Of a stretch of DNA of 64,000 nucleotides, positions 1-64,000 are shown piece after piece (within the stretch, counting starts at the first letter, position 1; each line of letters starts with the position of its first letter). The notes beneath the pieces are model-generated. The model saw nothing but the letters and a program-made list of their open reading frames with translations, searched no databases and was not told the origin of the DNA. The position numbers and the translations under genes are program-made. This DNA comes from Egicoccus sp. AB-alg6-2 (GTDB lineage Bacteria; Actinomycetota; Nitriliruptoria; Nitriliruptorales; Nitriliruptoraceae), in assembly GCF_041821025.1 (NCBI RefSeq), contig NZ_JBGUAY010000003.1:248001-312000 (forward strand), read 5' to 3'.

Positions 1-401
1 CGGGGTACGCGTCGCTGGCGCGGCTGCGTGACCTGCCCTTCGACGTCTGCAAGCTCGACCGCAGCTTCGCCACCAAGATGAACGAACCCGGCGGCCTGAC
101 CGTCATCCGTGCCGTGCAGACCATGGCGCAGGCGTACGGCATGACCGTCATCGCCGAGGGCATCGAGACGGCCGGTCAGCTGCGACAGCTGGCCGACCTC
201 GACTGGGAGCTCGTGCAGGGGTTCCACCTGCACCGGCCCATGCCCGCCGAGCAGATCCGCCCGCTGTTCTGCGAGGCGCCGTCCGACGTCCCCGATCCGA
301 GCGACGTCGCCGCACCCCGCCATCTGCACGAGCTGCCCCGACCGTGGCGGTCGGACGCGTCGGGCCTGGTCATCGGGTGGCGGGCAGGCGCCGCGGTCTG
401 A
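1..401 (+). CDS. EAL-domain cyclic-di-GMP phosphodiesterase, C-terminal fragment
   Basis: The frame is open from base 3 to the TGA at 399-401 and encodes the last 132 residues of a protein that begins before the window. It carries the end of an EAL domain: KLDRSF, the later AEGIET motif and QGFHLHRP, matching the K, E and QG(Y/F) landmarks of cyclic-di-GMP-specific phosphodiesterases. The EAL and DDFGTG motifs that would decide catalytic competence lie outside the window, as would any GGDEF or sensor domain. About 45 variable residues follow the domain. It sits upstream of a cluster of sensory kinases and receivers, in keeping with a signalling neighbourhood. Confidence 0.85.
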   Translation, partial: GYASLARLRDLPFDVCKLDRSFATKMNEPGGLTVIRAVQTMAQAYGMTVIAEGIETAGQLRQLADLDWELVQGFHLHRPMPAEQIRPLFCEAPSDVPDPSDVAAPRHLHELPRPWRSDASGLVIGWRAGAAV

Positions 402-470
402 TGCGCTGCCTCGTGTTCGCACGATATTCCGCTCGGGAATGGACAAGCAGACACACGGCCGGCATCTTGT

Positions 471-490
471 CGTGACGCATTCGCGTCACG
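471..490. promoter_or_regulatory. 8-bp inverted repeat, putative operator
   Basis: CGTGACGC-ATTC-GCGTCACG is a perfect 8-bp palindrome with a 4-bp spacer, ending 13 bp before the GTG start at 504. Its core TGACGC-N4-GCGTCA recurs with identical spacing at 1612-1627, upstream of the lone receiver gene. A dimeric regulator, plausibly the LuxR-type protein encoded just downstream, could bind both; that assignment is inference. Confidence 0.5.
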
Positions 491-503
491 TGGGGAGGCC
501 GGG

Positions 504-1175
504 GTGCCAGAACGTCGCACGGCGACGCGGATCGTGCTGGTCGACGATCACCAGATCCTGTCGGACGCGCTGCACGATGCCCTGTCCGCCGTCGACGGGC
601 TGCAGGTCGTCGGGACCGCACGCGACCTCGCGGCAGGACTGGCGCTGGTCGAGTCCGAACGACCCGACGTCGTCATCATGGACGTCCGGTTGCCGGACGG
701 CGACGGCGCGGCGGGCACGGCCGAGGCGCTGCGTCGGCATCCCGACACGAAGGTGCTCGTCCTGTCCGCGCAGGCGGGGTTGGACGTGGTCGCACGCGCC
801 GTGGAGGCAGGTGCCGCGGGTTTCCTCACGAAGGACACGCCGCTCGCCGAACTGGCCACGGCCGTGATGCGCGTGCAGGAGGGAGCCGTCCTGTTCGCGC
901 CCGAGTTGTTGCGCGCCGTGACCCGGCACCTGCGCCAGTCCACCGGACGGGTCGGCGATGACCTCTCCGCCCGCGAACTCGAGGTGTTGACCCTGCTCAC
1001 CCAGGGCGCGTCCACGCGGGAGATGGCCGAGCAGCTGTACCTGTCGCTGCACACGGTCCGCAACCACGTCCGCAACCTCACGACGAAGCTCGGGGCGCGG
1101 TCACGGCTCGAGGCGGTGGCGATCGCCAACCGCGAGGGGCTCGTGACGGACGAGCGGGTGCATCACGCCGAGTGA
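504..1175 (+). CDS. NarL/FixJ-family response regulator (REC + LuxR HTH)
   Basis: A 223-residue two-domain regulator. An N-terminal receiver (residues about 8-125) has the acidic pocket VDD, the phosphoacceptor Asp60 in VIMDVRLPD and the conserved Lys in FLTKD. The C-terminal LuxR-type helix-turn-helix (about 155-215) begins LSARELEVLTLL and contains the recognition segment SLHTVRNHV. The GTG at 504 follows a GGGAGG-type ribosome site. A perfect palindrome sits 13 bp upstream and may be an autoregulatory operator. No kinase is directly co-transcribed; the PAS histidine kinase at 1669-3117, encoded convergently on the other strand, is the best candidate partner because its HisKA_3-type core is the class that pairs with NarL regulators. 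Confidence 0.93.
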   Translation: MPERRTATRIVLVDDHQILSDALHDALSAVDGLQVVGTARDLAAGLALVESERPDVVIMDVRLPDGDGAAGTAEALRRHPDTKVLVLSAQAGLDVVARAVEAGAAGFLTKDTPLAELATAVMRVQEGAVLFAPELLRAVTRHLRQSTGRVGDDLSARELEVLTLLTQGASTREMAEQLYLSLHTVRNHVRNLTTKLGARSRLEAVAIANREGLVTDERVHHAE

Positions 1176-1178
1176 TGC
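1160..1178. terminator. short hairpin over the stop codon, possible terminator
   Basis: GCATCAC-GCCGA-GTGATGC forms a 7-bp stem that includes the TGA of the response regulator gene and ends 4 bp before the convergent receiver gene. No T-tract follows. A bidirectional terminator between convergent genes is likely but unproven. Confidence 0.4.
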
Positions 1179-1182
1179 AGGC

Positions 1183-1557
1183 TCAGCCGCCATCCGCGGC
1201 GCGACGGACCGCCGCCAGGATCTCACCGGCCGTGGCGCCCTTGACCAGGTAGGCGACGGCGCCGGCGTCGTGCATGAGCTCACGCGCCGAACGCGTGTTG
1301 TCCGCCGTCAAGGCGATCACCGCGGTCGTCGGCGAGACCTCGCGGATCTGCCTGGCGGCCTCGGGCCCGCCACCCGGCATACGGACGTCCACGATGGCGA
1401 CGTCAGGACGCGCCTCCGCACACAGCCTCGCGGCTTCCTCGGCGGTCGTCGCCTCGCCGGCCAGCCACAGGTCCCGCTCGAAGTCGATGATGAGCTTCAG
1501 GGCATCACGCACCCTCGGGTCGTCGTCGACGACCACGACGTGGAGGATCATGGACAC
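1183..1557 (-). CDS. Stand-alone receiver (CheY-like) protein
   Basis: 124 residues that are entirely receiver domain: acidic pocket DDD (residues 11-13), phosphoacceptor Asp57 in AIVDVRMPG, and the Lys of YLVKGAT. There is no output domain, so it probably acts by phosphotransfer or protein binding. It could start at GTG 1557 or ATG 1551, which are two codons apart and not separable by ribosome-site quality. It lies 111 bp downstream of the PAS histidine kinase on the same strand, with a TGACGC-N4-GCGTCA palindrome in the gap suggesting its own regulated promoter. It may accept phosphate from the PAS kinase or from the MASE1 hybrid kinase upstream. Confidence 0.88.
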   Translation of the reverse strand: MSMILHVVVVDDDPRVRDALKLIIDFERDLWLAGEATTAEEAARLCAEARPDVAIVDVRMPGGGPEAARQIREVSPTTAVIALTADNTRSARELMHDAGAVAYLVKGATAGEILAAVRRAADGG

Positions 1558-1611
1558 GGCGGGACCTGCGGCAGCGGAGCCCCAGTCTGCGCGGCACGTC
1601 GAACGGTGTCA

Positions 1612-1627
1612 TGACGCAGCCGCGTCA
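1612..1627. promoter_or_regulatory. TGACGC-N4-GCGTCA palindrome, second copy
   Basis: Six-base arms with a 4-bp spacer, about 55 bp upstream of the receiver gene start. The arms and spacing match the core of the palindrome at 471-490. Shared sequence at two promoter regions of one signalling cluster points to a common DNA-binding regulator. Confidence 0.45.
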
Positions 1628-1668
1628 ATCCCCCGGTCGGGCGTACCCGCCCGTGCCGGACGTCGCGG

Positions 1669-3117
1669 TCACGCGACGGAGTCTCCCGGCCGCGACGGCA
1701 ACGCCCAGGTCACCGAGGTACCCGAACCGTTCGGGAGGGCCACCACGCGGCAGGCCCCTCCGAGCACCTCGGCCTGCTCACGCATGAGCCGCAGGCCGCG
1801 ATGCTCGATCGCCTCGTCCGTCGGATCGAACCCGATGCCGTCGTCGGTGACACTGCCGCGTAACCACTCGTCCACCAGCTCGAGTTGGATCCGCACACCG
1901 GACGCCCGCGCATGCCCCAGGACGTTGGCCAGGGCCTCCTGCACGAGGCGGTGGACGGCCTGCACGACCTGGGTGGGCAGCTGGAGGTCCGGCGCGATCC
2001 GCACGTCGAGCTCGACCTCGATGCCCTCGTGGCGCAGCAGGTACTCGGCGTAGGTCTCGATCGCCTCCTCCAGCGAGGCCGCAGAAGCGGTTGGTGGTGC
2101 CAGCCGTTGGATCGTCAGCCGCAAGGTGCGGATGGCGGCCTCGAGGGGCTGCCGTGCCGCCTGCAACGCAGCCGTCGACCCGGTGCTGATCGCGTGGTCC
2201 AGGCGCAACAGCGTCGCGGCGACGGTCTGGACGGCGTCGTCGTGCAGGTGCTCGGCGATGCGGCGCCGCTCCTCGTCGGCGACGGTGGCCAGCCGGGTGA
2301 GCAGCTCGAGGCGCTCGGTCTCGAGGGCATGCCGGCGGCGCTCCTGCACACGCGCACGCGTGACGTCGCGGGCGATCGCCCCCACCCCCAGCCGGTCCCC
2401 CGCATGCTCGACCGGGTAGTAGCTGACCAGCCAGTCGCGCCGCTTCCCCTCCGGGTCGCGACTGGTGACCTCGAGGTCGAGCACCGTCTCACCGTCGTCG
2501 AGGACGCGTCGGAACGTCGGGGCGAGCTCGAGCCACTGCTCCGTTCCCACCAACTCCACGATGCGGCGTCCGAGCACGTCACCGACCGTCCACCCGGGCA
2601 CGGCCGCAAGCGCGGCGTTGGCGTGAAGCACGCGCAGGTCCCGGTCCAGGAAGCCCAGCCCGATGGGCGCATGCTGCTGCATGGCGTCGAGCATCGCGAG
2701 CCGTTGGGCGGCCCGGCGCTCCGCGTCCGCGAACTGCCGCTCGGCCTCGCGCCGGTCGTGCACGTCGGTCAGGGTGCCGATCCAGCGGTCGGGCCCACCG
2801 CCACCGGCGGGCGCGAACGCACCACGCTCCTCGTGCCAGCGGTGGACGCCATCGTGGCGACGCAGGCGGTATTCGGCCTGCATCGGCTGCCCGGTCGCCA
2901 GGGCGTCGCTCCACGCCTGCTGCGCCAGTGGCAGGTCTTCGGGGTGGACGGAGGATTCCCAGCCGCGCTCCAGGAACTCCTCGAGGCCCAGCCCGACGTA
3001 GTCCAGACCGGCGGTATTGAAGTAGAAGACGTTGCCGTCGGTGTCGGCGAGCCACACCTTGTGCGGCAGCGCTTCGAACAGGGTCAGCTCGACCCCGTGC
3101 GGCCGACCATCGCTCAT
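1669..3117 (-). CDS. PAS-PAS sensor histidine kinase, HisKA_3 (NarX-like) class
   Basis: 482 residues with no membrane segment, so probably cytoplasmic. Two PAS domains (about residues 10-130 and 150-260) are each followed by a short PAC-like strand set, then a dimerisation helix with EHLHDDAVQTV, in which His292 is the predicted phosphorylation site, and a C-terminal HATPase_c region with the N-box QEALANVLGHA and the G-box DDGIGF. The HDxxxQ pattern is that of kinases that phosphorylate NarL/FixJ regulators. The start codon overlaps the stop of the upstream hybrid kinase by 4 bp (ATGA), so the two kinases are translationally coupled. The likely targets are the regulators at 504 and 1183. 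Confidence 0.92.
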   Translation of the reverse strand: MSDGRPHGVELTLFEALPHKVWLADTDGNVFYFNTAGLDYVGLGLEEFLERGWESSVHPEDLPLAQQAWSDALATGQPMQAEYRLRRHDGVHRWHEERGAFAPAGGGGPDRWIGTLTDVHDRREAERQFADAERRAAQRLAMLDAMQQHAPIGLGFLDRDLRVLHANAALAAVPGWTVGDVLGRRIVELVGTEQWLELAPTFRRVLDDGETVLDLEVTSRDPEGKRRDWLVSYYPVEHAGDRLGVGAIARDVTRARVQERRRHALETERLELLTRLATVADEERRRIAEHLHDDAVQTVAATLLRLDHAISTGSTAALQAARQPLEAAIRTLRLTIQRLAPPTASAASLEEAIETYAEYLLRHEGIEVELDVRIAPDLQLPTQVVQAVHRLVQEALANVLGHARASGVRIQLELVDEWLRGSVTDDGIGFDPTDEAIEHRGLRLMREQAEVLGGACRVVALPNGSGTSVTWALPSRPGDSVA

Positions 3118-6100
3118 GATGGTCCCGGGGTGCTGGTCGCCGTCCGGACGCTCCCGGGCGGGGACTGGCCGACGGCCGTGAGCAGTTCTGCCACGGTGAA
3201 CGGTTTGGGCAGGTAGGTGACCCTCGACGGCGCGATCGGCAGTTCGCCCGTGTCGGCGTAGCCCGACATCACCACGATCCGCACGGCGGGGTGGTGCTCG
3301 GCGGCATGGGCCACCAGCTCGGGCCCCGGCAGGCGCGGCATCACCACGTCCGTGACCAGCACGTCGAACCGCTGGCGATCCAGCAGCTCACGGGCGGTCT
3401 GTCCGTCGGTCGCCTCGGCCACCTCGTAGCCAGCGCCGACGAGCACGTCGTGGACCACCTCACGGACGATGGCGGCGTCCTCGGCGACCAGGACGCGGCC
3501 GACCCCCCTCGTACCCGCGTCGACGTCGGCGGTCTCGTGAGATGGTGAGACGGCGACGGGCGTCACGGCGTCGAAGCGGATCTCGACGGTCGTGCCCCGA
3601 CCCGGGACGCTGTCGATCGCGACGCGACCGCCGGCGCGCTCCACGATGCCGTAGACGGTGGCCAGTCCCAGGCCGCTACCGCCGGCGGCCGCCTTCGTGG
3701 TGAAGAACGGCTCGACCGCCCGGGCGGCGACCTCCGGGCTCATGCCCGTCCCGGCGTCGCTGACCCGCAGAACCGCCTGGCGGACCTCGCCCTCGCCGTC
3801 CACCGCCTCGACCTCGATACCGAGCACGCCGCCGGCCGGCATCGCGTCACGGGCGTTGATCGCGAGGTTCACGATGACCTGCTCGAGCTGCACCGGATCG
3901 ATCCGGATCCAGACCGGCGCCGACGGGGGCGCCGTCTCGATCGTGACCTGCTCGCCGATGATGCGGTCGAGGAGTCCGACGACGTCGGTGACGGCCGCCC
4001 CGAGCTCGACGTCGACCGGCGGACGCGAGGCGCCACGGCTGAACGCCAGCAGCTGGTCCACCAGCGCCGCCGCGCGGCGGCCGAGGTTCTGCATCTCCTG
4101 CAGGTTGTGGACGAGCCGATCGTCGGTGGTGTGGAGCCGGCTCAACTCGGCCAGTCCGAGGATGCCGGTCAGCAGGTTGTTGAAGTCGTGCGCGATCCCG
4201 CCGGCCAGCCGACCGACCGCCTCCATCTTGCTGGCGGTCATCCGTTCGAGCTGGACCCGGTGGAGCTCGAGCACCGTGCTGATCAGCGATGCAGCCGACG
4301 CCAGCACCCGGGCGTCGTCCGGCGCGGTGGCTGGGGACGCGCCCATCAGGGTGAGGACCCCGTGCGGGTGCATGCTCCCGGGGATCCGGACGGCGATGGC
4401 ACGATCCGGACCGTTGCCGGTGTCCTCCTGCCTGAGATCACCGTTCGCCGACGGACCGTCCTGGACGAGGACCGGTTCGTCGCTGCCCAGTGCGGCCGCG
4501 GCGACGTTGCGTTCAGCGTCTGTCGACGGCAGCCGGTCGTCGCCCGCGCCCACCCGTTCGAGGGCGCCGGTGTCGGCGAGGTAGCGGTGGGCGGCGAGCG
4601 TCGCCTCCCCGAAGGCGGGGGTGAGCAGCTCGAGGGCGTCCTCGAGGAACCGCTCGGGTCCGTCGACCTGCAGCGCCCGCGTACCGAGCGTCGCCAGTGC
4701 CTCCTGGTGACGGGCGTGCCGGACCAGCCGTTCACGCGACGTCCGCTGCTCGGTGACGTCGGCGATGACCCCGATCATGCCGACCGGCGTGCGGCCTTCG
4801 CCCCTCAGGACGACGCCGCGCCCCTCGGCCCAGCGGACGGTGCCGTCGGGCCGCACCAGCCGGTGGTCGATGCGGTACGCGTCCTGGTCCTCCTCGAGGG
4901 CGCGGCGGATGGCCTCGGCGATGCGGTCGCGGTCGTCGGGGTGGCTGCGCTCGACGAATTCCTCGATCCGCCCCGAGAAGCTGCCCGGTTCCAGGCCGAA
5001 GATCCGCTCCGTGCCCTCGCTCCAGTGCACCTCACCGGTGGCGAGGTCCCATTCCCAGACCCCGAGCTCAGCGCTCTCCACGGCCAGGCCGAGGCGGGCG
5101 CGCTGACGCCAGGCCTCGCGTTCGAGCGCCGCCTGCTGCGCCTGCGCGCGGCGTCGCTCGGCCGCCTGTGCCACGAGGAGGCCGGTGACGACCGCCGCCA
5201 CACCGAGGAACAGCTGCAGCGTCTGCACCTGCCGCAGCAGGCCGGTCGCCGGATCCCGGAAGGCACCGAACCCCCCGACGGCCTGCACGATCTCCACGAC
5301 CGCGACGACCGCGACGGCCAACGTCGCCGAAGGCGGTCGGAGCCGCAGTCCGGCGTAGACGAGGGGCAGCAGGGCGAGGAAGCTGAAGCGCAGGTCCGCG
5401 GGCGCGAACGCGAGGACCCCCACGGCGGCCGTGGCGAACAGGACGCCGACGGCCTCGAGCCGCGTCGCGGCCGGCGGCGCCGCGCGCGGTGCCACCCAGG
5501 CGAGCACCAGCGGACCGACGAGGGCGATCCCGATCGCATCGCCGATGAACCACGCCGCCCAGGCCGACGCGAAGCTGCCACCGAAACTTGCCGCGGAGGT
5601 CGCCCCACCGAAGATGCCGCCGATGGCGGGCGCGGCCACGGCGGCCCCCAGGAAGAAGACCGCCACGGGCCGCAGGCGACGCCAGCCGATGACGGATCCA
5701 CCCCACCGTTGGACCAGCCAGGCCCCGAGCCAGGCCTGCACGACGTTGGTCGCGATGAACCCGGCGCTCGCCAGGGGTGGCGTGGCGTAGAGCACGTCGA
5801 AGAGGGCACCGCCCGGCACCAGGGCGGCCAGCAGCCACGGCCACTCGCGGCGGTCGCTGATCAGCAGCACGGCGACGGTCAGGCCGGCCGGCAACCACAG
5901 GACGGCAACACCCTCGACGGGTGAGAGCGGGGCGCCGCCCACCGCCAGCAGCAGGTACAGCACCCCGAAGGCGACCACCCGGAGGGCTAGCGGCGTGGCG
6001 CGCCACCTGGCGAGTGGTCCCGGTAGCGGCTCCGTCACCGACGGGTCGCGACGCCCCGCCGCCTCCCCGTCCTCCCCGGAACGGCTCGCCCCGGCCGTCC

Positions 6101-6119
6101 CCTCGATCACCTGGCGCAC
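3114..6119 (-). CDS. MASE1-PAS-GAF hybrid histidine kinase with C-terminal receiver
   Basis: 1001 residues starting at GTG. Residues about 45-325 form a multi-helix membrane sensor of the MASE1 type (start WLPAGLTVAVLL). A PAS domain (about 345-460) ends in VIADVTEQ; a GAF-like region (about 475-630) follows; then a HisKA domain with GGIAHDFNNLL (His644), HATPase motifs NLAINARDAM and SDAGTGM, and a receiver with Asp924 in LVTDVVMP and Lys972. The AHDFNN signature is that of large hybrid sensor kinases. A GGAAGG ribosome site and a TAGCAT -10-like element lie upstream. It is first in a two-kinase operon with the gene at 1669. The ligand is unknown. Confidence 0.92.
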   Translation of the reverse strand: MRQVIEGTAGASRSGEDGEAAGRRDPSVTEPLPGPLARWRATPLALRVVAFGVLYLLLAVGGAPLSPVEGVAVLWLPAGLTVAVLLISDRREWPWLLAALVPGGALFDVLYATPPLASAGFIATNVVQAWLGAWLVQRWGGSVIGWRRLRPVAVFFLGAAVAAPAIGGIFGGATSAASFGGSFASAWAAWFIGDAIGIALVGPLVLAWVAPRAAPPAATRLEAVGVLFATAAVGVLAFAPADLRFSFLALLPLVYAGLRLRPPSATLAVAVVAVVEIVQAVGGFGAFRDPATGLLRQVQTLQLFLGVAAVVTGLLVAQAAERRRAQAQQAALEREAWRQRARLGLAVESAELGVWEWDLATGEVHWSEGTERIFGLEPGSFSGRIEEFVERSHPDDRDRIAEAIRRALEEDQDAYRIDHRLVRPDGTVRWAEGRGVVLRGEGRTPVGMIGVIADVTEQRTSRERLVRHARHQEALATLGTRALQVDGPERFLEDALELLTPAFGEATLAAHRYLADTGALERVGAGDDRLPSTDAERNVAAAALGSDEPVLVQDGPSANGDLRQEDTGNGPDRAIAVRIPGSMHPHGVLTLMGASPATAPDDARVLASAASLISTVLELHRVQLERMTASKMEAVGRLAGGIAHDFNNLLTGILGLAELSRLHTTDDRLVHNLQEMQNLGRRAAALVDQLLAFSRGASRPPVDVELGAAVTDVVGLLDRIIGEQVTIETAPPSAPVWIRIDPVQLEQVIVNLAINARDAMPAGGVLGIEVEAVDGEGEVRQAVLRVSDAGTGMSPEVAARAVEPFFTTKAAAGGSGLGLATVYGIVERAGGRVAIDSVPGRGTTVEIRFDAVTPVAVSPSHETADVDAGTRGVGRVLVAEDAAIVREVVHDVLVGAGYEVAEATDGQTARELLDRQRFDVLVTDVVMPRLPGPELVAHAAEHHPAVRIVVMSGYADTGELPIAPSRVTYLPKPFTVAELLTAVGQSPPGSVRTATSTPGPS

Positions 6120-6200
6120 CCCGACACCTTCCGGCCGACTTCGATGCTACCGAGAGGGCCCGTGGCCGGACGCGGAAATGGCGCATTGCACTGCGGACAT

Positions 6201-6233
6201 GGGCAGGGACCGGCCTGTGGCCGGTCCCTGCCC
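6201..6233. terminator. 15-bp perfect-stem terminator
   Basis: GGGCAGGGACCGGCC-TGT-GGCCGGTCCCTGCCC is a perfect 15-bp stem with a 3-nt loop, 30 bp beyond the stop of the substrate-binding protein gene at 6263. It lacks a U-tract, as is common for actinobacterial terminators. It probably ends the osmoprotectant transporter operon before the hybrid kinase promoter. Confidence 0.75.
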
Positions 6234-6262
6234 GCGCTCGACGCGTCGAGGTGTCCGCACGA

Positions 6263-7255
6263 TCAGATGAACCCGTGATCCCGCAGGTAGCGCTCGGCGA
6301 CGTCCTCGGGGAACTCGCCCTCGGAGCTGACCGCCGCGTTCATCTCGGTCATCAGCTCCTCGTCGATGGGGGCACCGAGCTCGGCGAACAGCTCGAGCAG
6401 CTCGGGGTGCTCGTCGGCGAGTTCCTGCATCATCTGCACCGACGACAGGTAGCTGACGAAGCCGCCCTGGTCGTCCTCGAGCACGTGCAGGTCCAGCGTC
6501 AGGATGCGACCGTCGGTCGTGAAGATCTCGCCGATCTCACACGGGTCACGATCGGCGATCGACTCGTAGATGACGCCGAAGTCCATGTTGCCGATGATGG
6601 AGCCGCTCGGCCACTCGAAGCCGTAGACCTCCTCGATCCGCGGCAGCCCGTCGTCACGTGTCGGGAACGTCGCGTCGGCGCACAGGGTCGCCTGGTCGGG
6701 GTTGGCCTCGACCCATTCGGCGAGGTCGGACACGGTCTCGAAACCGTGCTCTTCGTAGGCCTCGCGACTCATCGCGAAGCCGTAGGTGTTGTCGAAGGGA
6801 GCCGGCTCGGACCAGACGACGCCGTTCTGCTCGAGGTCCTGCTCGGCGACCGCCTGGTACTGCTCCATCGGGTCGTCGATCGGTTCCTCGTTGCCGAGGT
6901 AGTTGAACCAGGCCGTGCCGGTGTACTCCCAGGCGAGGTCGACCTCACCGGCGAGCAACGCGTTGCGCGCGCCGTCGGGGCTGGCGAGGTCCGCGGTGTA
7001 CTCCACCTCGGCACCGGCGGCTTCGAGCGCCTGCACCACGATCTGGGCCAGGATGTACTGCTCGTCGAAGTCCTTGGTGCCGACGTGCAGCGACAGACCG
7101 GAGAAGTCGTAGTTCTGCGCGACGCTGCCGGCCGCCTCGCCGTCGCCGCCCTCGTCACCGTCTCCGCCGCCGTCGCCGTTGCAGGCAGCGGCGACGAGGC
7201 CGGTCGCGAGGGCTGCGGCAGCAACGCGCAGCCGGCGCCTTGCCAGGAACGTCAT
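6263..7255 (-). CDS. Glycine betaine/choline ABC transporter substrate-binding lipoprotein
   Basis: 330 residues from ATG 7255; this start is preferred because GAAGGA lies 9 nt upstream, whereas it abuts the ATG at 7264. A lipoprotein signal ends in the lipobox LVAAAC, followed by a Gly/Asp/Glu-rich linker. The mature part is an OpuAC/OsmX-type binding protein: VGTKDFDEQYILAQIV at the start and EYTGTAW in the ligand region, both typical of quaternary-amine binders. It is the last gene of the permease-ATPase-permease-binding protein set, 93 bp after the second permease. The divergent betB-betA genes make choline or betaine the likely ligand. Confidence 0.9.
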   Translation of the reverse strand: MTFLARRRLRVAAAALATGLVAAACNGDGGGDGDEGGDGEAAGSVAQNYDFSGLSLHVGTKDFDEQYILAQIVVQALEAAGAEVEYTADLASPDGARNALLAGEVDLAWEYTGTAWFNYLGNEEPIDDPMEQYQAVAEQDLEQNGVVWSEPAPFDNTYGFAMSREAYEEHGFETVSDLAEWVEANPDQATLCADATFPTRDDGLPRIEEVYGFEWPSGSIIGNMDFGVIYESIADRDPCEIGEIFTTDGRILTLDLHVLEDDQGGFVSYLSSVQMMQELADEHPELLELFAELGAPIDEELMTEMNAAVSSEGEFPEDVAERYLRDHGFI

Positions 7256-7348
7256 CGTGATCATCCTTCGTTCGGAATCGGTTGGTGGTGGTACGTCTGA
7301 GGTCTTGGAGAAGGCGGTCGGTGGGCACGCACCCGGCCGGCTCGGACG

Positions 7349-8164
7349 TCACAGGCCCTTGGGGCGCAGCACGTCCTCGACGATGCCGCCGGCCCAGTCG
7401 GCGAGGAGGGCGAGACCGGCGGCGAGGATGCTGCCGGTGTAGATCAGGGTCGGGCGCGTCAGGGCGAACCCGCTGGTGATGAAGGCGCCGAGCGTCCCCG
7501 CCCCGATGAAGGCGGCCAGCGGCGCCGAGCTGACGGTGAGGACCAGTGAGGTGCGCACGCCGGTGAGGACGACGGGAACGCTCAGCGGCAGTTCGATCTG
7601 CCGCAGCACCTGGCCCTTGCTCATCCCCATGCCGCGCGCGGCCTTGATCACGTCGCGCTGCACCTGTTGCAGGCCGACCATCGTGCCGCGCAGGATGGGG
7701 AGGAACGAGTAGGCGACCAGTCCGATGATGGCCGCGTTGCGACCCGACCTGCTCACGATGAGGAAGGCGAGCACGATCGTGCCCAGGGACGGGATCCCCT
7801 GACCGACGTTGGCGACGGTCACGACCGGTCCGGCGAAGCGCTTCGCCCAGGGACGTGTGAGGGCGATGCCGACGGGCACGGCGAGCACGATGACCCAGAA
7901 CGTCGCCCACAGCGAGATGTCGAGGTGCTGCAGGAAGGCCGTCCGCACGTTGCCCCAGGTCAGCGACCGGCGCTCGATGCTGCCGAGTTCGCGCTGGTCG
8001 AGCCAGAGGTAGAACGCGAGCCAACTCGCCCCGACGAGCAGCGGCGTCCACAGGTAGCCGAGCAGGCGCCGGCGCCCGGCGCCGCCGGTGCCGTCCGCCG
8101 CCGGCTCGAGCGCGACCTGCTCGTCGACCGGGGCCTGCTCGTCGAGCGTTCCCGGTGCGCTCAT
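7349..8164 (-). CDS. Osmoprotectant ABC transporter permease (OpuCB/OsmW-like)
   Basis: 271 residues from ATG 8164, overlapping the ATPase stop by 4 bp. About 35 polar residues precede five or six membrane helices. The cytoplasmic EAA loop is visible as AARGMGMSKGQVLRQIELP, and the end LRPKGL parallels the LTPKGL end of the sister permease at 9327. The longer N-terminus and the sequence divergence from the other permease suggest a heteromeric channel, as in OpuC/OsmVWXY systems. It would carry betaine or choline across the membrane using the ATPase encoded just upstream. Confidence 0.92.
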   Translation of the reverse strand: MSAPGTLDEQAPVDEQVALEPAADGTGGAGRRRLLGYLWTPLLVGASWLAFYLWLDQRELGSIERRSLTWGNVRTAFLQHLDISLWATFWVIVLAVPVGIALTRPWAKRFAGPVVTVANVGQGIPSLGTIVLAFLIVSRSGRNAAIIGLVAYSFLPILRGTMVGLQQVQRDVIKAARGMGMSKGQVLRQIELPLSVPVVLTGVRTSLVLTVSSAPLAAFIGAGTLGAFITSGFALTRPTLIYTGSILAAGLALLADWAGGIVEDVLRPKGL

Positions 8165-9330
8165 GCCGGCGCCGCTTCGACCTCGTCGGCGGCGTCCTCG
8201 GACCGCGCCCGCATCCCGGCGACCGCGGCATGCAGCGTGTCGAGGTCGAGCACCCCGACGAAGCCGTCGCGGTCCACCACCGTGGCGGCCGGGACGGCGC
8301 CGACGAGCAGTTCGGCCAACGCCTCGGAGAGCCGGTCCTTCGGGCCGAGGGAGCGCTCGACCGGCTGTCCCGACGTGGCCAGGTCCGTCGCGGAGCGCAG
8401 GTCGTCGAGTCGCACCCACCGCTGCGGCAGGCCGCCGTCGCCCATGACCAGGACCGAACGCTCGGGGTGCTGCTCGGCGAGACGACGGGCGTCCTCCACG
8501 CTGCCCGACGACGCGATGGTGGGCCAGTCGGCGACGGGACGGACGTCGCGGACGCGGGCGAGGTTGAGCCGCTTGAACACGCTGCCGCTGCCGAGGAAGT
8601 CGACCACGAAGTCGTCGGCCGGGGCGGAGAGCAGGTCCTCGGGACGGGCGTACTGGGCCACCTGCGCGCTCTCGCGCAGGATCGCCACCCGGTCCCCCAA
8701 CGTGATCGCCTCGTCGATGTCGTGGGTGACGAACACGATCGTCTTGCCGATCTCGTCCTGGATGCGCAGGAACTCGCGCTGGAGCCAGTCGCGGGTGATC
8801 GGGTCGGTCGCCCCGAACGGTTCGTCCATGAGCATGACCGGCGGATCCGCCGCCATCGCGCGCGCCACGCCGACCCGCTGTCGCTGCCCCCCGGAGAGCG
8901 CCTTCGGGTAGCGGTCGCGGTACTCGGTCGGTTCGAGGCCGACGAGCTCGAGCAGTTCGTCGACGCGCTCCTCGATGCGCTGACGCTGCCAGCCGAGCAG
9001 GCGCGGGACGGTCGCGATGTTCTGCGCGATGGTGCGGTGCGGGAAGAGGCCGATCTCCTGGATCGCGTACCCGATGCGGCGGCGCAGTTCCTCGGTGTTG
9101 ATGTGGGTGACGTCCTGGCCCTCGAGGATGATGCGGCCGGAGGTGGGTTCGACGAGCCGGTTGATCATCTCCAGAGTGGTCGTCTTGCCGCACCCGGAGG
9201 GGCCGACGAGCATGACGATCTCACCCGCGGCGATGTCGAGGTCGAGCGCGTCGACCGCCGGCGCGGTCTGCCCCGGATAGTGCTTGGTCAGGGCCTCGAG
9301 CCGGATCATCGGTTCGGCGGATTCGCTCAA
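8161..9330 (-). CDS. Osmoprotectant ABC transporter ATPase with CBS-type tail
   Basis: 389 residues if translation begins at TTG 9330, which overlaps the upstream permease stop by 4 bp (TTGA) and has AGGGA 6 nt before it; ATG 9309 is the alternative. The ATPase has Walker A GPSGCGKTT, Q-loop YAIQEIGLFP, signature LSGGQRQRV, Walker B VMLMDEPFGATDP and the H-loop THD. Residues from about 260 onward resemble a CBS-domain pair; in the OpuA/OpuC family this region senses ionic strength, or in some members cyclic-di-AMP. That makes direct osmotic control of transport plausible. Neighbours on both sides are the two permeases. Confidence 0.93.
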   Translation of the reverse strand: MSESAEPMIRLEALTKHYPGQTAPAVDALDLDIAAGEIVMLVGPSGCGKTTTLEMINRLVEPTSGRIILEGQDVTHINTEELRRRIGYAIQEIGLFPHRTIAQNIATVPRLLGWQRQRIEERVDELLELVGLEPTEYRDRYPKALSGGQRQRVGVARAMAADPPVMLMDEPFGATDPITRDWLQREFLRIQDEIGKTIVFVTHDIDEAITLGDRVAILRESAQVAQYARPEDLLSAPADDFVVDFLGSGSVFKRLNLARVRDVRPVADWPTIASSGSVEDARRLAEQHPERSVLVMGDGGLPQRWVRLDDLRSATDLATSGQPVERSLGPKDRLSEALAELLVGAVPAATVVDRDGFVGVLDLDTLHAAVAGMRARSEDAADEVEAAPA

Positions 9331-9971
9331 CGGAGTCCCTTCGGGGTGAGGAGCCTGCCGCCCAGCGCGACGACGGCGTCGAGGACGACGGTCACCGCGA
9401 CGATCGCCAGGACGCCGACGGTCGCCTGTGGGACGGCACGGACCGACCCGATCGACCGCAGCCCTCCGAAGATCTCGCTGCCGAGACCGGGGCCGCCCAC
9501 GTAGGACGCGACCGCCGCGATGCCGACCGTCAGGACCGTGGCGATGCGCACACCCGACAGGATGACGGGCAACGCGAGCGGGAGTTCGACCCGCGTCAGG
9601 GTCTGGACACGCCCCATGCCCATCCCACGGGCCGACCGCACCATGGCCGGGTCGACCTGCCGCAGGCCGGTGATGGTGTTGCGCACGATGGGGAGCAGCG
9701 CGTAGATGACCAACGTGAGCACCGACGGCTGCGCGCCCAGGCCGAGGAAGACCATGAACATGGCGAAATAGGCCAGGGACGGGACCGTGAACAGCGCGCT
9801 CGTGGTCGCGATCAGCACGGTCGCGGCGCGCGGCCGCTGGTGCACCAGCACCCCGAGCAGGACCCCGAGGGTCGTGGCGAGCAGGACCGAACCCGCGACC
9901 AGCACGAGGTGGTCGATGGTCAGCTCGAGCACGGTGTCCCACCGTCGTTCGAGGTAGTCCAGGACCGTCAC
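9327..9971 (-). CDS. Osmoprotectant ABC transporter permease (OpuCD/OsmY-like)
   Basis: 214 residues from a GTG start, with five or six membrane helices and the EAA loop SARGMGMGRVQTLTRVELP. It is the first gene of the transporter operon; its stop overlaps the TTG start of the ATPase gene. The promoter region is shared with the divergent betB gene (9972-10154), which fits coordinated induction of uptake and choline oxidation. Length and fold agree with OpuC-type permease domains encoded as separate proteins. Confidence 0.92.
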   Translation of the reverse strand: MTVLDYLERRWDTVLELTIDHLVLVAGSVLLATTLGVLLGVLVHQRPRAATVLIATTSALFTVPSLAYFAMFMVFLGLGAQPSVLTLVIYALLPIVRNTITGLRQVDPAMVRSARGMGMGRVQTLTRVELPLALPVILSGVRIATVLTVGIAAVASYVGGPGLGSEIFGGLRSIGSVRAVPQATVGVLAIVAVTVVLDAVVALGGRLLTPKGLR

Positions 9972-10001
9972 GGTGCCCTACTGGTCGGCAGCAATCGTCT
10001 T

Positions 10002-10029
10002 CGAGGCGGGTCCCCGCCTTCACGCCTCG
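10002..10029. promoter_or_regulatory. Inverted repeats between the transporter operon and betB
   Basis: Two overlapping palindromes occupy the divergent promoter region: AGGCGGG-TC-CCCGCCT at 10004-10019, and outer arms CGAGGCG/CGCCTCG at 10002-10008 and 10023-10029. They could be an operator for a regulator of both divergent operons, or a hairpin in the transporter leader. No betI-like gene lies in the window, so any regulator is encoded elsewhere. Confidence 0.4.
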
Positions 10030-10154
10030 TGCCGCATCCCCCGTGACGGTGACCCTAGTGAAAAAGCCGCGAGGCCACCAACGGCCCTACGATGCTGCGC
10101 CCCGCGGGCCGGTCATCGACCACCGGCGGACCGTCGATCGAGGAGCCGGCACCC

Positions 10155-11642
10155 GTGCACGACCTGTACATCGACGGCGCCTGGCGTCCGCCGCTGGCCG
10201 GAGGCACCCGCGACGTCGTCGACCCGTTCGACGGCCGGGTCGTCCGCACCGTCGCCGAAGGGGACGCGGACGACGCCCGGCTGGCCATCGCGGCCGCCCG
10301 CCGCGCCTTCGACGACGGGGACTGGCCGTGGCTGCCCGGGGTGGAGCGCGGTCGTTGCCTGGATCGGCTCGCGGCCGCCATCACCGCCGACCGTGAGCAC
10401 CTCGCCGCCCTCGAGACCCAGGACACCGGCAAGACGCTCGCCGAGAGCCGGATGGACATCGACGACATCGCCGGTGTCGTGCGGTACTACGCGGCGCTCG
10501 CCGACAAGGACGCGGGCGAGGTGGTCGACGCACCGACCCCGGGCCTGTCCTCGGTGGTGCACCGCGAACCCGTCGGGGTGTGCGGGCAGATCTCGCCGTG
10601 GAACTACCCGCTGCTGCAGGCGTCGTGGAAGTTCGCGCCGGCACTCGCTGCCGGCAACACCATCGTCGTCAAGCCGGCGGAGCTCACGCCGCTGACGACG
10701 ATCCGCGTCTTCGAGTTGATGGACGAGACCGGGTTCCCGGCCGGCACCGTGAACCTCGTGCTCGGCGACGGCGCGACCGTCGGCGCCGAACTGAGTGCGA
10801 GCCACGACGTCGACCTGGTCTCGTTCACCGGCGGGATCGAGACGGGGCAGCGGGTCATGCGTGCCGCCGCCGGCAACGTCAAGAAGATCGCCCTGGAGCT
10901 CGGCGGCAAGAACCCCAACATCGTGTTCGCCGACGCCGAGTTCGAGACCGCCGTCGACTACGCGCTCCTGGCCGTGTTCCTGCACGCGGGCCAGGTGTGC
11001 TCCGCGGGCGCCAGACTGCTGGTCGAGGAGGCCATACACGACCGGTTCGTCGACGCCGTCGTCGAACGGGCGCAGCGGATCCGGCTCGGCGATGGACGTG
11101 ACCCCGCCACGGAGAGCGGTCCACTGATCTCGGCCGAACACCGGGCGAAGGTCGAGGCACACGTCGCCCGGGCGATCGCGGAGGGCGCCGAGCTGCGCTG
11201 TGGCGGCGAGCGGCCCTCGGATCCCGCGCTGACGGACGGGTTCTTCTACGCGCCGACCGTACTGACGGGTTGCCGGCCCGACATGGCGATCGTGCAGCAG
11301 GAGGTCTTCGGGCCCGTGCTCACCGTCGAGGCGTTCGCGGACGAGCAGGACGCGGTGACGCGCGCCAACGACACGGTCTATGGTCTCGCTGGCGGCGTCT
11401 GGACCAGCGACCTGGCGCGGGCACAGCGGGTGGCGCGGCGGCTGCGGCTGGGGACGGTGTGGATCAACGACTTCCACCCCTACTTCCCGCAGGCACCGTG
11501 GGGCGGTTACAAGCGGTCCGGGATCGGCCGCGAGCTCGGTCGCGAGGGGCTGGCCGAGTACGTCGAGACCAAGCACGTTGCCACCAATCTCGCGCCGCAA
11601 CCGACCGGCTGGTTCGGCACCGGCCGGGGGGCAGGCGCATGA
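10155..11642 (+). CDS. betB: Betaine-aldehyde dehydrogenase
   Basis: 495 residues from GTG 10155, chosen because GAGGAG lies 9 nt upstream and the product then has the usual family length. It oxidises betaine aldehyde to glycine betaine with NAD(P)+. ALDH landmarks are present: PWNYP with Asn150, the general base Glu248 in ALELGGKNP, the nucleophile Cys282 in [10 protein letters not shown], and the late EVFGPVL motif. The gene overlaps betA by 4 bp, and the betaine/choline importer is divergent, so the assignment within the large aldehyde dehydrogenase family rests on sequence plus context. Another short-chain aldehyde cannot be ruled out. Confidence 0.9.
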
Positions 11643-13288
11643 GCGGGCGCTTCGACGTCGTCATCGTCGGCGGCGGCTCGGCCGGCTGCGTGCTGGCCAA
11701 CCGCCTGACCGCCGACGGCTCGACCCGCGTGCTGGTGCTCGAGGCCGGCCGTGTCGACCACCGGTGGGACGTCTTCGTCCAGATGCCGGCCGCGCTCACG
11801 ATCCCGATCGGCAACCGGTTCTACGACTGGAAGTACTCCTCCGAGCCCGAGCCGCACATGCACGGCCGGCGCATCTACCACGCGCGGGGCAAGGTGCTCG
11901 GCGGTTCGTCCTCGATCAACGGCATGATCTTCCAGCGCGGCAACCCGATGGACTACGACAAGTGGGCCGCGGCACCCGGGATGGACCACTGGGACTACGC
12001 GCACTGCCTGCCGTACTTCAAGCGCATGGAGACGTGCACGGCCGGCGCGGACGAGTGGCGCGGCGGCGAAGGGCCGCTGGTCCTCGAACGGGGACCGGCC
12101 ACCAACCCGTTGTTCGCGGCGTTCTTCGAAGCCGGCCGTCAGGCCGGCTACCCGCTCACGAACGACGTCAACGGCTACCAGCAGGAGGGGTTCGCCCCCT
12201 TCGATCGCAACGTCCACCGCGGACGCCGGCTCTCGGCCTCGCGGGCGTACCTGCATCCGGTGCTCGACCGCCCCAACCTGCAGGTCCGGACCCGCGCCCT
12301 GGCCGCCCGCGTCCGCTTCGAGGGCACCCGGGCGACCGGCGTCGACTACATCCACCGCGGCCGTCTCCGCCACGTCGAGGCGACCGAGGTGATCCTCTGC
12401 GGTGGCGCGATCAACACGCCGCAACTGCTGCAGTTGTCCGGCGTCGGGGATGGCGACCACCTGCGCCCGCTCGGGATCACTCCCGTGCAGCACCTGCCGG
12501 GGGTCGGTCAGGGACTGCAGGACCACCTCGAGGTCTACATCCAGTACGCCTCGAAGCAGCCGGTCAGCCTGCAACCGCAGCTGGCGTGGTGGCGGCGACC
12601 GTGGATCGGGATGCAGTGGCTGTTCGCGCGCCGGGGCCCGGGGGCGACCAACCACTTCGAGGGCGGTGGCTTCGTCCGCTCCAACGACACGGTCGACTAC
12701 CCAAACCTCATGTTCCACTTCCTGCCGCTGGCGATCCGCTACGACGGCAGCACGCCGGCCAGGGGGCACGGCTATCAGGTGCACGTCGGTCCCATGTACT
12801 CCGACGTGCGCGGCTCGGTGACGATCCGCGCACGCGACCCGCGCGTGCACCCGGCCCTGCGCTTCAACTACCTCTCGACCGAGAACGACCGGCGCGAATG
12901 GATCGAAGCGGTCCGCGTGGCACGCACCATCCTCGGACAGCCCGCCCTGGAGCCCTTCAACGGCGGCGAGCTCTCCCCCGGCCCCGAGGTCGCCACCGAC
13001 GAGGAGATCCTCGACTGGGTCGCGCGCGACGCCGAGACGGCCCTGCACCCCTCCTGCACCGCCAGGATGGGGACCGACGAGGCTGCCGTCGTCGATCCGA
13101 CGTCCATGCGGGTCCACGGTGTCGACGGCCTGCGGGTGGTCGACGCGTCCGTGATGCCGTCGATCACCAACGGCAACATCTATGCCCCGGTGATGATGAT
13201 CGCCGAGAAGGCCGCCGACCTGATCACGGGCACGACACCGCTTCCGCCTCAGCGGTCGAACTACTACCGCCACGCCCGAGACGGATAG
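11639..13288 (+). CDS. betA: Choline dehydrogenase (GMC flavoprotein)
   Basis: 549 residues from ATG 11639, overlapping the betB stop (ATGA). It is a GMC-family FAD enzyme: the dinucleotide-binding [13 protein letters not shown] near the N-terminus, the GMC signature 1 region [13 protein letters not shown], signature 2 [13 protein letters not shown], and the C-terminal active-site HPSCTARMG and [15 protein letters not shown]. It converts choline to betaine aldehyde, which BetB then oxidises. Length is that of canonical BetA. It is usually membrane-associated and feeds electrons to the respiratory chain. No terminator is seen in the 18 bp before the convergent exporter gene. Confidence 0.93.
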
Positions 13289-13306
13289 CCGTCGGGACAT
13301 GGCGGT

Positions 13307-14059
13307 TCAGACGTCGCGCTCGCGCATCAGGACCACGGCCGCGGTGGTCAGCACCGCGACGTAGCCGAGGAAGGTCGCGAGCGCGGCCGCCGGCTCGAGA
13401 TAGCGCATGCCGGGCGGCATCTGGGCCCGCGTCTCGGCGGTCAGGAACACGGAGTTGAGGGCCTGGAACGGCAGCCACTGCGCCACGCGTGGCAGCAGCA
13501 TGGCGAGGTTCTCGACGACGAAGACCCAGACCAGTACGAGCGTGACCGCCACCACCTGGCTCCGAAGAAGCGCGCCGACCGCGACGCCCAGCATCGCCGT
13601 CAGCCCGAGACCGACGAACACCTGCCAGAGCGCGGTCCAGACCTCCGCGCCCCAGGACAAGGACACGTTCTCGACCGCCGCCATGGCGAACAGGATGACC
13701 GCGACCAGCACCAGGCTGACGCCGACGAAGGCGACCGCGTACGCCGCCCCGGCCGCCAGCTTGACGGCCAGCACCCGCGTCCGTGACGGCACCAGCTGGA
13801 GGGTGCGTCCGATGGTCCCGTGCCGGAACTCGGTCGTGACGACGAGCACCCCGATGATCAGCACGATGATGGAGTTGCCCCCGATCGTGTCGACGCTGCT
13901 GGCGACCTGACCGGCCGCGCCCGTGAAGTCGCCCCCGAACCCGGGGACGAGGAAGGGCAGCAGCGCACTCAGCACGACCAGGGCCAGGCCGATCCCGGTG
14001 ATGACCCAGGTCGTCGGCACGGTCCGCAGTTTGCGCAGTTCGGCGGCGAACTGGTTCAT
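13307..14059 (-). CDS. ABC-2 type exporter permease
   Basis: 250 residues with six predicted membrane segments and the layout of ABC-2 family permeases: a short cytoplasmic N-terminus (ELRKLRTVPTTW), a large first extracytoplasmic loop, and a central FRHGTIGRTL motif common in actinobacterial drug/lantibiotic exporters. It overlaps the stop of the ATPase gene by 4 bp, so the two form one transporter. The substrate cannot be deduced. Confidence 0.88.
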   Translation of the reverse strand: MNQFAAELRKLRTVPTTWVITGIGLALVVLSALLPFLVPGFGGDFTGAAGQVASSVDTIGGNSIIVLIIGVLVVTTEFRHGTIGRTLQLVPSRTRVLAVKLAAGAAYAVAFVGVSLVLVAVILFAMAAVENVSLSWGAEVWTALWQVFVGLGLTAMLGVAVGALLRSQVVAVTLVLVWVFVVENLAMLLPRVAQWLPFQALNSVFLTAETRAQMPPGMRYLEPAAALATFLGYVAVLTTAAVVLMRERDV

Positions 14060-15000
14060 GCGATCTCGCCTCCGGCCGTCAGCTCCATGAAGACGTCCTC
14101 GAGCTCGGCCGTCATCGGCCGGAGCTCGCGAAGCGCCACACCGGCCTGCAGCGCGAGCTCGCCGATCCGCTCGGGCGGGAGATTGCGCACGGTCAGACCG
14201 TGGGATCCTGCGGCGACCTCGGCACCCTCGGCCGCCAGGACCCGGTGGAGTCGCACGTCATCATTGCTGGCGACGCTGACGGCGGCACCACCGGCGACGG
14301 CGGTGAGCTGTGCGACCGAGGCCTCCGTGACGATGCGACCCTGGCGGATCACGATGACGTCGTCCGCGAGCCGGGCCACCTCGTTGATGAGGTGTGACGA
14401 GACGAGGATGGAGCGGCCCTCGTCGGCGAGGCGCCGCAGGAACCGCCGCACCCACAGGATTCCCTGGGGATCCAGGCCGTTGGCCGGCTCGTCGAGCAGC
14501 AGGACCCGGGGGTCACCCAGCATGGCCTGGGCGATGCCCAGCCGTTGGCGCATGCCGAGGCTGTACGCACCGACCCGCTTGTGGGCCGCGTTCTCCAGAC
14601 CGACCAGCTCGAGCACCTCGTCGCAACGGTCCAGCGGGATGCCGACCGCGCGGGCGTTGACGCGTAGCTCCTCGATGGCACGGCGGCCCGGGTGGTGGCC
14701 GACGCCGTCGACGATCGAGCCGACCGTATGGACCGGGTCGTCGAGCTTGGCGAACGGTGTGCCGAGGATGCGCGCCTCGCCGGACGAGGGCGCGGTGAGA
14801 CCGATGATCATGCGCATCGTCGTCGACTTGCCGGCGCCGTTGGGGCCGAGGAAGCCGACGACGCGCCCGGGTGGGACGTCGAAGCTCACCCGGTCGACCA
14901 CGAGCTGGCCGCCGTACGACTTCGTCAGCCCGCGCACCGAGACCGCCGGCGTGGACGCAGGCGCTGGTGCAGGCGGCGGTGGGGGCGGCGGCGTGCTCAC
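14056..15000 (-). CDS. ABC-2 type exporter ATPase
   Basis: 314 residues from GTG 15000, which overlaps the stop of the upstream small membrane protein (GTGA). A Pro/Ala-rich N-terminal tail of about 20 residues precedes the ATPase: Walker A GPNGAGKST, signature YSLGMRQRL, Walker B VLLLDEPANGLDP, H-loop SSH. The GMRQR signature and the C-terminal helix set (ELEDVFMELT) are typical of CcmA/DrrA-like exporters. It pairs with the permease at 13307. Confidence 0.92.
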   Translation of the reverse strand: MSTPPPPPPPAPAPASTPAVSVRGLTKSYGGQLVVDRVSFDVPPGRVVGFLGPNGAGKSTTMRMIIGLTAPSSGEARILGTPFAKLDDPVHTVGSIVDGVGHHPGRRAIEELRVNARAVGIPLDRCDEVLELVGLENAAHKRVGAYSLGMRQRLGIAQAMLGDPRVLLLDEPANGLDPQGILWVRRFLRRLADEGRSILVSSHLINEVARLADDVIVIRQGRIVTEASVAQLTAVAGGAAVSVASNDDVRLHRVLAAEGAEVAAGSHGLTVRNLPPERIGELALQAGVALRELRPMTAELEDVFMELTAGGEIA

Positions 15001-15323
15001 GTGCGGCCGCCCCGTCGGTTGCGACGTCGGACCTCCAGCAGCCGACCGACGGCACCGACGAGGGGCACCAGCACCGCGCCGATCAGCATGGACCCGGCCA
15101 GGTCCCATCCGCGGACGAGCGCCGCGCCCGCACCGACCAGGATGCCGAAGGGGACCAGCCACAGCGGGGCGTGCTGCGATCGCCCCTCGAGCTCGAAGCG
15201 CCGCTGCGTGAGCGTCGCACCCGTCGCACCCAGGAGCACCAGCAGCAGGCCCAGCACGAGCGGCAGCACGCCGTCAGCCCTGCCCTGCAACGCCACCTCG
15301 ACCCCTTCTCGTCCCCGGCCCAC
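14997..15323 (-). CDS. Small membrane protein of unknown function
   Basis: 108 residues from GTG 15323 with three hydrophobic stretches (LPLVLGLLLVLLGATGATL, LWLVPFGILVGAGAALV, MLIGAVLVPLVGAVG) and a basic tail. I do not recognise the family. It overlaps the exporter ATPase gene by 4 bp, so it is probably co-expressed and may be an accessory subunit or simply a neighbour. A TAGACT -10-like element lies 9 nt before the start, consistent with a very short leader. Confidence 0.65.
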   Translation of the reverse strand: MGRGREGVEVALQGRADGVLPLVLGLLLVLLGATGATLTQRRFELEGRSQHAPLWLVPFGILVGAGAALVRGWDLAGSMLIGAVLVPLVGAVGRLLEVRRRNRRGGRT

Positions 15324-15400
15324 GGCGTCGGGAGTCTACGCCGCGCAGGGCACGGCAGCCGCTTTGCCCCCGCGAGCGCGGCATGCGAGCATCGCCCGCG

Positions 15401-15898
15401 ATGCCTGCCCTCCGACGCGCCACGCTCCCGGTCCTGCTGCTGCTCGTGGCGGTGACCGTGCTCGTCGGGTGCACCCGCGGCGAGCCCGACATCGCGGTCA
15501 GCCCGGCCCAGGCGGGTGCGCCCGCGGCCGGGTCGTCCCAGGTCGTGGTCGAGATCCGCAACAGCGGTGAGGGGGACGACACGCTGCTCGGAGCGAGCAC
15601 CCCCGCTGCGGCCGGCGTCGAGATGCATCTGACCGAGGTGACCGATGGTCGCGCGTCGATGCGCCAGCAGGAGACCGTGGCCGTTCCCTCGGGCGACACC
15701 GTCCGCTTCCGCCCGGGCGGTCTGCACCTGATGCTGGTCGTGCCGGACGAGTCGGTCGTCGTGGGCGGTACCTTCGAGCTCACCCTCCACTTCGAGCGCT
15801 CCGGGGACCGGACGATCCCGGTCGAGGTGGTGTCGCTCCTCGACCTCGCCGAGGACGCCTTCGACCAGCCAGCGCCGGAACCGGGCGCCGACGACTGA
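15401..15898 (+). CDS. PCuAC-type periplasmic copper chaperone lipoprotein
   Basis: 165 residues from ATG 15401 (ATG 15383 is also in frame). A signal peptide ends in a lipobox with Cys24 (TVLVGC). The copper-binding pattern H-X10-M-X21-H-X-M of PCuAC (DUF461) is exact: His76, Met87, His109 and Met111, with Met75 beside His76. The family delivers Cu(I) to the CuA or CuB site of cytochrome oxidase. The SCO1 homologue follows after 6 bp and a CtaG-like protein after that, giving a copper-delivery operon. Confidence 0.92.
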   Translation: MPALRRATLPVLLLLVAVTVLVGCTRGEPDIAVSPAQAGAPAAGSSQVVVEIRNSGEGDDTLLGASTPAAAGVEMHLTEVTDGRASMRQQETVAVPSGDTVRFRPGGLHLMLVVPDESVVVGGTFELTLHFERSGDRTIPVEVVSLLDLAEDAFDQPAPEPGADD

Positions 15899-15904
15899 TC
15901 AGCC

Positions 15905-16561
15905 ATGACCCTGCGCCGACTGCTGCTCCCGCTCCTCGCGCTCGCATTGTTCGCGGGCGCGTGCGAACCGACGACGGCGACCGCGATCTCCGCCCAGGGG
16001 CTCCAGCGCCAGGCCGACGGTTGGCACGGGGTGCCGCTGGAGGTCGAGCGCACGATGCCGGACGTGACGCTGCTCGACACCGCCGGGAACCAGGTCGACC
16101 TCCGCGAGGCGACCGCCGGCACCCCGACGCTGCTGTTCTTCGGCTACACCAGCTGTCCGGACATCTGTCCGATCCACCTCGCCGTGATCGCCGGTGCGAT
16201 GCGCGAGCTCGGGGTCACCACCGAGCAGGTCCAGATGGTGTTCGTCTCGGTCGATCCCGAGCGCGACACGCCCGATCGCATCGACGCCTACCTCGCCAAC
16301 TTCAACCACCGGTTCCTGGGCGTGCACGGTGACCGCGAGGTGGTCGAGGACGCCCTGCGCCAACTCGACCTTCCCGGTCCGGTCATCGAGGGGGCCGACC
16401 CCCGGGGCGAAGGTGACCTGATCGGCCACCCGGCACAGGTCATCGGCTTCGACGCCGACGGTGAGGCGCGGCGCGTGTGGCCCTTCGGTGCCCGCCGCTC
16501 GGACTGGATCCGCGACCTTCCCCGCATCCTCGAGGAGTGGTCGTCGGAGTCGGCGGCATGA
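15905..16561 (+). CDS. SCO1/SenC-family copper metallochaperone lipoprotein
   Basis: 218 residues with a lipoprotein signal (LFAGAC, Cys20) and a thioredoxin-like fold. The copper ligands are visible: Cys84 and Cys88 in YTSCPDICP, and the distal His175 in IGHPAQVIGFD. VSVDPERDTPDR is a family hallmark. It would load CuA of cytochrome c oxidase or act as a thiol reductase in that process. It sits between the PCuAC gene and ctaG-like gene, overlapping the latter by 4 bp. Confidence 0.93.
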   Translation: MTLRRLLLPLLALALFAGACEPTTATAISAQGLQRQADGWHGVPLEVERTMPDVTLLDTAGNQVDLREATAGTPTLLFFGYTSCPDICPIHLAVIAGAMRELGVTTEQVQMVFVSVDPERDTPDRIDAYLANFNHRFLGVHGDREVVEDALRQLDLPGPVIEGADPRGEGDLIGHPAQVIGFDADGEARRVWPFGARRSDWIRDLPRILEEWSSESAA

Positions 16562-17454
16562 ACAACGTGGCGTGGTGGTGCTCCTCGACCGGCCAGGTGT
16601 GGACCTGGCGCTACACGCCGTTCCTCGGCGTCTGGGCGGTCGCGACCGCGCTGATCGGCGGGTACGTCCTCGCGCATCGGCGGGCCGGCCGTGCACTCGA
16701 CCGCTCCCGCTTCCGGCTGTGGTGTCTGGGTGTGCTGGCGCTGTTCGTCGTCTCCGAGTGGCCCATCGGCCAGCTCGGCGTCGGCTACCTCGCCACCCTG
16801 GGCATCGCGCGCTACATCGTGTACTCCTTCGTCGCCGCCCCCTTGCTGCTGGTCGGCGTCCCCACGTGGTTGCTGGACCGGTGGCTGCCGTGGGGGTCGC
16901 GCCGACAGCAGGTGGTCTCGTCGCTGACGCGCTGGCCGAACGCGCTGCTGATCTTCAACCTGGTGCTCTTCGGCACCCATGTCCCGGTCGTCGTCGACAC
17001 GCTCAAGACCAGCCAACTCGGCTCGTTCGGCATCGACGTGCTGCACCTGTTCGCCGGACTGGTCTGGTGGTGGCCGGCGTTGCGCCGTGAACCGGACCGC
17101 AACGCGATCCACGAACCGCTGCGGGCCTTCTACCTGTTCGCGAGCTCGGTGCTGATGTTCGTTCCCGCTGCCTTCCTCACCTTCAACCCGTTGCCGCTGT
17201 ACGGGCTGTACGAGCTCGCACCGCCGTTGTGGCTCGGCTTCGACGCCATTCAGGACCAGCAGGCGGCGGGCATCGTGATGAACGTCGTCGGCGGGTTCGT
17301 GCTGTGGGGCATCATCGCCACGCTGTTCATGCGGTGGGCGAAGGAGCAGGAACGCACCGACGCCGTGACGCGCCGCGAACGCAGCCGGCGCACCATCGAG
17401 GCCATCCGGGCCGCCGAGGCCGAAGCCGACACCGCTCAGCCGACGGGCCAGTAG
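16558..17454 (+). CDS. CtaG (caa3-type) cytochrome oxidase assembly protein
   Basis: 298 residues from ATG 16558, overlapping the SCO1 gene stop (ATGA). About seven membrane helices with conserved polar motifs typical of the COG3336 CtaG family: FGTHVPVVVDT, DVLHLFAGLVWWWPAL and the FNPLPLY/GLYELAPP loop. In Bacillus this family is needed for caa3 oxidase formation. It completes the copper-delivery operon and ends in a charged coiled tail. The last 19 bp overlap the convergent glyoxalase-like gene. Confidence 0.88.
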   Translation: MNNVAWWCSSTGQVWTWRYTPFLGVWAVATALIGGYVLAHRRAGRALDRSRFRLWCLGVLALFVVSEWPIGQLGVGYLATLGIARYIVYSFVAAPLLLVGVPTWLLDRWLPWGSRRQQVVSSLTRWPNALLIFNLVLFGTHVPVVVDTLKTSQLGSFGIDVLHLFAGLVWWWPALRREPDRNAIHEPLRAFYLFASSVLMFVPAAFLTFNPLPLYGLYELAPPLWLGFDAIQDQQAAGIVMNVVGGFVLWGIIATLFMRWAKEQERTDAVTRRERSRRTIEAIRAAEAEADTAQPTGQ

Positions 17455-17828
17455 AACTCGACCGGCATGCCGTCGGGGTCGCGGCAGGTGAACAGGTGGG
17501 CGTGGGGTGCCTCGGTGACCGGCGAGCGCTCGAGCCCGAGCTCGTCCACGTGGGCGAGCCAGGCGTCGAGATCCTCGCGGCGGTCACAACCGATGGCGAG
17601 ATGATCGAGGCCGACGCGGGTCTCGTCGAAGCGGTCGTCCGCGTCGGCGGCGTCATGCCTGGTCAGCGACACCAGGAAGCCGTCGGTGCCGAGCACGGAC
17701 TTCCGCCACCCTGCCCCCTGTCGGGTTCCGATCTCCTCGACGGCGAGGACACGTCGGTACCAGTTCGCGGACGCCTCGAGGTCGGTGACGCTGACGGATA
17801 CGTGGTGCAGGCGGGGACGGGGTGGCAT
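17436..17828 (-). CDS. VOC (glyoxalase/dioxygenase) superfamily protein
   Basis: 130 residues with two beta-alpha-beta-beta-beta halves. Candidate metal ligands are the His in LHHVSVSVTDLE, the His in GLDHLAIGC and the Glu in PVEFYWPVG. The C-terminal DPDGMPVEFYW is the common dioxygenase/glyoxalase ending. Substrate unknown. It is convergent with the ctaG-like gene, overlapping its 3' end, and 17 bp from the methyltransferase gene. Confidence 0.85.
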   Translation of the reverse strand: MPPRPRLHHVSVSVTDLEASANWYRRVLAVEEIGTRQGAGWRKSVLGTDGFLVSLTRHDAADADDRFDETRVGLDHLAIGCDRREDLDAWLAHVDELGLERSPVTEAPHAHLFTCRDPDGMPVEFYWPVG

Positions 17829-17845
17829 GACGGCTCCGGGTCTTG

Positions 17846-18484
17846 TCAGGGCGAGCGCCGCCGCGCGACGGCGAGGAACAGCGGGTAGTCGCGACCGTCC
17901 TTGGTGACCGTGTGCACGCGCGAGAACGTCGACGTCCCGAACCCGGCGGCCACGAGCCAGTCGTCCAACGTCGCGGGTTCGAACCCGTGGTGGCCGCCGA
18001 AGCCCTCGCCGTGGAACGAACCGTCCTCGGCCTCGAGGTCCGCCAGCGCGACGGTGCCGCCCGGCTCGGTGACGGTGGCGAGCAGCGCGAGGGCGTCGGC
18101 CGGCTCGGGCACGTGGTGCAGGGCCATCAGGGAGACGACGAGATCGAAGCGCTCGTCGGGATCGAGGTCGATGTCGACGACCTTTGCGCCTGGCAGCTCG
18201 CCCCGCTCCACCTTGTCGAGCATGACGGCGCGCATGCCTTCGGACGGGTCGGCCACCGTGATCGTGCCGACGTGCGGCGCGAGGAACTGGGCCAGCAGCC
18301 CGGTGCCCGCCCCGTACTCGAGCAGGCGGGCGTCACCGGTGACGGGGACCGCCTCCACGATGGCGTCCGCCACGATCCTGGCCCGTTCGACCTTCTCCGG
18401 GTCGTCGTCCCAGGTCGCGGCACGCGCGTCGAAGCTGCCGTGGCCCTCGTCGTCGCCGTCGTGGTGGACGTGGGCGTCGGTCAT
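17846..18484 (-). CDS. SAM-dependent class I methyltransferase
   Basis: 212 residues from ATG 18484, which overlaps the upstream dehydrogenase stop by 4 bp. Motif I is LLEYGAGTGLLAQFL, followed by ITVADPSEGM and VVSLMALHHVPEP, a Methyltransf_11/25 pattern. The His/Asp-rich N-terminus (THE first ten residues hold three His) may bind metal or be incidental. Substrate unknown. It is third in a tightly overlapping operon with a DUF1932 dehydrogenase and a DinB-like protein. Confidence 0.88.
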   Translation of the reverse strand: MTDAHVHHDGDDEGHGSFDARAATWDDDPEKVERARIVADAIVEAVPVTGDARLLEYGAGTGLLAQFLAPHVGTITVADPSEGMRAVMLDKVERGELPGAKVVDIDLDPDERFDLVVSLMALHHVPEPADALALLATVTEPGGTVALADLEAEDGSFHGEGFGGHHGFEPATLDDWLVAAGFGTSTFSRVHTVTKDGRDYPLFLAVARRRSP

Positions 18485-19332
18485 CGTTCCTCCCCGGTTT
18501 CGAGCAGCGCGGTCGTCACCGCGGCCACGTCGGTCGTCGGTGTGTCGCGCAGGTGGGCGACGCGTTCGAAGACCGCGGCGGCTGCGACGTGGAAGCCGTC
18601 GGGTAGTCCGGCGGCCCCGAGGCCGACCGCGATCTCGTCCATCTCCCCGACCCAGCGCCACCCCTTGCGTGCGGCGCTCGCGGCGGCACGCTCGCTCCGG
18701 CCGGCCAGCGCCGGCTGCGAACGCTTCCATTCGGCGAGCAGTTCGGCCTCGACCCCCTCGGCGCTGGCCATCGCCCGCACCGCGAGCAACAGCGCGGCGC
18801 TGCCCTTGGTCCAGCCGGCGTACGCCATCTTGAGTGCCGATGCCGCCGGTGCGGCACCGCCGACGACGGGCGCCTCGAGGGGTCCGGCGTCGAACAGGGC
18901 CGCCACCTCGGCGGCTCGCGCTCCGGCGAGGTAGAGCCGGGTGGTCCCACGTTCGCGGGGTGGTCCTCCGATGATGCCGCCGTCGACGTAGTCGGCACCA
19001 CCGCTCGTCACCGTCGCCGCGATCCCGCGCGCCGTCTGCGGAGCGACGGCATTGGCGTCGAGGTACAGCCCGGTGAACCCGTGGGCGGCGACCTCCCCGG
19101 CCACCTCGACGGCCGCGTGGGGCGGGCAGACGGACAGCAGCATGTCGCTGGCCGCGACGAGGGCTCCGAGGTCACCGACGTCGTCGATGGCCGCATCCTC
19201 GGCCCGGCGGCGCGAGGCGTCACCACGACCATGCGACGCCCAGACCACGCGGACCGCGGCGGCGGTGATCGCGGCCGCGACGGCCGAGCCCATCTCGCCC
19301 GGCGCGACCAGCCCTACGCGCCGGATGCTCAT
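18481..19332 (-). CDS. NAD(P)-binding dehydrogenase with DUF1932 domain
   Basis: 283 residues from ATG 19332, overlapping the DinB-like gene stop. An N-terminal Rossmann fold of the 6-phosphogluconate/3-hydroxyisobutyrate dehydrogenase type begins VGLVAPGEMGSAVA; the third glycine of the usual GxGxMG appears as PGEMG. A central motif YVDGGIIGGPP and the C-terminal helix KMAYAGWTKGSAAL match DUF1932 proteins, whose catalytic Lys lies in this segment. Substrate unknown. Confidence 0.85.
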   Translation of the reverse strand: MSIRRVGLVAPGEMGSAVAAAITAAAVRVVWASHGRGDASRRRAEDAAIDDVGDLGALVAASDMLLSVCPPHAAVEVAGEVAAHGFTGLYLDANAVAPQTARGIAATVTSGGADYVDGGIIGGPPRERGTTRLYLAGARAAEVAALFDAGPLEAPVVGGAAPAASALKMAYAGWTKGSAALLLAVRAMASAEGVEAELLAEWKRSQPALAGRSERAAASAARKGWRWVGEMDEIAVGLGAAGLPDGFHVAAAAVFERVAHLRDTPTTDVAAVTTALLETGEER

Positions 19333-19841
19333 CCGGAACGTTCCAGCAGGCCGCGCAGGTACCCGGCCTGCCCCAGGTGCTGCATGGCATCGCCGACGAC
19401 GCTGACCAGGCGGACCCCCGCCGTGACCGGCGGGTCGTAGCGGTCGTCGACGACGCGGTCGAGGTCCTCGGCGGTGGCCGTCGCGAGATAGTCGTCGATC
19501 ATCGCGGTGACGGCATCCTGGTAGCCCCCGAGCAGGTCGACGTCGTCGACGCGTACGAGGGCGACCTGGTCGGCGTCGTGGCCGTACCCGTGGTCGTCCG
19601 GTTCCAGCGCCAGGTCGAAACGGTCCCGCCACCCGTCAGCGGCCCACACCTCGGCACGGCCGGCGAGCTCGGCCACCTGGGCGTCCTGCTGGCGGATGGT
19701 GTGCCAGAGCAGCCAGGCAAGCGAGTTGGCCTCGGGATCGGGACGGGTGTGCAGCAGTCGGTCGTCGGCCCCCTCGGCATGCCGCCGGATCAGTGGCGGG
19801 ATGCGGTGGAAGGCGTCCGTGAGCAGTTCGCGCGTGTCCAT
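19329..19841 (-). CDS. DinB-like four-helix protein (DUF664 family)
   Basis: 170 residues from ATG 19841. This start is chosen because TAGCGT ends exactly 6 nt before it, the spacing seen at other leaderless genes here; GTG 19847 would fall inside that gap. The protein is a helix bundle with LAWLLWHTIRQQDAQ, in which the His of WHT is the usual metal-ligand position, and a late His in AMQHLGQAGYLRGLL. Relatives include mycothiol-dependent enzymes, so a thiol-S-transferase role is possible. First gene of a three-gene operon. Confidence 0.8.
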   Translation of the reverse strand: MDTRELLTDAFHRIPPLIRRHAEGADDRLLHTRPDPEANSLAWLLWHTIRQQDAQVAELAGRAEVWAADGWRDRFDLALEPDDHGYGHDADQVALVRVDDVDLLGGYQDAVTAMIDDYLATATAEDLDRVVDDRYDPPVTAGVRLVSVVGDAMQHLGQAGYLRGLLERSG

Positions 19842-19853
19842 ACCCACACGCTA
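19842..19853 (-). promoter_or_regulatory. Leaderless-type promoter of the DinB-like gene
   Basis: On the minus strand TAGCGT (19853-19848) is followed by 6 nt and then ATG 19841, placing the transcription start on or next to the A of ATG. No ribosome site is present. Confidence 0.5.
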
Positions 19854-19901
19854 CGTCGTGCGGGCGCGGTTCGCGGTCCGGATTCGGGACATCTGCCTCC
19901 G

Positions 19902-19931
19902 TTGACGCGCCTGTGGCCTTGTGCCCAGACT
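19902..19931 (+). promoter_or_regulatory. Promoter of the secreted barrel protein gene
   Basis: TTGACG (19902-19907), an 18-bp spacer and CAGACT (19926-19931) make a reasonable sigma-70-type promoter. It would give a leader of about 160 nt, unusually long for this window. Confidence 0.4.
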
Positions 19932-20012
19932 GGCAGCACGGGTGGAAACGGGGAGGCCCTTCGAGAGGCGGGACGCCGCCGGACCGACCTCCGCCCGCGC
20001 GATCGCATCGGT

Positions 20013-20077
20013 GACCGGATCCCGAGATCCGGTCCCGGGAGCTCCGGCAGGCTCACGTCCACGGCTCCTTTCGGAGC
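20013..20077 (+). promoter_or_regulatory. Structured 5' leader with two hairpins
   Basis: GACCGGATC-CCGA-GATCCGGTC (20013-20034) is a perfect 9-bp stem, and GCTCC-TTTC-GGAGC (20064-20077) a 5-bp stem ending 20 nt before the ATG at 20098. These could stabilise the message or regulate translation. The sequence does not match a riboswitch class I know. Confidence 0.35.
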
Positions 20078-20097
20078 GGGTAGAAGAGGCCAGGAAG

Positions 20098-20700
20098 ATG
20101 CGTATCCGAACCATTCCGCTGCTCATGATCGTGCTGCTCGTCCTGGGCAGCACGGCCGCCTTCGCCGAGGGCGGCACCAAGCACCGCGACGACCACGGCA
20201 AGAAGGGTGGTCACCACAAGGGCGTGCTGGTCCTGCACGCCACCGAGACGTCCGCGACCTACATCACCGCCGACGGCAGGGTGTTCACCGACGAGGACGA
20301 GGAAGAGGTCGATGACCTGATGCCGAGCGCCGGCGACCGGTTCCTCCTCGTCGACACGCTCTACAGCGACGAGGCGCGCACCGCGCTGGTCGGCCGCAAC
20401 GACATCGAGTGCACCGTCACCGCGTTCTCCGGCACGAGCGAGGAGGACTTCTCGCAGAACCTGCTCTGTCACGGGGTCGTGACCGTCGACGGCGCCGGAA
20501 CGCTCGCCTGGCAGGGCGCCGTGCAGTTCAGCTCGATGACGGAATTCGATCCCGCGATGCCCTTCGCCACCGTGGCCATCACCGGCGGCACCGGCCAGTA
20601 CCTCGGCGCCAGCGGACAGGCGAAGCTGTTCGACACGAGCACGGACGACGACGAGTCCCTCACCCGCTACGAGGTGAAGCTGACCGCCGGTCGGCGATGA
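20098..20700 (+). CDS. Secreted allene-oxide-cyclase/dirigent-like barrel protein
   Basis: 200 residues from ATG 20098, preceded by GAGGCCAGGAAG. A Sec signal peptide (MRIRTIPLLMIVLLVLGS, cleavage near AFAEGG) is followed by a Lys/His/Asp-rich stretch and then a beta-rich domain ending in TGGTGQYLGASGQAKL, a motif shared by allene oxide cyclase-like and dirigent-like barrels that are common in secreted actinobacterial proteins. Two cysteines (in ECTVTAF and LLCHGVV) may form a disulphide. Function unknown. It has its own promoter, a structured leader and a strong terminator, so it is a monocistronic unit. Confidence 0.75.
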   Translation: MRIRTIPLLMIVLLVLGSTAAFAEGGTKHRDDHGKKGGHHKGVLVLHATETSATYITADGRVFTDEDEEEVDDLMPSAGDRFLLVDTLYSDEARTALVGRNDIECTVTAFSGTSEEDFSQNLLCHGVVTVDGAGTLAWQGAVQFSSMTEFDPAMPFATVAITGGTGQYLGASGQAKLFDTSTDDDESLTRYEVKLTAGRR

Positions 20701-20718
20701 CCCCCGGTCGGCGATGAC
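20687..20718. repeat. 15-bp tandem duplication across a stop codon
   Basis: CCGGTCGGCGATGAC occurs at 20687-20701 and again at 20704-20718. The first copy contains the TGA stop of the barrel protein gene, so the second is an untranslated echo of its C-terminal codons. Confidence 0.8.
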
Positions 20719-20730
20719 GCGACCGCGTCG

Positions 20731-20763
20731 CGATGGAGGGTGCCTGGCAGGCGCCCTCCATCG
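20731..20763. terminator. Bidirectional 15-bp stem terminator
   Basis: CGATGGAGGGTGCCT-GGC-AGGCGCCCTCCATCG has a 15-bp stem with one G-U/A-C wobble position and a 3-nt loop, placed between the convergent barrel protein gene (ends 20700) and acyltransferase gene (ends 20765). There is no U-tract. Confidence 0.75.
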
Positions 20764-20764
20764 C

Positions 20765-21724
20765 TCACCCGATCGGATCGCCCGGGATCGACAGGCCGCG
20801 GCGCAGGCGGTCGAGCGCCTCCTCGGGATCCATACCGCCGGGCAGGCGGGACTTCACGACCCGAGCCGGGATGCCGACGGCGATCGAGAACGGCGGGATG
20901 TCGGTGTTGACGAGGCAGTGGCTCGCGATCACCGATCCGTGCCCGATGTCGACCCCGCGCAATACCGTCGCCTTCTCGCCGATCCACACGTCACCACCGA
21001 CGCGCACCGGGGACTTGACGATGCCCTGGTCCTTGATGGGGACGTCGAGCCGCTCGAATCGGTGGTCGAAGTCGCAGATGTAGATCCAGTCGGCGAGGAT
21101 CGACGCCTCGCCGATCTCGACGTCGAGATAGGTGTTGACCACGTTGTCGCGGCCCATCACCACCTTCGCGCCCAGCGTCAGCTGGCCTTCGTGGGCGCGC
21201 AGCTTGTTGTCGTCGCCGATCCAGCACCACGGCCCGACCACGAGCCGGCCGTGCCCGGGGCGACCGCGGAACTCGACCCGCCGGCCGCTGAAGACCACGC
21301 CCTGGAACACGACGTGGTTGCCGGTGGCGACGGCCCGGGCGCGGTGCCAGAGGAACCGTCGGTACAGGGTCAGGTACTGACGCGTGACCATCCGGTGGGT
21401 CACCGCGTGACGGATGGCCTGCCGCCAACCCCACCGCGGGTAGTGCAGCCGGATCGGCGGGCGCCGGACGTGGTCGGGCAGCGGCCGTTCGGCAAGCAGG
21501 TCCGCCGCCAGCAGGCTCGCCCGCCGTTGCCCCTCACGGGCGGTCTCGGCCCGGATGAGTGCCTCGGTGTGCTCGCGCAGCGCGGAGCGCGCGGCCTCCT
21601 CCACGTCGGCGTCCGAAGCGCCCGCGAGGTCCGAACCGGCGTCCGGGTCCAGGTCGGGCCCGAGGTGCGGCAGCGGCAGGTCGAGGTCGGCGACCAGTTC
21701 GCGCTCGTCGGGGTCGGGATTCAC
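20765..21724 (-). CDS. Left-handed beta-helix acyltransferase (hexapeptide repeat)
   Basis: 319 residues from GTG 21724, overlapping the upstream methyltransferase stop (GTGA). The first half is acidic and helical. The second half is a parallel beta-helix with hexapeptide coils (IGDDNKL, VVMGRDNVV, VWIGEKATVL, IGHGSVI) and the catalytic-type His in ICDFDHRF, ending VGIPARVVK as in maltose/galactoside O-acetyltransferases. It probably acetylates a sugar or polysaccharide component. Coupled with the methyltransferase, it may decorate a surface glycan or lipid; that is inference. Confidence 0.85.
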   Translation of the reverse strand: MNPDPDERELVADLDLPLPHLGPDLDPDAGSDLAGASDADVEEAARSALREHTEALIRAETAREGQRRASLLAADLLAERPLPDHVRRPPIRLHYPRWGWRQAIRHAVTHRMVTRQYLTLYRRFLWHRARAVATGNHVVFQGVVFSGRRVEFRGRPGHGRLVVGPWCWIGDDNKLRAHEGQLTLGAKVVMGRDNVVNTYLDVEIGEASILADWIYICDFDHRFERLDVPIKDQGIVKSPVRVGGDVWIGEKATVLRGVDIGHGSVIASHCLVNTDIPPFSIAVGIPARVVKSRLPGGMDPEEALDRLRRGLSIPGDPIG

Positions 21725-22665
21725 TTCGTCGCGTGCAGGATGAGGTTGTAGAACACGTCGCGGGGCACGAACCGCGCCAGCACACGGTCGTCGAACCGGT
21801 GCAGACGCGTGTAGGCGTTGAACGCCGCGAATGCCCACCGCATGCCGAGCACGCCCGGACGCATCGCACCCTCGATGGTGCGCACTGCCCACCCGACCCA
21901 GTTCGCGGTCAGCTCCTCGGTCACGACCCGGGCCTCACGGAACCCGGCGAGGCGGGCCATCTTCTCGACGTCGCCGGGGCGGAAGGTGTGCAGGTCGACC
22001 TCGTACTCCAGGCCGGCCAGGGTGGCGTCTTCGACGGTTCCGCCCGCTTCGACGATGCTCGGCTTGCGGTACTGCGTCAGGCCGGGCAGTGCTGTCGCCG
22101 CCCGGAACGCGCGGTAGGTGTTGCGCTTGACGAACCAGGACACCTTGTCACCGATCTCGGTCGGTTCGCCGGCGATGACCAGCGTCCCGCCGGGCTTGAG
22201 GATCCGGTGCATCTCGCGGATCGCGGCCCCGGGGACGGGCAGGTGGTGGATGAAGGCGTGTCCGATGACGAGGTCGAAGCTGTCGTCGTCGTAGGGCAGT
22301 GCCTCGGCGTCGCCCTGACGCGTGGCGATGGTCAGGCCGTGCTCGGCGCCGTTGCGTCGGCACACCTCCAGCATGCCCTCCGAGATGTCGGTGGCCTCCA
22401 ACGTCGCGCCCTCGAGACAGTCGCCGAGCGCGAGGTTGATCAGGAAGAAGCCGGTGCCCGCGCCGACCTCGAGCACGCGGTGGAAGACGGCGCCCTCGGG
22501 GACGACCTTGCGGAACCGGTCGCGCGCGTAGTCGATGCAGCGCTGGTCGTACGAGATCGAGAACTTCTCGTCGTAGGTCCCGGCCTCCCAGTCGTGGTAC
22601 GCCTCCTGCTTCTGCTTGATGTCCATCGACGTCGTGTCGGGCACGGCGTGCAGTTCGGCGGGCAT
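21721..22665 (-). CDS. SAM-dependent methyltransferase (class I, 314 aa)
   Basis: 314 residues from ATG 22665, favoured over GTG 22668 because AGGAG is then 6 nt away. Motif I is VLEVGAGTGFFLINLALG; ATDISEGMLE, DLVIGHAFIHHLPV and LKPGGTLVIAGEP follow in class I order. An additional C-terminal helical region of about 110 residues (MRPGVLGMRWAFAAFNAY) may bind substrate. It is translationally coupled to the hexapeptide acyltransferase. Substrate unknown. Confidence 0.87.
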   Translation of the reverse strand: MPAELHAVPDTTSMDIKQKQEAYHDWEAGTYDEKFSISYDQRCIDYARDRFRKVVPEGAVFHRVLEVGAGTGFFLINLALGDCLEGATLEATDISEGMLEVCRRNGAEHGLTIATRQGDAEALPYDDDSFDLVIGHAFIHHLPVPGAAIREMHRILKPGGTLVIAGEPTEIGDKVSWFVKRNTYRAFRAATALPGLTQYRKPSIVEAGGTVEDATLAGLEYEVDLHTFRPGDVEKMARLAGFREARVVTEELTANWVGWAVRTIEGAMRPGVLGMRWAFAAFNAYTRLHRFDDRVLARFVPRDVFYNLILHATK

Positions 22666-22784
22666 CACGGTCTCCTGTCTGAACCGGCGGCGACCGACCG
22701 GCTGCGAACGTGCACGGTACTGAAGCCGGACGCCGGCGCCCAGATCGCTACCGTGGGCAGGCGACGCGGACGAGGGAGCACGCG

Positions 22785-24263
22785 GTGGCGAGGCTGCGCA
22801 GGCTGCTCGGGCGCCCGCCGGGCGCGGCGGCGTCCGACCCGTTGCTCGCGGACCTGCGCGCCGCGCTCGCGCCCGAGCGGGTCCGGTACGACGGCGCCGA
22901 GCGGACCCTGTTCGCCCACGACGCCTCGATCTACGACCTCGGGGTCTCCGGACCGGTCTGCTTCGCCGAGAGCGCCACCGAGGTGCAGGCCATCATGCGG
23001 ATCGCGGCCGAGCACGGCCGGGCCGTGGTCCCCCGTGGCGCGGGTACGGGACTGTCCGGCGGCGCGGTCCCCCTGGGGGCCCCGATCGTGGTCTCGCTGT
23101 CCCGCATGAAGCGCATCCTCGAGGTCGACCTCGACGAGCGGATCGCCTGGGTCGAGCCGGGCGTGGTCAACCTCGCGCTCACCGAGCACCTGCGGCCCCT
23201 GGGCTTCCACTTCGCCCCCGACCCGTCGAGCCAGCAGGTGTGCACCATCGGCGGCAACGTCGCCAACAACTCCGGCGGGCCGCACTGCCTCGCCTACGGT
23301 GTCACCAACCCCCACGTCGCGGCGGTCGAGGTCGTGCTGCCGTCGGGTGAGGCGGTCGTCCTCGGCGGGCTGGACGCCGAGACCCCCGGGCTCGACCTGC
23401 GCGGCGTGTTCGTCGGCAGCGAGGGCACGATGGGCATCGCCACACGCGTCGCCGTCGTGCTCACGCCCAACCCCCCGGCGGTCCGGACCCTGCTGCTGGC
23501 CTTCGGGACGGTGCGCGACGCGGCCCGCACGGTCAGCGCCGTCATCGCCGAGGGGATCGTGCCCGCCGCGATGGAGGTCATGGACCAGCGCGCCATCGAG
23601 GCGGTCGAGAACTACGTCCACGCGGGCTACCCCCGGGACGCCGCGGCGGTCCTGCTGGCCGAGGTGGAGGGGCTCGAGGACGGGGTGCAGATCGAAGCCG
23701 AGCGGATCGACCGGCTCGGCCGCGCCAACGGCGCCACCAGCGTCCGCCTGGCGCGGACGGAGGACGAACGCGCGCTGCTCTGGAAGGGCCGCAAGACGGC
23801 GTTCGGGGCGACCGCCCAGATCGCGCCGAGGTACTACCTCAACGACACGGTCGTGCCCCGCTCGCGGCTCGCCGACGTGCTCGAGCAGGTGTACGAGATC
23901 GCGGACCGGCACCAGATCATGGTGATGAACGTGTTCCATGCCGGTGACGGGAACCTGCACCCGCTGCTGTTGTTCGACGGCAGCGACCCGGACGTGGTCG
24001 CCCGCGTGCACCTGGCCGGGGCGGAGATCGTGCGGGTCTCCCTCGACGCCGGCGGCGTGCTGTCGGGTGAGCACGGCATCGCCGTGGAGAAGCGCGACGC
24101 GATGCGGGCGCTGTTCACCGACGACGACCTCGACCACCAGGCCCGGGTGCGTCGCGCCTTCGACCCGGGCTGCCGTTGCAACCCGGGCAAGGTCCTCCCC
24201 ACCGGCCACAGCTGCGCCGACATCCAGGCGCTCACGCGCGTCCCGACCGGGGTGTGGGGATGA
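22785..24263 (+). CDS. glcD: Glycolate oxidase, FAD-linked subunit
   Basis: 492 residues from GTG 22785, with GAGGGA 7 nt upstream. It has a PCMH-type FAD domain (GRAVVPRGAGTGLSGGAVP, GGNVANNSGGPHC, FVGSEGTMGIAT) and the FAD-oxidase C-terminal domain with NVFHAGDGNLHPL and GVLSGEHGIA. Glycolate is oxidised to glyoxylate with electrons passed through GlcF. The following glcE and glcF genes (overlap of 4 bp, then 16 bp gap) confirm the assignment over D-lactate dehydrogenase relatives. A TACCGT -10-like element lies about 30 bp upstream. Confidence 0.93.
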   Translation: MARLRRLLGRPPGAAASDPLLADLRAALAPERVRYDGAERTLFAHDASIYDLGVSGPVCFAESATEVQAIMRIAAEHGRAVVPRGAGTGLSGGAVPLGAPIVVSLSRMKRILEVDLDERIAWVEPGVVNLALTEHLRPLGFHFAPDPSSQQVCTIGGNVANNSGGPHCLAYGVTNPHVAAVEVVLPSGEAVVLGGLDAETPGLDLRGVFVGSEGTMGIATRVAVVLTPNPPAVRTLLLAFGTVRDAARTVSAVIAEGIVPAAMEVMDQRAIEAVENYVHAGYPRDAAAVLLAEVEGLEDGVQIEAERIDRLGRANGATSVRLARTEDERALLWKGRKTAFGATAQIAPRYYLNDTVVPRSRLADVLEQVYEIADRHQIMVMNVFHAGDGNLHPLLLFDGSDPDVVARVHLAGAEIVRVSLDAGGVLSGEHGIAVEKRDAMRALFTDDDLDHQARVRRAFDPGCRCNPGKVLPTGHSCADIQALTRVPTGVWG

Positions 24264-25192
24264 GCGCGACCCTCACCAGCACCGACCCGGTCCTCACCGC
24301 GTTCGCCGAGGCGGTCGGCAGCGAAGGTCCGGTCGCCGTCGAGGGTGCGCGCACCCGCTGGGAGCGTGGCGGCCCACCGGCGATCGACGTCCGGTTGGTC
24401 CGAGCACCGACCGGGATCGTGTCCTATCTCCCCCACGAGATGACCGTGCAGGTCCGTGCCGGGACGGCGGTCGCCGACCTGCACGCCCAACTGGCGGAAG
24501 CCGGCCAGCGGACCGCGTTGCCCGAACGCGGCGGCACCGTCGGTGGTGCGCTGGCGGTCGGCGAGGACGCCCTGAGCGTGCTCGGCGTCGGCAGGGTGCG
24601 GACGGCCCTGCTGCAGGTGCGCTACGTCTCCGCCGAGGGACGTGTGATCACCGGGGGAGGACCGACGGTGAAGAACGTCAGCGGTTTCGACCTGCCGCGC
24701 CTGATGGTCGGCTCGCTGGGCACGCTCGGGTTGTTCGCCGAAGTGATCCTGCGCACGAACCCGATCCCCCTGGCTCGCGTCTGGCTGCGCGCCGACGACG
24801 TCGATCCGTTCGCGGTCCGGGACGCGCTGTTCCGGCCGGGTGCGGTGCTGTGGGACGGCAGCCGCACCTGGGTGCTGCTCGAGGGCCACGCGCCGGACGT
24901 CGCGGCCGAAGGCCGGACCCTGCGGTCGATCGGCGCCTTCGCCGAGGTCGATGGACCACCCGCGCTGCCGCCACATCGCTGGTCGCTGACCAAGCGGGAC
25001 CTGCGCGCCTTGGACGGACTCGATCTCGGTGACGCGTTCGTCGCCTCGGTCGGCGTCGGCACCGTGTTCGCACAGCGGCGGCAGCCGACCCGGCCGCTGT
25101 CGCCCACGATCCGCGAGCTGCACGTGCGCGTGAAGGAAGCGTTCGACCCGCAGGGACGACTCAACCCCGGCCGTGACCCCGCGGCGGGGTGA
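24260..25192 (+). CDS. glcE: Glycolate oxidase, FAD-binding subunit
   Basis: 310 residues from ATG 24260, overlapping the glcD stop. It holds only a half FAD-binding domain: LPERGGTVGGALAVG, GGPTVKNVSGFDLPRLMVG and GSLGTLGLFAEV. The C-terminal VKEAFDPQGRLNPG is the usual family ending. In E. coli GlcE is essential for GlcDEF activity. Confidence 0.92.
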   Translation: MSATLTSTDPVLTAFAEAVGSEGPVAVEGARTRWERGGPPAIDVRLVRAPTGIVSYLPHEMTVQVRAGTAVADLHAQLAEAGQRTALPERGGTVGGALAVGEDALSVLGVGRVRTALLQVRYVSAEGRVITGGGPTVKNVSGFDLPRLMVGSLGTLGLFAEVILRTNPIPLARVWLRADDVDPFAVRDALFRPGAVLWDGSRTWVLLEGHAPDVAAEGRTLRSIGAFAEVDGPPALPPHRWSLTKRDLRALDGLDLGDAFVASVGVGTVFAQRRQPTRPLSPTIRELHVRVKEAFDPQGRLNPGRDPAAG

Positions 25193-25208
25193 GGACGAGG
25201 AGGCTGGC

Positions 25209-26366
25209 ATGGATCTGGGGCTCGACCGCGAACTGCTCGACGCGTGCGTGCAGTGCGGCCTGTGCCTCACCGCGTGCCCGACCTACCAGGTGACCGGCGA
25301 CGAGTCGGCCTCGCCACGGGGCCGCATCGCCCTGATGCGGGCGGTGCAGGACGGCGGCGCACCGGTGACCGACGAGGTGGTGCAGTCGTTCGGGACCTGC
25401 ATCCAGTGCCGTGGCTGCGAACCGGCCTGCCCCAGCAACGTGCGTTTCGGGCACCTGATGGAGCAGACACGCGAGACGCTGACCGCCGCGGGGCGCTTCA
25501 CACCCTGGTGGCTGCGGATGCTGCTGCGGGTGCTCGCCGCGCCGCGGCTGCTCCGAGCCGGCACACGCCTCATCGCCCTCGTCCAGCGCCTGGTGCCGCT
25601 GCCCACGCAACTCGGACTGCCTCGCCGGTTGCCACTGCGGCGGACTCCCCTGCCGGCGTCGGGCAGCGACGTCTACCTGTTCACCGGTTGCGTGATGGAC
25701 GCCTGGCAGCGCGACGTCCATGCCGCCACCAAGCGGGTCCTCGAGGCGGCCGGGTTCGGCGTGGCGCCAACAGGTGACGCGGCGCCGTGCTGCGGCGCCC
25801 TGCACACCCATGCCGGTCTGGGCGACGAGGCCCGCGCCCTGGCCCAGCGTGTCGTCGACCGCCTCGACGACGGCCGCCCGGTGCTGGTCGACTCCGCCGG
25901 ATGCGGGGCCGCGATGAAGGACTACGGCCACCTGCTCGGGTCCCCGCAGGGAACGGCGTTCGCCGCCCGGGTGCACGACGTCCATGAGTGGCTGGCCGCC
26001 AACCTCGACCGGTTGCCCGACGCGGTCCCGCTGGACCGGCGCGTCGCGATCCAGGACCCGTGCCACCTGCGGCACGTCCAGCGCGTCCACGACGCCACCC
26101 GCACCGTTCTGCGGCCCTACGTGCGTGACCTGGTCGAGCTCGACGACAAGGGCCTGTGCTGCGGCGCCGGTGGGTCCTACTCGATGGTTCAGCCCGGCCT
26201 GTCCCGCGACGTCCGCGACCTGAAGGTGGCCGCGATCGAACGCGTCGGCCCCGACCTGGTCGCGAGCGCCAACCCCGGCTGCTCGTTGCACCTGGCGGCC
26301 GCGGGCGTGCCGGCCGTCCACCCGATGCAGATCCTCGACCGCGCCCTGCACGGCCGGCCCGCCTGA
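25209..26366 (+). CDS. glcF: Glycolate oxidase, iron-sulfur subunit
   Basis: 385 residues from ATG 25209, where GAGGAGG lies 5 nt upstream; an in-frame GTG at 25173 would overlap glcE and has no such site. Two [4Fe-4S] motifs are present, CVQCGLCLTACP and CIQCRGCEPACP, followed by two CCG domains (PCCGALHTH and LCCGAGGSY) that bind a further cluster or mediate quinone reduction. It carries electrons from GlcD to the membrane quinone pool. Glyoxylate produced could join oxalate/oxamate metabolism, though that link is speculative. Confidence 0.93.
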   Translation: MDLGLDRELLDACVQCGLCLTACPTYQVTGDESASPRGRIALMRAVQDGGAPVTDEVVQSFGTCIQCRGCEPACPSNVRFGHLMEQTRETLTAAGRFTPWWLRMLLRVLAAPRLLRAGTRLIALVQRLVPLPTQLGLPRRLPLRRTPLPASGSDVYLFTGCVMDAWQRDVHAATKRVLEAAGFGVAPTGDAAPCCGALHTHAGLGDEARALAQRVVDRLDDGRPVLVDSAGCGAAMKDYGHLLGSPQGTAFAARVHDVHEWLAANLDRLPDAVPLDRRVAIQDPCHLRHVQRVHDATRTVLRPYVRDLVELDDKGLCCGAGGSYSMVQPGLSRDVRDLKVAAIERVGPDLVASANPGCSLHLAAAGVPAVHPMQILDRALHGRPA

Positions 26367-26376
26367 CCCACACCCG

Positions 26377-26521
26377 CTTTCGGCTCCCCGCACGATGAAG
26401 GGCCCGATTTCCGACGCTCACCCTCGCCATCGGCCCCGCTTTCGGTTCCCGGCACGAAACCGAGGGGTATCCGGTTCGGTGAGGCCCAGCCCTGTGCCCA
26501 CGTTCGGCTGCCGGCACGAAA
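26377..26521. repeat. Three direct repeats at 62-63 bp spacing
   Basis: Near-identical 20-bp units with core TTCGGCTCCCGGCACGA occur at 26377-26395, 26439-26459 and 26502-26521, so the starts are 62 and 63 bp apart. The intervening 43 bp are unrelated to each other. The block fills the gap between glcF and the leaderless HD/LuxR gene at 26543, whose -10 begins 10 bp after the third copy. A phased binding site array is the simplest reading. Confidence 0.6.
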
Positions 26522-26530
26522 GGTGGCCAC

Positions 26531-26542
26531 TAGCGTGATCTC
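26531..26542 (+). promoter_or_regulatory. Leaderless-type promoter of the HD/LuxR gene
   Basis: TAGCGT (26531-26536) is followed by 6 nt and GTG 26543, with no ribosome site. The third 62-bp-spaced repeat ends 10 bp upstream, about where a -35 element would be. Confidence 0.5.
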
Positions 26543-28140
26543 GTGTCCGCACATCCGGAAGACGCAGCGGATCGCCTCCGGTCCGCCGAGGTCATAGCGG
26601 CTACCTGCCTGGCGACTGACCTGGCGATGGGTTTTCCCTTCGAACATGGACTGCACGCCACGCTGATGGCGATGCGGCTCGCCGAGCTGCTCGAGGTGGA
26701 CCGCGACACGGTCGCGATGACCTACTTCACCAGCCTGCTGATGTACAGCGGATGCACGAGCGATGCCGACGTCTCGATGCGGCTCTTCGGTGGGTCCCAG
26801 ACCGAGCACGTCACGCCGGTGCACTTCGATCGCCGGCTGCGGCGGATCGGCGGGGTCGTCCGGGCCCTTCCGTCGCCCGAGGCCCCGCCCCTGCGCCGCG
26901 CCGCGCAGATCGCCGTGCGGCTGCCACGAGCGGCACGTCAGGCCGGACCGCACTTCGCGGCCTTCTGCGAGGTGGCCGAGATGTTGGCCGAGCGCCTGGG
27001 GCTGCCGGCGACGGTACAAGGGCTCATGCGGCTCCTGACGGAGCGGTGGGATGGCGGCGGGCCGCTGCGCCGGGCCGAGGGCGACGAGCTCCCATTGGCC
27101 CTGCGGATCGCCCAGGTAGCCCGCGACGTCGCCTTCCAGCGGCTGGTGCATGGCGACGAGGGAGCCGTGCAGGTGGTCCGCGACCGGTCCGGGCACGCGT
27201 TCGACCCGAAGGTGGTCGGCGCGTTCGTGGCCGCGTGGCGCGACGTCTTCGCCGCAGCGGACGTCGCGTCGTCGGCGTGGGAGGCCACACTCGACGCGGA
27301 ACCGGCACCGTGGCGGCACCTCGACGGGGGCGGGATCGATCGAGCCCTCGCCGCGATGGGGATGCTCGCCGATCTCACGTCTCCGTTCCAGTCCGGTCAT
27401 TCGTCGGGTGTGGCGGCGCTCGCGGAGGCGGCGGCTCGGCAGTGCGGCCTCGATGATGTCGAGGTGGTGCGGGTGCGCCGGGCGGCGCTCGTGCACGACG
27501 TGGGACGGGCCGCGACGCACCCGGCCGTCTGGCAGAAGCGGGGCCCGCTGGGCGCCGACGAGTGGGAACAGGTGCGGCTGCACGCCTACCACACCGAGCG
27601 GGTACTGGCGCGGGCGCCGTCGCTCGCCCCGCTCGCCGACCTCGCCCGTTCACACCACGAACGACTCGACGGCAGCGGCTACCACCGCGCGTTACCGGCC
27701 GCGTCGTTGCCCCGGGCCGCCCGGCTGCTGGCCGTCGCGGACGCCTTCCATGCGATGACCGAGCCACGTCCCCACCGCGCCGCCCTGACCGCCCGTCAGG
27801 CGGGAGCGATCCTCGCCGCCGACGCCGACGCCGGCCGTCACGACCCGGACGCGGTGGCTGCGGTGCTCGCGGCGGCCGGTCAGCCGGTGCCGCCGATCGC
27901 GCGGCCGTCCCAGCTCACGGTCCGCGAGACGCAGGTGGTCGGCCTGGTCGCACGAGGGCTGCTCACCAAACAGGTCGCGAAGGAGCTCGGGATCTCGGTC
28001 AAGACGGCCGACCGCCACCTGCAACACGCCTACCGCAGATGGGCGTCTCGACCCGTGCCGGCGCCACCCTGTTCGCCGTCGAGCACGGGCTGGTGCCATG
28101 GGGAGATCTCCCGATACCCCAGCGCAGGGGACGCCCGTAG
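26543..28140 (+). pseudogene. HD-GYP-like/LuxR regulator with 3' frameshift
   Basis: The original frame encodes a helical N-terminus, an HD-GYP-like domain (VHDVGR, then HHERLDGSGYH where GYP would be usual) and most of a LuxR helix-turn-helix (LTVRETQVVGLVARG, SVKTADRHLQHAYR). Just there, near 28036, the reading frame breaks: the expected family ending (MGVSTRAGATLFAVEHGL) is found in another forward frame, running to a TAG at 28138-28140. One missing A in CGCAGATG (CGCAAGATG expected) would explain it. Unrepaired, the protein would continue out of frame to 28285, overlapping the next gene. It may be a real lesion in the last DNA-binding helix or a sequencing error. Confidence 0.7.
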
Positions 28141-28215
28141 CGTCGCCGACGTGACCGCGTCACCGGCCGGCGCATCCGCGATCAGCTGGCGGCATCGCGG
28201 TCAGGGAGGCGAACC

Positions 28216-29178
28216 ATGGCGTCGCAATCCGGACACCCCGATGACGTGCACGCCCTCTACGGACGCCTGGACGGGTCCCCCCTGACGCGCAGGTACATCG
28301 AGGTCGATGGACGGCGGGTGCACGTGATCGAGGGCGGCGTCGGTCCGCCGGTCGTCGTGCTGCACGGCACCGGCGGCCCGGCGCTGTTCTACCGACCGCT
28401 GCTCGAGCGCCTCACCGGCGTGCGGGTGTTCGCACCGGATCGGCCGGGTCAGGGGCTGAGCGACCCGGGCGCTCTGCCGCGCCGCCGGTTTCGGGAAGCG
28501 GCGGTGGCGTGGGTGGCAGGGCTGCTCGACACGTTGGAGCTCCACGCACCAACGCTCGTCGGCCACTCGATGGGCGGGCTGTGGTCGACGTGGTTCGCGC
28601 TCGCCAACCCGGAGCGGGTGTCACGGCTCGTGCTCCTCGCCGGCGCGCCTGCACTGCCTGGTGAGGTGGCGCCGCTGCCCTACCGCGTGATGGGCACCCC
28701 GGGCCTCGGCCGGCTGGTGCAACGGATGGCACCGCCGACCGCAGCGTCGACCGTCAGGTTCGCCACGATGGTCGGCGAGGGAGCCACCATCGGCGACCAT
28801 CCCGATCTCATCGAGCTGCTCGTGGCGACGGGCCGGGACCCGGTCGCCGCGACGACCGACCGCAACGAGGTGCGCGCGGTCCTGGCGCCCCACGTCCTGC
28901 TCGTGCCCTCGGCGTTCCGGCGCACCTTCCGGGTCACCGAGGACGAGCTGCGCGTCCTGAAACCCCCGACGCTGATGATCTGGGGCGACCGGGAACCGCT
29001 CGGTTCCGTCGACGTGGCGCGTGCCCTCGCCGACCTCGTGCCCGATGGGCGCCTCGAGGTGTACCCCGCCGGCCATGCCCCCTGGCTCGGCAACGGCGAA
29101 CGGCTGGCCATGCTCGTCTCGGCCTTCGCCACGGAAGGATCGACCACGCCGGCCGCACCACCCGACCGGGAACCGTGA
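28216..29178 (+). CDS. Alpha/beta-hydrolase
   Basis: 320 residues. Landmarks: oxyanion-hole HGTGGP, DRPGQGLSD, nucleophile elbow VGHSMGG with Ser118, the acid in IWGDREPLG and the catalytic His in AGHAPWLG. No signal peptide. The fold class includes esterases, haloalkane dehalogenases and C-C hydrolases, and nothing here selects among them. A TAGCGT element lies about 75 bp upstream at 28138. Confidence 0.88.
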   Translation: MASQSGHPDDVHALYGRLDGSPLTRRYIEVDGRRVHVIEGGVGPPVVVLHGTGGPALFYRPLLERLTGVRVFAPDRPGQGLSDPGALPRRRFREAAVAWVAGLLDTLELHAPTLVGHSMGGLWSTWFALANPERVSRLVLLAGAPALPGEVAPLPYRVMGTPGLGRLVQRMAPPTAASTVRFATMVGEGATIGDHPDLIELLVATGRDPVAATTDRNEVRAVLAPHVLLVPSAFRRTFRVTEDELRVLKPPTLMIWGDREPLGSVDVARALADLVPDGRLEVYPAGHAPWLGNGERLAMLVSAFATEGSTTPAAPPDREP

Positions 29179-29209
29179 GCCGCGGGCGACGGTCGTCGGA
29201 GCGGTCGCG

Positions 29210-29893
29210 TCAGGGCGACGTGTCGGCGTCCTGCACCTGCGCCGTCCTGCCGGGCGTGACGAGCCCCGACTCGTAGGCGAGCACGACGGCCTGCGCCCGG
29301 TCCCGCAGATCGAGCTTGCGGAAGATCCGGGTGACGTGGGTCTTCACCGTGGGTTCGGTGATCCAGAGCTCCCGGGCGATCTCGGCGTTGTTGGCTCCCC
29401 GGCCGACCAGCCGCAGCACCTCCGCTTCCCGCCCGGTCAGCTCGGACAGCCGTTCAGCAGCGACCGCGGTGCCGATGGTGTGTTGGTCCACGAGCCGGCG
29501 GAGCACGCTCGGTGCAATGAGTGCCTCGCCACCGACCACCGTGCGAACCGCGTCGGCGAGCGCTTCGGGGCGGGTCTCCTTCAGCAGGAACCCGGATGCG
29601 CCTGCCGTGAGTGCCTCGTAGACGTACTCGTCCGCATCGAAGGTCGTGAGCATGACCACCTTCGAGCTGAGGCCCGGCGTGGCGAGGATGCGTCGGGTCG
29701 CCTCCAGTCCGTCCATCACCGGCATGCGCACGTCCATCAGCATGACGTCCGGCGTGCGCTCCGTCGCCAGCCGCACCGCCTGCGCGCCGTCCTCGGCCAC
29801 GCCGACGACGTCGAGGTCCGGCGCAGCCGAGAGGATCATGGCGAGCCCACCACGCACCAGCGCCTGGTCGTCCGCGATGACGACGCGGATCAC
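29210..29893 (-). CDS. NarL/FixJ-family response regulator
   Basis: 227 residues from GTG 29893, overlapping the kinase stop (GTGA). The receiver has ADDQ, phosphoacceptor Asp54 in MLMDVRMPVMDG and Lys in LLKETRPE; the LuxR helix-turn-helix begins LTGREAEVLRLV and contains EPTVKTHVTRIF. It is the cognate output of the histidine kinase encoded immediately upstream. Confidence 0.95.
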   Translation of the reverse strand: MIRVVIADDQALVRGGLAMILSAAPDLDVVGVAEDGAQAVRLATERTPDVMLMDVRMPVMDGLEATRRILATPGLSSKVVMLTTFDADEYVYEALTAGASGFLLKETRPEALADAVRTVVGGEALIAPSVLRRLVDQHTIGTAVAAERLSELTGREAEVLRLVGRGANNAEIARELWITEPTVKTHVTRIFRKLDLRDRAQAVVLAYESGLVTPGRTAQVQDADTSP

Positions 29894-31104
29894 GGAGCCG
29901 GGAGCGCGGGGGCGTGACGCTCCTGTGGGGCCGGGAGCGGCAGCCTGGTCTGCACCTTCCAGCCGCCGTCGTCGGCTCGCCCCGCCGAGACGCTGCCACC
30001 GAACAGCGATGCCCGCTCGCTGATGCCGACGAGGCCATGACCGGCCCCGTCGGTGTGCGCGGCCGTCCCGTCGTCGACGAGGTCGATGTGCAACGTCGTG
30101 GGCGTGTAGGTGAGCCGGACCGTGACCCGGGACGCACCGCTGTGCTTGAGCGTGTTCGTCAGTCCCTCCTGCACGATCCGGTACGCCGTCAGGTCGAGCG
30201 CGGCCGGGAGTACCACGCGCTGCCCGTGCACCTTCACCTCGACGTCGAGACCGGTTTCACGGACAGGTGCGAGCAGCGCCTCCAGCTCGGACAGGCCCGG
30301 CTGAGGCGCTGCCGGCCCCGTTGCGGTCGTGAGATCGCCATCGGGGTCGGCGCGCAGCACCCCGAGGAGGCGACGCAGGTCGTCGAGCGTCTGACGGCCG
30401 GTGGCCTCGGCATCGAGCAGTGGCGTCCGCGCGTCCGCGGCTCCCGCTGGCAGCACCACCCGCGCCGCCCCGATCTGGATCACCATCATCGAGACCGAGT
30501 GGGCGACGATGTCGTGCAGCTCGCGGGCGATGTGGGCGCGTTCCGCGGCGGCGGCCTCACGTCGCGCGGCTTCCCTGCTCGCCCGCTCGGTGGTGAGTTC
30601 GGTCGCCAGGGCCGCCGCTCGATCCTCCCGTTCCCGCATGCCTCGCGCGCCCAGCCAGGGCACGAGCATGAAACCGGTGTTCCACGCGAAGGCGTCCCAC
30701 GAACGCAGTTCGGGCGTGGACAGCGACGCCGCGGCCAACCCCATCAGCCCGATGACGAGCGCGAGGATGGCCCGCCGGCGCGGGGAGTAGTAACCGGCCG
30801 ACGCCGTCAGCAGGATCAGCGGCACGCCCCCCGCCAGAAACGACATGTCGTGCGGCACCACCAGCATCGGCAGCAGATAGACCCCCACCGCGAGGGATAC
30901 CGCAGCCAGCGGCGCCCGGCGGCGCCACGCGAGCGTCGCCATGAAGAACAGGTTCAAGACCGCGTTCATGGGACGTGACCCGACCCAGGTGGTCTGAACC
31001 TCGAGCGGGTGCCACGTGACCGCCTGCCCGATCACCGCGAACACGACCGCGATGGCCACGTCGGTGGCGGGCGGGACCGGGATGCGGCGCAGGGTCACGG
31101 GCAT
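29890..31104 (-). CDS. DesK/NarX-type sensor histidine kinase (HisKA_3)
   Basis: 404 residues from ATG 31104. Four or five membrane helices occupy residues 15-155, followed by a coiled coil and the dimerisation helix IARELHDIVAHSVSMM with His197, then HATPase_c motifs (YRIVQEGLTNTLKHS, VDDGTAAHTDGAGHGL). This layout is the common actinobacterial membrane sensor paired with a NarL regulator. The divergent membrane protein at 31320 may be a target. The start is leaderless: TAACGT ends 6 nt before ATG. Confidence 0.94.
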   Translation of the reverse strand: MPVTLRRIPVPPATDVAIAVVFAVIGQAVTWHPLEVQTTWVGSRPMNAVLNLFFMATLAWRRRAPLAAVSLAVGVYLLPMLVVPHDMSFLAGGVPLILLTASAGYYSPRRRAILALVIGLMGLAAASLSTPELRSWDAFAWNTGFMLVPWLGARGMREREDRAAALATELTTERASREAARREAAAAERAHIARELHDIVAHSVSMMVIQIGAARVVLPAGAADARTPLLDAEATGRQTLDDLRRLLGVLRADPDGDLTTATGPAAPQPGLSELEALLAPVRETGLDVEVKVHGQRVVLPAALDLTAYRIVQEGLTNTLKHSGASRVTVRLTYTPTTLHIDLVDDGTAAHTDGAGHGLVGISERASLFGGSVSAGRADDGGWKVQTRLPLPAPQERHAPALPAP

Positions 31105-31116
31105 CGACCAACGTTA
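31105..31116 (-). promoter_or_regulatory. Leaderless-type promoter of the kinase-regulator operon
   Basis: On the minus strand TAACGT (31116-31111) is followed by 6 nt and ATG 31104, and no ribosome site is visible. Confidence 0.5.
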
Positions 31117-31319
31117 CCGGTGCGGGGTCGTGCGGGCGTCCGATTCAGGTCGTCACTGTCGTCATCCCCAGGTCGTAGATCCGGCCCACCGCGAGTCGCG
31201 GGGGATACCTCCCTCGCACCCCAGGTGACGACCACCGGCGGACGCGCCGCACCAGCAGGGGCCGCAGAGTGGACTCGTCACTGCCGCAGCGAACCCGACG
31301 CCGATACCGGAGGTTTCCG

Positions 31320-32039
31320 ATGTCCGACACGACCCCGACGCCCAGCATCACCGCGGAGGACGTCCATCTGGACCACCCGGTGCCGTGGCACCCTCTCGCC
31401 CGCCTCGGTGGCCCGGTCACGGTGGTGCTCGGTTCCGTGCTCGCTGCTGTCGGCATGGCGCTGCATCTCCCCGCGATGGCCGAGGACCTCGCCATCCCGA
31501 TGGCGATCGCCGACGCGCCGACACGCTGGCTCGGTTCCCACCTGTTGATGGGCTTCGGCTTCGCCCTCGTGGCGGTCGGAGCCGGCAGCCACCTCGCCGT
31601 CCTCCGTGGCGACCGCGGAGCGACGGTGACCGCGATGGGGATCGTCGCGACCACGCTCGGCGCCATCACGATGGCCCTCGGTGACGTGGCGCACGGTGCC
31701 GTCGGCTTCGCCCTCACGGCGGTCGATCCCGCCACCTCGTTCGAGGCGCACGAGGCCTACTTCGCGCACCCGGCGATCCTGGGCATCAACACCGGGCCAC
31801 TGCTGATCTCGGTGGGGATGCTGGTGCTGGGCGCGGGTCTCCTGCGATCCGGGGTACATCCGCGCTGGATCGGCGTCGTGATCATGCTGACCCCGGTCGC
31901 TGTCAACGCCGCATTCAACCTCGCACTGCCGACGCTGCTGCACGGTGTGCCGTTCGCGGCCGGGATGTCCGTGTTCGCCTACGCCATGTGGCGCACGCCG
32001 CGGCCGCTTCCGACCGGCGTGGCCAACGTCACCCGCTGA
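31320..32039 (+). CDS. Polytopic membrane protein of unknown function
   Basis: 239 residues from ATG 31320 with GGAGG 7 nt upstream. Six hydrophobic segments are visible (for example VTVVLGSVLAAVGMALHL, LLMGFGFALVAVGAG, TAMGIVATTLGAITMAL). Several His and Asp residues near helix ends (LGDVAHGAVGF, AHEAYFAHPAI) could be functional. No family recognised. It is divergent from a membrane sensor kinase with 215 bp between them, so it may be regulated by that system. Confidence 0.75.
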   Translation: MSDTTPTPSITAEDVHLDHPVPWHPLARLGGPVTVVLGSVLAAVGMALHLPAMAEDLAIPMAIADAPTRWLGSHLLMGFGFALVAVGAGSHLAVLRGDRGATVTAMGIVATTLGAITMALGDVAHGAVGFALTAVDPATSFEAHEAYFAHPAILGINTGPLLISVGMLVLGAGLLRSGVHPRWIGVVIMLTPVAVNAAFNLALPTLLHGVPFAAGMSVFAYAMWRTPRPLPTGVANVTR

Positions 32040-32082
32040 CGCGCAGTCGGGCCGGCGGCGCAAGAACCGGTTTCGACGGCGT

Positions 32083-32121
32083 CGCGATGGTCCCGGCACG
32101 TGCCGTGCCGGGGCCATCGCG
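32083..32121. terminator. Bidirectional 18-bp stem terminator
   Basis: CGCGATGGTCCCGGCACG (32083-32100), loop TGC, and CGTGCCGGGGCCATCGCG (32104-32121) pair over 18 positions with one wobble; outer GACGG/CCGTC arms can extend it. It lies between the convergent membrane protein gene (ends 32039) and enoyl-CoA hydratase gene (ends 32125). Confidence 0.78.
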
Positions 32122-32124
32122 CCG

Positions 32125-32907
32125 TCACCGGCCGGTGAACTCCGCCTTGCCGGGGCCGTTGGCGAGGAACGACTGGATACCGGTCGTGGCGTCGTCGGTG
32201 CCGAACGCTTCGGCGAACAGCGACTGTTCCAGCCGCAGACCCTGGTCGAGCGGCATCTCGGTGCCCTCCTCGACCGCCTGCTTGATCAGCCGCAGCGCGA
32301 ACGGGCCGGCGGCGTAGCGGGCCGCGGCCTCGACGGCGCGGTCGTAGACCTCGTCGGCGGGGTGCACCTGGTCCACCAGGCCGATCTGCTGGGCCTCGAC
32401 CATGTCGACCATGCGGCCGGAGAACAGCAGCTCCTTGGCGCGGGACAGGCCGACGAGGCGTGGGAGTCGCTGGGTCCCTCCGGCGCCGGGGATGAGCCCG
32501 AGCAGCACCTCGGGTTGGCCGAGCTTGGCGTTGTCGGCGGCGAAGCGGAAGTCGCACGCCAACGCCACCTCGCAGCCGCCGCCGAGCGCATAACCGTTGA
32601 CCACGGCGATGGTCACCAGCGGCACGCGCGCCAACGTGTCGAGGGAACGCTGCAGGACGCCGCCACCGGCCTTCATGGCCTGGTAGTCGTAATCGGGGAA
32701 GTCCTTGATGTCGGCGCCTGCCGCGAAGACCTTGGGACCACCCCACACCACGATCGCACCGACGTCGGGGTGATCGGCGGCCTCCTGGGCGCAGTCGCCG
32801 ATCTCGAGCCACACCTGGTCGGAGATCGCGTTCATCGGTGGACGATCCATGCGGATCGTGCCGACACGACGCTCGGCGTCGACCTCGAGTCGGACGAACT
32901 CTCCCAT
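32125..32907 (-). CDS. Enoyl-CoA hydratase/isomerase family protein
   Basis: 260 residues from ATG 32907, with GGGAG upstream. Crotonase-fold features: oxyanion-hole segments AAGADIKDF and NGYALGGGCEVALACD, and the catalytic-type Glu region QPEVLLGLIPGAGGTQRLPR in which both expected glutamates (GCEV, QPEV) are present, as in true enoyl-CoA hydratases. It would hydrate trans-2-enoyl-CoA in fatty-acid or amino-acid breakdown. It is divergent from a FadR-type regulator whose operator lies in the shared region. Confidence 0.9.
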   Translation of the reverse strand: MGEFVRLEVDAERRVGTIRMDRPPMNAISDQVWLEIGDCAQEAADHPDVGAIVVWGGPKVFAAGADIKDFPDYDYQAMKAGGGVLQRSLDTLARVPLVTIAVVNGYALGGGCEVALACDFRFAADNAKLGQPEVLLGLIPGAGGTQRLPRLVGLSRAKELLFSGRMVDMVEAQQIGLVDQVHPADEVYDRAVEAAARYAAGPFALRLIKQAVEEGTEMPLDQGLRLEQSLFAEAFGTDDATTGIQSFLANGPGKAEFTGR

Positions 32908-33028
32908 GGCGTGGTCTCCCGGAGTGCGGTGGCGAGGACGGCCCATCGCGGGCGCCGGCCGAGCCTAGCGACGGCCATCGCCCGGCCGGCCAGCGGGAAC
33001 CGGTGGCGCCGTCCACCCGCAACTGGCA

Positions 33029-33050
33029 TACTGGTCCAGTAAGTAGACCA
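33029..33050. promoter_or_regulatory. Putative FadR/GntR operator
   Basis: TACTGG-T-CCAGTA (33029-33041) is a perfect palindrome, overlapped by a second dyad TGGTC-N9-GACCA (33032-33050). TGGTN-type half sites are typical of FadR-subfamily operators. The site lies 42 bp before the GntR gene and about 120 bp from the divergent enoyl-CoA hydratase start, so it could control both. Confidence 0.5.
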
Positions 33051-33092
33051 ATCTGACGTCCGTGTCAGGTTGGACGACGACGAGGCACCACG

Positions 33093-33845
33093 ATGGCCGC
33101 GGGCACCCCCCCTCTCGCCGACACCCCGGCGTTGCGCCCGGTCGCGCGCACCCCTCTGCACGAGGCGATCGCCGAGCGGTTGCTCTCACACGTCGTGCAG
33201 TCTGGCCTCCAGGTGGGCGACAAGCTGCCAGGCGAGCGGGAACTGGCGCGTCGGCTCGGCGTGTCCCGTACCACCGTGCGTCAGGCCATCGTGGTACTGC
33301 AGACCCAGGGCATCCTGGAGGTCCGCCACGGCGGCGGCACCTTCGTGCGTGAACTCGATCCCTCCTCGGGGCCGTTGGCGAAGGTCGTCGACCGACGCCA
33401 CCGACTCACCGCCGTCCTCGAGGCGCGGCGTGCCCTGGAGATCCCCATCGCCGCCCATGCGGCAACGCGCCGCACCTCGGAGGACCTGGCCGCGATCAGC
33501 GACGGCCTCGAACTGATGCGACGCCAGGTCGAGGCGGGCGAGATCGGGCTCGAGGGCGACGGCGCGTTCCACGGGGCCGTCACCGCGGCGGCACACAACC
33601 CCGTGCTCGCCGAGTTGATGGAGCGTCTGCACGAAGCCGTCGCCGAGACACGGGGCGAGTCGTTGTCGCAGTCGGGGCGGCCACCACGCTCCCTCGCCGA
33701 CCACGAGGCGATCGCGGAGGCGATCGCCGACGGTGACGCCGACCGGGCCGCCGCGGCGATGCGCGCCCACCTCGACCACGTCGCCGACCTGCGGTTGTTC
33801 GAGCTCTACCCCGCGGCCGCACCGGCGCAGGAGGCCGACCGATGA
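33093..33845 (+). CDS. FadR-subfamily GntR transcriptional regulator
   Basis: 250 residues. The N-terminal winged helix-turn-helix contains KLPGERELARRLGVSRTTVRQ and the wing HGGGTFV; the C-terminal all-helical FCD domain has candidate metal ligands in EARRALE, HGAVTAAAHN and HEAIAEAI. FadR/FCD regulators usually sense a small carboxylate or acyl-CoA. It overlaps the carboxyltransferase gene by 4 bp, so it probably controls its own operon and the divergent enoyl-CoA hydratase. Confidence 0.92.
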   Translation: MAAGTPPLADTPALRPVARTPLHEAIAERLLSHVVQSGLQVGDKLPGERELARRLGVSRTTVRQAIVVLQTQGILEVRHGGGTFVRELDPSSGPLAKVVDRRHRLTAVLEARRALEIPIAAHAATRRTSEDLAAISDGLELMRRQVEAGEIGLEGDGAFHGAVTAAAHNPVLAELMERLHEAVAETRGESLSQSGRPPRSLADHEAIAEAIADGDADRAAAAMRAHLDHVADLRLFELYPAAAPAQEADR

Positions 33846-35332
33846 GCACCATGACCCGGATCCAGCTGCCGCGCACCCTGCGACGCGAGGACCTGCGCCC
33901 GCTGCCGTCGGCCGCCGCCCCCGCCACGGCGGCACCCGATCCCCTCGACTTCCCCGGCTACGCGGACAAGCTCGCCGGTCTGGCCCACCTCGACGAGTCG
34001 GTCGCCGTCGGCCTCGCGACGCTGGCCGGCCAGGACGTCGTCGTCGCCCTCGGGGACTTCGCCTTCCTCGGCGGGTCCATGGGCCGGGTCCACGGCGACC
34101 GGGTCGCGCACGCCATGGCCGTGGCCCTGCGACACCGCCTGCCGTTCCTGGCGGTCACCTCCTCGGGCGGCGCCCGTATGCAGGAGGGCATGGTCTCGCT
34201 GGTACAGATGGCCCGCCTCGCCGAGGGTGTCCGCCGCCTCCGCGATGTCGGACTTCCCGTGCTCGCCCACTTCACCCACCCGACCACCGGTGGCGTGCAC
34301 GCGTCCTACGGTGCGCTCGCCGACGTCGTGGTCGCCGACGACGGCGCCACCATCGGTTTCGCCGGCCCCCGGGTGGTCGAGGCGTTCACCGGCGACGCCG
34401 TCGGCGAGGACAGCCACACCGCCGCGAGCGCCCTGCGCAGCGGGCTGGTCGACGTGGTCGCAGCCGAGGGCGACGCCCCGCTGTACCTCGACGCCTGGGT
34501 GGACCTGCTGCACCCGGCGCTGCGGCACGGACCACTGCCGGCCGCCGAACACGTCGAGGAACCCGTCGTCGAGCACGAGGCCTGGCAGGCGGTCCGCGCC
34601 GCCCGCCGTCCCGACCGCCCCTCGGCGCGCGACCTGCTCGCGCACGTCTTCGACGCCCACCTCGAACTCCGCGGCGACCGGGCCGGTGCCGACGACGACG
34701 CGGTCGTGACCGCGGTGGCACGTCTCGGCCGTCGGCGGGTCGTGGTGCTCGGGTTCGACCGTCGTGGCGCCGCCGGCGAACCCGGCCGGCGACCGGGTCA
34801 GCCCACCGCTGCCGGTTTCCGCAAGCTGCGGCGTGCCGCCGAACTCGCCGAGCGGTGGGGGCTGCCGCTGGTCAGCTTCATCGACACGCCCGGTGCGGAC
34901 CCCTCGCCCGACTCGGACCGGGCCGGCCTGGCCGCCGCCATCGCCGAGACCTTCGTGGCCGTGCTGGCGGTGCGCACCCCGACCGTCGCCGTGGTCACGG
35001 GCGAGGGTGGCTCCGGCGGCGCGCTGGCCATCGGGGCCTGCGACCGGCTGCTGATGCAGGACGACGCCGTCTTCGAGGTCATCGCTCCGGAAGGCGCCGC
35101 GTCGATCCTCCATCGCGATCCGACCCGCGCCGAGGAGGTCGCGCCCCTGCTGCGGCCGACCGCGTCGGACCTGCGGCGGCTCGAAATCTGCGATCGCGTC
35201 GTGCCCGGCCCGACCACCTACGACCCGCACACCGCGGTCACGGCCCTGCGGGCGGAGCTGGCCGCCACCATCGCCGACCTCGACGCGGCACCCGACCGGC
35301 TGGCCATGCGGCAGCGTCGCTACGGCGCCTGA
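33842..35332 (+). CDS. Fused AccD-AccA-type acyl-CoA carboxylase carboxyltransferase
   Basis: 496 residues. The first half is beta-like (LGDFAFLGGSMGRVHGDRV, TSSGGARMQEGM), the second alpha-like (LVSFIDTPGADPSPDSDRAGL, GEGGSGGALAIG, FEVIAPEGAASIL). The fusion order is that of some actinobacterial acetyl-CoA carboxylase transferases. The CxxC...CxxC zinc finger found at the start of canonical AccD is absent. It transfers carboxyl from biotin to an acyl-CoA; no biotin carrier or carboxylase gene lies nearby, so those subunits must come from elsewhere. FadR-type regulation suggests control by lipid or acyl-CoA status. Confidence 0.87.
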   Translation: MSTMTRIQLPRTLRREDLRPLPSAAAPATAAPDPLDFPGYADKLAGLAHLDESVAVGLATLAGQDVVVALGDFAFLGGSMGRVHGDRVAHAMAVALRHRLPFLAVTSSGGARMQEGMVSLVQMARLAEGVRRLRDVGLPVLAHFTHPTTGGVHASYGALADVVVADDGATIGFAGPRVVEAFTGDAVGEDSHTAASALRSGLVDVVAAEGDAPLYLDAWVDLLHPALRHGPLPAAEHVEEPVVEHEAWQAVRAARRPDRPSARDLLAHVFDAHLELRGDRAGADDDAVVTAVARLGRRRVVVLGFDRRGAAGEPGRRPGQPTAAGFRKLRRAAELAERWGLPLVSFIDTPGADPSPDSDRAGLAAAIAETFVAVLAVRTPTVAVVTGEGGSGGALAIGACDRLLMQDDAVFEVIAPEGAASILHRDPTRAEEVAPLLRPTASDLRRLEICDRVVPGPTTYDPHTAVTALRAELAATIADLDAAPDRLAMRQRRYGA

Positions 35333-35350
35333 GCCCTTCACGGACCTGGA

Positions 35351-35362
35351 TACCGTGGCGAC
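35351..35362 (+). promoter_or_regulatory. Leaderless-type promoter of the SGNH lipoprotein gene
   Basis: TACCGT (35351-35356) is followed by 6 nt and ATG 35363 with no ribosome site. Confidence 0.5.
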
Positions 35363-36250
35363 ATGGTGTCCTCCCGCTCGCTCTTGCCCGCCCTGCTCGT
35401 CGGCGCGTTGCTCGTCACGGGCTGTGACCGCGACGACGCCCCGGACGCACCCGGCGCCGCACCGGCCGACCTCGACGCGCCAGCCGGTGACGATGTGCCC
35501 GACCAGGAGGGGACGCCGGCGCCGGACCCCACGGCCGGTCCCGAGGTCGCCCCTGATTCGGGCGACGCGATGACCTATGTCGCGCTCGGCGACTCGCTGG
35601 CCACCGGTGCCGGGGCGACCACGTCGTACGTCGAGGAATACGCCGAGGGCCTGCGCACCCGGACCGGCGTGGACGTCGAGCTCACCAACTTCGCGATCGA
35701 CGGCTGGACCAGCCAGGATCTGCTGACCTCGCTGTACGACGACGAGGGGGTGCGCGCGGCGGTCGCTGACGCCGACCTCGTCTCGCTCGACATCGGCGGC
35801 AACGACCTGCTGCGCGCGCTGCCGCTGTTCCTGTCCGACCGCTGCGGAGGCGATGACGGGCTGCAGTGCTTTCGTGACGCCACCGACGGCTTCGAGGAGC
35901 GCTGGGGCGAGATCCTCGACGAACTGCTCGACCTGCGCGGCGGCGATGCGACCGGCATCGTGACCCTCGACCTGTACCTGCCGTTCGTCGGCGACGAGCG
36001 ACTTGCCGACGACCTGGAGCGTCTGCGCCCGTCACTGGATGCCGTCAACGCCACCATCGCCTCGGCGGCGGACGCCCGCGACATCCCGGTCGCGCAGGTC
36101 CACACCGCCTTCCACGGCGAGGACGGACAGGGCGATCCGGAGGACGACTTCCTGATCTCGGTCGACGGAATCCATCCGAGCAACGCCGGCCACCGCCTGA
36201 TCGCCGAGGAACTCCTGGCGCTGGGCGTGGCGTGGGCGCACACCGACTGA
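35363..36250 (+). CDS. SGNH/GDSL-family lipoprotein hydrolase
   Basis: 295 residues. A lipoprotein signal (LLVTGC, Cys21) and a 45-residue Asp/Pro-rich linker lead to an SGNH domain: block I ALGDSLATG with nucleophile Ser78, block III DIGGNDLL, and block V DGIHPSNAGH supplying Asp and His. Probable cell-surface esterase or lipase. Expression appears leaderless. Confidence 0.9.
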   Translation: MVSSRSLLPALLVGALLVTGCDRDDAPDAPGAAPADLDAPAGDDVPDQEGTPAPDPTAGPEVAPDSGDAMTYVALGDSLATGAGATTSYVEEYAEGLRTRTGVDVELTNFAIDGWTSQDLLTSLYDDEGVRAAVADADLVSLDIGGNDLLRALPLFLSDRCGGDDGLQCFRDATDGFEERWGEILDELLDLRGGDATGIVTLDLYLPFVGDERLADDLERLRPSLDAVNATIASAADARDIPVAQVHTAFHGEDGQGDPEDDFLISVDGIHPSNAGHRLIAEELLALGVAWAHTD

Positions 36251-36292
36251 GCGATCCGTCCTGCCAGGGCGCGGGCCCCGCTGCCGGCTGCC

Positions 36293-36304
36293 TATCGTTG
36301 GCGC
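36293..36304 (+). promoter_or_regulatory. Leaderless-type promoter of the DinB/MPI-like gene
   Basis: TATCGT (36293-36298) is followed by 6 nt and ATG 36305 with no ribosome site. Confidence 0.5.
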
Positions 36305-37081
36305 ATGGACCACGACGACTACCTCGACGTGCTCGCGGACGAAACGGCGCGCTTCGCGCGGATCGCCACGACCGCCCCGATGTCCGCGTCCGTGCCTTCG
36401 TGCCCGGAGTGGACCACGGCCGACCTGCTGTGGCACCTCGCCGAGGTGCAGTACTTCTGGGCCCGCATCGCCGGCGAGGTCGCCGACCCCGAGCAGGTGC
36501 CCGACCTCGCCCGACCGGCGGACGAACACCTCATGGCCGTGCTCGAGGAGCAGACGCTGAGCCTGCTGCACGCCCTACGCAGCCGCCGACCCGAGGAGTG
36601 GTGCTGGTCCTGGGACGAGCGCGGCGAGTCCATCGGTTGGGTGGCGCGGCGACAGGCACACGAGGCGCTGATCCACCGGGTCGACGCCGAACTCGTCGCC
36701 GGAACGGAGGTCGGCGGATGTCCCGCGCCGCTGGCCGCCGACGGCGTCGACGAGATGCTGCGGGTGTTCCTCGACGGTGTCCCGAGCTGGGGCTCCTTCG
36801 ACCCGGACGACCGCACCGCCCGCCTGGTCGCCTCGGACACCGGGGACATCTGGTCGGTGGTGTTCGGACGCTTCCGTGGGACCTCGCCCCACTCGGGCAC
36901 CACCTACGACGACGACGCGCTGACCGTCGTCGAGGATCGCGCGGACGCCGAGGCCACCGTCACCGGCTCGGCGTGGGACCTCGACCGTTGGTTGTGGGGG
37001 CGCGTCGACGCGTCCGGACTGACCGTCGAGGGCGACCGGGCGCTCGCGGACCGCCTGCGGAAGCTCGCATCGATCGAGTGA
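36305..37081 (+). CDS. Maleylpyruvate isomerase-family (mycothiol-dependent-like) protein
   Basis: 258 residues in two parts: an N-terminal DinB-like helix bundle with VPSCPEWTTADLLWHLAEVQYF and RRQAHEALIHRVDAE, whose histidines are the usual metal ligands, and a C-terminal SCP2-like domain (AWDLDRWLWGR). This two-domain arrangement is that of the TIGR03083/maleylpyruvate isomerase family of actinobacteria, which mostly use mycothiol. The exact reaction is unknown. Confidence 0.85.
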   Translation: MDHDDYLDVLADETARFARIATTAPMSASVPSCPEWTTADLLWHLAEVQYFWARIAGEVADPEQVPDLARPADEHLMAVLEEQTLSLLHALRSRRPEEWCWSWDERGESIGWVARRQAHEALIHRVDAELVAGTEVGGCPAPLAADGVDEMLRVFLDGVPSWGSFDPDDRTARLVASDTGDIWSVVFGRFRGTSPHSGTTYDDDALTVVEDRADAEATVTGSAWDLDRWLWGRVDASGLTVEGDRALADRLRKLASIE

Positions 37082-37092
37082 CGGTCCGCCGC

Positions 37093-38220
37093 TCAGCGCA
37101 GGCGGGCGAGCACGTCGACGAGGTCCTCGAGACTGCCGAGGTCGTGTCCGGGCAGGAACGCGTCGACGTGCGGCAGCGCCGCTGCCATGCCCCGTTGCGT
37201 CGGCGCGTACCGCGGATCACCCGCCAGCGGGTTGACCCACACGAGTCGGTGGACGCTGCGGCGCAGTCGTGCGACGGAACGGCCGAGTCGCTGCGGGTCA
37301 CCGCGTTCGAGTCCGTCGGAGCACACCACCACCACGGCACCTCGCAGCACCCCGCGACGGCCCCACGTTCGCACCAGCCGGTCGACGCTGGCGGCGATGC
37401 GCGTCCCGCCGTCCCAGTCCACGACCCTCGCGGCGGCCTCGGCCAGTGCTGCATCGGGGTCACGGGTACGGAGCGCGTCGGTGAGTCGGGTCAGCCGCGT
37501 CCCGAAGGCGAACACCTCGACGCGTGCCCGGCGGCCGTGCGACCCGGCACCGGCCGCGACGGCGAACCGCAGCAACGGGCGGGCGTGGGCGGCCATCGAC
37601 CCGGACACGTCGAGGAGCACCACCAGCGGCCGCGGACGTGGCCGACGCGTGAGCCGTTCGAACTCCAGCACCTCACCCTCGAACCGCATGGCCCGCTCCA
37701 GGGTGCGTGACAGGTCGAACTCCTCCCCCGCTCCCGGCATCCGGCGCCGGGTGCGTCGTGCCGGGATCGACACCCGCAGGGCGTCGACCAGCCGGTCCAC
37801 CTGGTGGCGTTCGTGCTCCGCCAGCCGGTCGAAGCGGCGGTGACGCAGGCGCTCCTCGACCATGGCGAACCCGCCAGCGACCAGGTCGTCGTCGGGGGCG
37901 GCGCCACCGGAGCGGTCCGAGCCGGCATCGATGCCGGGATGCGACGCCTCGGCCACCAGCGACGGCAGCGGCGAACCCCCACCAGCCACCACCTCGGCGA
38001 AAACACGGTCGTAGACCGGAACGTGGTCGCGCCTGGAACACAGGGCGACCCGGCCGGCCCAGTAGCGGGCCTCGAGGTCCTCGGGGTCGATGCCGGCGAG
38101 GGCCGCAGCGCACGCGGTCGCCTGGCCCGTCCCCACGGCGACCCCTTCGCGGCGCAGACCGGCCGCCAGCGCCGCGACGTGCGCGGCGCCATCGTCGAGC
38201 AACCGACGTGGACCGCTCAC
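37093..38220 (-). CDS. coxE: CoxE-like VWA-domain protein
   Basis: 375 residues. The C-terminal half is a von Willebrand A domain with the MIDAS motif LLDVSGSMAAHARPLL and the further Asp in VVCSDGLERGD; the N-terminal half is helical and resembles CoxE. In carboxydotrophs CoxE works with the AAA+ protein CoxD to insert sulfur or copper at the molybdenum centre of CO dehydrogenase. Here it overlaps the coxD-like gene by 4 bp, and the XdhC-like gene is divergent. The likely client is the Mo hydroxylase encoded at 52.2-56.0 kb. Confidence 0.85.
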   Translation of the reverse strand: MSGPRRLLDDGAAHVAALAAGLRREGVAVGTGQATACAAALAGIDPEDLEARYWAGRVALCSRRDHVPVYDRVFAEVVAGGGSPLPSLVAEASHPGIDAGSDRSGGAAPDDDLVAGGFAMVEERLRHRRFDRLAEHERHQVDRLVDALRVSIPARRTRRRMPGAGEEFDLSRTLERAMRFEGEVLEFERLTRRPRPRPLVVLLDVSGSMAAHARPLLRFAVAAGAGSHGRRARVEVFAFGTRLTRLTDALRTRDPDAALAEAAARVVDWDGGTRIAASVDRLVRTWGRRGVLRGAVVVVCSDGLERGDPQRLGRSVARLRRSVHRLVWVNPLAGDPRYAPTQRGMAAALPHVDAFLPGHDLGSLEDLVDVLARLR

Positions 38221-39092
38221 GCCTCGATCCCGACCACCTCGTCGATCACACCGCGCACCGTGGCGAGGTCGTCGCGGTCCTTGATCACGACGCCGAGCGT
38301 GTCCGCCGCCACCTCGGCATCGAGGTGTCCGCCGAGGTCGACCGCCACCCGGGCCCAGTCGACCGTCTCAGCCACACCCGGTGGCTTGTGCAGGTCCAGC
38401 GCCCGCAACCGGGCCACCACGCCCGCGACCCGCTGCGCGAGTCCATCCGGCACGTCGGGCACGCGCGCCCGCACGATCGCCGCTTCGCGCTCGACGTCGG
38501 GGTGGTCGATCCAGTGGTAGAGGCAGCGACGTCGCAGCGCCTCGGAGAGTTCGCGGGTGCGGTTCGACGTCAGCACGACCATCGGGGGCCGCGCCGCCGT
38601 GATGGTGCCCAACTCGGGGATCGAGACCTGGAAGTCGCTGAGGATCTCCAGCAGGAACGCTTCGAACTCGTCGTCGGCACGGTCGATCTCGTCGACCAGC
38701 AGGACCGCACCGTCCCCCGCTTCGAGCGCTGTCAGCAGCGGCCGCGGCAGCAGGAACCGGCGCGTGTACAACTCGCTTTCGTGCTGGTCCGGCCGCTCCC
38801 CCGACGCCTCGAGGGTCCGCACGTGGAGCAGCTGGCGCGGGTGGTCCCAGGCGTACAGCGCCTGCGACCGGTCGATCCCCTCGTAGCACTGCAGCCGCAC
38901 CAGTCGTGCCCCGAGCACCTCCGCCATGGTCTTGGCGGCCTCGGTCTTGCCGACGCCGGCATCACCCTCGAGCAACAGGGGACGACCCAACCGGTGCGCC
39001 AGGTGCAGGGCCGTGACGAGCCCTCGGTCGGCGAGATAGGCGCGCTGCGCCAGGGCGTCGGCGAGCTCGGCCGGTCCCTCGGGTCGTGCCAC
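38217..39092 (-). CDS. coxD: CoxD-like MoxR-family AAA+ ATPase
   Basis: 291 residues: Walker A EGDAGVGKTE, Walker B VLLVDEIDRAD, sensor 1 VVLTSNRTRELSEAL and the arginine-finger region RRRCLYHWIDHP, all typical of MoxR ATPases. With CoxE it forms the usual MoxR-VWA chaperone pair. The sequence matches the CoxD subgroup that matures molybdenum hydroxylases. It is separated by 77 bp from the divergent XdhC-like gene. Confidence 0.87.
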   Translation of the reverse strand: MARPEGPAELADALAQRAYLADRGLVTALHLAHRLGRPLLLEGDAGVGKTEAAKTMAEVLGARLVRLQCYEGIDRSQALYAWDHPRQLLHVRTLEASGERPDQHESELYTRRFLLPRPLLTALEAGDGAVLLVDEIDRADDEFEAFLLEILSDFQVSIPELGTITAARPPMVVLTSNRTRELSEALRRRCLYHWIDHPDVEREAAIVRARVPDVPDGLAQRVAGVVARLRALDLHKPPGVAETVDWARVAVDLGGHLDAEVAADTLGVVIKDRDDLATVRGVIDEVVGIEA

Positions 39093-39169
39093 GAACCACT
39101 CCGTCGGTCGGGGGACGCGCAGTATCGTCGTCGGGGGCGGGAAACGCTGCCACCGACGAAGGAGCCCAC

Positions 39170-39700
39170 ATGGCCGCGTCCGATCCGGCCTGCGACGTCG
39201 CCCACGGCGACGGCGACCCGGAGCCCGCCGAGCGAAAGGTGCTGGTCGCGGTGTACGCCAACGCCGTCGCCTCGTACCTGCTGCACTGGGGCCGCGAGCT
39301 GGGCTTCCGGACGGTCCTGCTGGAACCCGACCCGTCGCGGGTCACCCGGGCACACCGCGCCGGTGCGGACGAGGTGTCGCACGACCCGGCCCGCGTGGAG
39401 GTCACCGGCGCGGACGTGGTGGTCACCGACCACCACCGCGACGACATCGGTGCCGTCATGGCACCCCTGGTCCGCGCACGACCACGCTGGATCGGCATCA
39501 TGGGCTCGCCGCGGCATCAGGGACCGCACGGCGACGCCCTGCGTGCCCAGGGCGTGGACGAGGCACTGATCGCGACGGTCCGCCGCCCCATCGGCCTCGA
39601 CATCGGCTCGAAGGCACCGGCGGAGATCGCCCTGTCCACGCTCGCTGGACTGCTCGCCGACCGCAACGGTCGCGACGGCGGCTTCTTCGACCACCGCTGA
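39170..39700 (+). CDS. XdhC/CoxF-family molybdenum cofactor maturation protein
   Basis: 176 residues from ATG 39170, with GAAGGAG 5 nt upstream. It corresponds to the C-terminal Rossmann domain of XdhC (WIGIMGSPRH, PIGLDIGSKAPAEIALS) and lacks the separate N-terminal XdhC/CoxI domain. XdhC binds sulfurated molybdopterin cytosine dinucleotide and hands it to apo-enzymes of the xanthine oxidase family. Its position beside coxD and coxE supports a joint role in activating the Mo hydroxylase encoded at 52.2-56.0 kb. Confidence 0.87.
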   Translation: MAASDPACDVAHGDGDPEPAERKVLVAVYANAVASYLLHWGRELGFRTVLLEPDPSRVTRAHRAGADEVSHDPARVEVTGADVVVTDHHRDDIGAVMAPLVRARPRWIGIMGSPRHQGPHGDALRAQGVDEALIATVRRPIGLDIGSKAPAEIALSTLAGLLADRNGRDGGFFDHR

Positions 39701-39732
39701 AACGTTCCGTTCCGGGGCCGCGTTGCGGAGGC

Positions 39733-39797
39733 GTCAGGCCGGGGGCGTGGTCGTGTCAGGCCTGGGTGCGGTCGGCGTCAGGCCTGCTGCGGTCGGC
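39733..39797. repeat. Three degenerate 21-22 bp tandem repeats over the deoD stop
   Basis: Units beginning GTCAGGCC start at 39733, 39755 and 39777. The last two are nearly identical (GTCAGGCCTGGGTGCGGTCGGC and a copy one base shorter); the first is more diverged. The deoD stop is at 39756-39758, so the repeats encode its duplicated tail ([14 protein letters not shown]) and continue past it. Confidence 0.7.
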
Positions 39798-40529
39798 GTC
39801 GAGCTTGAGGCCCTCGAGCGCGATCTGGACCATCTCGTCGAAGGTGGTCTGCCGTTCGTCCGACGTGGTCGCCTCGCCGCTGCGGATGTGGTCGCTGACG
39901 GTGAGGATGGTCAGCGCGCGGGCGCCGTGCTCGGCCGCCACCCCGTAGATGCCGGCGGCCTCCATCTCGACGGCCAGCACCCCCATGGCGTTCATCATGT
40001 CGAAGTAGCCCGTCGCGCCACGTGGGTCGTAGAACAGGTCCGAGCTGTGCACGTTGCCGGCGTGGACGTCGATGCCATGTCGCTCGGCGGCCTCGGCGGC
40101 GGTGCGCAGCAGTCCGAAGTCGGCCGTGGCCGCGAAGTCGAGCCCGCCGTAGCGGGCCCGGTTCACCTGCGAATCGGTGCAGGCGCCGACGGCGAGGATG
40201 ACGTCGCGCAGCTTGACGTGGTCCTGGACCGCCCCGCACGAGCCCACGCGCACCAGCCGCTTCACGCCGTACTCGTTGACGAGCTCGGTGGTGTAGATCG
40301 ACGCGGACGGGATGCCCATGCCGGTGCCGAGCACCGAGACGGGCATGCCCTCGTAGCTGCCCGTGTAGGCGAACGCGTTGCGGACCGCGTTGACCTGACG
40401 GGCGTCGTCGAGGTGGTTGTCGGCGATGTGCTTGGCGCGCAGCGGATCACCTGGCAGCAGGACCGCCTCGGCGAAGTCGCCGGGGGCGGCGCTGATGTGG
40501 GGCGTGGGCGTCGGCACGTCGGTGCTCAC
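39756..40529 (-). CDS. deoD: Purine nucleoside phosphorylase, DeoD type
   Basis: 257 residues from GTG 40529, with GGA upstream. Family I phosphorylase motifs: [30 protein letters not shown] for phosphate binding, [12 protein letters not shown] for the ribose and the base-site Asp in TVSDHI. Hexameric DeoD enzymes split purine nucleosides into base and ribose-1-phosphate. The C-terminus carries a lineage-specific 14-residue duplicated tail. It could feed purine bases to the downstream catabolic cluster, but it is over 4 kb away. Confidence 0.93.
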
Positions 40530-40624
40530 TTGGTCCGGGGGTGTCGGGCACGGCCGGCCACGCTAGTCGCTGGCGCTTCGTGGTTCCCACCGACCGAGGT
40601 GCCGACCTCCCACGTCCTGCCGTG

Positions 40625-41011
40625 TCAGCTGCCCCACTCCGGTGGCGGGTCCAGGCGCCCCTCGGCGAGGTTGTAGTTCTCGCGCAGCGACCGGCACCGG
40701 CCGTCCTCCCCCATGACCAGCAGCAGGGTGCCGGCGAGCGTGACGTCGGCGCCGTCGACCGCCATCTTCGTCCAGAATTCGACCGCGGCCCGGTTGCCGT
40801 CGACGAACGGGGCGCCCATGCGCACCTCGACGTCGCTCTGGTGCGAGGTCACGCGCTCCCAGTAGGCCGCGACCCCGTCCTGCCCCACGTTCGGGTCCGC
40901 GAAGATGTCGTTGCGGTAGGTGCCGTCCTCGACGAACAGCGACGACGCCAGGGCCACGTCGGCGCGCTCCCACGCGACGCGGTAGCGCTCGACCCAGGTT
41001 GCGATGTCCAC
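40625..41011 (-). CDS. SnoaL/NTF2-like protein
   Basis: 128 residues from GTG 41011, preceded by GAGGAGG. The sequence has the cone-shaped NTF2/SnoaL pattern: RYRVAWERADVALASSLF, YRNDIFADP, WERVTSHQSDVEVRMG and a final beta sheet. Such proteins are polyketide cyclases, isomerases or ligand binders; the function is not predictable. It is divergent from a VOC-family gene, 97 bp apart. Confidence 0.8.
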   Translation of the reverse strand: MDIATWVERYRVAWERADVALASSLFVEDGTYRNDIFADPNVGQDGVAAYWERVTSHQSDVEVRMGAPFVDGNRAAVEFWTKMAVDGADVTLAGTLLLVMGEDGRCRSLRENYNLAEGRLDPPPEWGS

Positions 41012-41108
41012 GCCGGTGTCCTCCTCAGTCGTGCCACGCTTCGTGTGTACGCGTCGTGCGACGCGGCATCATGACCTTCCGGCAAGCATGCCTCGGAGGC
41101 GATGACGA

Positions 41109-41486
41109 ATGCCGCAGTTCTCGCTCACCTCGACCGTTCTTGGCACCCCGGACCCGCGCGGGCTCGCCTGGTTCTACCAGCGGTTGCTCGGTTGGGACCT
41201 CGGTAGCGACGAGCCGGACTGGGTCACGTTGCGCCCTGCTGACGGCAGCGCCGGCCTGTCGTTCCAGGTCGAGGACCAGCACACCCCGCCGACGTGGCCG
41301 GCCGGCCGCGACGAGCAGCAGATGCAACTCCACCTCGACCTCGAGGTGGACGACCTCGAGGCGGCCGTCGCGTACGCCGTCGACGCCGGGGCGGTCGTGG
41401 CCGAGTTCCAACCGCAGGACGACGTCCGCGTGCTCATCGATCCGGCCGGTCACCCTTTCTGCCTGTGGATCAGCACCGGCACCTGA
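41109..41486 (+). CDS. VOC (glyoxalase/bleomycin resistance) superfamily protein
   Basis: 125 residues from ATG 41109 with GGAGG 9 nt upstream. Typical features are DPRGLAWFYQRLLGWDLG at the start and DPAGHPFCLW at the end. The usual first metal ligand His is replaced by a Thr/Ser-rich start (SLTSTVLGT), so it may not bind metal in the standard way. Substrate unknown. Confidence 0.83.
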   Translation: MPQFSLTSTVLGTPDPRGLAWFYQRLLGWDLGSDEPDWVTLRPADGSAGLSFQVEDQHTPPTWPAGRDEQQMQLHLDLEVDDLEAAVAYAVDAGAVVAEFQPQDDVRVLIDPAGHPFCLWISTGT

Positions 41487-41561
41487 CGCTGCGGCGCAGG
41501 TGCGCCGGTGTTTTCCCACAGGCTGCCGACGATCCGATCGGGTGGTGCCCCCTGGGTCTCG

Positions 41562-41573
41562 TATGGTCGATCC
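41562..41573 (+). promoter_or_regulatory. Leaderless-type promoter of the DUF222/HNH gene
   Basis: TATGGT (41562-41567) is followed by 6 nt and ATG 41574 with no ribosome site. Confidence 0.45.
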
Positions 41574-43117
41574 ATGCTCACGACGACCGCACCACACGCC
41601 CCCGTGCCGTACCCGCGGTTGCCCGACGGGGCGATCTCGGGACCACGGACCACCACGGTGCCTGGGTGGGCGGACCCGGCCGACACGTTCCCGGTGTTGG
41701 CCGAGGTGCCCGAGCCGGCCGGGCTGTTGGCGACGTTGCGGCAGGTGGACCGGTTGATCGCGTCCGCGATCGCGTCGATCATCCGGTTGCAGGACGCCTC
41801 AGTCGCCGAGACGGTCACCGGGTGCCGCTCGAGCAGTGGCTGCTGATCGTCGCCCGCCGTACCGGCACCGACCGCCGCATGCTGATGACGACCGCGGACG
41901 TGTGCCGACGTCTGCCCGCACTGTTGGAAGCGTTCGTGCAGGGTCGGGTGTCGTGGAGCCAGGTCCGCACCCTGGTGCTGCAGGTGCACCGGCTGCCCCA
42001 CGCCGACGACGAACAGCTCGACACCGCCCTCGCAGAGTTGATCCACCGCGCCGAGGGCGGCGACGCTGACCAGCTCGGACAGCTCGCCCGCTTCATCGAC
42101 CACGACTTCGGTGACCGCGGCGTCAGCGACAACGACCGTGAGGCGAGTGAGCCGGCCGAGTTCTTGGCGTTGCAGCCCCGCCTGGACGGCACCGGCGGCC
42201 GGTTCTTCGGCGAGGCCGGACCGGCCTCGTTCGCGATCCTGGAGAACGCCACCAACCCCGGCCCGCCCGAGGTGGCGACCGGACGCCGGTTCGGCCAGCA
42301 CGCCGACCGCGACACCACCCGCCAGCTGGCCGAATCGGCCGGACGGCGGCGGCTGACCCGCCTGATCGACCTGCTCGACCACACCTGCGACCCCGGCGGC
42401 GGGTCCGAAGCCGACGGCGACAACCGGAGGTCGCGGCCGACCCTGCTGGTCGTCGCCGATCTCGACACCCTGTGCGACCGTGACCAGACCCCGGCCCGTC
42501 TGCTGCACCATCTCGCCGGCGGACGCATGTACCTCACCAGCACCGCGGCACGCCGGCTGGTCGACCAACGCGGCGCGGAGCTGCGTACCACCATCCTCGA
42601 CGACACCGGCGCGGTGGTCGGCATCGGACGCAAACACCGGGACCCACCCGGTTGGCTCGCCGAGGGACTGCTGGCGCTGCACGACACCTGTACCGAACCG
42701 GGCTGCACCACCGCGTCACGGTCGTGCCAGATCGACCACGCCATCGCATGGCATCCCGCCCGGCCCGGCGATCTGCTCGGACGCACCGACGCCGACAACC
42801 TCGCCCCGTTGTGTACCTCGGCGAACCGGACCAAAGAAGCGGACGGCTGGACCTGCACCCAGACCGCCGACGGCACCAGACGCTGGCGCCACCCACGCAC
42901 CGGCCTGACCACGACCACCATCCCCGCCGGCACCCGCCCACCCTGGCTCCCAGCCGCCAGACCCCCCGACCGGCACGAACCCCGCGCAGGACCCGACCGA
43001 CACCAGCCCCGCGCCGGCCCCCTCGACGACCGACCCCGCGGCTCCCGCAGCCGGCCCCCACCCCTGGACCGACCGCCCGACCACGCCGACGACCCGGCTG
43101 CGCCCCTGCCCTTCTGA
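41574..43117 (+). pseudogene. DUF222/HNH endonuclease-like gene with N-terminal frameshift
   Basis: ATG 41574 opens the N-terminal part (PVLAEVPEPAGLLATLRQVD) of a DUF222 (13E12-repeat-like) protein, but that frame meets a stop shortly after 41846. From about 41821 another frame continues with family sequence (PLEQWLLIVARRTGTDRRML) to 43117. One missing G in the GGG run at 41820-41822 would restore a 515-residue protein. The C-terminal HNH module keeps CQIDHAIAW and the central Asn of DADNLAPLC, but where relatives have HHRxKH this one reads ANRTKEADGW, so the last metal-binding His is absent. Both features suggest decay, although the frame break could be a sequencing error. Confidence 0.72.
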
Positions 43118-43145
43118 ACCCGCCAACACCCACCCCACCGCACCA

Positions 43146-43191
43146 AGCCCACCACGATCGCGCCGCACCCGCGGCCGATCCGTGGTGGGCT
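43146..43191. terminator. Hairpin between convergent genes
   Basis: AGCCCACCACG (43146-43156) pairs perfectly with CGTGGTGGGCT (43181-43191) around a 24-nt loop that can pair further at its base (ATCG/CGAT). It lies between the DUF222 gene end (43117) and the hypothetical protein gene end (43219) and probably terminates both. Confidence 0.6.
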
Positions 43192-43218
43192 CGACGTGTG
43201 CGCGGGTAGTCGCGCGAG

Positions 43219-44115
43219 TCAGCGCTGCCCGGTAGGTCCGCCGGAGACGCCAGCCGAGGCTCGCCGTTGGAGGCGGTAGTGCAGGCGGAGGACTTCGGCA
43301 CCGTGGAGGCGGAGCTGGTGGTCGCAGCGCACCACCCCTGAAGCGTCGACGAAGACCTCGAAACGCTCCGGCAGCGGGATACGCCGGGCCCACCCGCGGT
43401 CGCTGCCGGCGGGACGCACCACCAGATAGGCGCCGTCCTCCCCGAAGTCACCGCGGGGTGACGCCAGTCGGAGGCCGCCCCCGTCCGTGGCGTCGGGACG
43501 CAGGAACACGGTCGCGCTGCCGTTGGGCAGGGGGAAGACCACGCGGATCGACGGGCGCGCCGCCCCCGGCAACCTCACGACGCCGTAGAAGCCGCCGAAC
43601 ACGGTGGCACCGGTCGCCCGCAGGGTCCGCTGCCACGCCGTGCCGAGGTGCCGCCCCTCGGCGTCGGCGAAGGTGATGACGCGACTCTCCATCCCGTAGA
43701 CGGTGTGGAGGGGGTCGAGCGGCAGTGCGAGCTGCCGAAGTCGTCGCGCGAACAGTGCGTCGAGCACGCGGCCTCCGGGCTCGGCCCACCGCGACCATCG
43801 CGACCACACCTCGAGGTCCCACCGTGCGGTGGACTCGTAGAAGTCCCGTACCTCGCCGAGGAGCCGGGCAGCGTCGAAGCCCGGACCGTCGCAGGAACGG
43901 AAGTCGGGCAGTAACCCGCCGTCACCGTCCTCGGCGAGTGACGCCCCCACCCGTGCGGCGTGCTCGCCGATCCAGGCGTCACCGATCGCTTCGGGCGCGC
44001 CGACCGGTCCATCGAGCCACGCGTGCTCGACGAATGCGACCGGACGGCCCGTGGCGATCACCCAGCGCTGTGTGGCGCGATCGAGGAGCGCTCCGCGCAA
44101 CGGTCCGGTCCCCAT
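43219..44115 (-). CDS. Conserved-looking protein of unknown function
   Basis: 298 residues from ATG 44115, chosen because GGGGAG lies 5 nt upstream. It is soluble, with an N-terminal segment rich in acidic residues and a C-terminal half predicted to be beta-rich (VFGGFYGVVRLPG, SIRVVFPLPNGSATVFLRP, FEVFVDASGVVRCDHQLRLH). I do not recognise a family or catalytic motif. It is divergent from a nucleotidyltransferase gene, 89 bp apart. Confidence 0.75.
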   Translation of the reverse strand: MGTGPLRGALLDRATQRWVIATGRPVAFVEHAWLDGPVGAPEAIGDAWIGEHAARVGASLAEDGDGGLLPDFRSCDGPGFDAARLLGEVRDFYESTARWDLEVWSRWSRWAEPGGRVLDALFARRLRQLALPLDPLHTVYGMESRVITFADAEGRHLGTAWQRTLRATGATVFGGFYGVVRLPGAARPSIRVVFPLPNGSATVFLRPDATDGGGLRLASPRGDFGEDGAYLVVRPAGSDRGWARRIPLPERFEVFVDASGVVRCDHQLRLHGAEVLRLHYRLQRRASAGVSGGPTGQR

Positions 44116-44204
44116 ACCACTCCCCTGCCAGGCGAGCACCGTAGTCGTGCGCGCACCGGGGGCTACGGTCGTCGCGAAGTGTCGCCACGACGCTGGGAGG
44201 GCCG

Positions 44205-45020
44205 ATGGTTCGCGATCCTCGCGAAGGGGTCACCGAGGACGGCACGATCACCACCGGAGCCGATGCCCGGCGGATCCCGGCCGCCTACCGCGAGACGATC
44301 GCCGATGCCGTTTCGACGTTGCGCGACACGCTCGGCGAGCTCGCCCACAGCGTCTACGTCTACGGCAGCGTCGCGACCGGCCAGGCGAGACCTCCGCGCT
44401 CGGACCTCGACCTGATCGTCGTCGTCGAGACGTCGGCGCCCGAAGCCGTTCGTGCGGCCGCCACCGGGTTGAGCCACCGGCACCGAGACCTCGTGCGCGA
44501 GGTCGCGATCGGGAGCGTGGACCTCGAGACGCTGCGTCGGCAGGACCGCGTCGGCCGCGCCGAGCGGTGCTTCCTGAAGCACTACGCCGTGCATCTGGCC
44601 GGTCCCGACCTGCGCGCCGACCACCCGACGTGTCGTGCGACGGAGGATCTCGCCTGCGGGTTCAACCGTGACCTTCGAAGGGTGCTCGACCAGGTACGGC
44701 CACCGCTGCTGGGGGCAGACGACGGGGACCAGCGCGCCGCGGCCGCCGCCCGAGCCTGCCGCAAGATCCTGATGGCGGCCGCGACGCTGCTCAGCGTCCG
44801 TGAGGGAGGCTGGTCGACCGATCGGCGGACGGCGGTGGAACTCGTCGGTCGGCACGCACCTGAGCTGTACGAGCTCGCGGCGGACGCCCTGCGCTACGGC
44901 GAGGACGCACCGATGCCGGTCGCGCCGGACGTCGGGCGCGCCGTCGAGATCGTCGACAGACTCGGGGGCTGGCTCGTCGACGAGTACGCGCGGTCGGCCG
45001 TGCGCCACGACAGCCGGTGA
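44205..45020 (+). CDS. Nucleotidyltransferase-domain protein
   Basis: 271 residues with GGGAGG upstream. The polymerase-beta-like minimal fold is shown by VYVYGSVATGQA and SDLDLIVVV, the GS-x9-12-DxD motif that binds Mg-ATP, with a further Asp in GSVDLETL. The C-terminal half is helical and resembles the DUF4111/KNTase-C type. It could nucleotidylate a small molecule such as an aminoglycoside or a protein. No antitoxin partner is adjacent. Confidence 0.82.
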   Translation: MVRDPREGVTEDGTITTGADARRIPAAYRETIADAVSTLRDTLGELAHSVYVYGSVATGQARPPRSDLDLIVVVETSAPEAVRAAATGLSHRHRDLVREVAIGSVDLETLRRQDRVGRAERCFLKHYAVHLAGPDLRADHPTCRATEDLACGFNRDLRRVLDQVRPPLLGADDGDQRAAAAARACRKILMAAATLLSVREGGWSTDRRTAVELVGRHAPELYELAADALRYGEDAPMPVAPDVGRAVEIVDRLGGWLVDEYARSAVRHDSR

Positions 45021-45041
45021 GCACGACACGACCGTCCGCGC

Positions 45042-46202
45042 TCAGCGCTCGCCGAGGATCTCCGCGTCGTGTTCGCCCAGCATCGGCGGCGGGGTCGGCG
45101 ACCGACGGCCGGAGCGGGACCAGTCGACCGGCGCGCCCGGCAACTCGAGGTCACCTGCGGTCGGGTGCGTGACCCGGTCGACGAGTCCGAGGTGCTCCAG
45201 CTGGTCCCAGCCGTACACCTGGTCCATGGTGCGGATCCGGCCGGCGGGAACGCCCGCGTCGTTGAACCGGGCCATCCACGTGTCGACGTCGTCGGACACG
45301 AGCACGGCGTTGATCTCGGCCTCGAGCTCGTCCCAGTTGGCGACGCGATCACGGTTGGTGGCATAGCGGGGGTCGTCGACGGCGATCCCGACGGCCGGCG
45401 CGAAGCGCTGCCACAGGCCCTCGGAGCCCACGGCGACGTTCACCCAGCCGTCGGCACAGGTGAACGCGCCGTACGGGGCGATCGTCGGGTGGCGGTTCCC
45501 ACCGGGCTCGGGCACCTCACCCGCCAGGGTCCACCGCGTGCCCTGGAAGGTGTGCACGGCGACGGCGGATGCCAGCAGCGAGGTGGAGACCCGCTGGCCC
45601 TTGCCGGTGCGCTCGCGCTCGTGGAGCGCGGCCACCACGCCGTAGGCGCCGAACATGCCCGAGAGGATGTCGGTGATGGGGACGCCCATCTTCGTCGGGG
45701 GCCCCCCGACAGGACCGGTGATGCCCATCAGGCCGGCCTCGCCCTGGATGATCTGGTCGAATCCCGAGCGCTCGCCGTCCGGGCCGCCTTCACCGAAGCC
45801 GGTGATCGACAACACCACGAGGCGTTCGTTGCGGGCTTCCAGCGCGTCGGGTCCCAGGCCGAGCCGTTCCATGACGCCGGGCCGGAAGTTCTCGACGAGG
45901 ACGTCCGCCTCGTCGATGAGCGTGTGCAGGCGAGCGACGTCGTCGTCGTCCTTGAGGTCGAGGGTGACCGACTTCTTGGAGCGGTTGATGGAGAGGTAGT
46001 AGGCCGATTCGGACTCCCCCTCACCCACGAACGGCGGCCCCCAGCCGCGCGTGTCGTCACCGGCGCCCGGCCGCTCGACCTTGATCACCTCGGCGCCGGC
46101 GTCGGCCAGCATCATCGTGGCGTAGGGGCCCGACAGGGCGCGCGACAGGTCGACCACGCGGATCCCGGCCAGGGGTCCGGTCGCCGCTCGCTGCTCCGCC
46201 AT
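45042..46202 (-). CDS. CaiB/BaiF class III CoA-transferase
   Basis: 386 residues from ATG 46202, with GAGG 7 nt upstream. N-terminal LAGIRVVDLSRALSGPYATM, EVIKVERPGAGDDTRGWGPP and the interlinked-ring fold motifs are those of class III CoA-transferases (formyl-CoA:oxalate, carnitine and related enzymes). Where this family carries the catalytic Asp/Glu (TSLL[D/E]A context) the sequence reads VSTSLLASAVAVHTF, so the acid appears to be Ala. It follows hyuB by 55 bp on the same strand and is last in the catabolic block. If active, it could convert oxalate or another acid product into its CoA ester; the substrate is not determined. Confidence 0.85.
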   Translation of the reverse strand: MAEQRAATGPLAGIRVVDLSRALSGPYATMMLADAGAEVIKVERPGAGDDTRGWGPPFVGEGESESAYYLSINRSKKSVTLDLKDDDDVARLHTLIDEADVLVENFRPGVMERLGLGPDALEARNERLVVLSITGFGEGGPDGERSGFDQIIQGEAGLMGITGPVGGPPTKMGVPITDILSGMFGAYGVVAALHERERTGKGQRVSTSLLASAVAVHTFQGTRWTLAGEVPEPGGNRHPTIAPYGAFTCADGWVNVAVGSEGLWQRFAPAVGIAVDDPRYATNRDRVANWDELEAEINAVLVSDDVDTWMARFNDAGVPAGRIRTMDQVYGWDQLEHLGLVDRVTHPTAGDLELPGAPVDWSRSGRRSPTPPPMLGEHDAEILGER

Positions 46203-46257
46203 GTCTGGTCCTCGTCCGCCGATGGAGATCGAGCCTAGTGGTGCGGGCGTGGCCCTC

Positions 46258-48153
46258 TCAGAGGACGTCGACCTCGGGGAAGGCACGACCATCGGGGTCG
46301 AGTTGGGCGTACCCCGGTCCACGGTCGAAGAACGCCGACGGCTGACCCCGCTCCTCGCGCAGGCGGGCGCGGAGGGCGTCGGTGGCATCGCCGTCGACCT
46401 GCGGGTCGTCGTCGGAACCGGTCACCACGACCCCGTAGTCGTCGCGCGCACCGTCCCGGCTGACCTTGCCCCACTGCACGTCGCGACGGACGAGGTCGGG
46501 GTCGCGTTCGAGCGGATCGCCCCAACCCCCTCCGCCCGTCGTGCGGATGCGCACGACCTGGCCGGCCCGGATCGGCTCGTCGTCCACGAGTCCCTCGAGT
46601 TCGCGTTCGTCTGGGCCTCCGGGATCGATCGTCACGCGGAACGGGGCTCCGGCCCGCCCCCCGTTGACGCCCCAGCAGGCGAGGATCGAGCGGTCCGCGA
46701 TCGACATGAACGAGGCATCCTCGAGCATCCGGATCCACTTGTCGTAGCCGAGGCCTCCGCGGTACTGCCCGGGACCACCGGAGTCGGTGGCGAGACCGAG
46801 CTTCTCGACCCGGAAGGGGAACCGGGACTCGGTGAACTCCGTCGGCAGGTTTCGCGAGTCGGGCACGACGTGGATCGTGTCCTCGCCGTCGCTGTAGTAG
46901 CGACCACCGGAGCCGCCGCCGAGGACCTCGCGCATCAGGTACGAGCTGCCGTCGGCGCGGGTGCCGTAGACGCCGGTGTAGCGGATCGTCTCCTGGTCGG
47001 CGGGCATGCGGCCGTTCGTGGCCTTGGCGAGCACGCCCGCGAGGACGCCGAGGAGGCGCAGGATCACGAACGTCCGGGCGTTGGTCGGTGCGGGAAAGAC
47101 CGGGGTGAGCAGCGTCCCCTTGTCGGGGAACCGCATCTCGATCAGGTCGACGATGCCCTCGTTGACGTCGAGTTCCGCCATGCGTTCGGGCGTGTCGGCG
47201 AGGTTGCGCAGGATCGGGGCGAGCCACTTCTTGAGGAAGTTGCCGTCGGCGTAGTCGCCGCAGTGGTTGATCGGACCCTTCGCCTGCGGGGAGGTGCCGG
47301 TGAAGTCGATCACCAGGCGCGCCCGGTCGGTGTCGCCGCCCTCCTTGGTCAACGTGATCCGTTGACGGTGCAGCTTCGGGGCGTCGACGCCGTCGTGCTC
47401 GGCGTAGTCCTCCCAGACGTAGGTCCCGTCGGGGATCTTCGGCAGGATCTCGCGGCGGTAGGTGTCGGTGTTGTTGGACACGATCGCGTCGAAGCAGGCC
47501 TCGACGGTGGCGACCCCGTAGCGGTCGAACAGCTCCGACAGGCGTCGCGAGCCCATCAGGCAGGCCGAGCACTCGGCGTCGAGGTCGCCGGCCAGCGACT
47601 CGGGCATCCGCGAGTTGCGGGTCATGATCGTCAGCGCCGCCTGGTTCGGCACGCCGCGGTCCCACAGCTTGATCGGCGGGACCATCAGGCCTTCCTCGAA
47701 GACGCTGCGGGCGCCCGACGGCATCGAGCCGGGGACGCACCCGCCGATGTCGTCGTGGTGCCCGAACGCCTGCACGAACGCGACGACGCGCGGCTGCTCA
47801 CCGGCACTGGCATGGAAGACGGGCACCGTGACACACAGGTCCGGCAGGTGGCCGATGCCGCCCTCGGAGAGGTAGACGTCGTTGTGGAAGAACACGTCAC
47901 CCGGCTGCATCGTGTCCAGCGGGAAGTCGCGCGCGACCGGATGCACCAGTGCGGAGTAGGACCGGCCGGTCAGCTTCCGCAGCTTCGCGTCGTGGATGCC
48001 GGCCCGGTAGTCGTGGGCGTCACGGATCATCGGCGAGCGCGACGTGCGGCCGATGGCGTCCTCGACCTCCTTCTCGATCGAGGCGAGCGTGCCCTGCACG
48101 ATTTCGAGCACGATCGGGTCGACGCCGGTGGCGGCGAGCTCGGCGGTGGTCAT
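46258..48153 (-). CDS. hyuB: Hydantoinase/oxoprolinase B-type subunit
   Basis: 631 residues from ATG 48153, overlapping the hyuA stop by 4 bp. It matches HyuB: DPIVLEIVQGTLASIEKEVEDAI region at the N-terminus, HPVARDFPLDTMQPGDVFFHND, FGHHDDIGG with paired His, and NHCGDYADGNFLKK, ending in GGGGWGDPLERDP. With HyuA it forms ATP-dependent N-methylhydantoinase, 5-oxoprolinase or acetophenone/caprolactam-type carboxylase/hydrolase complexes. In this context, beside a Mo hydroxylase and carbamoyl-transfer genes, an ATP-driven cyclic amide or ureide hydrolase is most likely. Confidence 0.9.
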   Translation of the reverse strand: MTTAELAATGVDPIVLEIVQGTLASIEKEVEDAIGRTSRSPMIRDAHDYRAGIHDAKLRKLTGRSYSALVHPVARDFPLDTMQPGDVFFHNDVYLSEGGIGHLPDLCVTVPVFHASAGEQPRVVAFVQAFGHHDDIGGCVPGSMPSGARSVFEEGLMVPPIKLWDRGVPNQAALTIMTRNSRMPESLAGDLDAECSACLMGSRRLSELFDRYGVATVEACFDAIVSNNTDTYRREILPKIPDGTYVWEDYAEHDGVDAPKLHRQRITLTKEGGDTDRARLVIDFTGTSPQAKGPINHCGDYADGNFLKKWLAPILRNLADTPERMAELDVNEGIVDLIEMRFPDKGTLLTPVFPAPTNARTFVILRLLGVLAGVLAKATNGRMPADQETIRYTGVYGTRADGSSYLMREVLGGGSGGRYYSDGEDTIHVVPDSRNLPTEFTESRFPFRVEKLGLATDSGGPGQYRGGLGYDKWIRMLEDASFMSIADRSILACWGVNGGRAGAPFRVTIDPGGPDERELEGLVDDEPIRAGQVVRIRTTGGGGWGDPLERDPDLVRRDVQWGKVSRDGARDDYGVVVTGSDDDPQVDGDATDALRARLREERGQPSAFFDRGPGYAQLDPDGRAFPEVDVL

Positions 48154-50339
48154 CGGTCGCTCCTGTCGCGCTCGACCACGAGGTTGGCGAGGCCGTCCAC
48201 GCGGGCCTGGAAGCCGGGGTGGATCGGCACGGTGGAGCCGAACTCCTCGACGATCGCCGGGCCGACGATCACGTCGCCGGCGAGCAGCCGTTCGCGGGCG
48301 TAGACCTGCGCGCCGGCGGCGGCACCCTCGAACACGACCGGCCGGTCGCCCGTGCGCGCGCGCGTCGCGTCGCCGTCGCCTTCCGGCAGGCGCGGAAGCA
48401 CCGGCCGCGGGATGGGGCCGATGCCCGTCACTCGGAGATTCACCCACTCCACCGGGTGGCGGTGACGGTGCTCCCCACCGCTGGCGGCCGAATCGGCGCG
48501 ATAGGCATAGCCGTAGAGGCGTTCGTGCTCGTCGTGGAACGCGTCGACCACCGAGCGCTGGAAGGCCTCGTCGATCGGCCCGTCCGGCGCGGGGACCCGC
48601 ACCTCGAACGCCTGGCCGTCGTAGCGCAGATCGGCCGTGCGTACGAACCGGTGCTCGTCCGCGTCGAAGCCCTCGCGGTCGAGTGCATCGGCGGCGCGCG
48701 CCTGCAACGAGCGATAGACCGCCGCCAGTTCGTCGCGGTCGAGCGCGTCGTCGCGCACCACGTGGGTCTGGACGTAGTCGTTCTTGACGTCGACGGTCAG
48801 CAGCCCGAAGGCGGACAGGTTGCCGGGATCGCGGGGCACGATCACGGCCGGCAGGCCGAGGATGTCGATGAGCCGGCAGATCAGCAGCGGCCCCGATCCC
48901 CCGAAGGCGGCCATGGTGAAGTCGCGCACGTCGAGCCCGCGCTTGACGGTGACCTGGCGGATGGCATTGGCCTGGTTCCACGCCGAGATCTCGAGGATGC
49001 CGCGGGCGGCGTCCTCGGGCGACAGGCCGAGCTCGCCGGCCAGGGTCTCGATGCCGGCACGCGCCGCGTCGCGGTCGAGGCCGATCTCGCCGCCCAGCAG
49101 ATGCGGCGGGATGCGTCCGAGGAACACGTGCGCGTCGGTGACGGTCGGTTCCGTGCCCCCGCGGCCGTAACAGATCGGACCCGGGTCGGCGCCGGCCGAG
49201 CGAGGACCGACCTTGAGGGTGCCCTCGGGGCTGATCCAGGCGATCGAGCCACCGCCCGCACCGACGGTGACGATGTCGATCATGGGGATCTTGGACGGGA
49301 ACCGGCCGACGGAACCCTCGGTGGTCAGCGTCGGCTCGCCCCCGAGGACGACCGACACGTCGGTCGAGGTGCCCCCGCCGTCGCACGTGAGCAGCTTGTC
49401 GTAGCCGGCCTCGCCGGCCACCAGTGCGGCGCCGAGGGCGCCGGCCGCAGGCCCCGACAGCACCGTGGTGATCGGCTGGTGGACGACCTCGTCGGCACTG
49501 ATGACGCCGCCGTTGGACTTCATGACGTAGAACGGAACGGATGCGGGGGGCTCCGCCCCCCGCAGACCCCCCGAGACCGGCTCGTCACCACGGGTGGCCT
49601 GGTCCAGGCGGGCTGCGATGTTGCGCACGTAGCGCGTGACCTTCGGCTTGACCGACGCGTCGACCAGCGTCGTGACGGTGCGCTCGTACTCGCGGTACTC
49701 GCGCAGCACCTCGCTCGACAGCGACACGACGGCGTCGGGGTGCTCGGCGGCCAGGACCTCGCGCAGACGCCGTTCGTGCCGGTCGTCGGCGTAGGCGTGC
49801 AGCAGGCACACCCCGATGGTGTCGATCCCGCGGTCGCGGAACCAGCGGGCGACCTCGACGGCGCCGTCGACGTCGAGGGGGCGCACCTCGGCGCCGGTGT
49901 GGTCGAGCCGTCCGCGGACCTCGCGGACCAGGTCGACCGGCACGATGCGGTCCGGCTTGACCCAGAAGTAGCTGTTGCCGTAGCCGTCGGGAACCGACTG
50001 CCGCGCGATCTCGAGGATGTGGCGGTAGCCCTCGGTGGTGATCAGCCCGACCCGCTCGACCGCGTCCTCGAGCAGCGCGTTGGTCGCCACCGTGGTGCCG
50101 TGCGAGACGCCGGTGACGTCCTGCCCCGACGCGCCGAGGATGTCGAGGACCTTGCGGACGCCGTCGAGGAAGCCGATCGACGGGTCGGCCGGGGTCGACG
50201 GGGTCTTGGTGGTGATGATCCGGCCGGTGTCGTGCTCCACGGCGACCACGTCGGTGAACGTGCCACCGGTGTCGATGCCGATGCGCACGCCGCCGCTGGT
50301 CTCGCGATGTTCGGACACGGTGGTCTCACTCCTGCTCAT
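48150..50339 (-). CDS. hyuA: Hydantoinase/oxoprolinase A-type subunit
   Basis: 729 residues from ATG 50339, overlapping the amidase stop. The actin-like ATPase is clear: RIGIDTGGTFTDVVA, GVSHGTTVATNALLE, LTCDGGGTSTDVSVV, VGAGGGSIAWI and AFGGSGPLL. It is the ATP-binding half of the HyuAB complex. Length is normal for the family. Order in transcription is coxG, amidase, hyuA, hyuB, all overlapping by 4 bp, which indicates tight co-translation. Confidence 0.92.
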   Translation of the reverse strand: MSRSETTVSEHRETSGGVRIGIDTGGTFTDVVAVEHDTGRIITTKTPSTPADPSIGFLDGVRKVLDILGASGQDVTGVSHGTTVATNALLEDAVERVGLITTEGYRHILEIARQSVPDGYGNSYFWVKPDRIVPVDLVREVRGRLDHTGAEVRPLDVDGAVEVARWFRDRGIDTIGVCLLHAYADDRHERRLREVLAAEHPDAVVSLSSEVLREYREYERTVTTLVDASVKPKVTRYVRNIAARLDQATRGDEPVSGGLRGAEPPASVPFYVMKSNGGVISADEVVHQPITTVLSGPAAGALGAALVAGEAGYDKLLTCDGGGTSTDVSVVLGGEPTLTTEGSVGRFPSKIPMIDIVTVGAGGGSIAWISPEGTLKVGPRSAGADPGPICYGRGGTEPTVTDAHVFLGRIPPHLLGGEIGLDRDAARAGIETLAGELGLSPEDAARGILEISAWNQANAIRQVTVKRGLDVRDFTMAAFGGSGPLLICRLIDILGLPAVIVPRDPGNLSAFGLLTVDVKNDYVQTHVVRDDALDRDELAAVYRSLQARAADALDREGFDADEHRFVRTADLRYDGQAFEVRVPAPDGPIDEAFQRSVVDAFHDEHERLYGYAYRADSAASGGEHRHRHPVEWVNLRVTGIGPIPRPVLPRLPEGDGDATRARTGDRPVVFEGAAAGAQVYARERLLAGDVIVGPAIVEEFGSTVPIHPGFQARVDGLANLVVERDRSDR

Positions 50340-51613
50340 GCCGGCAACAGGGACGCGAGCAGACGTGCCGCCCCCAGGGCCAGGCCGTCGTCGTGCGCGC
50401 GGGCGACGGTCTGGACGCCCAGCGGCAGCCCGTCCGCCCCGGTCAGCCCCGGGACCGCGACGGTCGGCAGACCGAGCAGCGTCCAGGGGCGGCACAGCAT
50501 CGGGTCCCCGGTCGTCGCGGCGTCGGGCGCCTCACCGAGCACGCTCGGGGCCAGCAGCACGTCGACGTCGGCGAAGACGTCGCCGAGCTGTCCCAGGCAC
50601 CGCTCCCGCAGTGCGACCGCCCGGTCGTAGTCGCTGACCAACTGCCGGGCGTCGTCGAGGTAGGCGCGCAGCCGGGCGCTCAGCCGGGCGGCGTGGTGGT
50701 CGATCTCGTCGGCGAGGGCGTCGAGCACCTCGGTGCCCATCACGACCTGCTGTGCCTCGACCAGCCCGGCGAAGGCGCCGGGCAGGGTGACCTCGACGAA
50801 CTCGACGTCGTCGGCGAGACGTTCGACGGCCCCGAGGATGCGCCCCCGGGCACTGCGCTCGACGGCCTGCCACCACGGCGTGCGCACGAAGCCGATGCGG
50901 GGTCGCGGACCGGGTTCGACGGGCCGGAACCGCTCGTGGTCGTCGGCCATCACGCCCAGGCCCAGCGCGACGTCGTCGACGTCGTTGCCGAGGAGGCCCA
51001 CCGTGTCGAGACTCGGCGAGCACAGCTTGACCCCGTCGAGCGGCAACGCGCCGAAGGTCGGTTTGGCGCCGACGACGCCACAGAACGAGGCCGGGCGCAC
51101 GACCGACCCGGCGGTCTGGGTTCCGATCGCCAGCGGCACCGTGCCGGCCGCGACCGCCGCGGCCGAGCCGCTGGAGGACCCGCCCGGCGTGCGGGTCTGG
51201 TCGTGGGGATTGCGCGTCGGACCGGGCTGGAACAGGGCGAACTCCGTGGTGACCGTCTTGCCGATGACGACGGCACCGGCGGCGCGCAGCCTGGCGACCG
51301 CGACGGCGTCGGCATCGGGCCGGCGGCCGGCGTAGATCGGGGAGCCGTGCGCGGTCGGTTGGTCGGCCGTGTCGACGATGTCCTTGACCCCGACCGGCAC
51401 GCCGTGCAGCGGGCCACGCTCGTCGGCCGGCATGGCGTCGAGCGCCCGGGCCTGCACGAGTGCGGCTTCGGGATCGAGGTGCGCCCAGGCGTGCAGGTCG
51501 TCCTCGCGCGCCGCGATGGCGTCGAGGTGGCCTTGCACGACCTCGACGACCGACGTCTCGCCGGCCTCGACGCGGGCGCGGATCTCCCCGGCGGTTCCCA
51601 GCGGCGCCGTCAC
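50336..51613 (-). CDS. Amidase signature-family enzyme
   Basis: 425 residues. The Ser-cisSer-Lys triad is visible: Lys77 in GVPVGVKDIVD, cis-Ser at 145-146 in RTPGGSSSGSAAA, and the nucleophile Ser169 in GTQTAGSVVRPASF. The family hydrolyses linear amides, including oxamate-like, carbamoyl and malonamate-type substrates. Set between coxG and hyuA with 4-bp overlaps, it probably acts on the ring-opened product of HyuAB or on the oxamate-like product of AllFGH. It lacks the extra C-terminal domain of allophanate hydrolase. Confidence 0.92.
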   Translation of the reverse strand: MTAPLGTAGEIRARVEAGETSVVEVVQGHLDAIAAREDDLHAWAHLDPEAALVQARALDAMPADERGPLHGVPVGVKDIVDTADQPTAHGSPIYAGRRPDADAVAVARLRAAGAVVIGKTVTTEFALFQPGPTRNPHDQTRTPGGSSSGSAAAVAAGTVPLAIGTQTAGSVVRPASFCGVVGAKPTFGALPLDGVKLCSPSLDTVGLLGNDVDDVALGLGVMADDHERFRPVEPGPRPRIGFVRTPWWQAVERSARGRILGAVERLADDVEFVEVTLPGAFAGLVEAQQVVMGTEVLDALADEIDHHAARLSARLRAYLDDARQLVSDYDRAVALRERCLGQLGDVFADVDVLLAPSVLGEAPDAATTGDPMLCRPWTLLGLPTVAVPGLTGADGLPLGVQTVARAHDDGLALGAARLLASLLPA

Positions 51614-52245
51614 GGCCGCAGGCGCCGGCCGACCAGCACGCCGGCGAGCGCGACGAGCGCGCCGAGCCCGAACGCGGCCAGCAGCTCCGGCAGCCGGCTG
51701 CCGGACCCGCCCGCCGCGGCACGGCCGGCGAAGACCTGGCCGACCTCGGCGGTGGTGGCGGCCCGGGCGTCCCCCCCGACGGCGGGAGCCGCGGCCGCCG
51801 CCGGGCCGTGCAGCAGCTCGCGTTCGACGGCGGCGAAGAACTCGCCCGCTGTCTTCTTCGCGACGCCGGCCAGCATCCGCTGCCCGACGCCGCCGATCAT
51901 GCCGCCGATCACGGCGTCGGCGTCGAAGGTGACGGCCGTGGTGCCGTCACCCTGCTCGGCCAGGTCGATCACCGCATCGGCGCGGATGGTGCCGGGCGCG
52001 CCGGCTCCCTCGGCCCGGAGGCGGTAGTTCGACGGCTCCTGCCGGTCCGAGAGCTGGACCCGCCCCTGGTAGGTGCCCTTGACGCTCGCGACACCGGCGG
52101 TGACCGTGGCGGCGTAGGTGTCGTCGCCCGTCACCTCCAGTGCCTCGCAGCCGGGGATGGTGCGGGCGAGGACGGCGGGATCCTGCAGCGCGTCCCAGAC
52201 CTGCTGACGCGGCGCCGCCACGGTGTAGGTACCGGAGATCTTCAC
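51610..52245 (-). CDS. coxG: CoxG-like SRPBCC protein with C-terminal membrane anchor
   Basis: 211 residues. Residues 1-145 are an SRPBCC/START-like fold of the CoxG type (ISGTYTVAAPRQQVWDALQD, PGCEALEV), then a flexible Ala/Gly-rich linker and a C-terminal membrane helix (LLAAFGLGALVALAGVLVG) with a basic end. CoxG of carboxydotrophs anchors CO dehydrogenase at the membrane, and recent work on mycobacterial CoxG shows it extracts menaquinone for the enzyme. Here it would link the Mo hydroxylase to the quinone pool. Confidence 0.9.
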   Translation of the reverse strand: MKISGTYTVAAPRQQVWDALQDPAVLARTIPGCEALEVTGDDTYAATVTAGVASVKGTYQGRVQLSDRQEPSNYRLRAEGAGAPGTIRADAVIDLAEQGDGTTAVTFDADAVIGGMIGGVGQRMLAGVAKKTAGEFFAAVERELLHGPAAAAAPAVGGDARAATTAEVGQVFAGRAAAGGSGSRLPELLAAFGLGALVALAGVLVGRRLRP

Positions 52246-54623
52246 GAGTCACCTCCTGCGGCCAGTCGCAGCTCGTGCAGCTGCGACGGCGAGATCGGCA
52301 TGGCGCGGACGGTGACGCCGGTGGCGTCCTCGATGGCGGCGGCGATGGCCGCCGAGCCGGGGATGACGCCGGCCTCTCCGGCACCCTTGATGCCCAACGG
52401 GTTGAGCGGGGAGGGCGTCTCGAGGTGGTCGATGTCGACGGCCGGCACCTCGGTGGCGTACGGCATCAAGAAGTCCATGAACGAGGCGTTGAGCAGCTGG
52501 CCGTGCTCGTCGTAGGCCATCTTCTCGTAGAGCGCGCCGCCGACGCCCTGCGCGACGCCGCCGAGGACCTGGCCGCGCACGATCATCGGGTTGACGAGGT
52601 TGCCGCAGTCGTGGACGACGGCGTAGCGGCGGATGGCGATGTCGGAGGTGTCGGGGTCGACCTCCACCTCGACGGCGTGCATGCCGTTGGCGAAGGTGGA
52701 GCGCACCGGAGAGTAGTAGTCGGTGCCCTCGAGGCCCGGTGCCTGCCCCTCGGCGACCGGTGGCCTGGTCGGGTCGTTTGGCCCGGCGAACTGCGTCGCC
52801 GCCTTGGCGTGTTCGTCGAAGGCGTAGCGCAGCGGGTTCGACAGGGTGGCCAGCATCGACAGCGGCAGGGAGGTGTCGGGACTGCCCTTCACCTGGGCGC
52901 GCCCGTCGGCGAGCTCGAGGTCCTCGACGTCGACCTCCAACGCGTCGGAGGCGAGCTGCAGCGCCTTCTCGCGCACCTTCTTCGCGGCGAGGTGGACGGC
53001 GTTGCCCGACATCACCGCGGCACGTGAGGCGAAGGTGCCGACGGCATAGGGGAAGCGGCGGGTGTCGCCGGTGACGACCTTCACCTGGTCGAGCGGGACG
53101 CCGAGTTCGTCGGCCACGATCTGGGCGAAGGCGGTCTGATGGCCCTGCCCCTGGGTGCCCAGGCCGGTCGCGACCTGGACCGTGCCGTTCGGTTCGACGA
53201 GCACGTGGCCGCCCTCGTAGGGACCGACGCCGGTGCCCTCGACGTAGCAGGCGAGTCCGATGCCGAGCAGTCGGCCCTCGGCCGCCGCGTCGGCCTTGCG
53301 CTGGGCGAAGCCGTCCCAGTCGACCAGCTCCTTCAGCTTCGCCAGCGACGCCGGGAAGTCACCGGAGTCGTAGGTGTAGTCGCGGCCGTCCTGGAAGGTC
53401 AGGCCGAAGGCGTAGGGCATCTCGTCGGGCTGAATGAAGTTTCGTTCCCGCACCCGCGTGCGGTCGAGGCCGAGCTCCGCCGCGATCGCGTCGACGGTGC
53501 GCTCCATCAGGAAGCAACCCTGGGGGCGGCCGGCGCCGCGATAGGGTGTGACGGGGGTCTTGTTGGTGTAGACGCTGCGGAACTCGACGCGGTAGTGCTC
53601 GATCCGGTACGGGCCGAGCAGCTGGGTCGAGGTGATGATCGGGACGATCAGCCCGTAGGGGATGTAGGCGCCGTGGTCGTGGAGGAAGCGGACGTCGAGC
53701 CCGAGGATCCGCCCCTCGTCGTCGAAGCCCACCTCGACCCACTGGACCTGGCCGCGCTCGTGGTTGGCGGACACGAAGTGCTCGTGCCGGTCCTCGGTGA
53801 ACTTGACCTCGCGGTCGAGCAGCCGCGCCGCCCAGGGCACGAGGATCTCCTCGGGCCAGGGGTGCATGATCTTGACGCCGAAGCCGCCGCCGACGTCCGG
53901 CACGACAACGTCGACCTGGGCGAAGTCGAGTTCGAGGAAGGTCGCGATGGCGGCCCGCACGCTCGTCGGCGCCTGGGTCGAGGTGTGAACGCGCAGGCGA
54001 CGGTCGTCGGCGTCCCAACGGGCATGGACACCGCGGCCCTCCAGCGGCGTCGAGGCGGAACGCTCGATGTCGAGGCGCAGCGACAGCCGGCGGGGGGCGC
54101 GGGCGAGGGCGGCGTCGACGTCGCCGATGGTCTGGGTCAGTTCAGCCGCGACGTTGCCCGGGACGCTCTCGTGGACGTCCACGCCGTCGGCCACGGCGGC
54201 CTCGAGGTCGACGACGACCGGAAGGATCTCGTAGTCGACCCGGATCCGGTCGAGCACGTCCTCGGCGACATAGCGGTCGCTGGCCACCACCATCGCGATC
54301 GCCTCGCCGACGTGGTTCACCACGCCGTCGGCGAGCACCTTCTGCGTCACCGGCGCGGTCAGCGACGGATGCGGGATCAGCAACGGCATGGACTGCTGCA
54401 GCCGCGGCGGCAGGTCCTCGTAGGTGTAGATCGCGACGAGCCCGTCGACGGTGACGGCGTCGGTGACGTCGATGTCGAGGATGCGGGCGTGCGCGTGGGG
54501 GCTGCGCAGCACGGCGACCGCCAGGGCGTCGTGGCCGAGGTCGTCGAGGTAGCGGCCCTCGCCGCGGAGCAGCCGGGGGTCCTCCACCCGGGCGACCGCG
54601 GCACCGAACTGGCGCGTGGTCAC
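52242..54623 (-). CDS. Molybdenum hydroxylase large subunit (CoxL-like, not CO dehydrogenase)
   Basis: 793 residues from GTG 54623, overlapping the small-subunit stop. Xanthine oxidase-family landmarks: VGGGFGVK, the active-site loop PYRGAGRPQ at residues 360-368, GTQGQGHQT, and the catalytic Glu750 in GIKGAGEAG. Form I CO dehydrogenase needs a Cu-binding Cys in AYRCSFR at the same loop; here it is Gly-Ala-Gly as in form II and nicotine/quinoline-type hydroxylases. The enzyme therefore most likely hydroxylates an N-heterocycle using water, passing electrons through CoxS and CoxM. Substrate unknown. Confidence 0.9.
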   Translation of the reverse strand: MTTRQFGAAVARVEDPRLLRGEGRYLDDLGHDALAVAVLRSPHAHARILDIDVTDAVTVDGLVAIYTYEDLPPRLQQSMPLLIPHPSLTAPVTQKVLADGVVNHVGEAIAMVVASDRYVAEDVLDRIRVDYEILPVVVDLEAAVADGVDVHESVPGNVAAELTQTIGDVDAALARAPRRLSLRLDIERSASTPLEGRGVHARWDADDRRLRVHTSTQAPTSVRAAIATFLELDFAQVDVVVPDVGGGFGVKIMHPWPEEILVPWAARLLDREVKFTEDRHEHFVSANHERGQVQWVEVGFDDEGRILGLDVRFLHDHGAYIPYGLIVPIITSTQLLGPYRIEHYRVEFRSVYTNKTPVTPYRGAGRPQGCFLMERTVDAIAAELGLDRTRVRERNFIQPDEMPYAFGLTFQDGRDYTYDSGDFPASLAKLKELVDWDGFAQRKADAAAEGRLLGIGLACYVEGTGVGPYEGGHVLVEPNGTVQVATGLGTQGQGHQTAFAQIVADELGVPLDQVKVVTGDTRRFPYAVGTFASRAAVMSGNAVHLAAKKVREKALQLASDALEVDVEDLELADGRAQVKGSPDTSLPLSMLATLSNPLRYAFDEHAKAATQFAGPNDPTRPPVAEGQAPGLEGTDYYSPVRSTFANGMHAVEVEVDPDTSDIAIRRYAVVHDCGNLVNPMIVRGQVLGGVAQGVGGALYEKMAYDEHGQLLNASFMDFLMPYATEVPAVDIDHLETPSPLNPLGIKGAGEAGVIPGSAAIAAAIEDATGVTVRAMPISPSQLHELRLAAGGDS

Positions 54624-55147
54624 GGCTGCACCTCCGGCCGGTGCTGCTGGCGTGGGTCGGCGCCCGTCGCGCGAAAGGCCCCGGCGGCCTGCTCGACCGC
54701 GGCCAGGATGCCGGCGTAACCGGTGCAGCGGCACAGGTTGCCCGCCATGCCCTCGCGGACGTCGTCGTGGTCGGCGTCGGGGTGCTCGGCGAGGAAGCCA
54801 CAGGCCGACATCACCATGCCGGGCGTGCAGAAGCCGCACTGCAGCCCGTGGCAGTCGCGGAACGCGGCCTGCACCGGGTGCAGGGTGCCGTCGTCGGCGG
54901 CCAACCCTTCGACGGTCGTCACCTCCGCGCCGTCGACGGCGACGGCGAAGACCAGGCACGACCGCACGTTGCGCCCGTCGAGCAGCACGGTGCAGGCACC
55001 GCACACCCCGTGTTCGCAACCCACGTGGGTCCCGGTCAGCCGCAGATCGTGACGCAGGAAGTCCGACAACAACCGGCGGGCGGGCACCGTCGCACGGTGC
55101 AGCGCGCCGTTGACGGTCACCGTGACCTCGTGGTGTGGCTCGGTCAC
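54620..55147 (-). CDS. Molybdenum hydroxylase 2[2Fe-2S] small subunit (CoxS-like)
   Basis: 175 residues from GTG 55147, overlapping the FAD subunit stop. A plant-type [2Fe-2S] centre is formed by GCEHGVCGACTVLLDG plus the Cys in VRSCLVF, and the helical [2Fe-2S] centre by LQCGFCTPGM and NLCRCTGY. Both are complete. It relays electrons from the molybdenum site to FAD. Confidence 0.95.
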   Translation of the reverse strand: MTEPHHEVTVTVNGALHRATVPARRLLSDFLRHDLRLTGTHVGCEHGVCGACTVLLDGRNVRSCLVFAVAVDGAEVTTVEGLAADDGTLHPVQAAFRDCHGLQCGFCTPGMVMSACGFLAEHPDADHDDVREGMAGNLCRCTGYAGILAAVEQAAGAFRATGADPRQQHRPEVQP

Positions 55148-56028
55148 GCGCGCACCTCCGTGTCGGTTCCGGCAGCCGCGGCGGCCCGGACCAGTGCCCG
55201 CTCGAGGAGGACGCCGGCCAGGTGGCGGCGGTAGGCGGCCGTGGCGTGGATGTCGTCGTCGGGATCGATGGCCTCGCGCGCGAACGCCGTCGCGTCGGCC
55301 GGGCGCAGCGCGTCGGCGGACTGGCCCGCCAGGGTGTCGGTGAGCTCGATGCGCTCGGGCAGACCGCCCACGCCGAAGAAGGCCCCCTGCGCGCTGCGAA
55401 CCCTGCGGTCGTCGTCCAGGTCGATCCGCGCGCACACGCCGGCCAGCGCGTAGTCGCCGTGCCGCCGCGCCAGTTCCTCGATCGCCATGCCGGTCCCCGG
55501 GTCCGGGACGGCGAACTCCACGGCGGTGGCCAGCTCGCCGGGCCGCAGCGCCGACTCCAGCGGACCGGTGAACGCTTCGGCGCCCGTGACGGAACGGACG
55601 CCGTCGCTGCTGCGCAACTCGAGTCGGGCGTCCAGGAGTGCCACGACCGCCGGCATCTCCGCGGCGGGGTCGGCGTGGACGATCGAGCCGACACTCGTGC
55701 CACGGTTGCGGATGACCGGATGGGCGACCAGCCGCAGGGCCTCGCGCAGCAGCGGCACCGCGAACGCCACCTCGTCGTCGCCCTCGAGACGACGGTGGGT
55801 GACGCGGGCACCGACGCGGACCCGGTCGCCGTCCACCTCGACGGTGTCCAGCGCGTCGAGGTGGCGGATGTCCACGAGCGCGGCCGGCGCGACCAGGCGC
55901 ATGTTGAGCATCGGAACCAGGCTCTGACCGCCGGCGAGGACCTTGCCGTCATCGCCGAGCTCGCCCAGCAGCGCCAGCGCCTCGTCGAGCGAGCGGGGGG
56001 CGTGGTAGGCGAACACCGGCGGTTTCAC
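55144..56028 (-). CDS. Molybdenum hydroxylase FAD subunit (CoxM-like)
   Basis: 294 residues from GTG 56028, with GGAGG about 8 nt upstream. The FAD pyrophosphate motifs are AGGQSLVPMLNMRL (AGGHSL in CoxM) and RGTSVGSIVHADPAAEMPAV. It is the first gene of an eight-gene run. Electrons leave FAD to quinone, probably with CoxG. Confidence 0.93.
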   Translation of the reverse strand: MKPPVFAYHAPRSLDEALALLGELGDDGKVLAGGQSLVPMLNMRLVAPAALVDIRHLDALDTVEVDGDRVRVGARVTHRRLEGDDEVAFAVPLLREALRLVAHPVIRNRGTSVGSIVHADPAAEMPAVVALLDARLELRSSDGVRSVTGAEAFTGPLESALRPGELATAVEFAVPDPGTGMAIEELARRHGDYALAGVCARIDLDDDRRVRSAQGAFFGVGGLPERIELTDTLAGQSADALRPADATAFAREAIDPDDDIHATAAYRRHLAGVLLERALVRAAAAAGTDTEVRA

Positions 56029-56097
56029 GTGTCCTGCCTCCCTCGCCCCTGGCCGGACGCCGCTCCCGGACGGCTCCCGCTCCGCCGAACCCGGGAC

Positions 56098-56130
56098 GCT
56101 AGCGAAGGCGGCTCGTGCGCTGCTCGTCAA
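56098..56130 (-). promoter_or_regulatory. Candidate promoter of the Mo-hydroxylase operon
   Basis: On the minus strand TTGACG lies at 56130-56125 and a TAGC-containing -10-like segment (GCTAGCGT) about 20 bp later, roughly 70 bp before the GTG at 56028. The spacing is longer than ideal. Confidence 0.3.
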
Positions 56131-56185
56131 CCTCTGCCGAATCGAACGCCGCCCGACTGTGCGACCGTGCCCGTCGGGTGACGCC

Positions 56186-56551
56186 TCACGCGGCGGCGAT
56201 CTCGGCCAGTTGCGCCGTCAGGCTCGCGAAGTCGCTGCCCTTCTGCAGGCAGGCACGGGCACCCAGACCGATCACCTGCTCGCAGAGCGACGGCTCGGCG
56301 AAACCGGTCAGGACCACGACGCGGGGCGAGGGGTCGTGCAGGTGGGTGAGGACCTCGAGGCCGTCCATCCGCGGCATGGCGAGATCGAGCAGCAACAGGT
56401 CGGGACGCAGGTCCGCGACCAGCTCCAGGGCCTCGGCTCCGTCCTCGGCTTCACCGACCACCTCGAACCGTCCGTCGCGCTCGAACAGCAGCCGCAGCAG
56501 CCGCCGCAGCGTCGCGTCGTCGTCGGCGAGCACCAGGCGCCACGTCATCAT
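56186..56551 (-). CDS. Stand-alone receiver (CheY-like) protein
   Basis: 121 residues from ATG 56551, which overlaps the PAS protein stop by 4 bp. Receiver landmarks: LADDDA, phosphoacceptor Asp56 in LLLDLAMPRMDG and the Thr/Lys positions VVLTGF and CLQKGSD. It has no output domain. It is coupled to a PAS protein whose kinase core is degenerate, so its phosphate source is unclear. The pair sits between the AllFGHK-like genes and the Mo-hydroxylase operon. Confidence 0.87.
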   Translation of the reverse strand: MMTWRLVLADDDATLRRLLRLLFERDGRFEVVGEAEDGAEALELVADLRPDLLLLDLAMPRMDGLEVLTHLHDPSPRVVVLTGFAEPSLCEQVIGLGARACLQKGSDFASLTAQLAEIAAA

Positions 56552-57543
56552 CGGTCCGGGCTCTCGACGTTGGCGGGCGCGGCGCGGGCGAGGTCGCCCG
56601 GACCGATGGGTTCGTCGCGGGCCGCCTCGCGCAGGGCCGTGGTCACCAGCTCCTGCGCGTCGCTGGTGGTGCGACGGACCAGCGCGACGCCTTCGTCGAC
56701 CTGCCCGAGCTCGAAGGCCAGCCACGCCGCCGACAGCCCCTGCACGACGTTGTCGTTGAGTTCCAGGGCCTGGCGTTGGCCCTCGATCGCGCGCTGCAAC
56801 CGCTGCCGATCCTCCTCGGCGCGGTGTACGTCGGTGACGTCCTGGACCGTGCCGAACATCCGGATCGGGTTGCCGGCGTCGTCGGTGACCACCTCGCCCC
56901 GACCCTGCACGACGCGGACCTCACCGTCGGGCCGCACGACCCGGTAGGTCACGCCGCGCACCACGTCCCGGCCGCTGCTGACCAGATCGATCCGACCTGT
57001 CACCCGATCGAGGTCGTCGGGATGGATCAGTTCGAGGACCCGGTCCATCGACGCCGGCTCGTCCTCGCGGAGTCCGATGATGCGCCGGTACTGCGCCGAC
57101 CATTGCAGCGTGTCGTCGATGAGGTTCCAGTCCCAGCTGCCGATGTCGGCGAGCGTCTCGAGCTCTTCGAGCTTGCGGGTCGCCTCGACCTGGTCGGAGA
57201 CGTCGCGCCCGTAGGCAAGGATCCGATCGCCGCCGACCGGGATCATCGACGCGCGGACCACCCGGCGTCCCTGGGGCAGCTCACGGACCGCCTCGTAGTC
57301 GGTCGGGTGACCGCCGGCGAGGGTCTCGCGGGCGCGCCGCACGACGTCGGCCAGCTCCGCCGGGGGATACAGCTCGCTCCCCAGGCGCCCCCGCAGCGAC
57401 GCGGCATCGATGCCGAACAGCGCCGCCATCGCCGGATTGACCGCGACGATGCGCAGGTCGTCGTCGAGGACCTCGAGCACGACGGCTCCGTCCTCGAGCG
57501 CCATGAACAGGCCGATGGCGGCCCCGGTCACGTCGTCCAACAC
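56548..57543 (-). CDS. Double-PAS protein with degenerate, ATPase-less kinase core
   Basis: 331 residues if started at GTG 57543, just before the first PAS domain; an upstream start is possible. Two PAS domains occupy about 10-120 and 130-245 (GTVQDVTDVHRAEED ends the second). The following helix reads ALELNDNVVQGLSAAWLAFELG, which aligns with the HisKA_3 core EL-H-D-xxxQ-xL but has Asn263 where the phospho-accepting His belongs. The protein ends about 65 residues later with no HATPase domain. It is likely a pseudokinase or dimerising ligand sensor that influences the receiver encoded next to it. Confidence 0.78.
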   Translation of the reverse strand: MLDDVTGAAIGLFMALEDGAVVLEVLDDDLRIVAVNPAMAALFGIDAASLRGRLGSELYPPAELADVVRRARETLAGGHPTDYEAVRELPQGRRVVRASMIPVGGDRILAYGRDVSDQVEATRKLEELETLADIGSWDWNLIDDTLQWSAQYRRIIGLREDEPASMDRVLELIHPDDLDRVTGRIDLVSSGRDVVRGVTYRVVRPDGEVRVVQGRGEVVTDDAGNPIRMFGTVQDVTDVHRAEEDRQRLQRAIEGQRQALELNDNVVQGLSAAWLAFELGQVDEGVALVRRTTSDAQELVTTALREAARDEPIGPGDLARAAPANVESPDR

Positions 57544-57643
57544 CGCCCCAGCACCCGGTGGCCGTCGAACGGGCCACGATCGCCGGAGCGTAACGCCCGC
57601 CGCCGCCCGTCGAGCGCGTTTCGCCCGCTTTCGCTGGCGGTGT

Positions 57644-59050
57644 TCAGCCGGCCGCGGCCAGCGCCCGGACGGCCTCGACGAACACCGCCATCGGTGGCTC
57701 GACCAGGCCCGCCCCGACCTGGCCCGTGCCGGCTTCGCGCCCCGCGATGCCGGTGTTGACGGCGGGCACGATGCCGGTGCGAACGACCCGCGTGACGTCG
57801 ATGCCGACCGGGGTGCCGCGGAACTCCAGGATCGGGATCTGGAAGTGCGGGTGCTCACCGAGGGCGATGTCGTACATGGTCTGCGTCGCCGTCAGCGCGT
57901 CGCCGACCGCGCCGCCGACGAACCGCACGATCGCGGGTGCGGCCGCCATGGCGAAGCCGCCGACGCCGGAGGTCTCGGTGATGGTGGAGTCGCCGATGTC
58001 GGGGTTGGCGTCGTCGGGGCCGTAGTCGCCCAGGAACAGGCCGTCCGGGACCTGGGCGGGCGCCGTGAACCACCGGTCGCCCGTTCCCGACACCTGGATG
58101 CCGAAGTCGGTGCCGTTGCGGGCCATCGCGACCACGACGCTGCAACCGGGGAGGTCGCGGGCCGGGTCGACCGCCGCCTTGCCGGCCGGCATCCCGAGGT
58201 TGAGGAAGAAGTGCTCGTTGCCGTTGATGAAGCGGACCACGTCGGCGAGGTCGCCCGGGTCGATGCCGGCTTCGAGCAGGGGCGGGACGACCTCGCGCAC
58301 GAACAGCGACGAGGCGGCCCGGTTGCGGTTGTGCAGCTCGTCGCCCATCTGCAGCGCCTGCACCATCAACGCCCGGATGTCGAGCGACTCGAGACGTTCC
58401 ACGGCCGCGGCCATCGCCGGTCCGAGCACGTCGTGCATCCACCGCAGGCGGGTGATCACCTCGGGGCCGTAGGCGCCGTAGCGCAGCACCTTGCCCAGGC
58501 CCTCGTTGAGGCTGCAGTACGCCTGGTTGCCGAAGGCGGCGTTCTCGATCACGAACATCGGCATGGACGGGCTCACCACGCCCGCCATCGGCCCGACCGC
58601 CTGGCGCGAGTGGCACGGCGCGAGCTCGATGCCGCCCCGCTCGGCGATGGCGACGGCCTCGTCGGGCGTCTGGGCCATCCCCTCGTAGAGCATCGCCCCG
58701 ATCAACGCCCCGCGCAGCGGTCCGCTGGCGCGGTCCCAGGTGATCGGCGGACCGGCGTGCAGGAACTGGCCGGTGTCGATGCCCACCGCCTCGCGGGCGG
58801 TCGTGATGCCGACCCAACGTGGTTCGGCGGACGTGATGCGTTCCAGCGCGGTGGCGTTGGCGTCCGCGATCCGGGGGTCGGCCGCGACGGTGGCCAGCTC
58901 GGCGGCGACGTCGCCGGCCGGCGGTCGCCAGTCGACGACCACCGGATCCACTCCCTGCGCCCGCAGCGTGGTGTCGAACAACTCGACGCCGGCGGTGACG
59001 ATGCGTGGCTGGCCGGCCAGCAGGCCGGCGAGCGGTTGGTCGTTGCTCAC
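57644..59050 (-). CDS. allG: AllG-like (YlbE, DUF1116) carbamoyltransferase component
   Basis: 468 residues from GTG 59050, overlapping the fdrA-like stop by 4 bp. It matches DUF1116 proteins: AEPRWVGITTAREA, IGAMLYEGMAQTPDEA, APCHSRQAVGPMAG and the C-terminal LEFRGTPVGIDVTRVV. In E. coli FdrA, YlbE and YlbF (AllF, AllG, AllH) have been assigned as the three parts of oxamate carbamoyltransferase, acting on oxalurate in anaerobic allantoin use. Gene order and coupling here (allK-H-F-G) support the same complex, though the physiological carbamoyl donor could differ. Confidence 0.9.
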   Translation of the reverse strand: MSNDQPLAGLLAGQPRIVTAGVELFDTTLRAQGVDPVVVDWRPPAGDVAAELATVAADPRIADANATALERITSAEPRWVGITTAREAVGIDTGQFLHAGPPITWDRASGPLRGALIGAMLYEGMAQTPDEAVAIAERGGIELAPCHSRQAVGPMAGVVSPSMPMFVIENAAFGNQAYCSLNEGLGKVLRYGAYGPEVITRLRWMHDVLGPAMAAAVERLESLDIRALMVQALQMGDELHNRNRAASSLFVREVVPPLLEAGIDPGDLADVVRFINGNEHFFLNLGMPAGKAAVDPARDLPGCSVVVAMARNGTDFGIQVSGTGDRWFTAPAQVPDGLFLGDYGPDDANPDIGDSTITETSGVGGFAMAAAPAIVRFVGGAVGDALTATQTMYDIALGEHPHFQIPILEFRGTPVGIDVTRVVRTGIVPAVNTGIAGREAGTGQVGAGLVEPPMAVFVEAVRALAAAG

Positions 59051-60519
59051 AGCGCGCCTCCCAGGAGTTCGACGGCCTTCCGGGCCGCGGCGGCGTTGCT
59101 GAGGTGCACCGAGGCGCCGGCGTCCACCAGGGCCCGGACCTGCTTGTCCCGGCCCTGGGGGTCGCCGGCCGTGCCGCACAGCGACACGACCACCGCGAGG
59201 TCCTCGCCATCGGCGATCGCCTCGGCGATGGCCGGCGCCAGTTCGGCCGCCGGGTCGGGATGCGCGCCGTGCCCGAGCACGACGTCCAGCAACAGGACCC
59301 TGCCACCGGGGCGGGCGGCCTCGGCGGCGATGCGCTCGAGCCGCAGCCCCTGGTCGATCATGGGGTGCGGACGGCCGCGGGTGAACTCGTCCTCGCCGAA
59401 GTCCACGAAGACGTGACCGGGGGTGTCGAGGCCGTCGTCCAGTGGCCGGCCGTCCGCCAGGGGGATGTTGGAGGCGATGGGTGCGTCGAGGTGGGACGCC
59501 GCGATCAGCATCGCCTCGTCGCAGAGGGTGCCACCGGCGAACAGGCCGCGGAGTTCGGTGTAGGTGCCCTGCCGTTCGCGCGGCGCGGGCCACGAGGCCG
59601 GGGGCGTGAAGGTCGCGCCGGCGATCTGCACCACGGTCCCCGCCGTGCTCGTGAGGTCGTTCGCGTCCGGCCCCAGCAAGGCGAACACGACGGGCGTCGT
59701 CAGCTCGTCGGCCAGCGCGTGCAACGCCTGGGAGACGTCGGGGTCGGCCGGCTTCGACAGCACGACGATCGTGGTCGTGGCCGGGTCGGCGTCGAGCGCG
59801 CGCATCGCCTGCTGGGTGGAACTGCCCCCGACGGCGGCTGAGAGGTCACGGCCACCGACACCGAGGACGTGGCTGATGCCGACGCCGGCGTCGTCGAGCA
59901 GGCAGGTCAACTGCTGTGCACCGGTACCGGACGCGGCGACGATCCCGATGGGTCCCGGCCGCACGACGTTGGCGAACCCGAGGCCGACGCCCGAGACGAT
60001 CGCCGTGCCGGCGTCTGGGCCCATCACCAGCACGCCCCGGTCGGCGGCGGCCTGTTTCAGCGCGACCTCCTGCTCGACGGGCACGTTGTCGCTGAACACC
60101 ATGACCGATGCGCCGGCGCGGACGGCGTCCATGGCCTCGAGGTAGGCGTACTCGCCGGGGACCGAGACCAGCACCAGGTCCGCACCGCCGGTCAGTGCCG
60201 CCGCCGTGGTGCGGGCGGGGGGTGCGTCGCCGAACCCGCCGCCGCTGGCGCCGCCACGGGTCGCGGCCAGGGCGACCTCGACCTCGGCGAGTGCGGCGTC
60301 CAGGGCGTCGTCCTGGGCGCGGATCGCGACGAGCAGGTCGTTGGGTCCTGCGTCGGGCGCTGCGAAGCCCATGCCGACGAGCAGTTCGCGATTGAGCTCG
60401 GTGCCCATCGCGACCAGCACCTTGTCGACGCCGGGCAGGTCGCCGACGCGGCGGCTGACCTGCATGAGACTGACCGAGTCGTGGTAGACGCCGCGGCGGA
60501 CGTCGAGGTGGTCGACCAT
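59047..60519 (-). CDS. allF: FdrA/AllF-like acyl-CoA synthetase-fold carbamoyltransferase component
   Basis: 490 residues. The fold is that of succinyl-CoA synthetase alpha fused to a beta-like part: GTELNRELLVGMGF at the start, DNVPVEQEVALKQAA, VMGPDAGTAIV, GIVAASGTGAQQLTCLL and LLLDVVLGHGAHPDP late in the chain, where a phospho-carrying His may lie. This is the FdrA/AllF family. The start overlaps the stop of the allH-like gene and the end overlaps allG. Confidence 0.91.
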   Translation of the reverse strand: MVDHLDVRRGVYHDSVSLMQVSRRVGDLPGVDKVLVAMGTELNRELLVGMGFAAPDAGPNDLLVAIRAQDDALDAALAEVEVALAATRGGASGGGFGDAPPARTTAAALTGGADLVLVSVPGEYAYLEAMDAVRAGASVMVFSDNVPVEQEVALKQAAADRGVLVMGPDAGTAIVSGVGLGFANVVRPGPIGIVAASGTGAQQLTCLLDDAGVGISHVLGVGGRDLSAAVGGSSTQQAMRALDADPATTTIVVLSKPADPDVSQALHALADELTTPVVFALLGPDANDLTSTAGTVVQIAGATFTPPASWPAPRERQGTYTELRGLFAGGTLCDEAMLIAASHLDAPIASNIPLADGRPLDDGLDTPGHVFVDFGEDEFTRGRPHPMIDQGLRLERIAAEAARPGGRVLLLDVVLGHGAHPDPAAELAPAIAEAIADGEDLAVVVSLCGTAGDPQGRDKQVRALVDAGASVHLSNAAAARKAVELLGGAL

Positions 60520-61415
60520 CAGCGGGTCTCCTCGGGAACGGGGGACGTCGGTGGCGCGGGCACGACGACGGAGGCGATCAGACGCGCGCCGGTCAGGATG
60601 CCGACGCCGAGATCGCGGCCGGACGTGGCTCCGACCCGAAGCAGCCGCTGGACGGCCGGGGTCATCGGTGCCGCGCCGGCCAGCGCGGTGAAGACGTCAG
60701 CGGCGGCGTCGCTCACCTCGCCGGCGACCGCGTGCGCGAGCAAGGCCGCAGAGATGGAGGTGGTGCGCGTGCTCGCACGCTGCACGCTGGCATCGCCGAC
60801 CTGACGGACCAGGCCGGTCAGACCGGCGAGGTCGTGGCCGTCGACGACCGGCCCGAGCAACGACACCGCGGCGAAGATGCCCGACAGCACGTCGTCGCCC
60901 GAGGGGGTCAGACCGGGCCCGAGCCCGAGGAGCGCGTCGGCCTGGCCCAGGGCGGCGTCCCGGTCGCCGTCCGCCAGGGCACGGTGCAGGCGGGACCGTG
61001 GGACCGCGAGCTCGTGCGGCAGCGGCGCGGCGGCCGTGGCGAGCAGCAGCTGGAGGGCGGACACGGTGTCGCCGAGGACGCCGGGGACGACCGGCGGCAG
61101 CGCGGGGCGGGGACGCCACCAGCGTCGCACGGCGGCCGCGAATCCGGGCAGACGGACGTGGTGGTCACCGACCGTGCCCTGCCCGCCGACGGGAATCCCG
61201 GCGAAGGGACGGTCGTCGACCTTGGCGCCGATGGCGATGGCGTTGGGATGGCGGACGCCGTCCGCGGTGACCAGCGCGAGCACGCCGTCGGTGTGCGCGA
61301 GGTAGACCGCGGCGGGGAACGCCGCGAGCACCTCGACCCGGATCGTCGGACCGGCGACGCGTCGGCGGATCGCGTCGCTGGCGCTGGCACCCACGACCGC
61401 GGGGGACCCGCTCAT
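60519..61415 (-). CDS. allH: AllH-like (YlbF, DUF2877) carbamoyltransferase component
   Basis: 298 residues. The DUF2877 signature LLGLGPGLTPSGDDVLSG is intact. It overlaps carbamate kinase by 4 bp upstream and shares the TGATG junction with the fdrA-like gene downstream. As part of AllFGH it would help transfer a carbamoyl group from a ureido acid to phosphate. Confidence 0.9.
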   Translation of the reverse strand: MSGSPAVVGASASDAIRRRVAGPTIRVEVLAAFPAAVYLAHTDGVLALVTADGVRHPNAIAIGAKVDDRPFAGIPVGGQGTVGDHHVRLPGFAAAVRRWWRPRPALPPVVPGVLGDTVSALQLLLATAAAPLPHELAVPRSRLHRALADGDRDAALGQADALLGLGPGLTPSGDDVLSGIFAAVSLLGPVVDGHDLAGLTGLVRQVGDASVQRASTRTTSISAALLAHAVAGEVSDAAADVFTALAGAAPMTPAVQRLLRVGATSGRDLGVGILTGARLIASVVVPAPPTSPVPEETR

Positions 61416-62356
61416 GAGGCGACGACCTGCGTGCCCGCGTCACCGTGGACGGCGGCGACGATGTCCTCGAGCGCACCGATCACGGCCCGCCGGCCGGTCC
61501 GCTCGACGAAGCGGCAGGCCGCGTCGACCTTCGGGCCCATGGAACCGGCACCGAACTGGCCCTGGGCCGCGAACTCGCGCAGCTCCGCGACCGTGACGGT
61601 CTCCAGCCAGCGCTGCGACGGCGTGCCGTAGTCGACGGCGACGCCGGCGACGTCCGTCAGGATGGCGAAGCTGTCGGCGCCGATCTCCTCGGCGAGCAGC
61701 GCCCCGGCCAGGTCCTTGTCGATGACGGCCTCGACTCCGCGCAGCGGACCGTCGCCGTCGTCGACCACGGGGATGCCGCCGCCGCCGTTGGCGACCACGA
61801 TCGCTCCGTCGTCGAGCAGCAGTTCGACGGCGGGCCGGTCGACCGAGCGCAGGGGCTGCGGCGAGGCGACCAACCGTCGCCAGCCGCGTCCGGGGACGTG
61901 GGTGAAGGCAAGTCCTTCGGCTTCCCGGCGGCGCACCTCGGCCTCGTCGCGCAGCCAGGGCCCGATCGGCTTGCTGGGCGCGCCGAATCCGGGGTCGTCC
62001 GCGGCGACCAGGACCCGGCTGACCACCGGCACGACCGGCTGGTCGAGGCCGCGCTGCGCGAGCTCGTAGGTCAGGGTGTCGGCGATCGTGAACCCGATGG
62101 TCGCCTGGGTCTGGGCGACGCACCAGTCCAGCGGGACGGGCGGGACGACGTCGCGGGCGAGCTCGTTCTTGATCAGCACGTTGCCGACCTGGGGCCCGTT
62201 GCCGTGGGTGAGCACCAGCGCGGTGCGGCCCTCGGCGACCAGTTCGGCGACCTGGCCCATCGTCGACCACAGACGTTCCGTCTGTTGCGCGGCGGTACCC
62301 GCCCCGTCGGGTGCGATGGCGTTGCCGCCGAACGCGAGCACCGTGCGCGATGCCAC
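61412..62356 (-). CDS. allK: Carbamate kinase
   Basis: 314 residues from GTG 62356, preceded by AGGAG. Amino-acid-kinase fold motifs: LAFGGNAIAPDG, LTHGNGPQVGNVLIKNE, VANGGGGIPVV, AVIDKDLAGALLAEEI and FGAGSMGPKVDAA. It converts carbamoyl phosphate and ADP to carbamate and ATP, so it is the energy-yielding step after AllFGH. The linkage to allHFG, rather than to arginine deiminase genes, favours the AllK role over ArcC. Confidence 0.92.
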   Translation of the reverse strand: MASRTVLAFGGNAIAPDGAGTAAQQTERLWSTMGQVAELVAEGRTALVLTHGNGPQVGNVLIKNELARDVVPPVPLDWCVAQTQATIGFTIADTLTYELAQRGLDQPVVPVVSRVLVAADDPGFGAPSKPIGPWLRDEAEVRRREAEGLAFTHVPGRGWRRLVASPQPLRSVDRPAVELLLDDGAIVVANGGGGIPVVDDGDGPLRGVEAVIDKDLAGALLAEEIGADSFAILTDVAGVAVDYGTPSQRWLETVTVAELREFAAQGQFGAGSMGPKVDAACRFVERTGRRAVIGALEDIVAAVHGDAGTQVVAS

Positions 62357-62476
62357 CTGCTGCTGCTCCTGGTCGACGGGGGACGAGCCTAGGCAGTCCC
62401 GGTGGGCGACGGTTCGGCGACTCTCACCGATCCGACACCCCGCGCGTCGTCACAACCCGCCGTTCGTCACCGACGA

Positions 62477-62512
62477 GGACGGGGCCGCGACCTCCCGGTC
62501 GCGGCCCCGTCC
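62477..62512. terminator. 16-bp perfect-stem terminator after the permease gene
   Basis: GGACGGGGCCGCGACC-TCCC-GGTCGCGGCCCCGTCC is a perfect 16-bp stem with a 4-nt loop, 18 bp downstream of the permease stop at 62531. It separates the permease from carbamate kinase, whose likely promoter (a TAGGCT element near 62389) lies in the remaining 120 bp. No U-tract. Confidence 0.78.
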
Positions 62513-62530
62513 GAATCGGGCAGGTGTCGC

Positions 62531-63988
62531 TCAGACGCCCTGCATGTCACCCGGTGGGATGACGGGGTCCTTGGTGCCGAGGTCGTAGGTGCCGACCCCG
62601 CGCTCCTCGTCGGTGCCAGGCACCAGGTTGTCGAGCAGCAGGCCGAGGACGGCGGCGACGGCGATGCCGGAGCTGCCGATGGCGCGGACGATGCTGGTCA
62701 ACCAGCCGATGCCGAACAGCGACCACTCGTCACCGGCGTAGTTGCCGAAGTACTGCGGGAACACGAAGCCGCTGAACAGCACGATGCCCAGGATCATCAG
62801 GTTTCGTTGCGAATCGAGGTCGACCCGCCGCAGGTTGGACAGACCGATCGCGGCGATGAGCCCGAACAGCGCCAGGTACACCCCGCCGACGATCGGGCCG
62901 GGGATCGTGGCGATGAACGCGCCGATCTTGGCGACGAAGCCGAACAGGAGCAGGAAGACCGCACCGATGAGCACCACCGCCCGGCTGGCGACCTTGGTCA
63001 GGCCGACCAGGCCGATGTTCTCCGAGTACGAGGTCGAGGAGAACCCGCCGAAGATGCCGGTGAAGAAGCAGCCGACGCCCTCCATGCCGATGCCCCGGTT
63101 GATCGTCTTCGCGTCGGGGTCGCCTGCGCCCGCGATACGCGAGATGGCGTGGTAGTCGCCGAACGACTCGATGGTCGAGGCGAGGTAGGCGGCAAGGATG
63201 GCGAAGAAGAAGCCGAGGTCGAACAGCGGCGTCCCCCACGGGAAGATCAACCCGCCACCGCCGACGTCGAAGCCGCGCACCCACGGCGTCTCACCGACGA
63301 CGCCGAAGCTGACGTAGCCGGCAACCGTCTCGGGTAGGACCCCCGTGACCGACAGCAGCAGACAGACGAGGTAGGCCGTGACCACCGCGAGCAGGATCGG
63401 GAACAGCGAGATCATGCGCGAACGCGGCGCCAGCACGAGACCGAACAGCACGATCAGCGCGGTCGTGGCCAGCGCCAGCCACCAGTTGGGCGAGGCGTTG
63501 ATCACGGTCGCGTCGTACAACGACAGACCGATCAGGGCGATGACCGGAGCGATGGTGATCGGCGTCACGTAGCGCCGCAGCAGCCCACCGATGCCGCCGA
63601 AGCCGATCGCCATCTCGACCACGGCACCGGCCATGATCGCACCGGCGATGTAGCGCATCGCGTCCTCGCCCTGGTAGGTGAGGGCGATGCCGATGAAGGG
63701 GCCGAGGAAGGCGAACGAGACCCCCTGCACGATCGGCAGGCGTGAGCCGAACTGCACCTGCAGGAAGGTCGCGATCGCCGAACAGATGAAGACCGAGCTG
63801 ATGAGGATCGCCAGCTGCCCCGAGTCGAACTCCAGGAACGGCGACAGGATGAACGGCACGGCGACCGTCGCCCCGAACATGGTCAAAACGTGTTGGAGGC
63901 CGAGGGCCATGGCCTTCGGCAGCGGCTTCGGAATCTCGTCGAGTCCGTACTTGAGCCCGTGCGGGCGGTTGGGCGCTTCCGCGCTCAT
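62531..63988 (-). CDS. NCS2-family nucleobase (uracil/xanthine-type) permease
   Basis: 485 residues with about 12-14 membrane helices. The NAT/NCS2 signature is present as SENIGLVGLTK, and the helix-8 region has the expected Glu in LASTIESFGDYHA; helix 1 shows the QH motif in LGLQHVLTMFGA. These residues place it in the xanthine/uracil/uric acid transporter family. GGGGAG lies 5 nt before the ATG. As the first gene of the minus-strand block it probably imports the heterocycle degraded by the downstream enzymes. Its terminator means it can be expressed separately. Confidence 0.92.
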   Translation of the reverse strand: MSAEAPNRPHGLKYGLDEIPKPLPKAMALGLQHVLTMFGATVAVPFILSPFLEFDSGQLAILISSVFICSAIATFLQVQFGSRLPIVQGVSFAFLGPFIGIALTYQGEDAMRYIAGAIMAGAVVEMAIGFGGIGGLLRRYVTPITIAPVIALIGLSLYDATVINASPNWWLALATTALIVLFGLVLAPRSRMISLFPILLAVVTAYLVCLLLSVTGVLPETVAGYVSFGVVGETPWVRGFDVGGGGLIFPWGTPLFDLGFFFAILAAYLASTIESFGDYHAISRIAGAGDPDAKTINRGIGMEGVGCFFTGIFGGFSSTSYSENIGLVGLTKVASRAVVLIGAVFLLLFGFVAKIGAFIATIPGPIVGGVYLALFGLIAAIGLSNLRRVDLDSQRNLMILGIVLFSGFVFPQYFGNYAGDEWSLFGIGWLTSIVRAIGSSGIAVAAVLGLLLDNLVPGTDEERGVGTYDLGTKDPVIPPGDMQGV

Positions 63989-64000
63989 GTGCTCCCCTTG

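Follow-up and report, generated by a model that had tools for sequence, protein, structure and literature searches.

In a 64,000-nucleotide stretch of Egicoccus sp. AB-alg6-2 (the window), maturation genes for a molybdenum hydroxylase (Mo-hydroxylase), namely coxE, coxD and an xdhC-like gene, lie apart from the Mo-hydroxylase structural genes. Which enzyme do they serve, and is the separation the trace of a rearranged operon or of a set shared by several Mo enzymes, the two explanations offered by the original prediction? Judged from sequence and gene order, it is probable that coxD, coxE and the XdhC_C protein are dedicated to the Mo-hydroxylase encoded at 51.6-56.0 kb, itself likely a uracil/thymine dehydrogenase.

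Maturation genes and their distance from the probable client

The cluster predicted at 37.1-39.7 kb consists of real genes lying where they had been placed. The coxE gene (37093..38220, minus strand, GTG start) encodes a 375-aa VWA protein that combines the VWA_CoxE domain (PF05762, 197 bits, cut-off 26.4) with an intact MIDAS motif (DVSGS, GGT, SDG). It overlaps by 4 bases the coxD gene (38217..39092, minus strand), whose 291-aa product is a MoxR-type AAA+ ATPase with an AAA_5 match (54.8 bits, cut-off 22), Walker A (GDAGVGKT at residue 43) and Walker B (VLLVDEID at residue 130); by these domains and motifs the two proteins are assigned to CoxE and CoxD. An XdhC_C-only protein of 176 aa from ATG is encoded on the plus strand (39170..39700), in a frame open from a GTG at 39086; its gene diverges from coxD, the two starts being 77 bases apart. 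Across coxD, coxE and XdhC_C in three same-genus genomes dN/dS ranges from 0.13 to 0.27, indicating selection.

The structural genes were expected together with coxG at 51.6-56.0 kb, and CoxG (51610..52245, PF06240), the CoxL-like large subunit (52242..54623), the 2Fe-2S subunit CoxS (54620..55147, Pfam) and the FAD subunit CoxM (55144..56016, Pfam) are all encoded there on the minus strand. The claimed distance of 12 kb applies to CoxG (12.5 kb), but the minus-strand series containing the Mo-hydroxylase extends to a CaiB/BaiF-type CoA-transferase (45042..46202), its last gene, so that the gap from the coxD start (39092) to the CaiB end (45042) is only 5.9 kb. In it lie a minus-strand gene for a DeoD-type purine nucleoside phosphorylase (PNP; 39756..40529, TIGR00107 324.8 bits, cut-off 232), which adjoins coxDE in several relatives too, and a stretch (40625..45020) with SnoaL-like, glyoxalase-like (by eye), DUF222, nucleotidyltransferase-like and one unassigned gene, whose content varies between relatives. 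Genes were called by our own codon-usage script, with approximate starts; since its calls are fallible (coxD in L057 escaped it and was recovered by tblastn, and in L011 it called a MobA gene that overlaps an opposite-strand MoCF match), presence or absence of coxD, coxE, XdhC_C and CaiB in key stretches was rechecked by tblastn.

Among 35 family genomes, window-type CoxE (>=50% identity) occurs in 16 of the 18 that have window-type CoxL (>=69% identity) and in none of the 17 without it; CoxE without CoxL is thus seen in 0 of 35 (Fisher p 4e-8, relatedness ignored). The two CoxL genomes missing CoxE are 77% and 75% complete. Genera g6, g9 and g12 each include members with the pair and members without it, the g6 member that lacks it being just 71% complete. 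CaiB is found <=10 kb from coxD in 9/10 informative stretches of the family (14 stretches including the window, four of which end too early, with two of the 16 genomes not included); the two genes overlap in G007 and G014, and PNP alone separates them in G010. Counter to tight linkage, the distance is about 30 kb in G003, of the same genus. Co-occurrence and CaiB-coxD proximity together point to the window enzyme as the conserved client and support a lineage-specific break-up as the origin of the gap, in agreement with the rearranged operon proposed at the outset.

Other observations count against this reading. In 7/7 stretches of 7-20 kb around the same CoxL in other families of the class, tblastn found no CoxD, CoxE or XdhC_C; these seven genomes carry a CoxE elsewhere, so the same CoxL is evidently matured there without an adjoining set. 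CoxE of >=50% identity occurs outside the family in G044, G050 (in part), G072, G086 and G091. The family's window type does not form one clade in the CoxE tree, G008 pairing with G044, whose coxE adjoins a form I CoxL carrying AYRCSFR.

Gene context and candidate substrate

Between CaiB and CoxG, the minus-strand series encodes a HyuB-like subunit (46258..48153; named by eye, conserved in relatives), a HyuA-like subunit (48150..50318; caprolactamase alpha model 503 bits, below the cut-off of 1000) and an amidase (50336..51613, PF01425). Past CoxM, the same strand carries a response regulator with a PAS-containing sensor (56186..57543, read by eye), followed by three AllFGH-like subunits, of which AllG (57644..59050; PF06545 320 bits, cut-off 27) and AllH (60519..61415; PF11392 80 bits, cut-off 25) exceed their Pfam cut-offs and AllF/FdrA (59047..60519; NF004760 403 bits) falls just under its cut-off of 433. 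A carbamate kinase (61412..62341; NF009007 298 bits, cut-off 266; equivalog TIGR00746 336 bits, below cut-off 358) and an NCS2 nucleobase permease (62531..63988) follow, also on the minus strand. Just beyond the window end lie a minus-strand candidate barbiturase gene (G000:C3:312232-313317, PF09663) and, after permease and barbiturase, a PucR regulator on the plus strand.

In a set of 61 genomes, the barbiturase family PF09663 occurs in 23 of the 26 with window-type CoxL and in none of the 35 without. The best solved relative of the ring-opening protein is the barbiturase 5hwe (E 1e-160), the best cyanuric acid hydrolase reaching 3e-91. Bar-like specificity has been ascribed to N, H, K, V and S/A at AtzD positions 195, 321, 325, 345 and 346 (PMC3758960); the candidate has N, H, K, V and G there (4/5), and all five residues are found in 21/33 aligned relatives. 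Of the relatives G003, G014 and G010, the first two have 5/5 and the last 4/5. Where the hydrolases have Arg188, the barbiturase subgroup is given glutamine in one account (PMC4051656) and Asn at the corresponding AtzD position in another (PMC3758960); taking both to mean one position, we followed the latter, and our alignment shows Asn. Clusters of relatives add a cytosine permease (G010; NF008241 387 bits, cut-off 326) or a cytosine deaminase (Embleya L149; NF006685 580 bits, cut-off 483). Barbiturase, carbamate kinase, AllFGH-like proteins, nucleobase permease and these cytosine functions in relatives suggest that the window CoxMSL is most likely a uracil/thymine dehydrogenase of oxidative pyrimidine catabolism.

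Five Acidimicrobiales/Acidimicrobiia loci (L141-L145) combine a ring-opening gene of 58-59% and signature NTKVA with a nearby CoxL that is more distant (43-44%), which makes the link looser there. A plasmid search gave two close matches, Embleya and Nonomuraea (PLSDB stretches, genes called by our script), and 130 of <60% identity; tblastn found no CoxL match in the 37-kb Nonomuraea stretch (L150). Rhodococcus was absent among the 28 loci found with two short barbiturase patterns in a scan of named organisms.

The client may be right and the substrate different: a purine, hydantoin, cyanuric acid or another cyclic ureide. The DeoD (purine)-type PNP adjoining coxDE and the NCS2 permease, whose closest model is a xanthine permease scoring below cut-off, could point to purines; the HyuAB genes of the series have no clear pathway place if barbiturase opens the ring; and NCBIfam calls the ring-opening enzyme a cyanuric acid amidohydrolase (455.8 bits, cut-off 360). 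Nevertheless, the best solved relative and the signature residues favour barbiturase over cyanuric acid hydrolase, and the cytosine permease or deaminase in relatives' clusters argues against a substrate other than uracil, which is considered unlikely, though the strongest of the competing explanations.

Shared set, XdhC fragment and enzyme class

Three CoxL genes were counted across the genome: the window's own, one on contig C1 in a full cox operon with its own D-E-XdhC-G-MobA set (the XdhC-family protein being 373 aa), and one on contig C2 (G000:C2:63429-65690, with CoxM, CoxS and CoxL). Near the C2 CoxL, tblastn over 20 kb around it found neither CoxD nor CoxE, and no CoxE match occurs on the whole contig. 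A CoxL operon without coxDE of its own, which had been named as the possible real client, therefore does exist in form, and sharing is possible in principle, as other-family genomes with the window-type enzyme keep their CoxE elsewhere. However, C2-type CoxL (>=50% identity) is present in just 2/35 family genomes versus 16/35 for window-type coxE, so that it does not track the maturation set, and gene order links coxDE to the window series. With C1 possessing its own set, a maturation set shared by several Mo-hydroxylases, chiefly the C2 enzyme, is improbable and the original suggestion is not favoured, although sharing with the C2 enzyme may occur in the host genome alone.

The protein described as XdhC-type does belong to the XdhC family but is partial: PF13478 XdhC_C (90 bits, cut-off 29.7), the C-terminal Rossmann half, is its sole match, and the N-terminal XdhC/CoxI domain PF02625 was not found (Pfam, E <= 0.001), so that it is no full XdhC/CoxF. 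Three relatives (G005, G017 and G008) have a MogA-XdhC_C fusion, to whose C-terminal half it corresponds. Full-length fusion matches were found in at least two genomes (G005, G017) of the 71 with a match among 396 of the phylum, a lower bound since the scan scored no more than five candidates per genome and the third fusion genome, G008, is not among the 71. The available text of PMC13197769 mentions MoeA-MobB fusions and not MogA-XdhC. Missing the XdhC N-terminal domain and, compared with these three relatives, the MogA half, the fragment might be a decaying remnant without function; tblastn likewise found no XdhC_C match around coxD in G007, G010 and G014 (G010 has one elsewhere). Its dN/dS of 0.18-0.24 and the many residues invariant across ten sequences, including C8, A11, H12, G13 and the C-terminal RPIG, DIGS and PAEIA stretches, argue against decay and leave that explanation quite improbable.

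As to enzyme class, MoCoBD_1, MoCoBD_2, Fer2/Fer2_2 and FAD_binding_5 domains over three subunits identify a xanthine oxidase-type Mo-hydroxylase. The window CoxL carries the loop PYRGAGR at residue 360. The 'cox' framing proved misleading: each of the genome's three CoxL proteins has a GAGR loop, and none has the AYxCSFR loop that marks form I aerobic CO dehydrogenase. In CO dehydrogenase the cysteine of that loop is a copper ligand, and with PYRGAGR in its place the window CoxL is without it. The closest solved relatives of CoxL are N-heterocycle hydroxylases by sequence comparison (quinoline 2-oxidoreductase and 6-hydroxypseudooxynicotine dehydrogenase, CO dehydrogenase coming behind). That the operon encodes an aerobic CO dehydrogenase with its usual coxDE, after the NCBIfam name 'CODH_aero_grp5' and the CoxL score on NF040766 (1435 bits, cut-off 950), is extremely improbable given the loop, the catabolic neighbour genes and the CODH equivalog TIGR02416 (464, below cut-off 991); this identity was rejected on loop motif and gene context.

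Proposed pathway and comparison with known systems

From the genes observed, their order, co-occurrence and active-site signatures, we infer the maturation role in the host and every reaction of the pathway. CoxD, an AAA+ ATPase, together with CoxE as VWA adaptor would act on the folded apoenzyme and complete its molybdenum site by sulfuration, the XdhC_C protein handling the molybdenum cofactor ahead of sulfuration or in its course. The NCS2 permease would import the nucleobase, CoxMSL oxidize uracil to barbiturate and barbiturase convert this to ureidomalonate; phosphorolysis by the AllFGH-like proteins would yield malonamate and carbamoyl phosphate, from which carbamate kinase could gain ATP. 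Malonamate would be converted by the amidase to malonate, and malonate by CaiB to its CoA ester. In the family, the maturation set probably stood beside or inside one catabolic cluster, and in the window's lineage other genes lie between the two.

It is tentatively possible that this constitutes a complete oxidative pyrimidine set, made up of a dedicated Mo-hydroxylase, barbiturase and an AllFGH-type transcarbamylase for ureidomalonate, in which phosphorolysis gives carbamoyl phosphate and ATP and no urea, with a private maturation set for the Mo enzyme. In some relatives, MogA (cofactor adenylation) and the XdhC Rossmann domain would be joined via a histidine-rich, possibly metal-binding linker, the window's genus retaining the XdhC half alone. 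A complete gene set of such composition was not found described in the literature searched.

The oxidative pyrimidine pathway was described in the 1950s (PMC3758960). A gene assignment for uracil/thymine dehydrogenase, its first step, was not found in the open-access literature searched, and the locus offers a concrete candidate. It also suggests that two public model names, 'CO dehydrogenase' and 'cyanuric acid amidohydrolase', are misnomers for parts of a pyrimidine cluster conserved in actinobacteria, and, by tying coxDE to enzymes without the copper-ligand cysteine, bears on the copper specificity of CoxE's role.

As in Oligotropha carboxidovorans, where coxD, coxE and coxF have been described (PMC4240915), an AAA+ CoxD, a VWA CoxE and an XdhC-family protein are encoded near a CoxMSL-type Mo-hydroxylase. 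Unlike in that organism, the window set is divergent and detached, and its XdhC-family protein is without the N-terminal XdhC domain of CoxF (PMC4240915). CoxE and CoxF have been proposed to insert copper in that organism (PMC4240915), which is not expected for the window client because the cysteine of AYxCSFR is absent. The barbiturase pathway of Rhodococcus erythropolis (Soong et al. 2001/2002, via PMC3758960 and PMC4051656) shares the pyrimidine theme, with a barbiturase-type enzyme and an oxidizing Mo-hydroxylase candidate; in contrast to it, AllFGH-like proteins and carbamate kinase are encoded here and no ureidomalonase was assigned, suggesting phosphorolysis with ATP gain. These proteins resemble the oxamic transcarbamylase AllFGH with AllK of E. 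coli (PMC11326118), AllF-, AllG- and AllH-like proteins standing beside a carbamate kinase, whereas their expected substrate, given the context of pyrimidine ring oxidation, would be ureidomalonate, one CH2 longer than oxalurate.

Genomic setting of the maturation genes

The divergent cluster of maturation genes at 37093-39700 was confirmed by positions and Pfam domains. Minus-strand coxE (37093-38220; VWA_CoxE) and coxD (38217-39092; MoxR-like AAA domain) overlap by four bases, and 77 bases separate the coxD start from that of a divergent gene (39170-39700) encoding a 176-aa protein. The label XdhC-type holds for the latter as far as its XdhC Rossmann domain (XdhC_C), but Pfam finds no other XdhC domain in it. 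The CoxG, CoxL, CoxS and CoxM genes (51.6-56.0 kb) belong to a minus-strand series bounded by an NCS2 permease (63988) and a CaiB-type CoA-transferase (45042), with intergenic gaps of -4 to 189 bases. It also encodes AllG- and AllH-family proteins beside a barbiturase-type gene (family matches), an FdrA-like protein scoring just under the curated cut-off, a carbamate kinase (one model above cut-off, the equivalog below), an amidase and HyuAB. Since the series reaches CaiB, it lies 5.9 kb from coxD; the maturation genes are separate from the Mo-hydroxylase genes, but the 12 kb of the original prediction overstates the distance to the nearest gene of the series. A response regulator and a PAS-containing sensor, recognized by eye, lie between CoxM and AllG (56186-57543), and homologues occur near CoxM in another genome of the family, G003 (L095). 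Three GlcDEF-like (glycolate oxidase) genes were likewise recognized by eye at 22842-26366.

The genome's own assembly spans 3.74 Mb in 24 contigs at 98% completeness and contains three CoxL matches, one of them in the window. Contig C1 carries a complete cox operon (S, L, M, D, E, XdhC, G, MobA; names partly by eye), whereas the third Mo-hydroxylase, on contig C2 (63429-65690; L012), has its L in divergent orientation to S and M, and tblastn detected neither CoxD nor CoxE in the 20 kb around it. Beyond the window and C1, VWA_CoxE is matched only by a MoxR/VWA pair on C7 and, weakly, on C4. C2 is therefore a CoxL operon with no coxDE found nearby, which the original prediction had named as a possible real client, but C2-type CoxL (at least 50% identity) occurs in only 2 of the 35 family genomes. 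The loops of the three CoxL read PYRGAGR, AYRGAGR and SYRGAGR, all with GAGR, and inspection of these sequences revealed AYxCSFR in none. Public models would name the window CoxL aerobic CO dehydrogenase (NF040766) and the barbiturase cyanuric acid amidohydrolase (NF052395); neither name matches residues and context.

Linkage within and beyond the family

Homologues of the window CoxL (at least 69% identity) are present in 18 of the 35 family genomes and those of its CoxE (at least 50%) in 16, all among these 18, with p-values that take no account of relatedness. The two without CoxE, G001 and G026, have genome completeness values of 77% and 75%. Of the 16 CoxE, those of G022 and G027 are partial, covering some 150 residues at 72%, their surroundings being outside the linkage count, and three (G005, G008, G017) reach only 51-52%, no nearer than some CoxE of other families, and were counted partly for the adjoining HyuA-HyuB-CaiB; other CoxE rows in the family, at most 48% identical, were left uncounted. 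Gene order was compared in 14 family stretches including the window, four of which (G019, G030, G006, G031) stop short of CaiB; coxD lies within 10 kb of CaiB in nine of the ten informative ones, the exception being G003 at about 30 kb. In a tree of 29 CoxE sequences, 11 family members including the window form one well supported set (100/100), but the full family group of 14 is not monophyletic, as G008 is paired with G044, a member of another family. The G044 coxE adjoins a form I CoxL (AYRCSFR; L057).

The series is also present, mostly compact, in seven genomes of other families (G037, G038, G049-G053). Within the 7-20 kb around it, tblastn gave no match to CoxD, CoxE or XdhC_C in any of them, and all seven encode CoxE elsewhere. 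Having coxDE close by therefore characterizes the window's family and is not needed by the enzyme as such.

Proposed pyrimidine catabolism

A barbiturase-type gene lies just beyond the window end (contig C3, 312223-313326; L115:4223-5326), followed by a divergent PucR-type regulator, and the nearest solved relative of this ring-opening protein is barbiturase. Although it lies outside the window, this gene is the key to interpreting it. At five positions that distinguish barbiturase from cyanuric acid hydrolase (PMC3758960), the protein has N, H, K, V and G, four barbiturase-like and the last one matching cyanuric acid hydrolase. Of 33 other aligned rows, some of which may represent one genome twice, 21 carry all five signature residues, six resemble this protein, in five the second residue is T and one is a fragment. 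Among 61 genomes, the barbiturase family occurs in 23 of 26 with window-type CoxL (one, G044, a CoxL fragment) versus 0 of 35 without; the exceptions are G027, G031 and G044. The 37 kb surrounding the Embleya barbiturase contain CoxMSLG (with the loop PYRGAGR), AllFGH-like genes, carbamate kinase, HyuAB, CaiB and a cytosine deaminase above cut-off, and tblastn found no CoxD or CoxE there. This cluster (Embleya sp. NBC_00888, L149) is on a 5.7 Mb linear replicon, and next to its CoxG a nitrilase-type hydrolase takes the place of the window's amidase. In addition, G010 has a cytosine permease above cut-off.

The series may thus convert uracil via barbiturate and ureidomalonate to malonamate and carbamoyl phosphate, and then malonate. 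E. coli AllFGH performs the corresponding reaction on oxalurate (PMC11326118), whereas ureidomalonate is proposed for the AllFGH-like proteins here. The DeoD-type PNP, the NCS2 permease, which scores as xanthine-permease-like, and HyuAB, without a clear step, fit this pathway poorly. No gene assignment for uracil/thymine dehydrogenase was met in the open-access listings and passages searched.

XdhC_C proteins and proposed maturation of the client

The XdhC_C homologues of G005, G017 and G008 (L055:7049-8152, L056:12011-13144, L060:5812-6891) are fusions of 359-377 aa in which a MoCF_biosynth (MogA/MoaB) domain and a histidine-rich linker precede XdhC_C; the shorter homologues, in the window and six relatives, match the region after the linker in the alignment. 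The C, A, H and G residues conserved without exception close to the start of the XdhC_C protein, like the linker, may point to metal handling. In G081 and G095, two genomes of another family (f6), MogA-like is encoded separately, 0.1 and 1.5 kb from coxE, and a MoCF match adjoins the C1 cox operon, with three further MoCF matches. Across three same-genus genomes, dN/dS is 0.18-0.24 for XdhC_C, 0.13-0.21 for coxD and 0.22-0.27 for coxE. The open-access listings and passages searched yielded no description of a MogA-XdhC fusion.

In CO dehydrogenase, a cysteine of the CoxL loop is tied to copper. In the simplest reading, CoxD and CoxE would jointly finish a plain Mo-sulfido site of the likely client, the window's Mo-hydroxylase, the XdhC_C protein would deliver or protect the cofactor, and the C1 XdhC might provide the N-terminal domain that the XdhC_C protein lacks. 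In Oligotropha, sulfuration of the Mo site depends on coxD, and coxE/coxF are assigned to inserting copper (PMC4240915). The window's client has no cysteine loop, and copper is therefore not expected in it.

Follow-up and report, generated by a model that had tools for sequence, protein, structure and literature searches.

The window analysed here, a DNA stretch of 64,000 nucleotides, carries on its minus strand two overlapping genes that encode a PAS sensor and a receiver. The sensor gene (56548..57543) starts with GTG and encodes 331 amino acids which, according to the translation, Pfam, and an AF2 model, are arranged as PAS-PAS-DHp-like without a HATPase_c domain. Pfam detected two PAS domains on this protein, the first at residues 23-119 (PAS_4; 57187..57477, minus strand) and the second, with its PAC region, at residues 146-245 (PAS_3 146-233, TIGR00229 146-245; 56809..57108, minus strand). 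In the AF2 model, a helix that runs on from the second PAS domain (residues 237-278), a turn, and a second helix (residues 282-310) form a DHp-like helical hairpin (56614..56835, minus strand), followed by a short third helix (residues 317-321); confidence was good over most of the hairpin and poor for the last dozen residues. The end of the chain reads ALELNDNVVQGL...ESPDR and stops about 21 residues past the hairpin. A PGDLAR motif (residues 315-320; 56584..56601, minus strand) lies where the CA (ATPase) domain would be.

The partner gene (56186..56551, minus strand) encodes a single-domain receiver of 121 amino acids that matches Response_reg in Pfam (E=3.3e-24) and shares 4 nucleotides with the sensor gene (56548-56551). 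By computed numbering, its codon for Asp56, intact as the first-pass annotation had stated, is at 56384..56386 (minus strand), and the sensor has a phosphorylatable partner.

Upstream of the pair lie, in the order of transcription, genes for a xanthine/uracil-type permease (62531-63988), an amino-acid-kinase-family protein (61412-62356), an AllH-like protein (60519-61415), a CoA-ligase-domain protein (59047-60519), and an AllG-like protein (57644-59050). Three molybdopterin dehydrogenase subunits, a CoxG-like protein, and an amidase are encoded downstream. The AllG- and AllH-like proteins resemble oxamate carbamoyltransferase subunits, and from its gene content the island (50336-63988) looks like one for purine-derived oxamate/carbamoyl catabolism. 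The pair had been placed between the two halves of a catabolic island; this position is real, the island being of purine type, and it is kept in congeners. The pair and much of its neighborhood recur in the congeneric genomes G040 (L172) and G042 (L173), and the AllG-sensor-receiver order in G041 (L041). This recurrence ties the pair to the island but says nothing of whether the pair regulates it.

The sensor motif ALELNDNVVQGL spans residues 259-270 by computed numbering and contains Asn263 (codon 56755..56757), Asp264 (56752..56754), and Gln268 (56740..56742), all on the minus strand. The last two lie four residues apart on the docking helix and form a DxxxQ pair. It had been proposed from a first reading of the sequence that this motif aligns with HisKA_3, with Asn263 in place of the phospho-acceptor His, and that the chain ends without HATPase_c; the numbering and a profile alignment bear out the former, and the translation and Pfam the latter. 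Pfam itself gave no HisKA_3 match to the 331-residue sensor, even at E<=1, and the family's gathering cut-off was not reached. A match to DUF6244 (E 0.0008-0.003, below the cut-off of that family) was judged to be a chance helical match.

Profile comparison of relatives revealed the kinship more clearly. When 22 tails of the family described below were compared with 15 true HisKA_3 DHp domains in hhalign, the match had a probability of 96.2% (E=2.4e-9) and placed Asn on His, Asp on Asp, and Gln on Gln/His. In single-tail Pfam searches, HisKA_3 was the most frequent match (11 of the 22 tails, best 5.7e-5), and a paralogous tail from the source genome reached 22.3 bits, just short of the 24-bit cut-off. 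Judged from these profiles, the likeness of the tail to HisKA_3 is greater than chance. VIA-align of the AF2 tail returned as its top match DesK in the DesR complex (Z 8.8, 3.4 A over 75 residues); many unrelated hairpins scored Z 6-8, so for helical hairpins this Z does not settle the matter, and since the aligned residue ranges are some seven residues off the sequence register, this match supports the fold only. A profile search of PDB chains ranked designed repeat proteins first, with DesK reaching no better than E about 2, and we gave it no weight.

We searched for relatives with profiles in the window's class, its phylum, two further classes, and three public contigs. The public-contig search, run with three tails, gave only 3 loci, and the whole-genome profile search recovered more. 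Together they yielded 88 distinct tails whose hairpin is not directly joined to an ATPase domain. These come from several classes of the phylum, and the source genome contributes three, the window protein included. The class of G066 (24 genomes) held no further members, and the matches listed for plasmid records had 28-33% identity, mostly across the PAS part. In one list, the ATPase-less tails scored above 40 bits and 28 full-length HisKA_3 kinases below 36 bits.

The first-pass annotation had asked whether Asn is conserved among homologues, and it is not fixed: the acceptor position holds Asn in 63 tails, His in 20, Gln in 3 (L037, L038, and L060), and Ser in 2 (L036 and L039). What is conserved instead is Asp at +1 (88/88) and Gln at +5 (87/88, with His in the remaining tail). 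Ala at -4 (85 tails), Glu at -2 (71), Leu at +7 (82), and Ala at +10 (80) are also common. The search profile favors Asp and Gln, yet the Gln-less L110 was still recovered at 40.7 bits; most members score far over the threshold, so a tail lacking one of the two residues would generally still be detected. The full-length HisKA_3 kinases from the same search all have His (28/28), and among the sequences compared, loss of His is confined to tails without a CA domain.

Two paralogous pairs in the source genome carry His at the position of the window protein's Asn. L002 has a 333-residue PAS-PAS sensor containing ...TALTVHDRVVQAL... and L006 a 306-residue sensor with a likely membrane N-terminus and ...TALELHDNVVQAL..., each with an overlapping receiver gene. 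In a tree built from 60 columns with the acceptor column excluded and eight kinases for comparison, the ATPase-less family formed one side of a branch against the kinases (support 79). The His/non-His state changed at least eight times on this tree, which is weakly resolved with its deeper forks open; if only strongly supported branches are counted, far fewer changes are required (two for the His group). One change from His to Gln falls within a clade of 98% support, and the Gln pair L037/L038 sits nested among His members. With both the His and the CA domain missing, the window sensor might be taken for a decayed, functionless kinase gene. We regard this as extremely improbable, as it is strongly contradicted by the open frames and conserved motifs of 88 members in several classes and by the finding that four genomes of the genus have kept the pair in the same neighborhood.

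A receiver is fused to the sensor or encoded nearby in 68 of the 88 members: 10 are fused, 48 lie directly downstream (start within ~60 nucleotides), and 10 are either elsewhere in the vicinity or N-terminal to it within one chain. Among the other 20, 18 have no receiver in up to ~5 kb per side and two have one 1-4 kb off. The phospho-Asp is kept in all 68 receivers, as are the Lys and Ser/Thr bar one gap each, and Phe occurs at Ser/Thr+2 in 49/68. In L127, a single chain is ordered receiver, hairpin (with Asn), receiver. In 13 of the 68 pairs (L045, L047, L019, L051, L037, L038, L116, L117, L120, L121, L125, L126, and L058), the receiver runs on into a HisKA and HATPase_c core, although the full core is not always inside the locus; Pfam, applied to six of these, found HATPase_c in all six and HisKA in four. 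In L058, sensor, tail, receiver, and kinase core are all in one chain. This arrangement suggests that in the 13 pairs the hairpin protein may control a receiver-headed kinase. No clear case of such a kinase was found in the source genome among 30 HATPase_c loci, which were short. Because the receivers retain the phospho-Asp, Lys, and Ser/Thr, they look like real phosphorylation targets, which in some relatives head a kinase.

These data bear on whether the hairpin itself might carry phosphate. As a phosphotransfer or phosphate-sink domain, it would receive phosphate either in trans, from the CA domain of another kinase, or back from the receiver, and the His found in 20/88 members, two of them in the source genome, together with the partner receivers joined to a HATPase_c kinase, would suit such a role. 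In the remaining 68, the window protein included, Asn, Gln, or Ser makes phospho-His impossible, and the 88 tails contain no other conserved His or Cys that could substitute; the sole invariant Asp is the +1 residue, as in kinases. There is also no HATPase_c near the window pair, the nearest on the contig being ~26 kb away (29932-30186). The first-pass annotation had named a split ATPase completing the kinase as a finding that would overturn its reading. None is encoded near the pair, and, since an Asn acceptor cannot be phosphorylated, it could not restore a kinase here. Phosphotransfer is thus excluded for the Asn members, barring another acceptor residue, and as an account of the family it is very unlikely. 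The window also encodes an ordinary HisKA_3 kinase that retains its CA domain, together with a response regulator whose C-terminus is LuxR-like (29210-31104, minus strand); these would make a useful in-window control.

Another possibility is that the CA-less chain tunes a full-length HisKA_3 kinase as its heterodimer partner, the receiver being an operon side product. The kinase ChrS forms heterodimers with its paralog HrrS, whose output is raised by truncated ChrS (PMC9491836); partners would be at hand in the source genome, which has 11 HisKA_3 matches above the cut-off. However, the tight linkage to receivers, fusions included, indicates the receiver as the partner, and the loop length and flanking residues are unlike those of full kinases, making this explanation improbable.

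The first-pass annotation had described the locus as a pseudokinase-receiver switch. The pseudokinase coupled to a receiver stands, and extends family-wide, but the unspecified switch is better replaced by "phosphatase" because the conserved Asp+1 and Gln+5 are the HisKA_3 phosphatase pair. Retention of exactly these two residues, with the His freed and the ATPase dropped, is the pattern expected of a phosphatase-only descendant; with a receiver usually adjoining, a sensor-controlled "off switch" is probable rather than a broken kinase. We propose that a HisKA_3-type sensor kinase would have lost its CA domain and its phospho-acceptor His while retaining the dimerising DHp hairpin with DxxxQ. 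The PAS domains would sense a signal, and the continuous signaling helix would control how the hairpin dimer is rotated, one state of which would dock the co-encoded receiver. Asp264 and Gln268 would then open the active site and position the water for hydrolysis of phospho-Asp56. The receiver, with its presumed downstream target, would be phosphorylated from elsewhere, by a kinase in trans or by small phosphodonors, and loss of the His would abolish autophosphorylation and back-transfer. That the window protein descends from a HisKA_3 kinase and acts as such a PAS-gated, kinase-dead phosphatase on its partner receiver is in our estimate an evenly balanced proposition.

Several known enzymes are consistent with this mechanism. 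DxxxQ is needed for the phosphatase activity of NarX and is common to CheZ (PMC3510030). In DesK, Gln193 positions the water and Asp189 forms a salt bridge with the receiver; the phosphatase state buries the DesK His, H188V has normal phosphatase activity, and DesR inserts its Ser/Thr+2 Phe into the DesK DHp pocket in that state (PMC5231405). The His of NarX is dispensable for phosphatase activity (PMC5231405). The DHp domain of HK853 has phosphatase activity in isolation (PMC5727384).

Other data speak against it. The EnvZ DHp alone showed no phosphatase activity in mammalian cells, although an earlier report disagrees (PMC8971529); ChrS, which is probably a closer parallel, its phosphatase mutant being Q191A, five residues past His186, appears to lose phosphatase function without its CA domain (PMC9491836); and the phosphatase of DrBphP requires ATP. 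True HisKA_3 kinases almost always have an Arg at +47, which by count matches DesK Arg235, a residue that contacts the receiver (PMC5231405); the family does not keep it. In addition, 20/88 members have no receiver alongside, and Asp and Gln could be retained for receiver docking alone.

This last point leads to the main rival, in which the hairpin would be a DivL-like docking platform that binds the receiver, perhaps only when phosphorylated, and performs no chemistry, either sequestering the receiver or changing how the sensor engages a third protein. DivL, which carries PAS domains and an acceptor other than His, binds the single-domain receiver DivK~P with no kinase or phosphatase activity of its own (PMC4211667). 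Truncated ChrS, a pseudokinase, acts despite lacking its His and, apparently, phosphatase activity (PMC9491836), and the receiver linkage in 68/88 fits. By contrast, the family chains stop after the hairpin, with no other output domain to report binding, the strictness of Gln+5 goes beyond what docking alone obviously requires, and DivL has the CA domain that the family lacks. Docking without chemistry is therefore a serious explanation but on balance rather an unlikely one.

The putative phosphatase can be placed among known systems. Like NarX, DesK, and ChrS, which are HisKA_3 proteins with DxxxQ, the family has a sensor N-terminal to the hairpin, a receiver partner, and the DHp register A-4, E-2, L-1, D+1, V+3, Q+5, L+7; unlike them, it has no CA domain, mostly Asn for the acceptor His, a shorter hairpin, no Arg kept at +47, and at the C-terminus a short G-x-L/F-x-R motif in place of the CA domain. 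It shares with DivL/DivK of Caulobacter the PAS sensor, the non-His acceptor, and the single-domain receiver partner. DivL, however, has Tyr and no phosphatase activity, and its H, N, G1, F, and G2 boxes are reportedly retained along with the CA domain, whereas the family is HisKA_3-derived, has no CA domain, and keeps DxxxQ. The DivL type combines a non-His acceptor with a retained CA domain, and the window sensor, with no CA domain, falls outside it. CheZ, a dedicated CheY-P phosphatase, is likewise helical, with a DxxxQ pair and a single-domain receiver; it belongs to a different protein family without a sensor domain, and the likeness is mechanistic only. DrBphP, a light-activated response regulator phosphatase of kinase ancestry, also has a kinase-related sensor and shows phosphatase without detectable kinase activity, but it is of the HisKA family, keeps its CA domain and His, and needs ATP.

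Extended to all members, the proposal would describe a family of kinase-dead sensors, found in several classes of one phylum and derived from HisKA_3 by loss of the CA domain and release of the His position, whose members would serve as signal-gated phosphatases dedicated to single-domain receivers or receiver-headed kinases and form a "phosphatase-only" arm of two-component signaling; we hold this to be plausible, if somewhat short of an even chance. The parts (PAS, DHp, receiver, and DxxxQ) are already known. No account of a receiver-paired HisKA_3 family that lacks the CA domain and, in most members, the His came up in the literature searched; as this took in few subscription papers, it is weak evidence of novelty. 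Many sensor kinases are bifunctional, and whether the phosphatase half can stand alone under sensor control is debated, DHp-only versions having given mixed results. A natural family minus the kinase half, with D and Q kept, would make this question directly testable. If the proposal is true, adjoining PAS-DHp and receiver genes would be complete signaling units and not a PAS protein beside an orphan receiver, the annotation that they readily attract.

Finally, a motif of the P-G-D-L-V/A-R type, similar to the PGDLAR of the window sensor, follows the hairpin in 51/88 tails under a permissive pattern (G-x-L/F-x-R), and many of the tails outside these 51 finish in a similar LLR or LRR.
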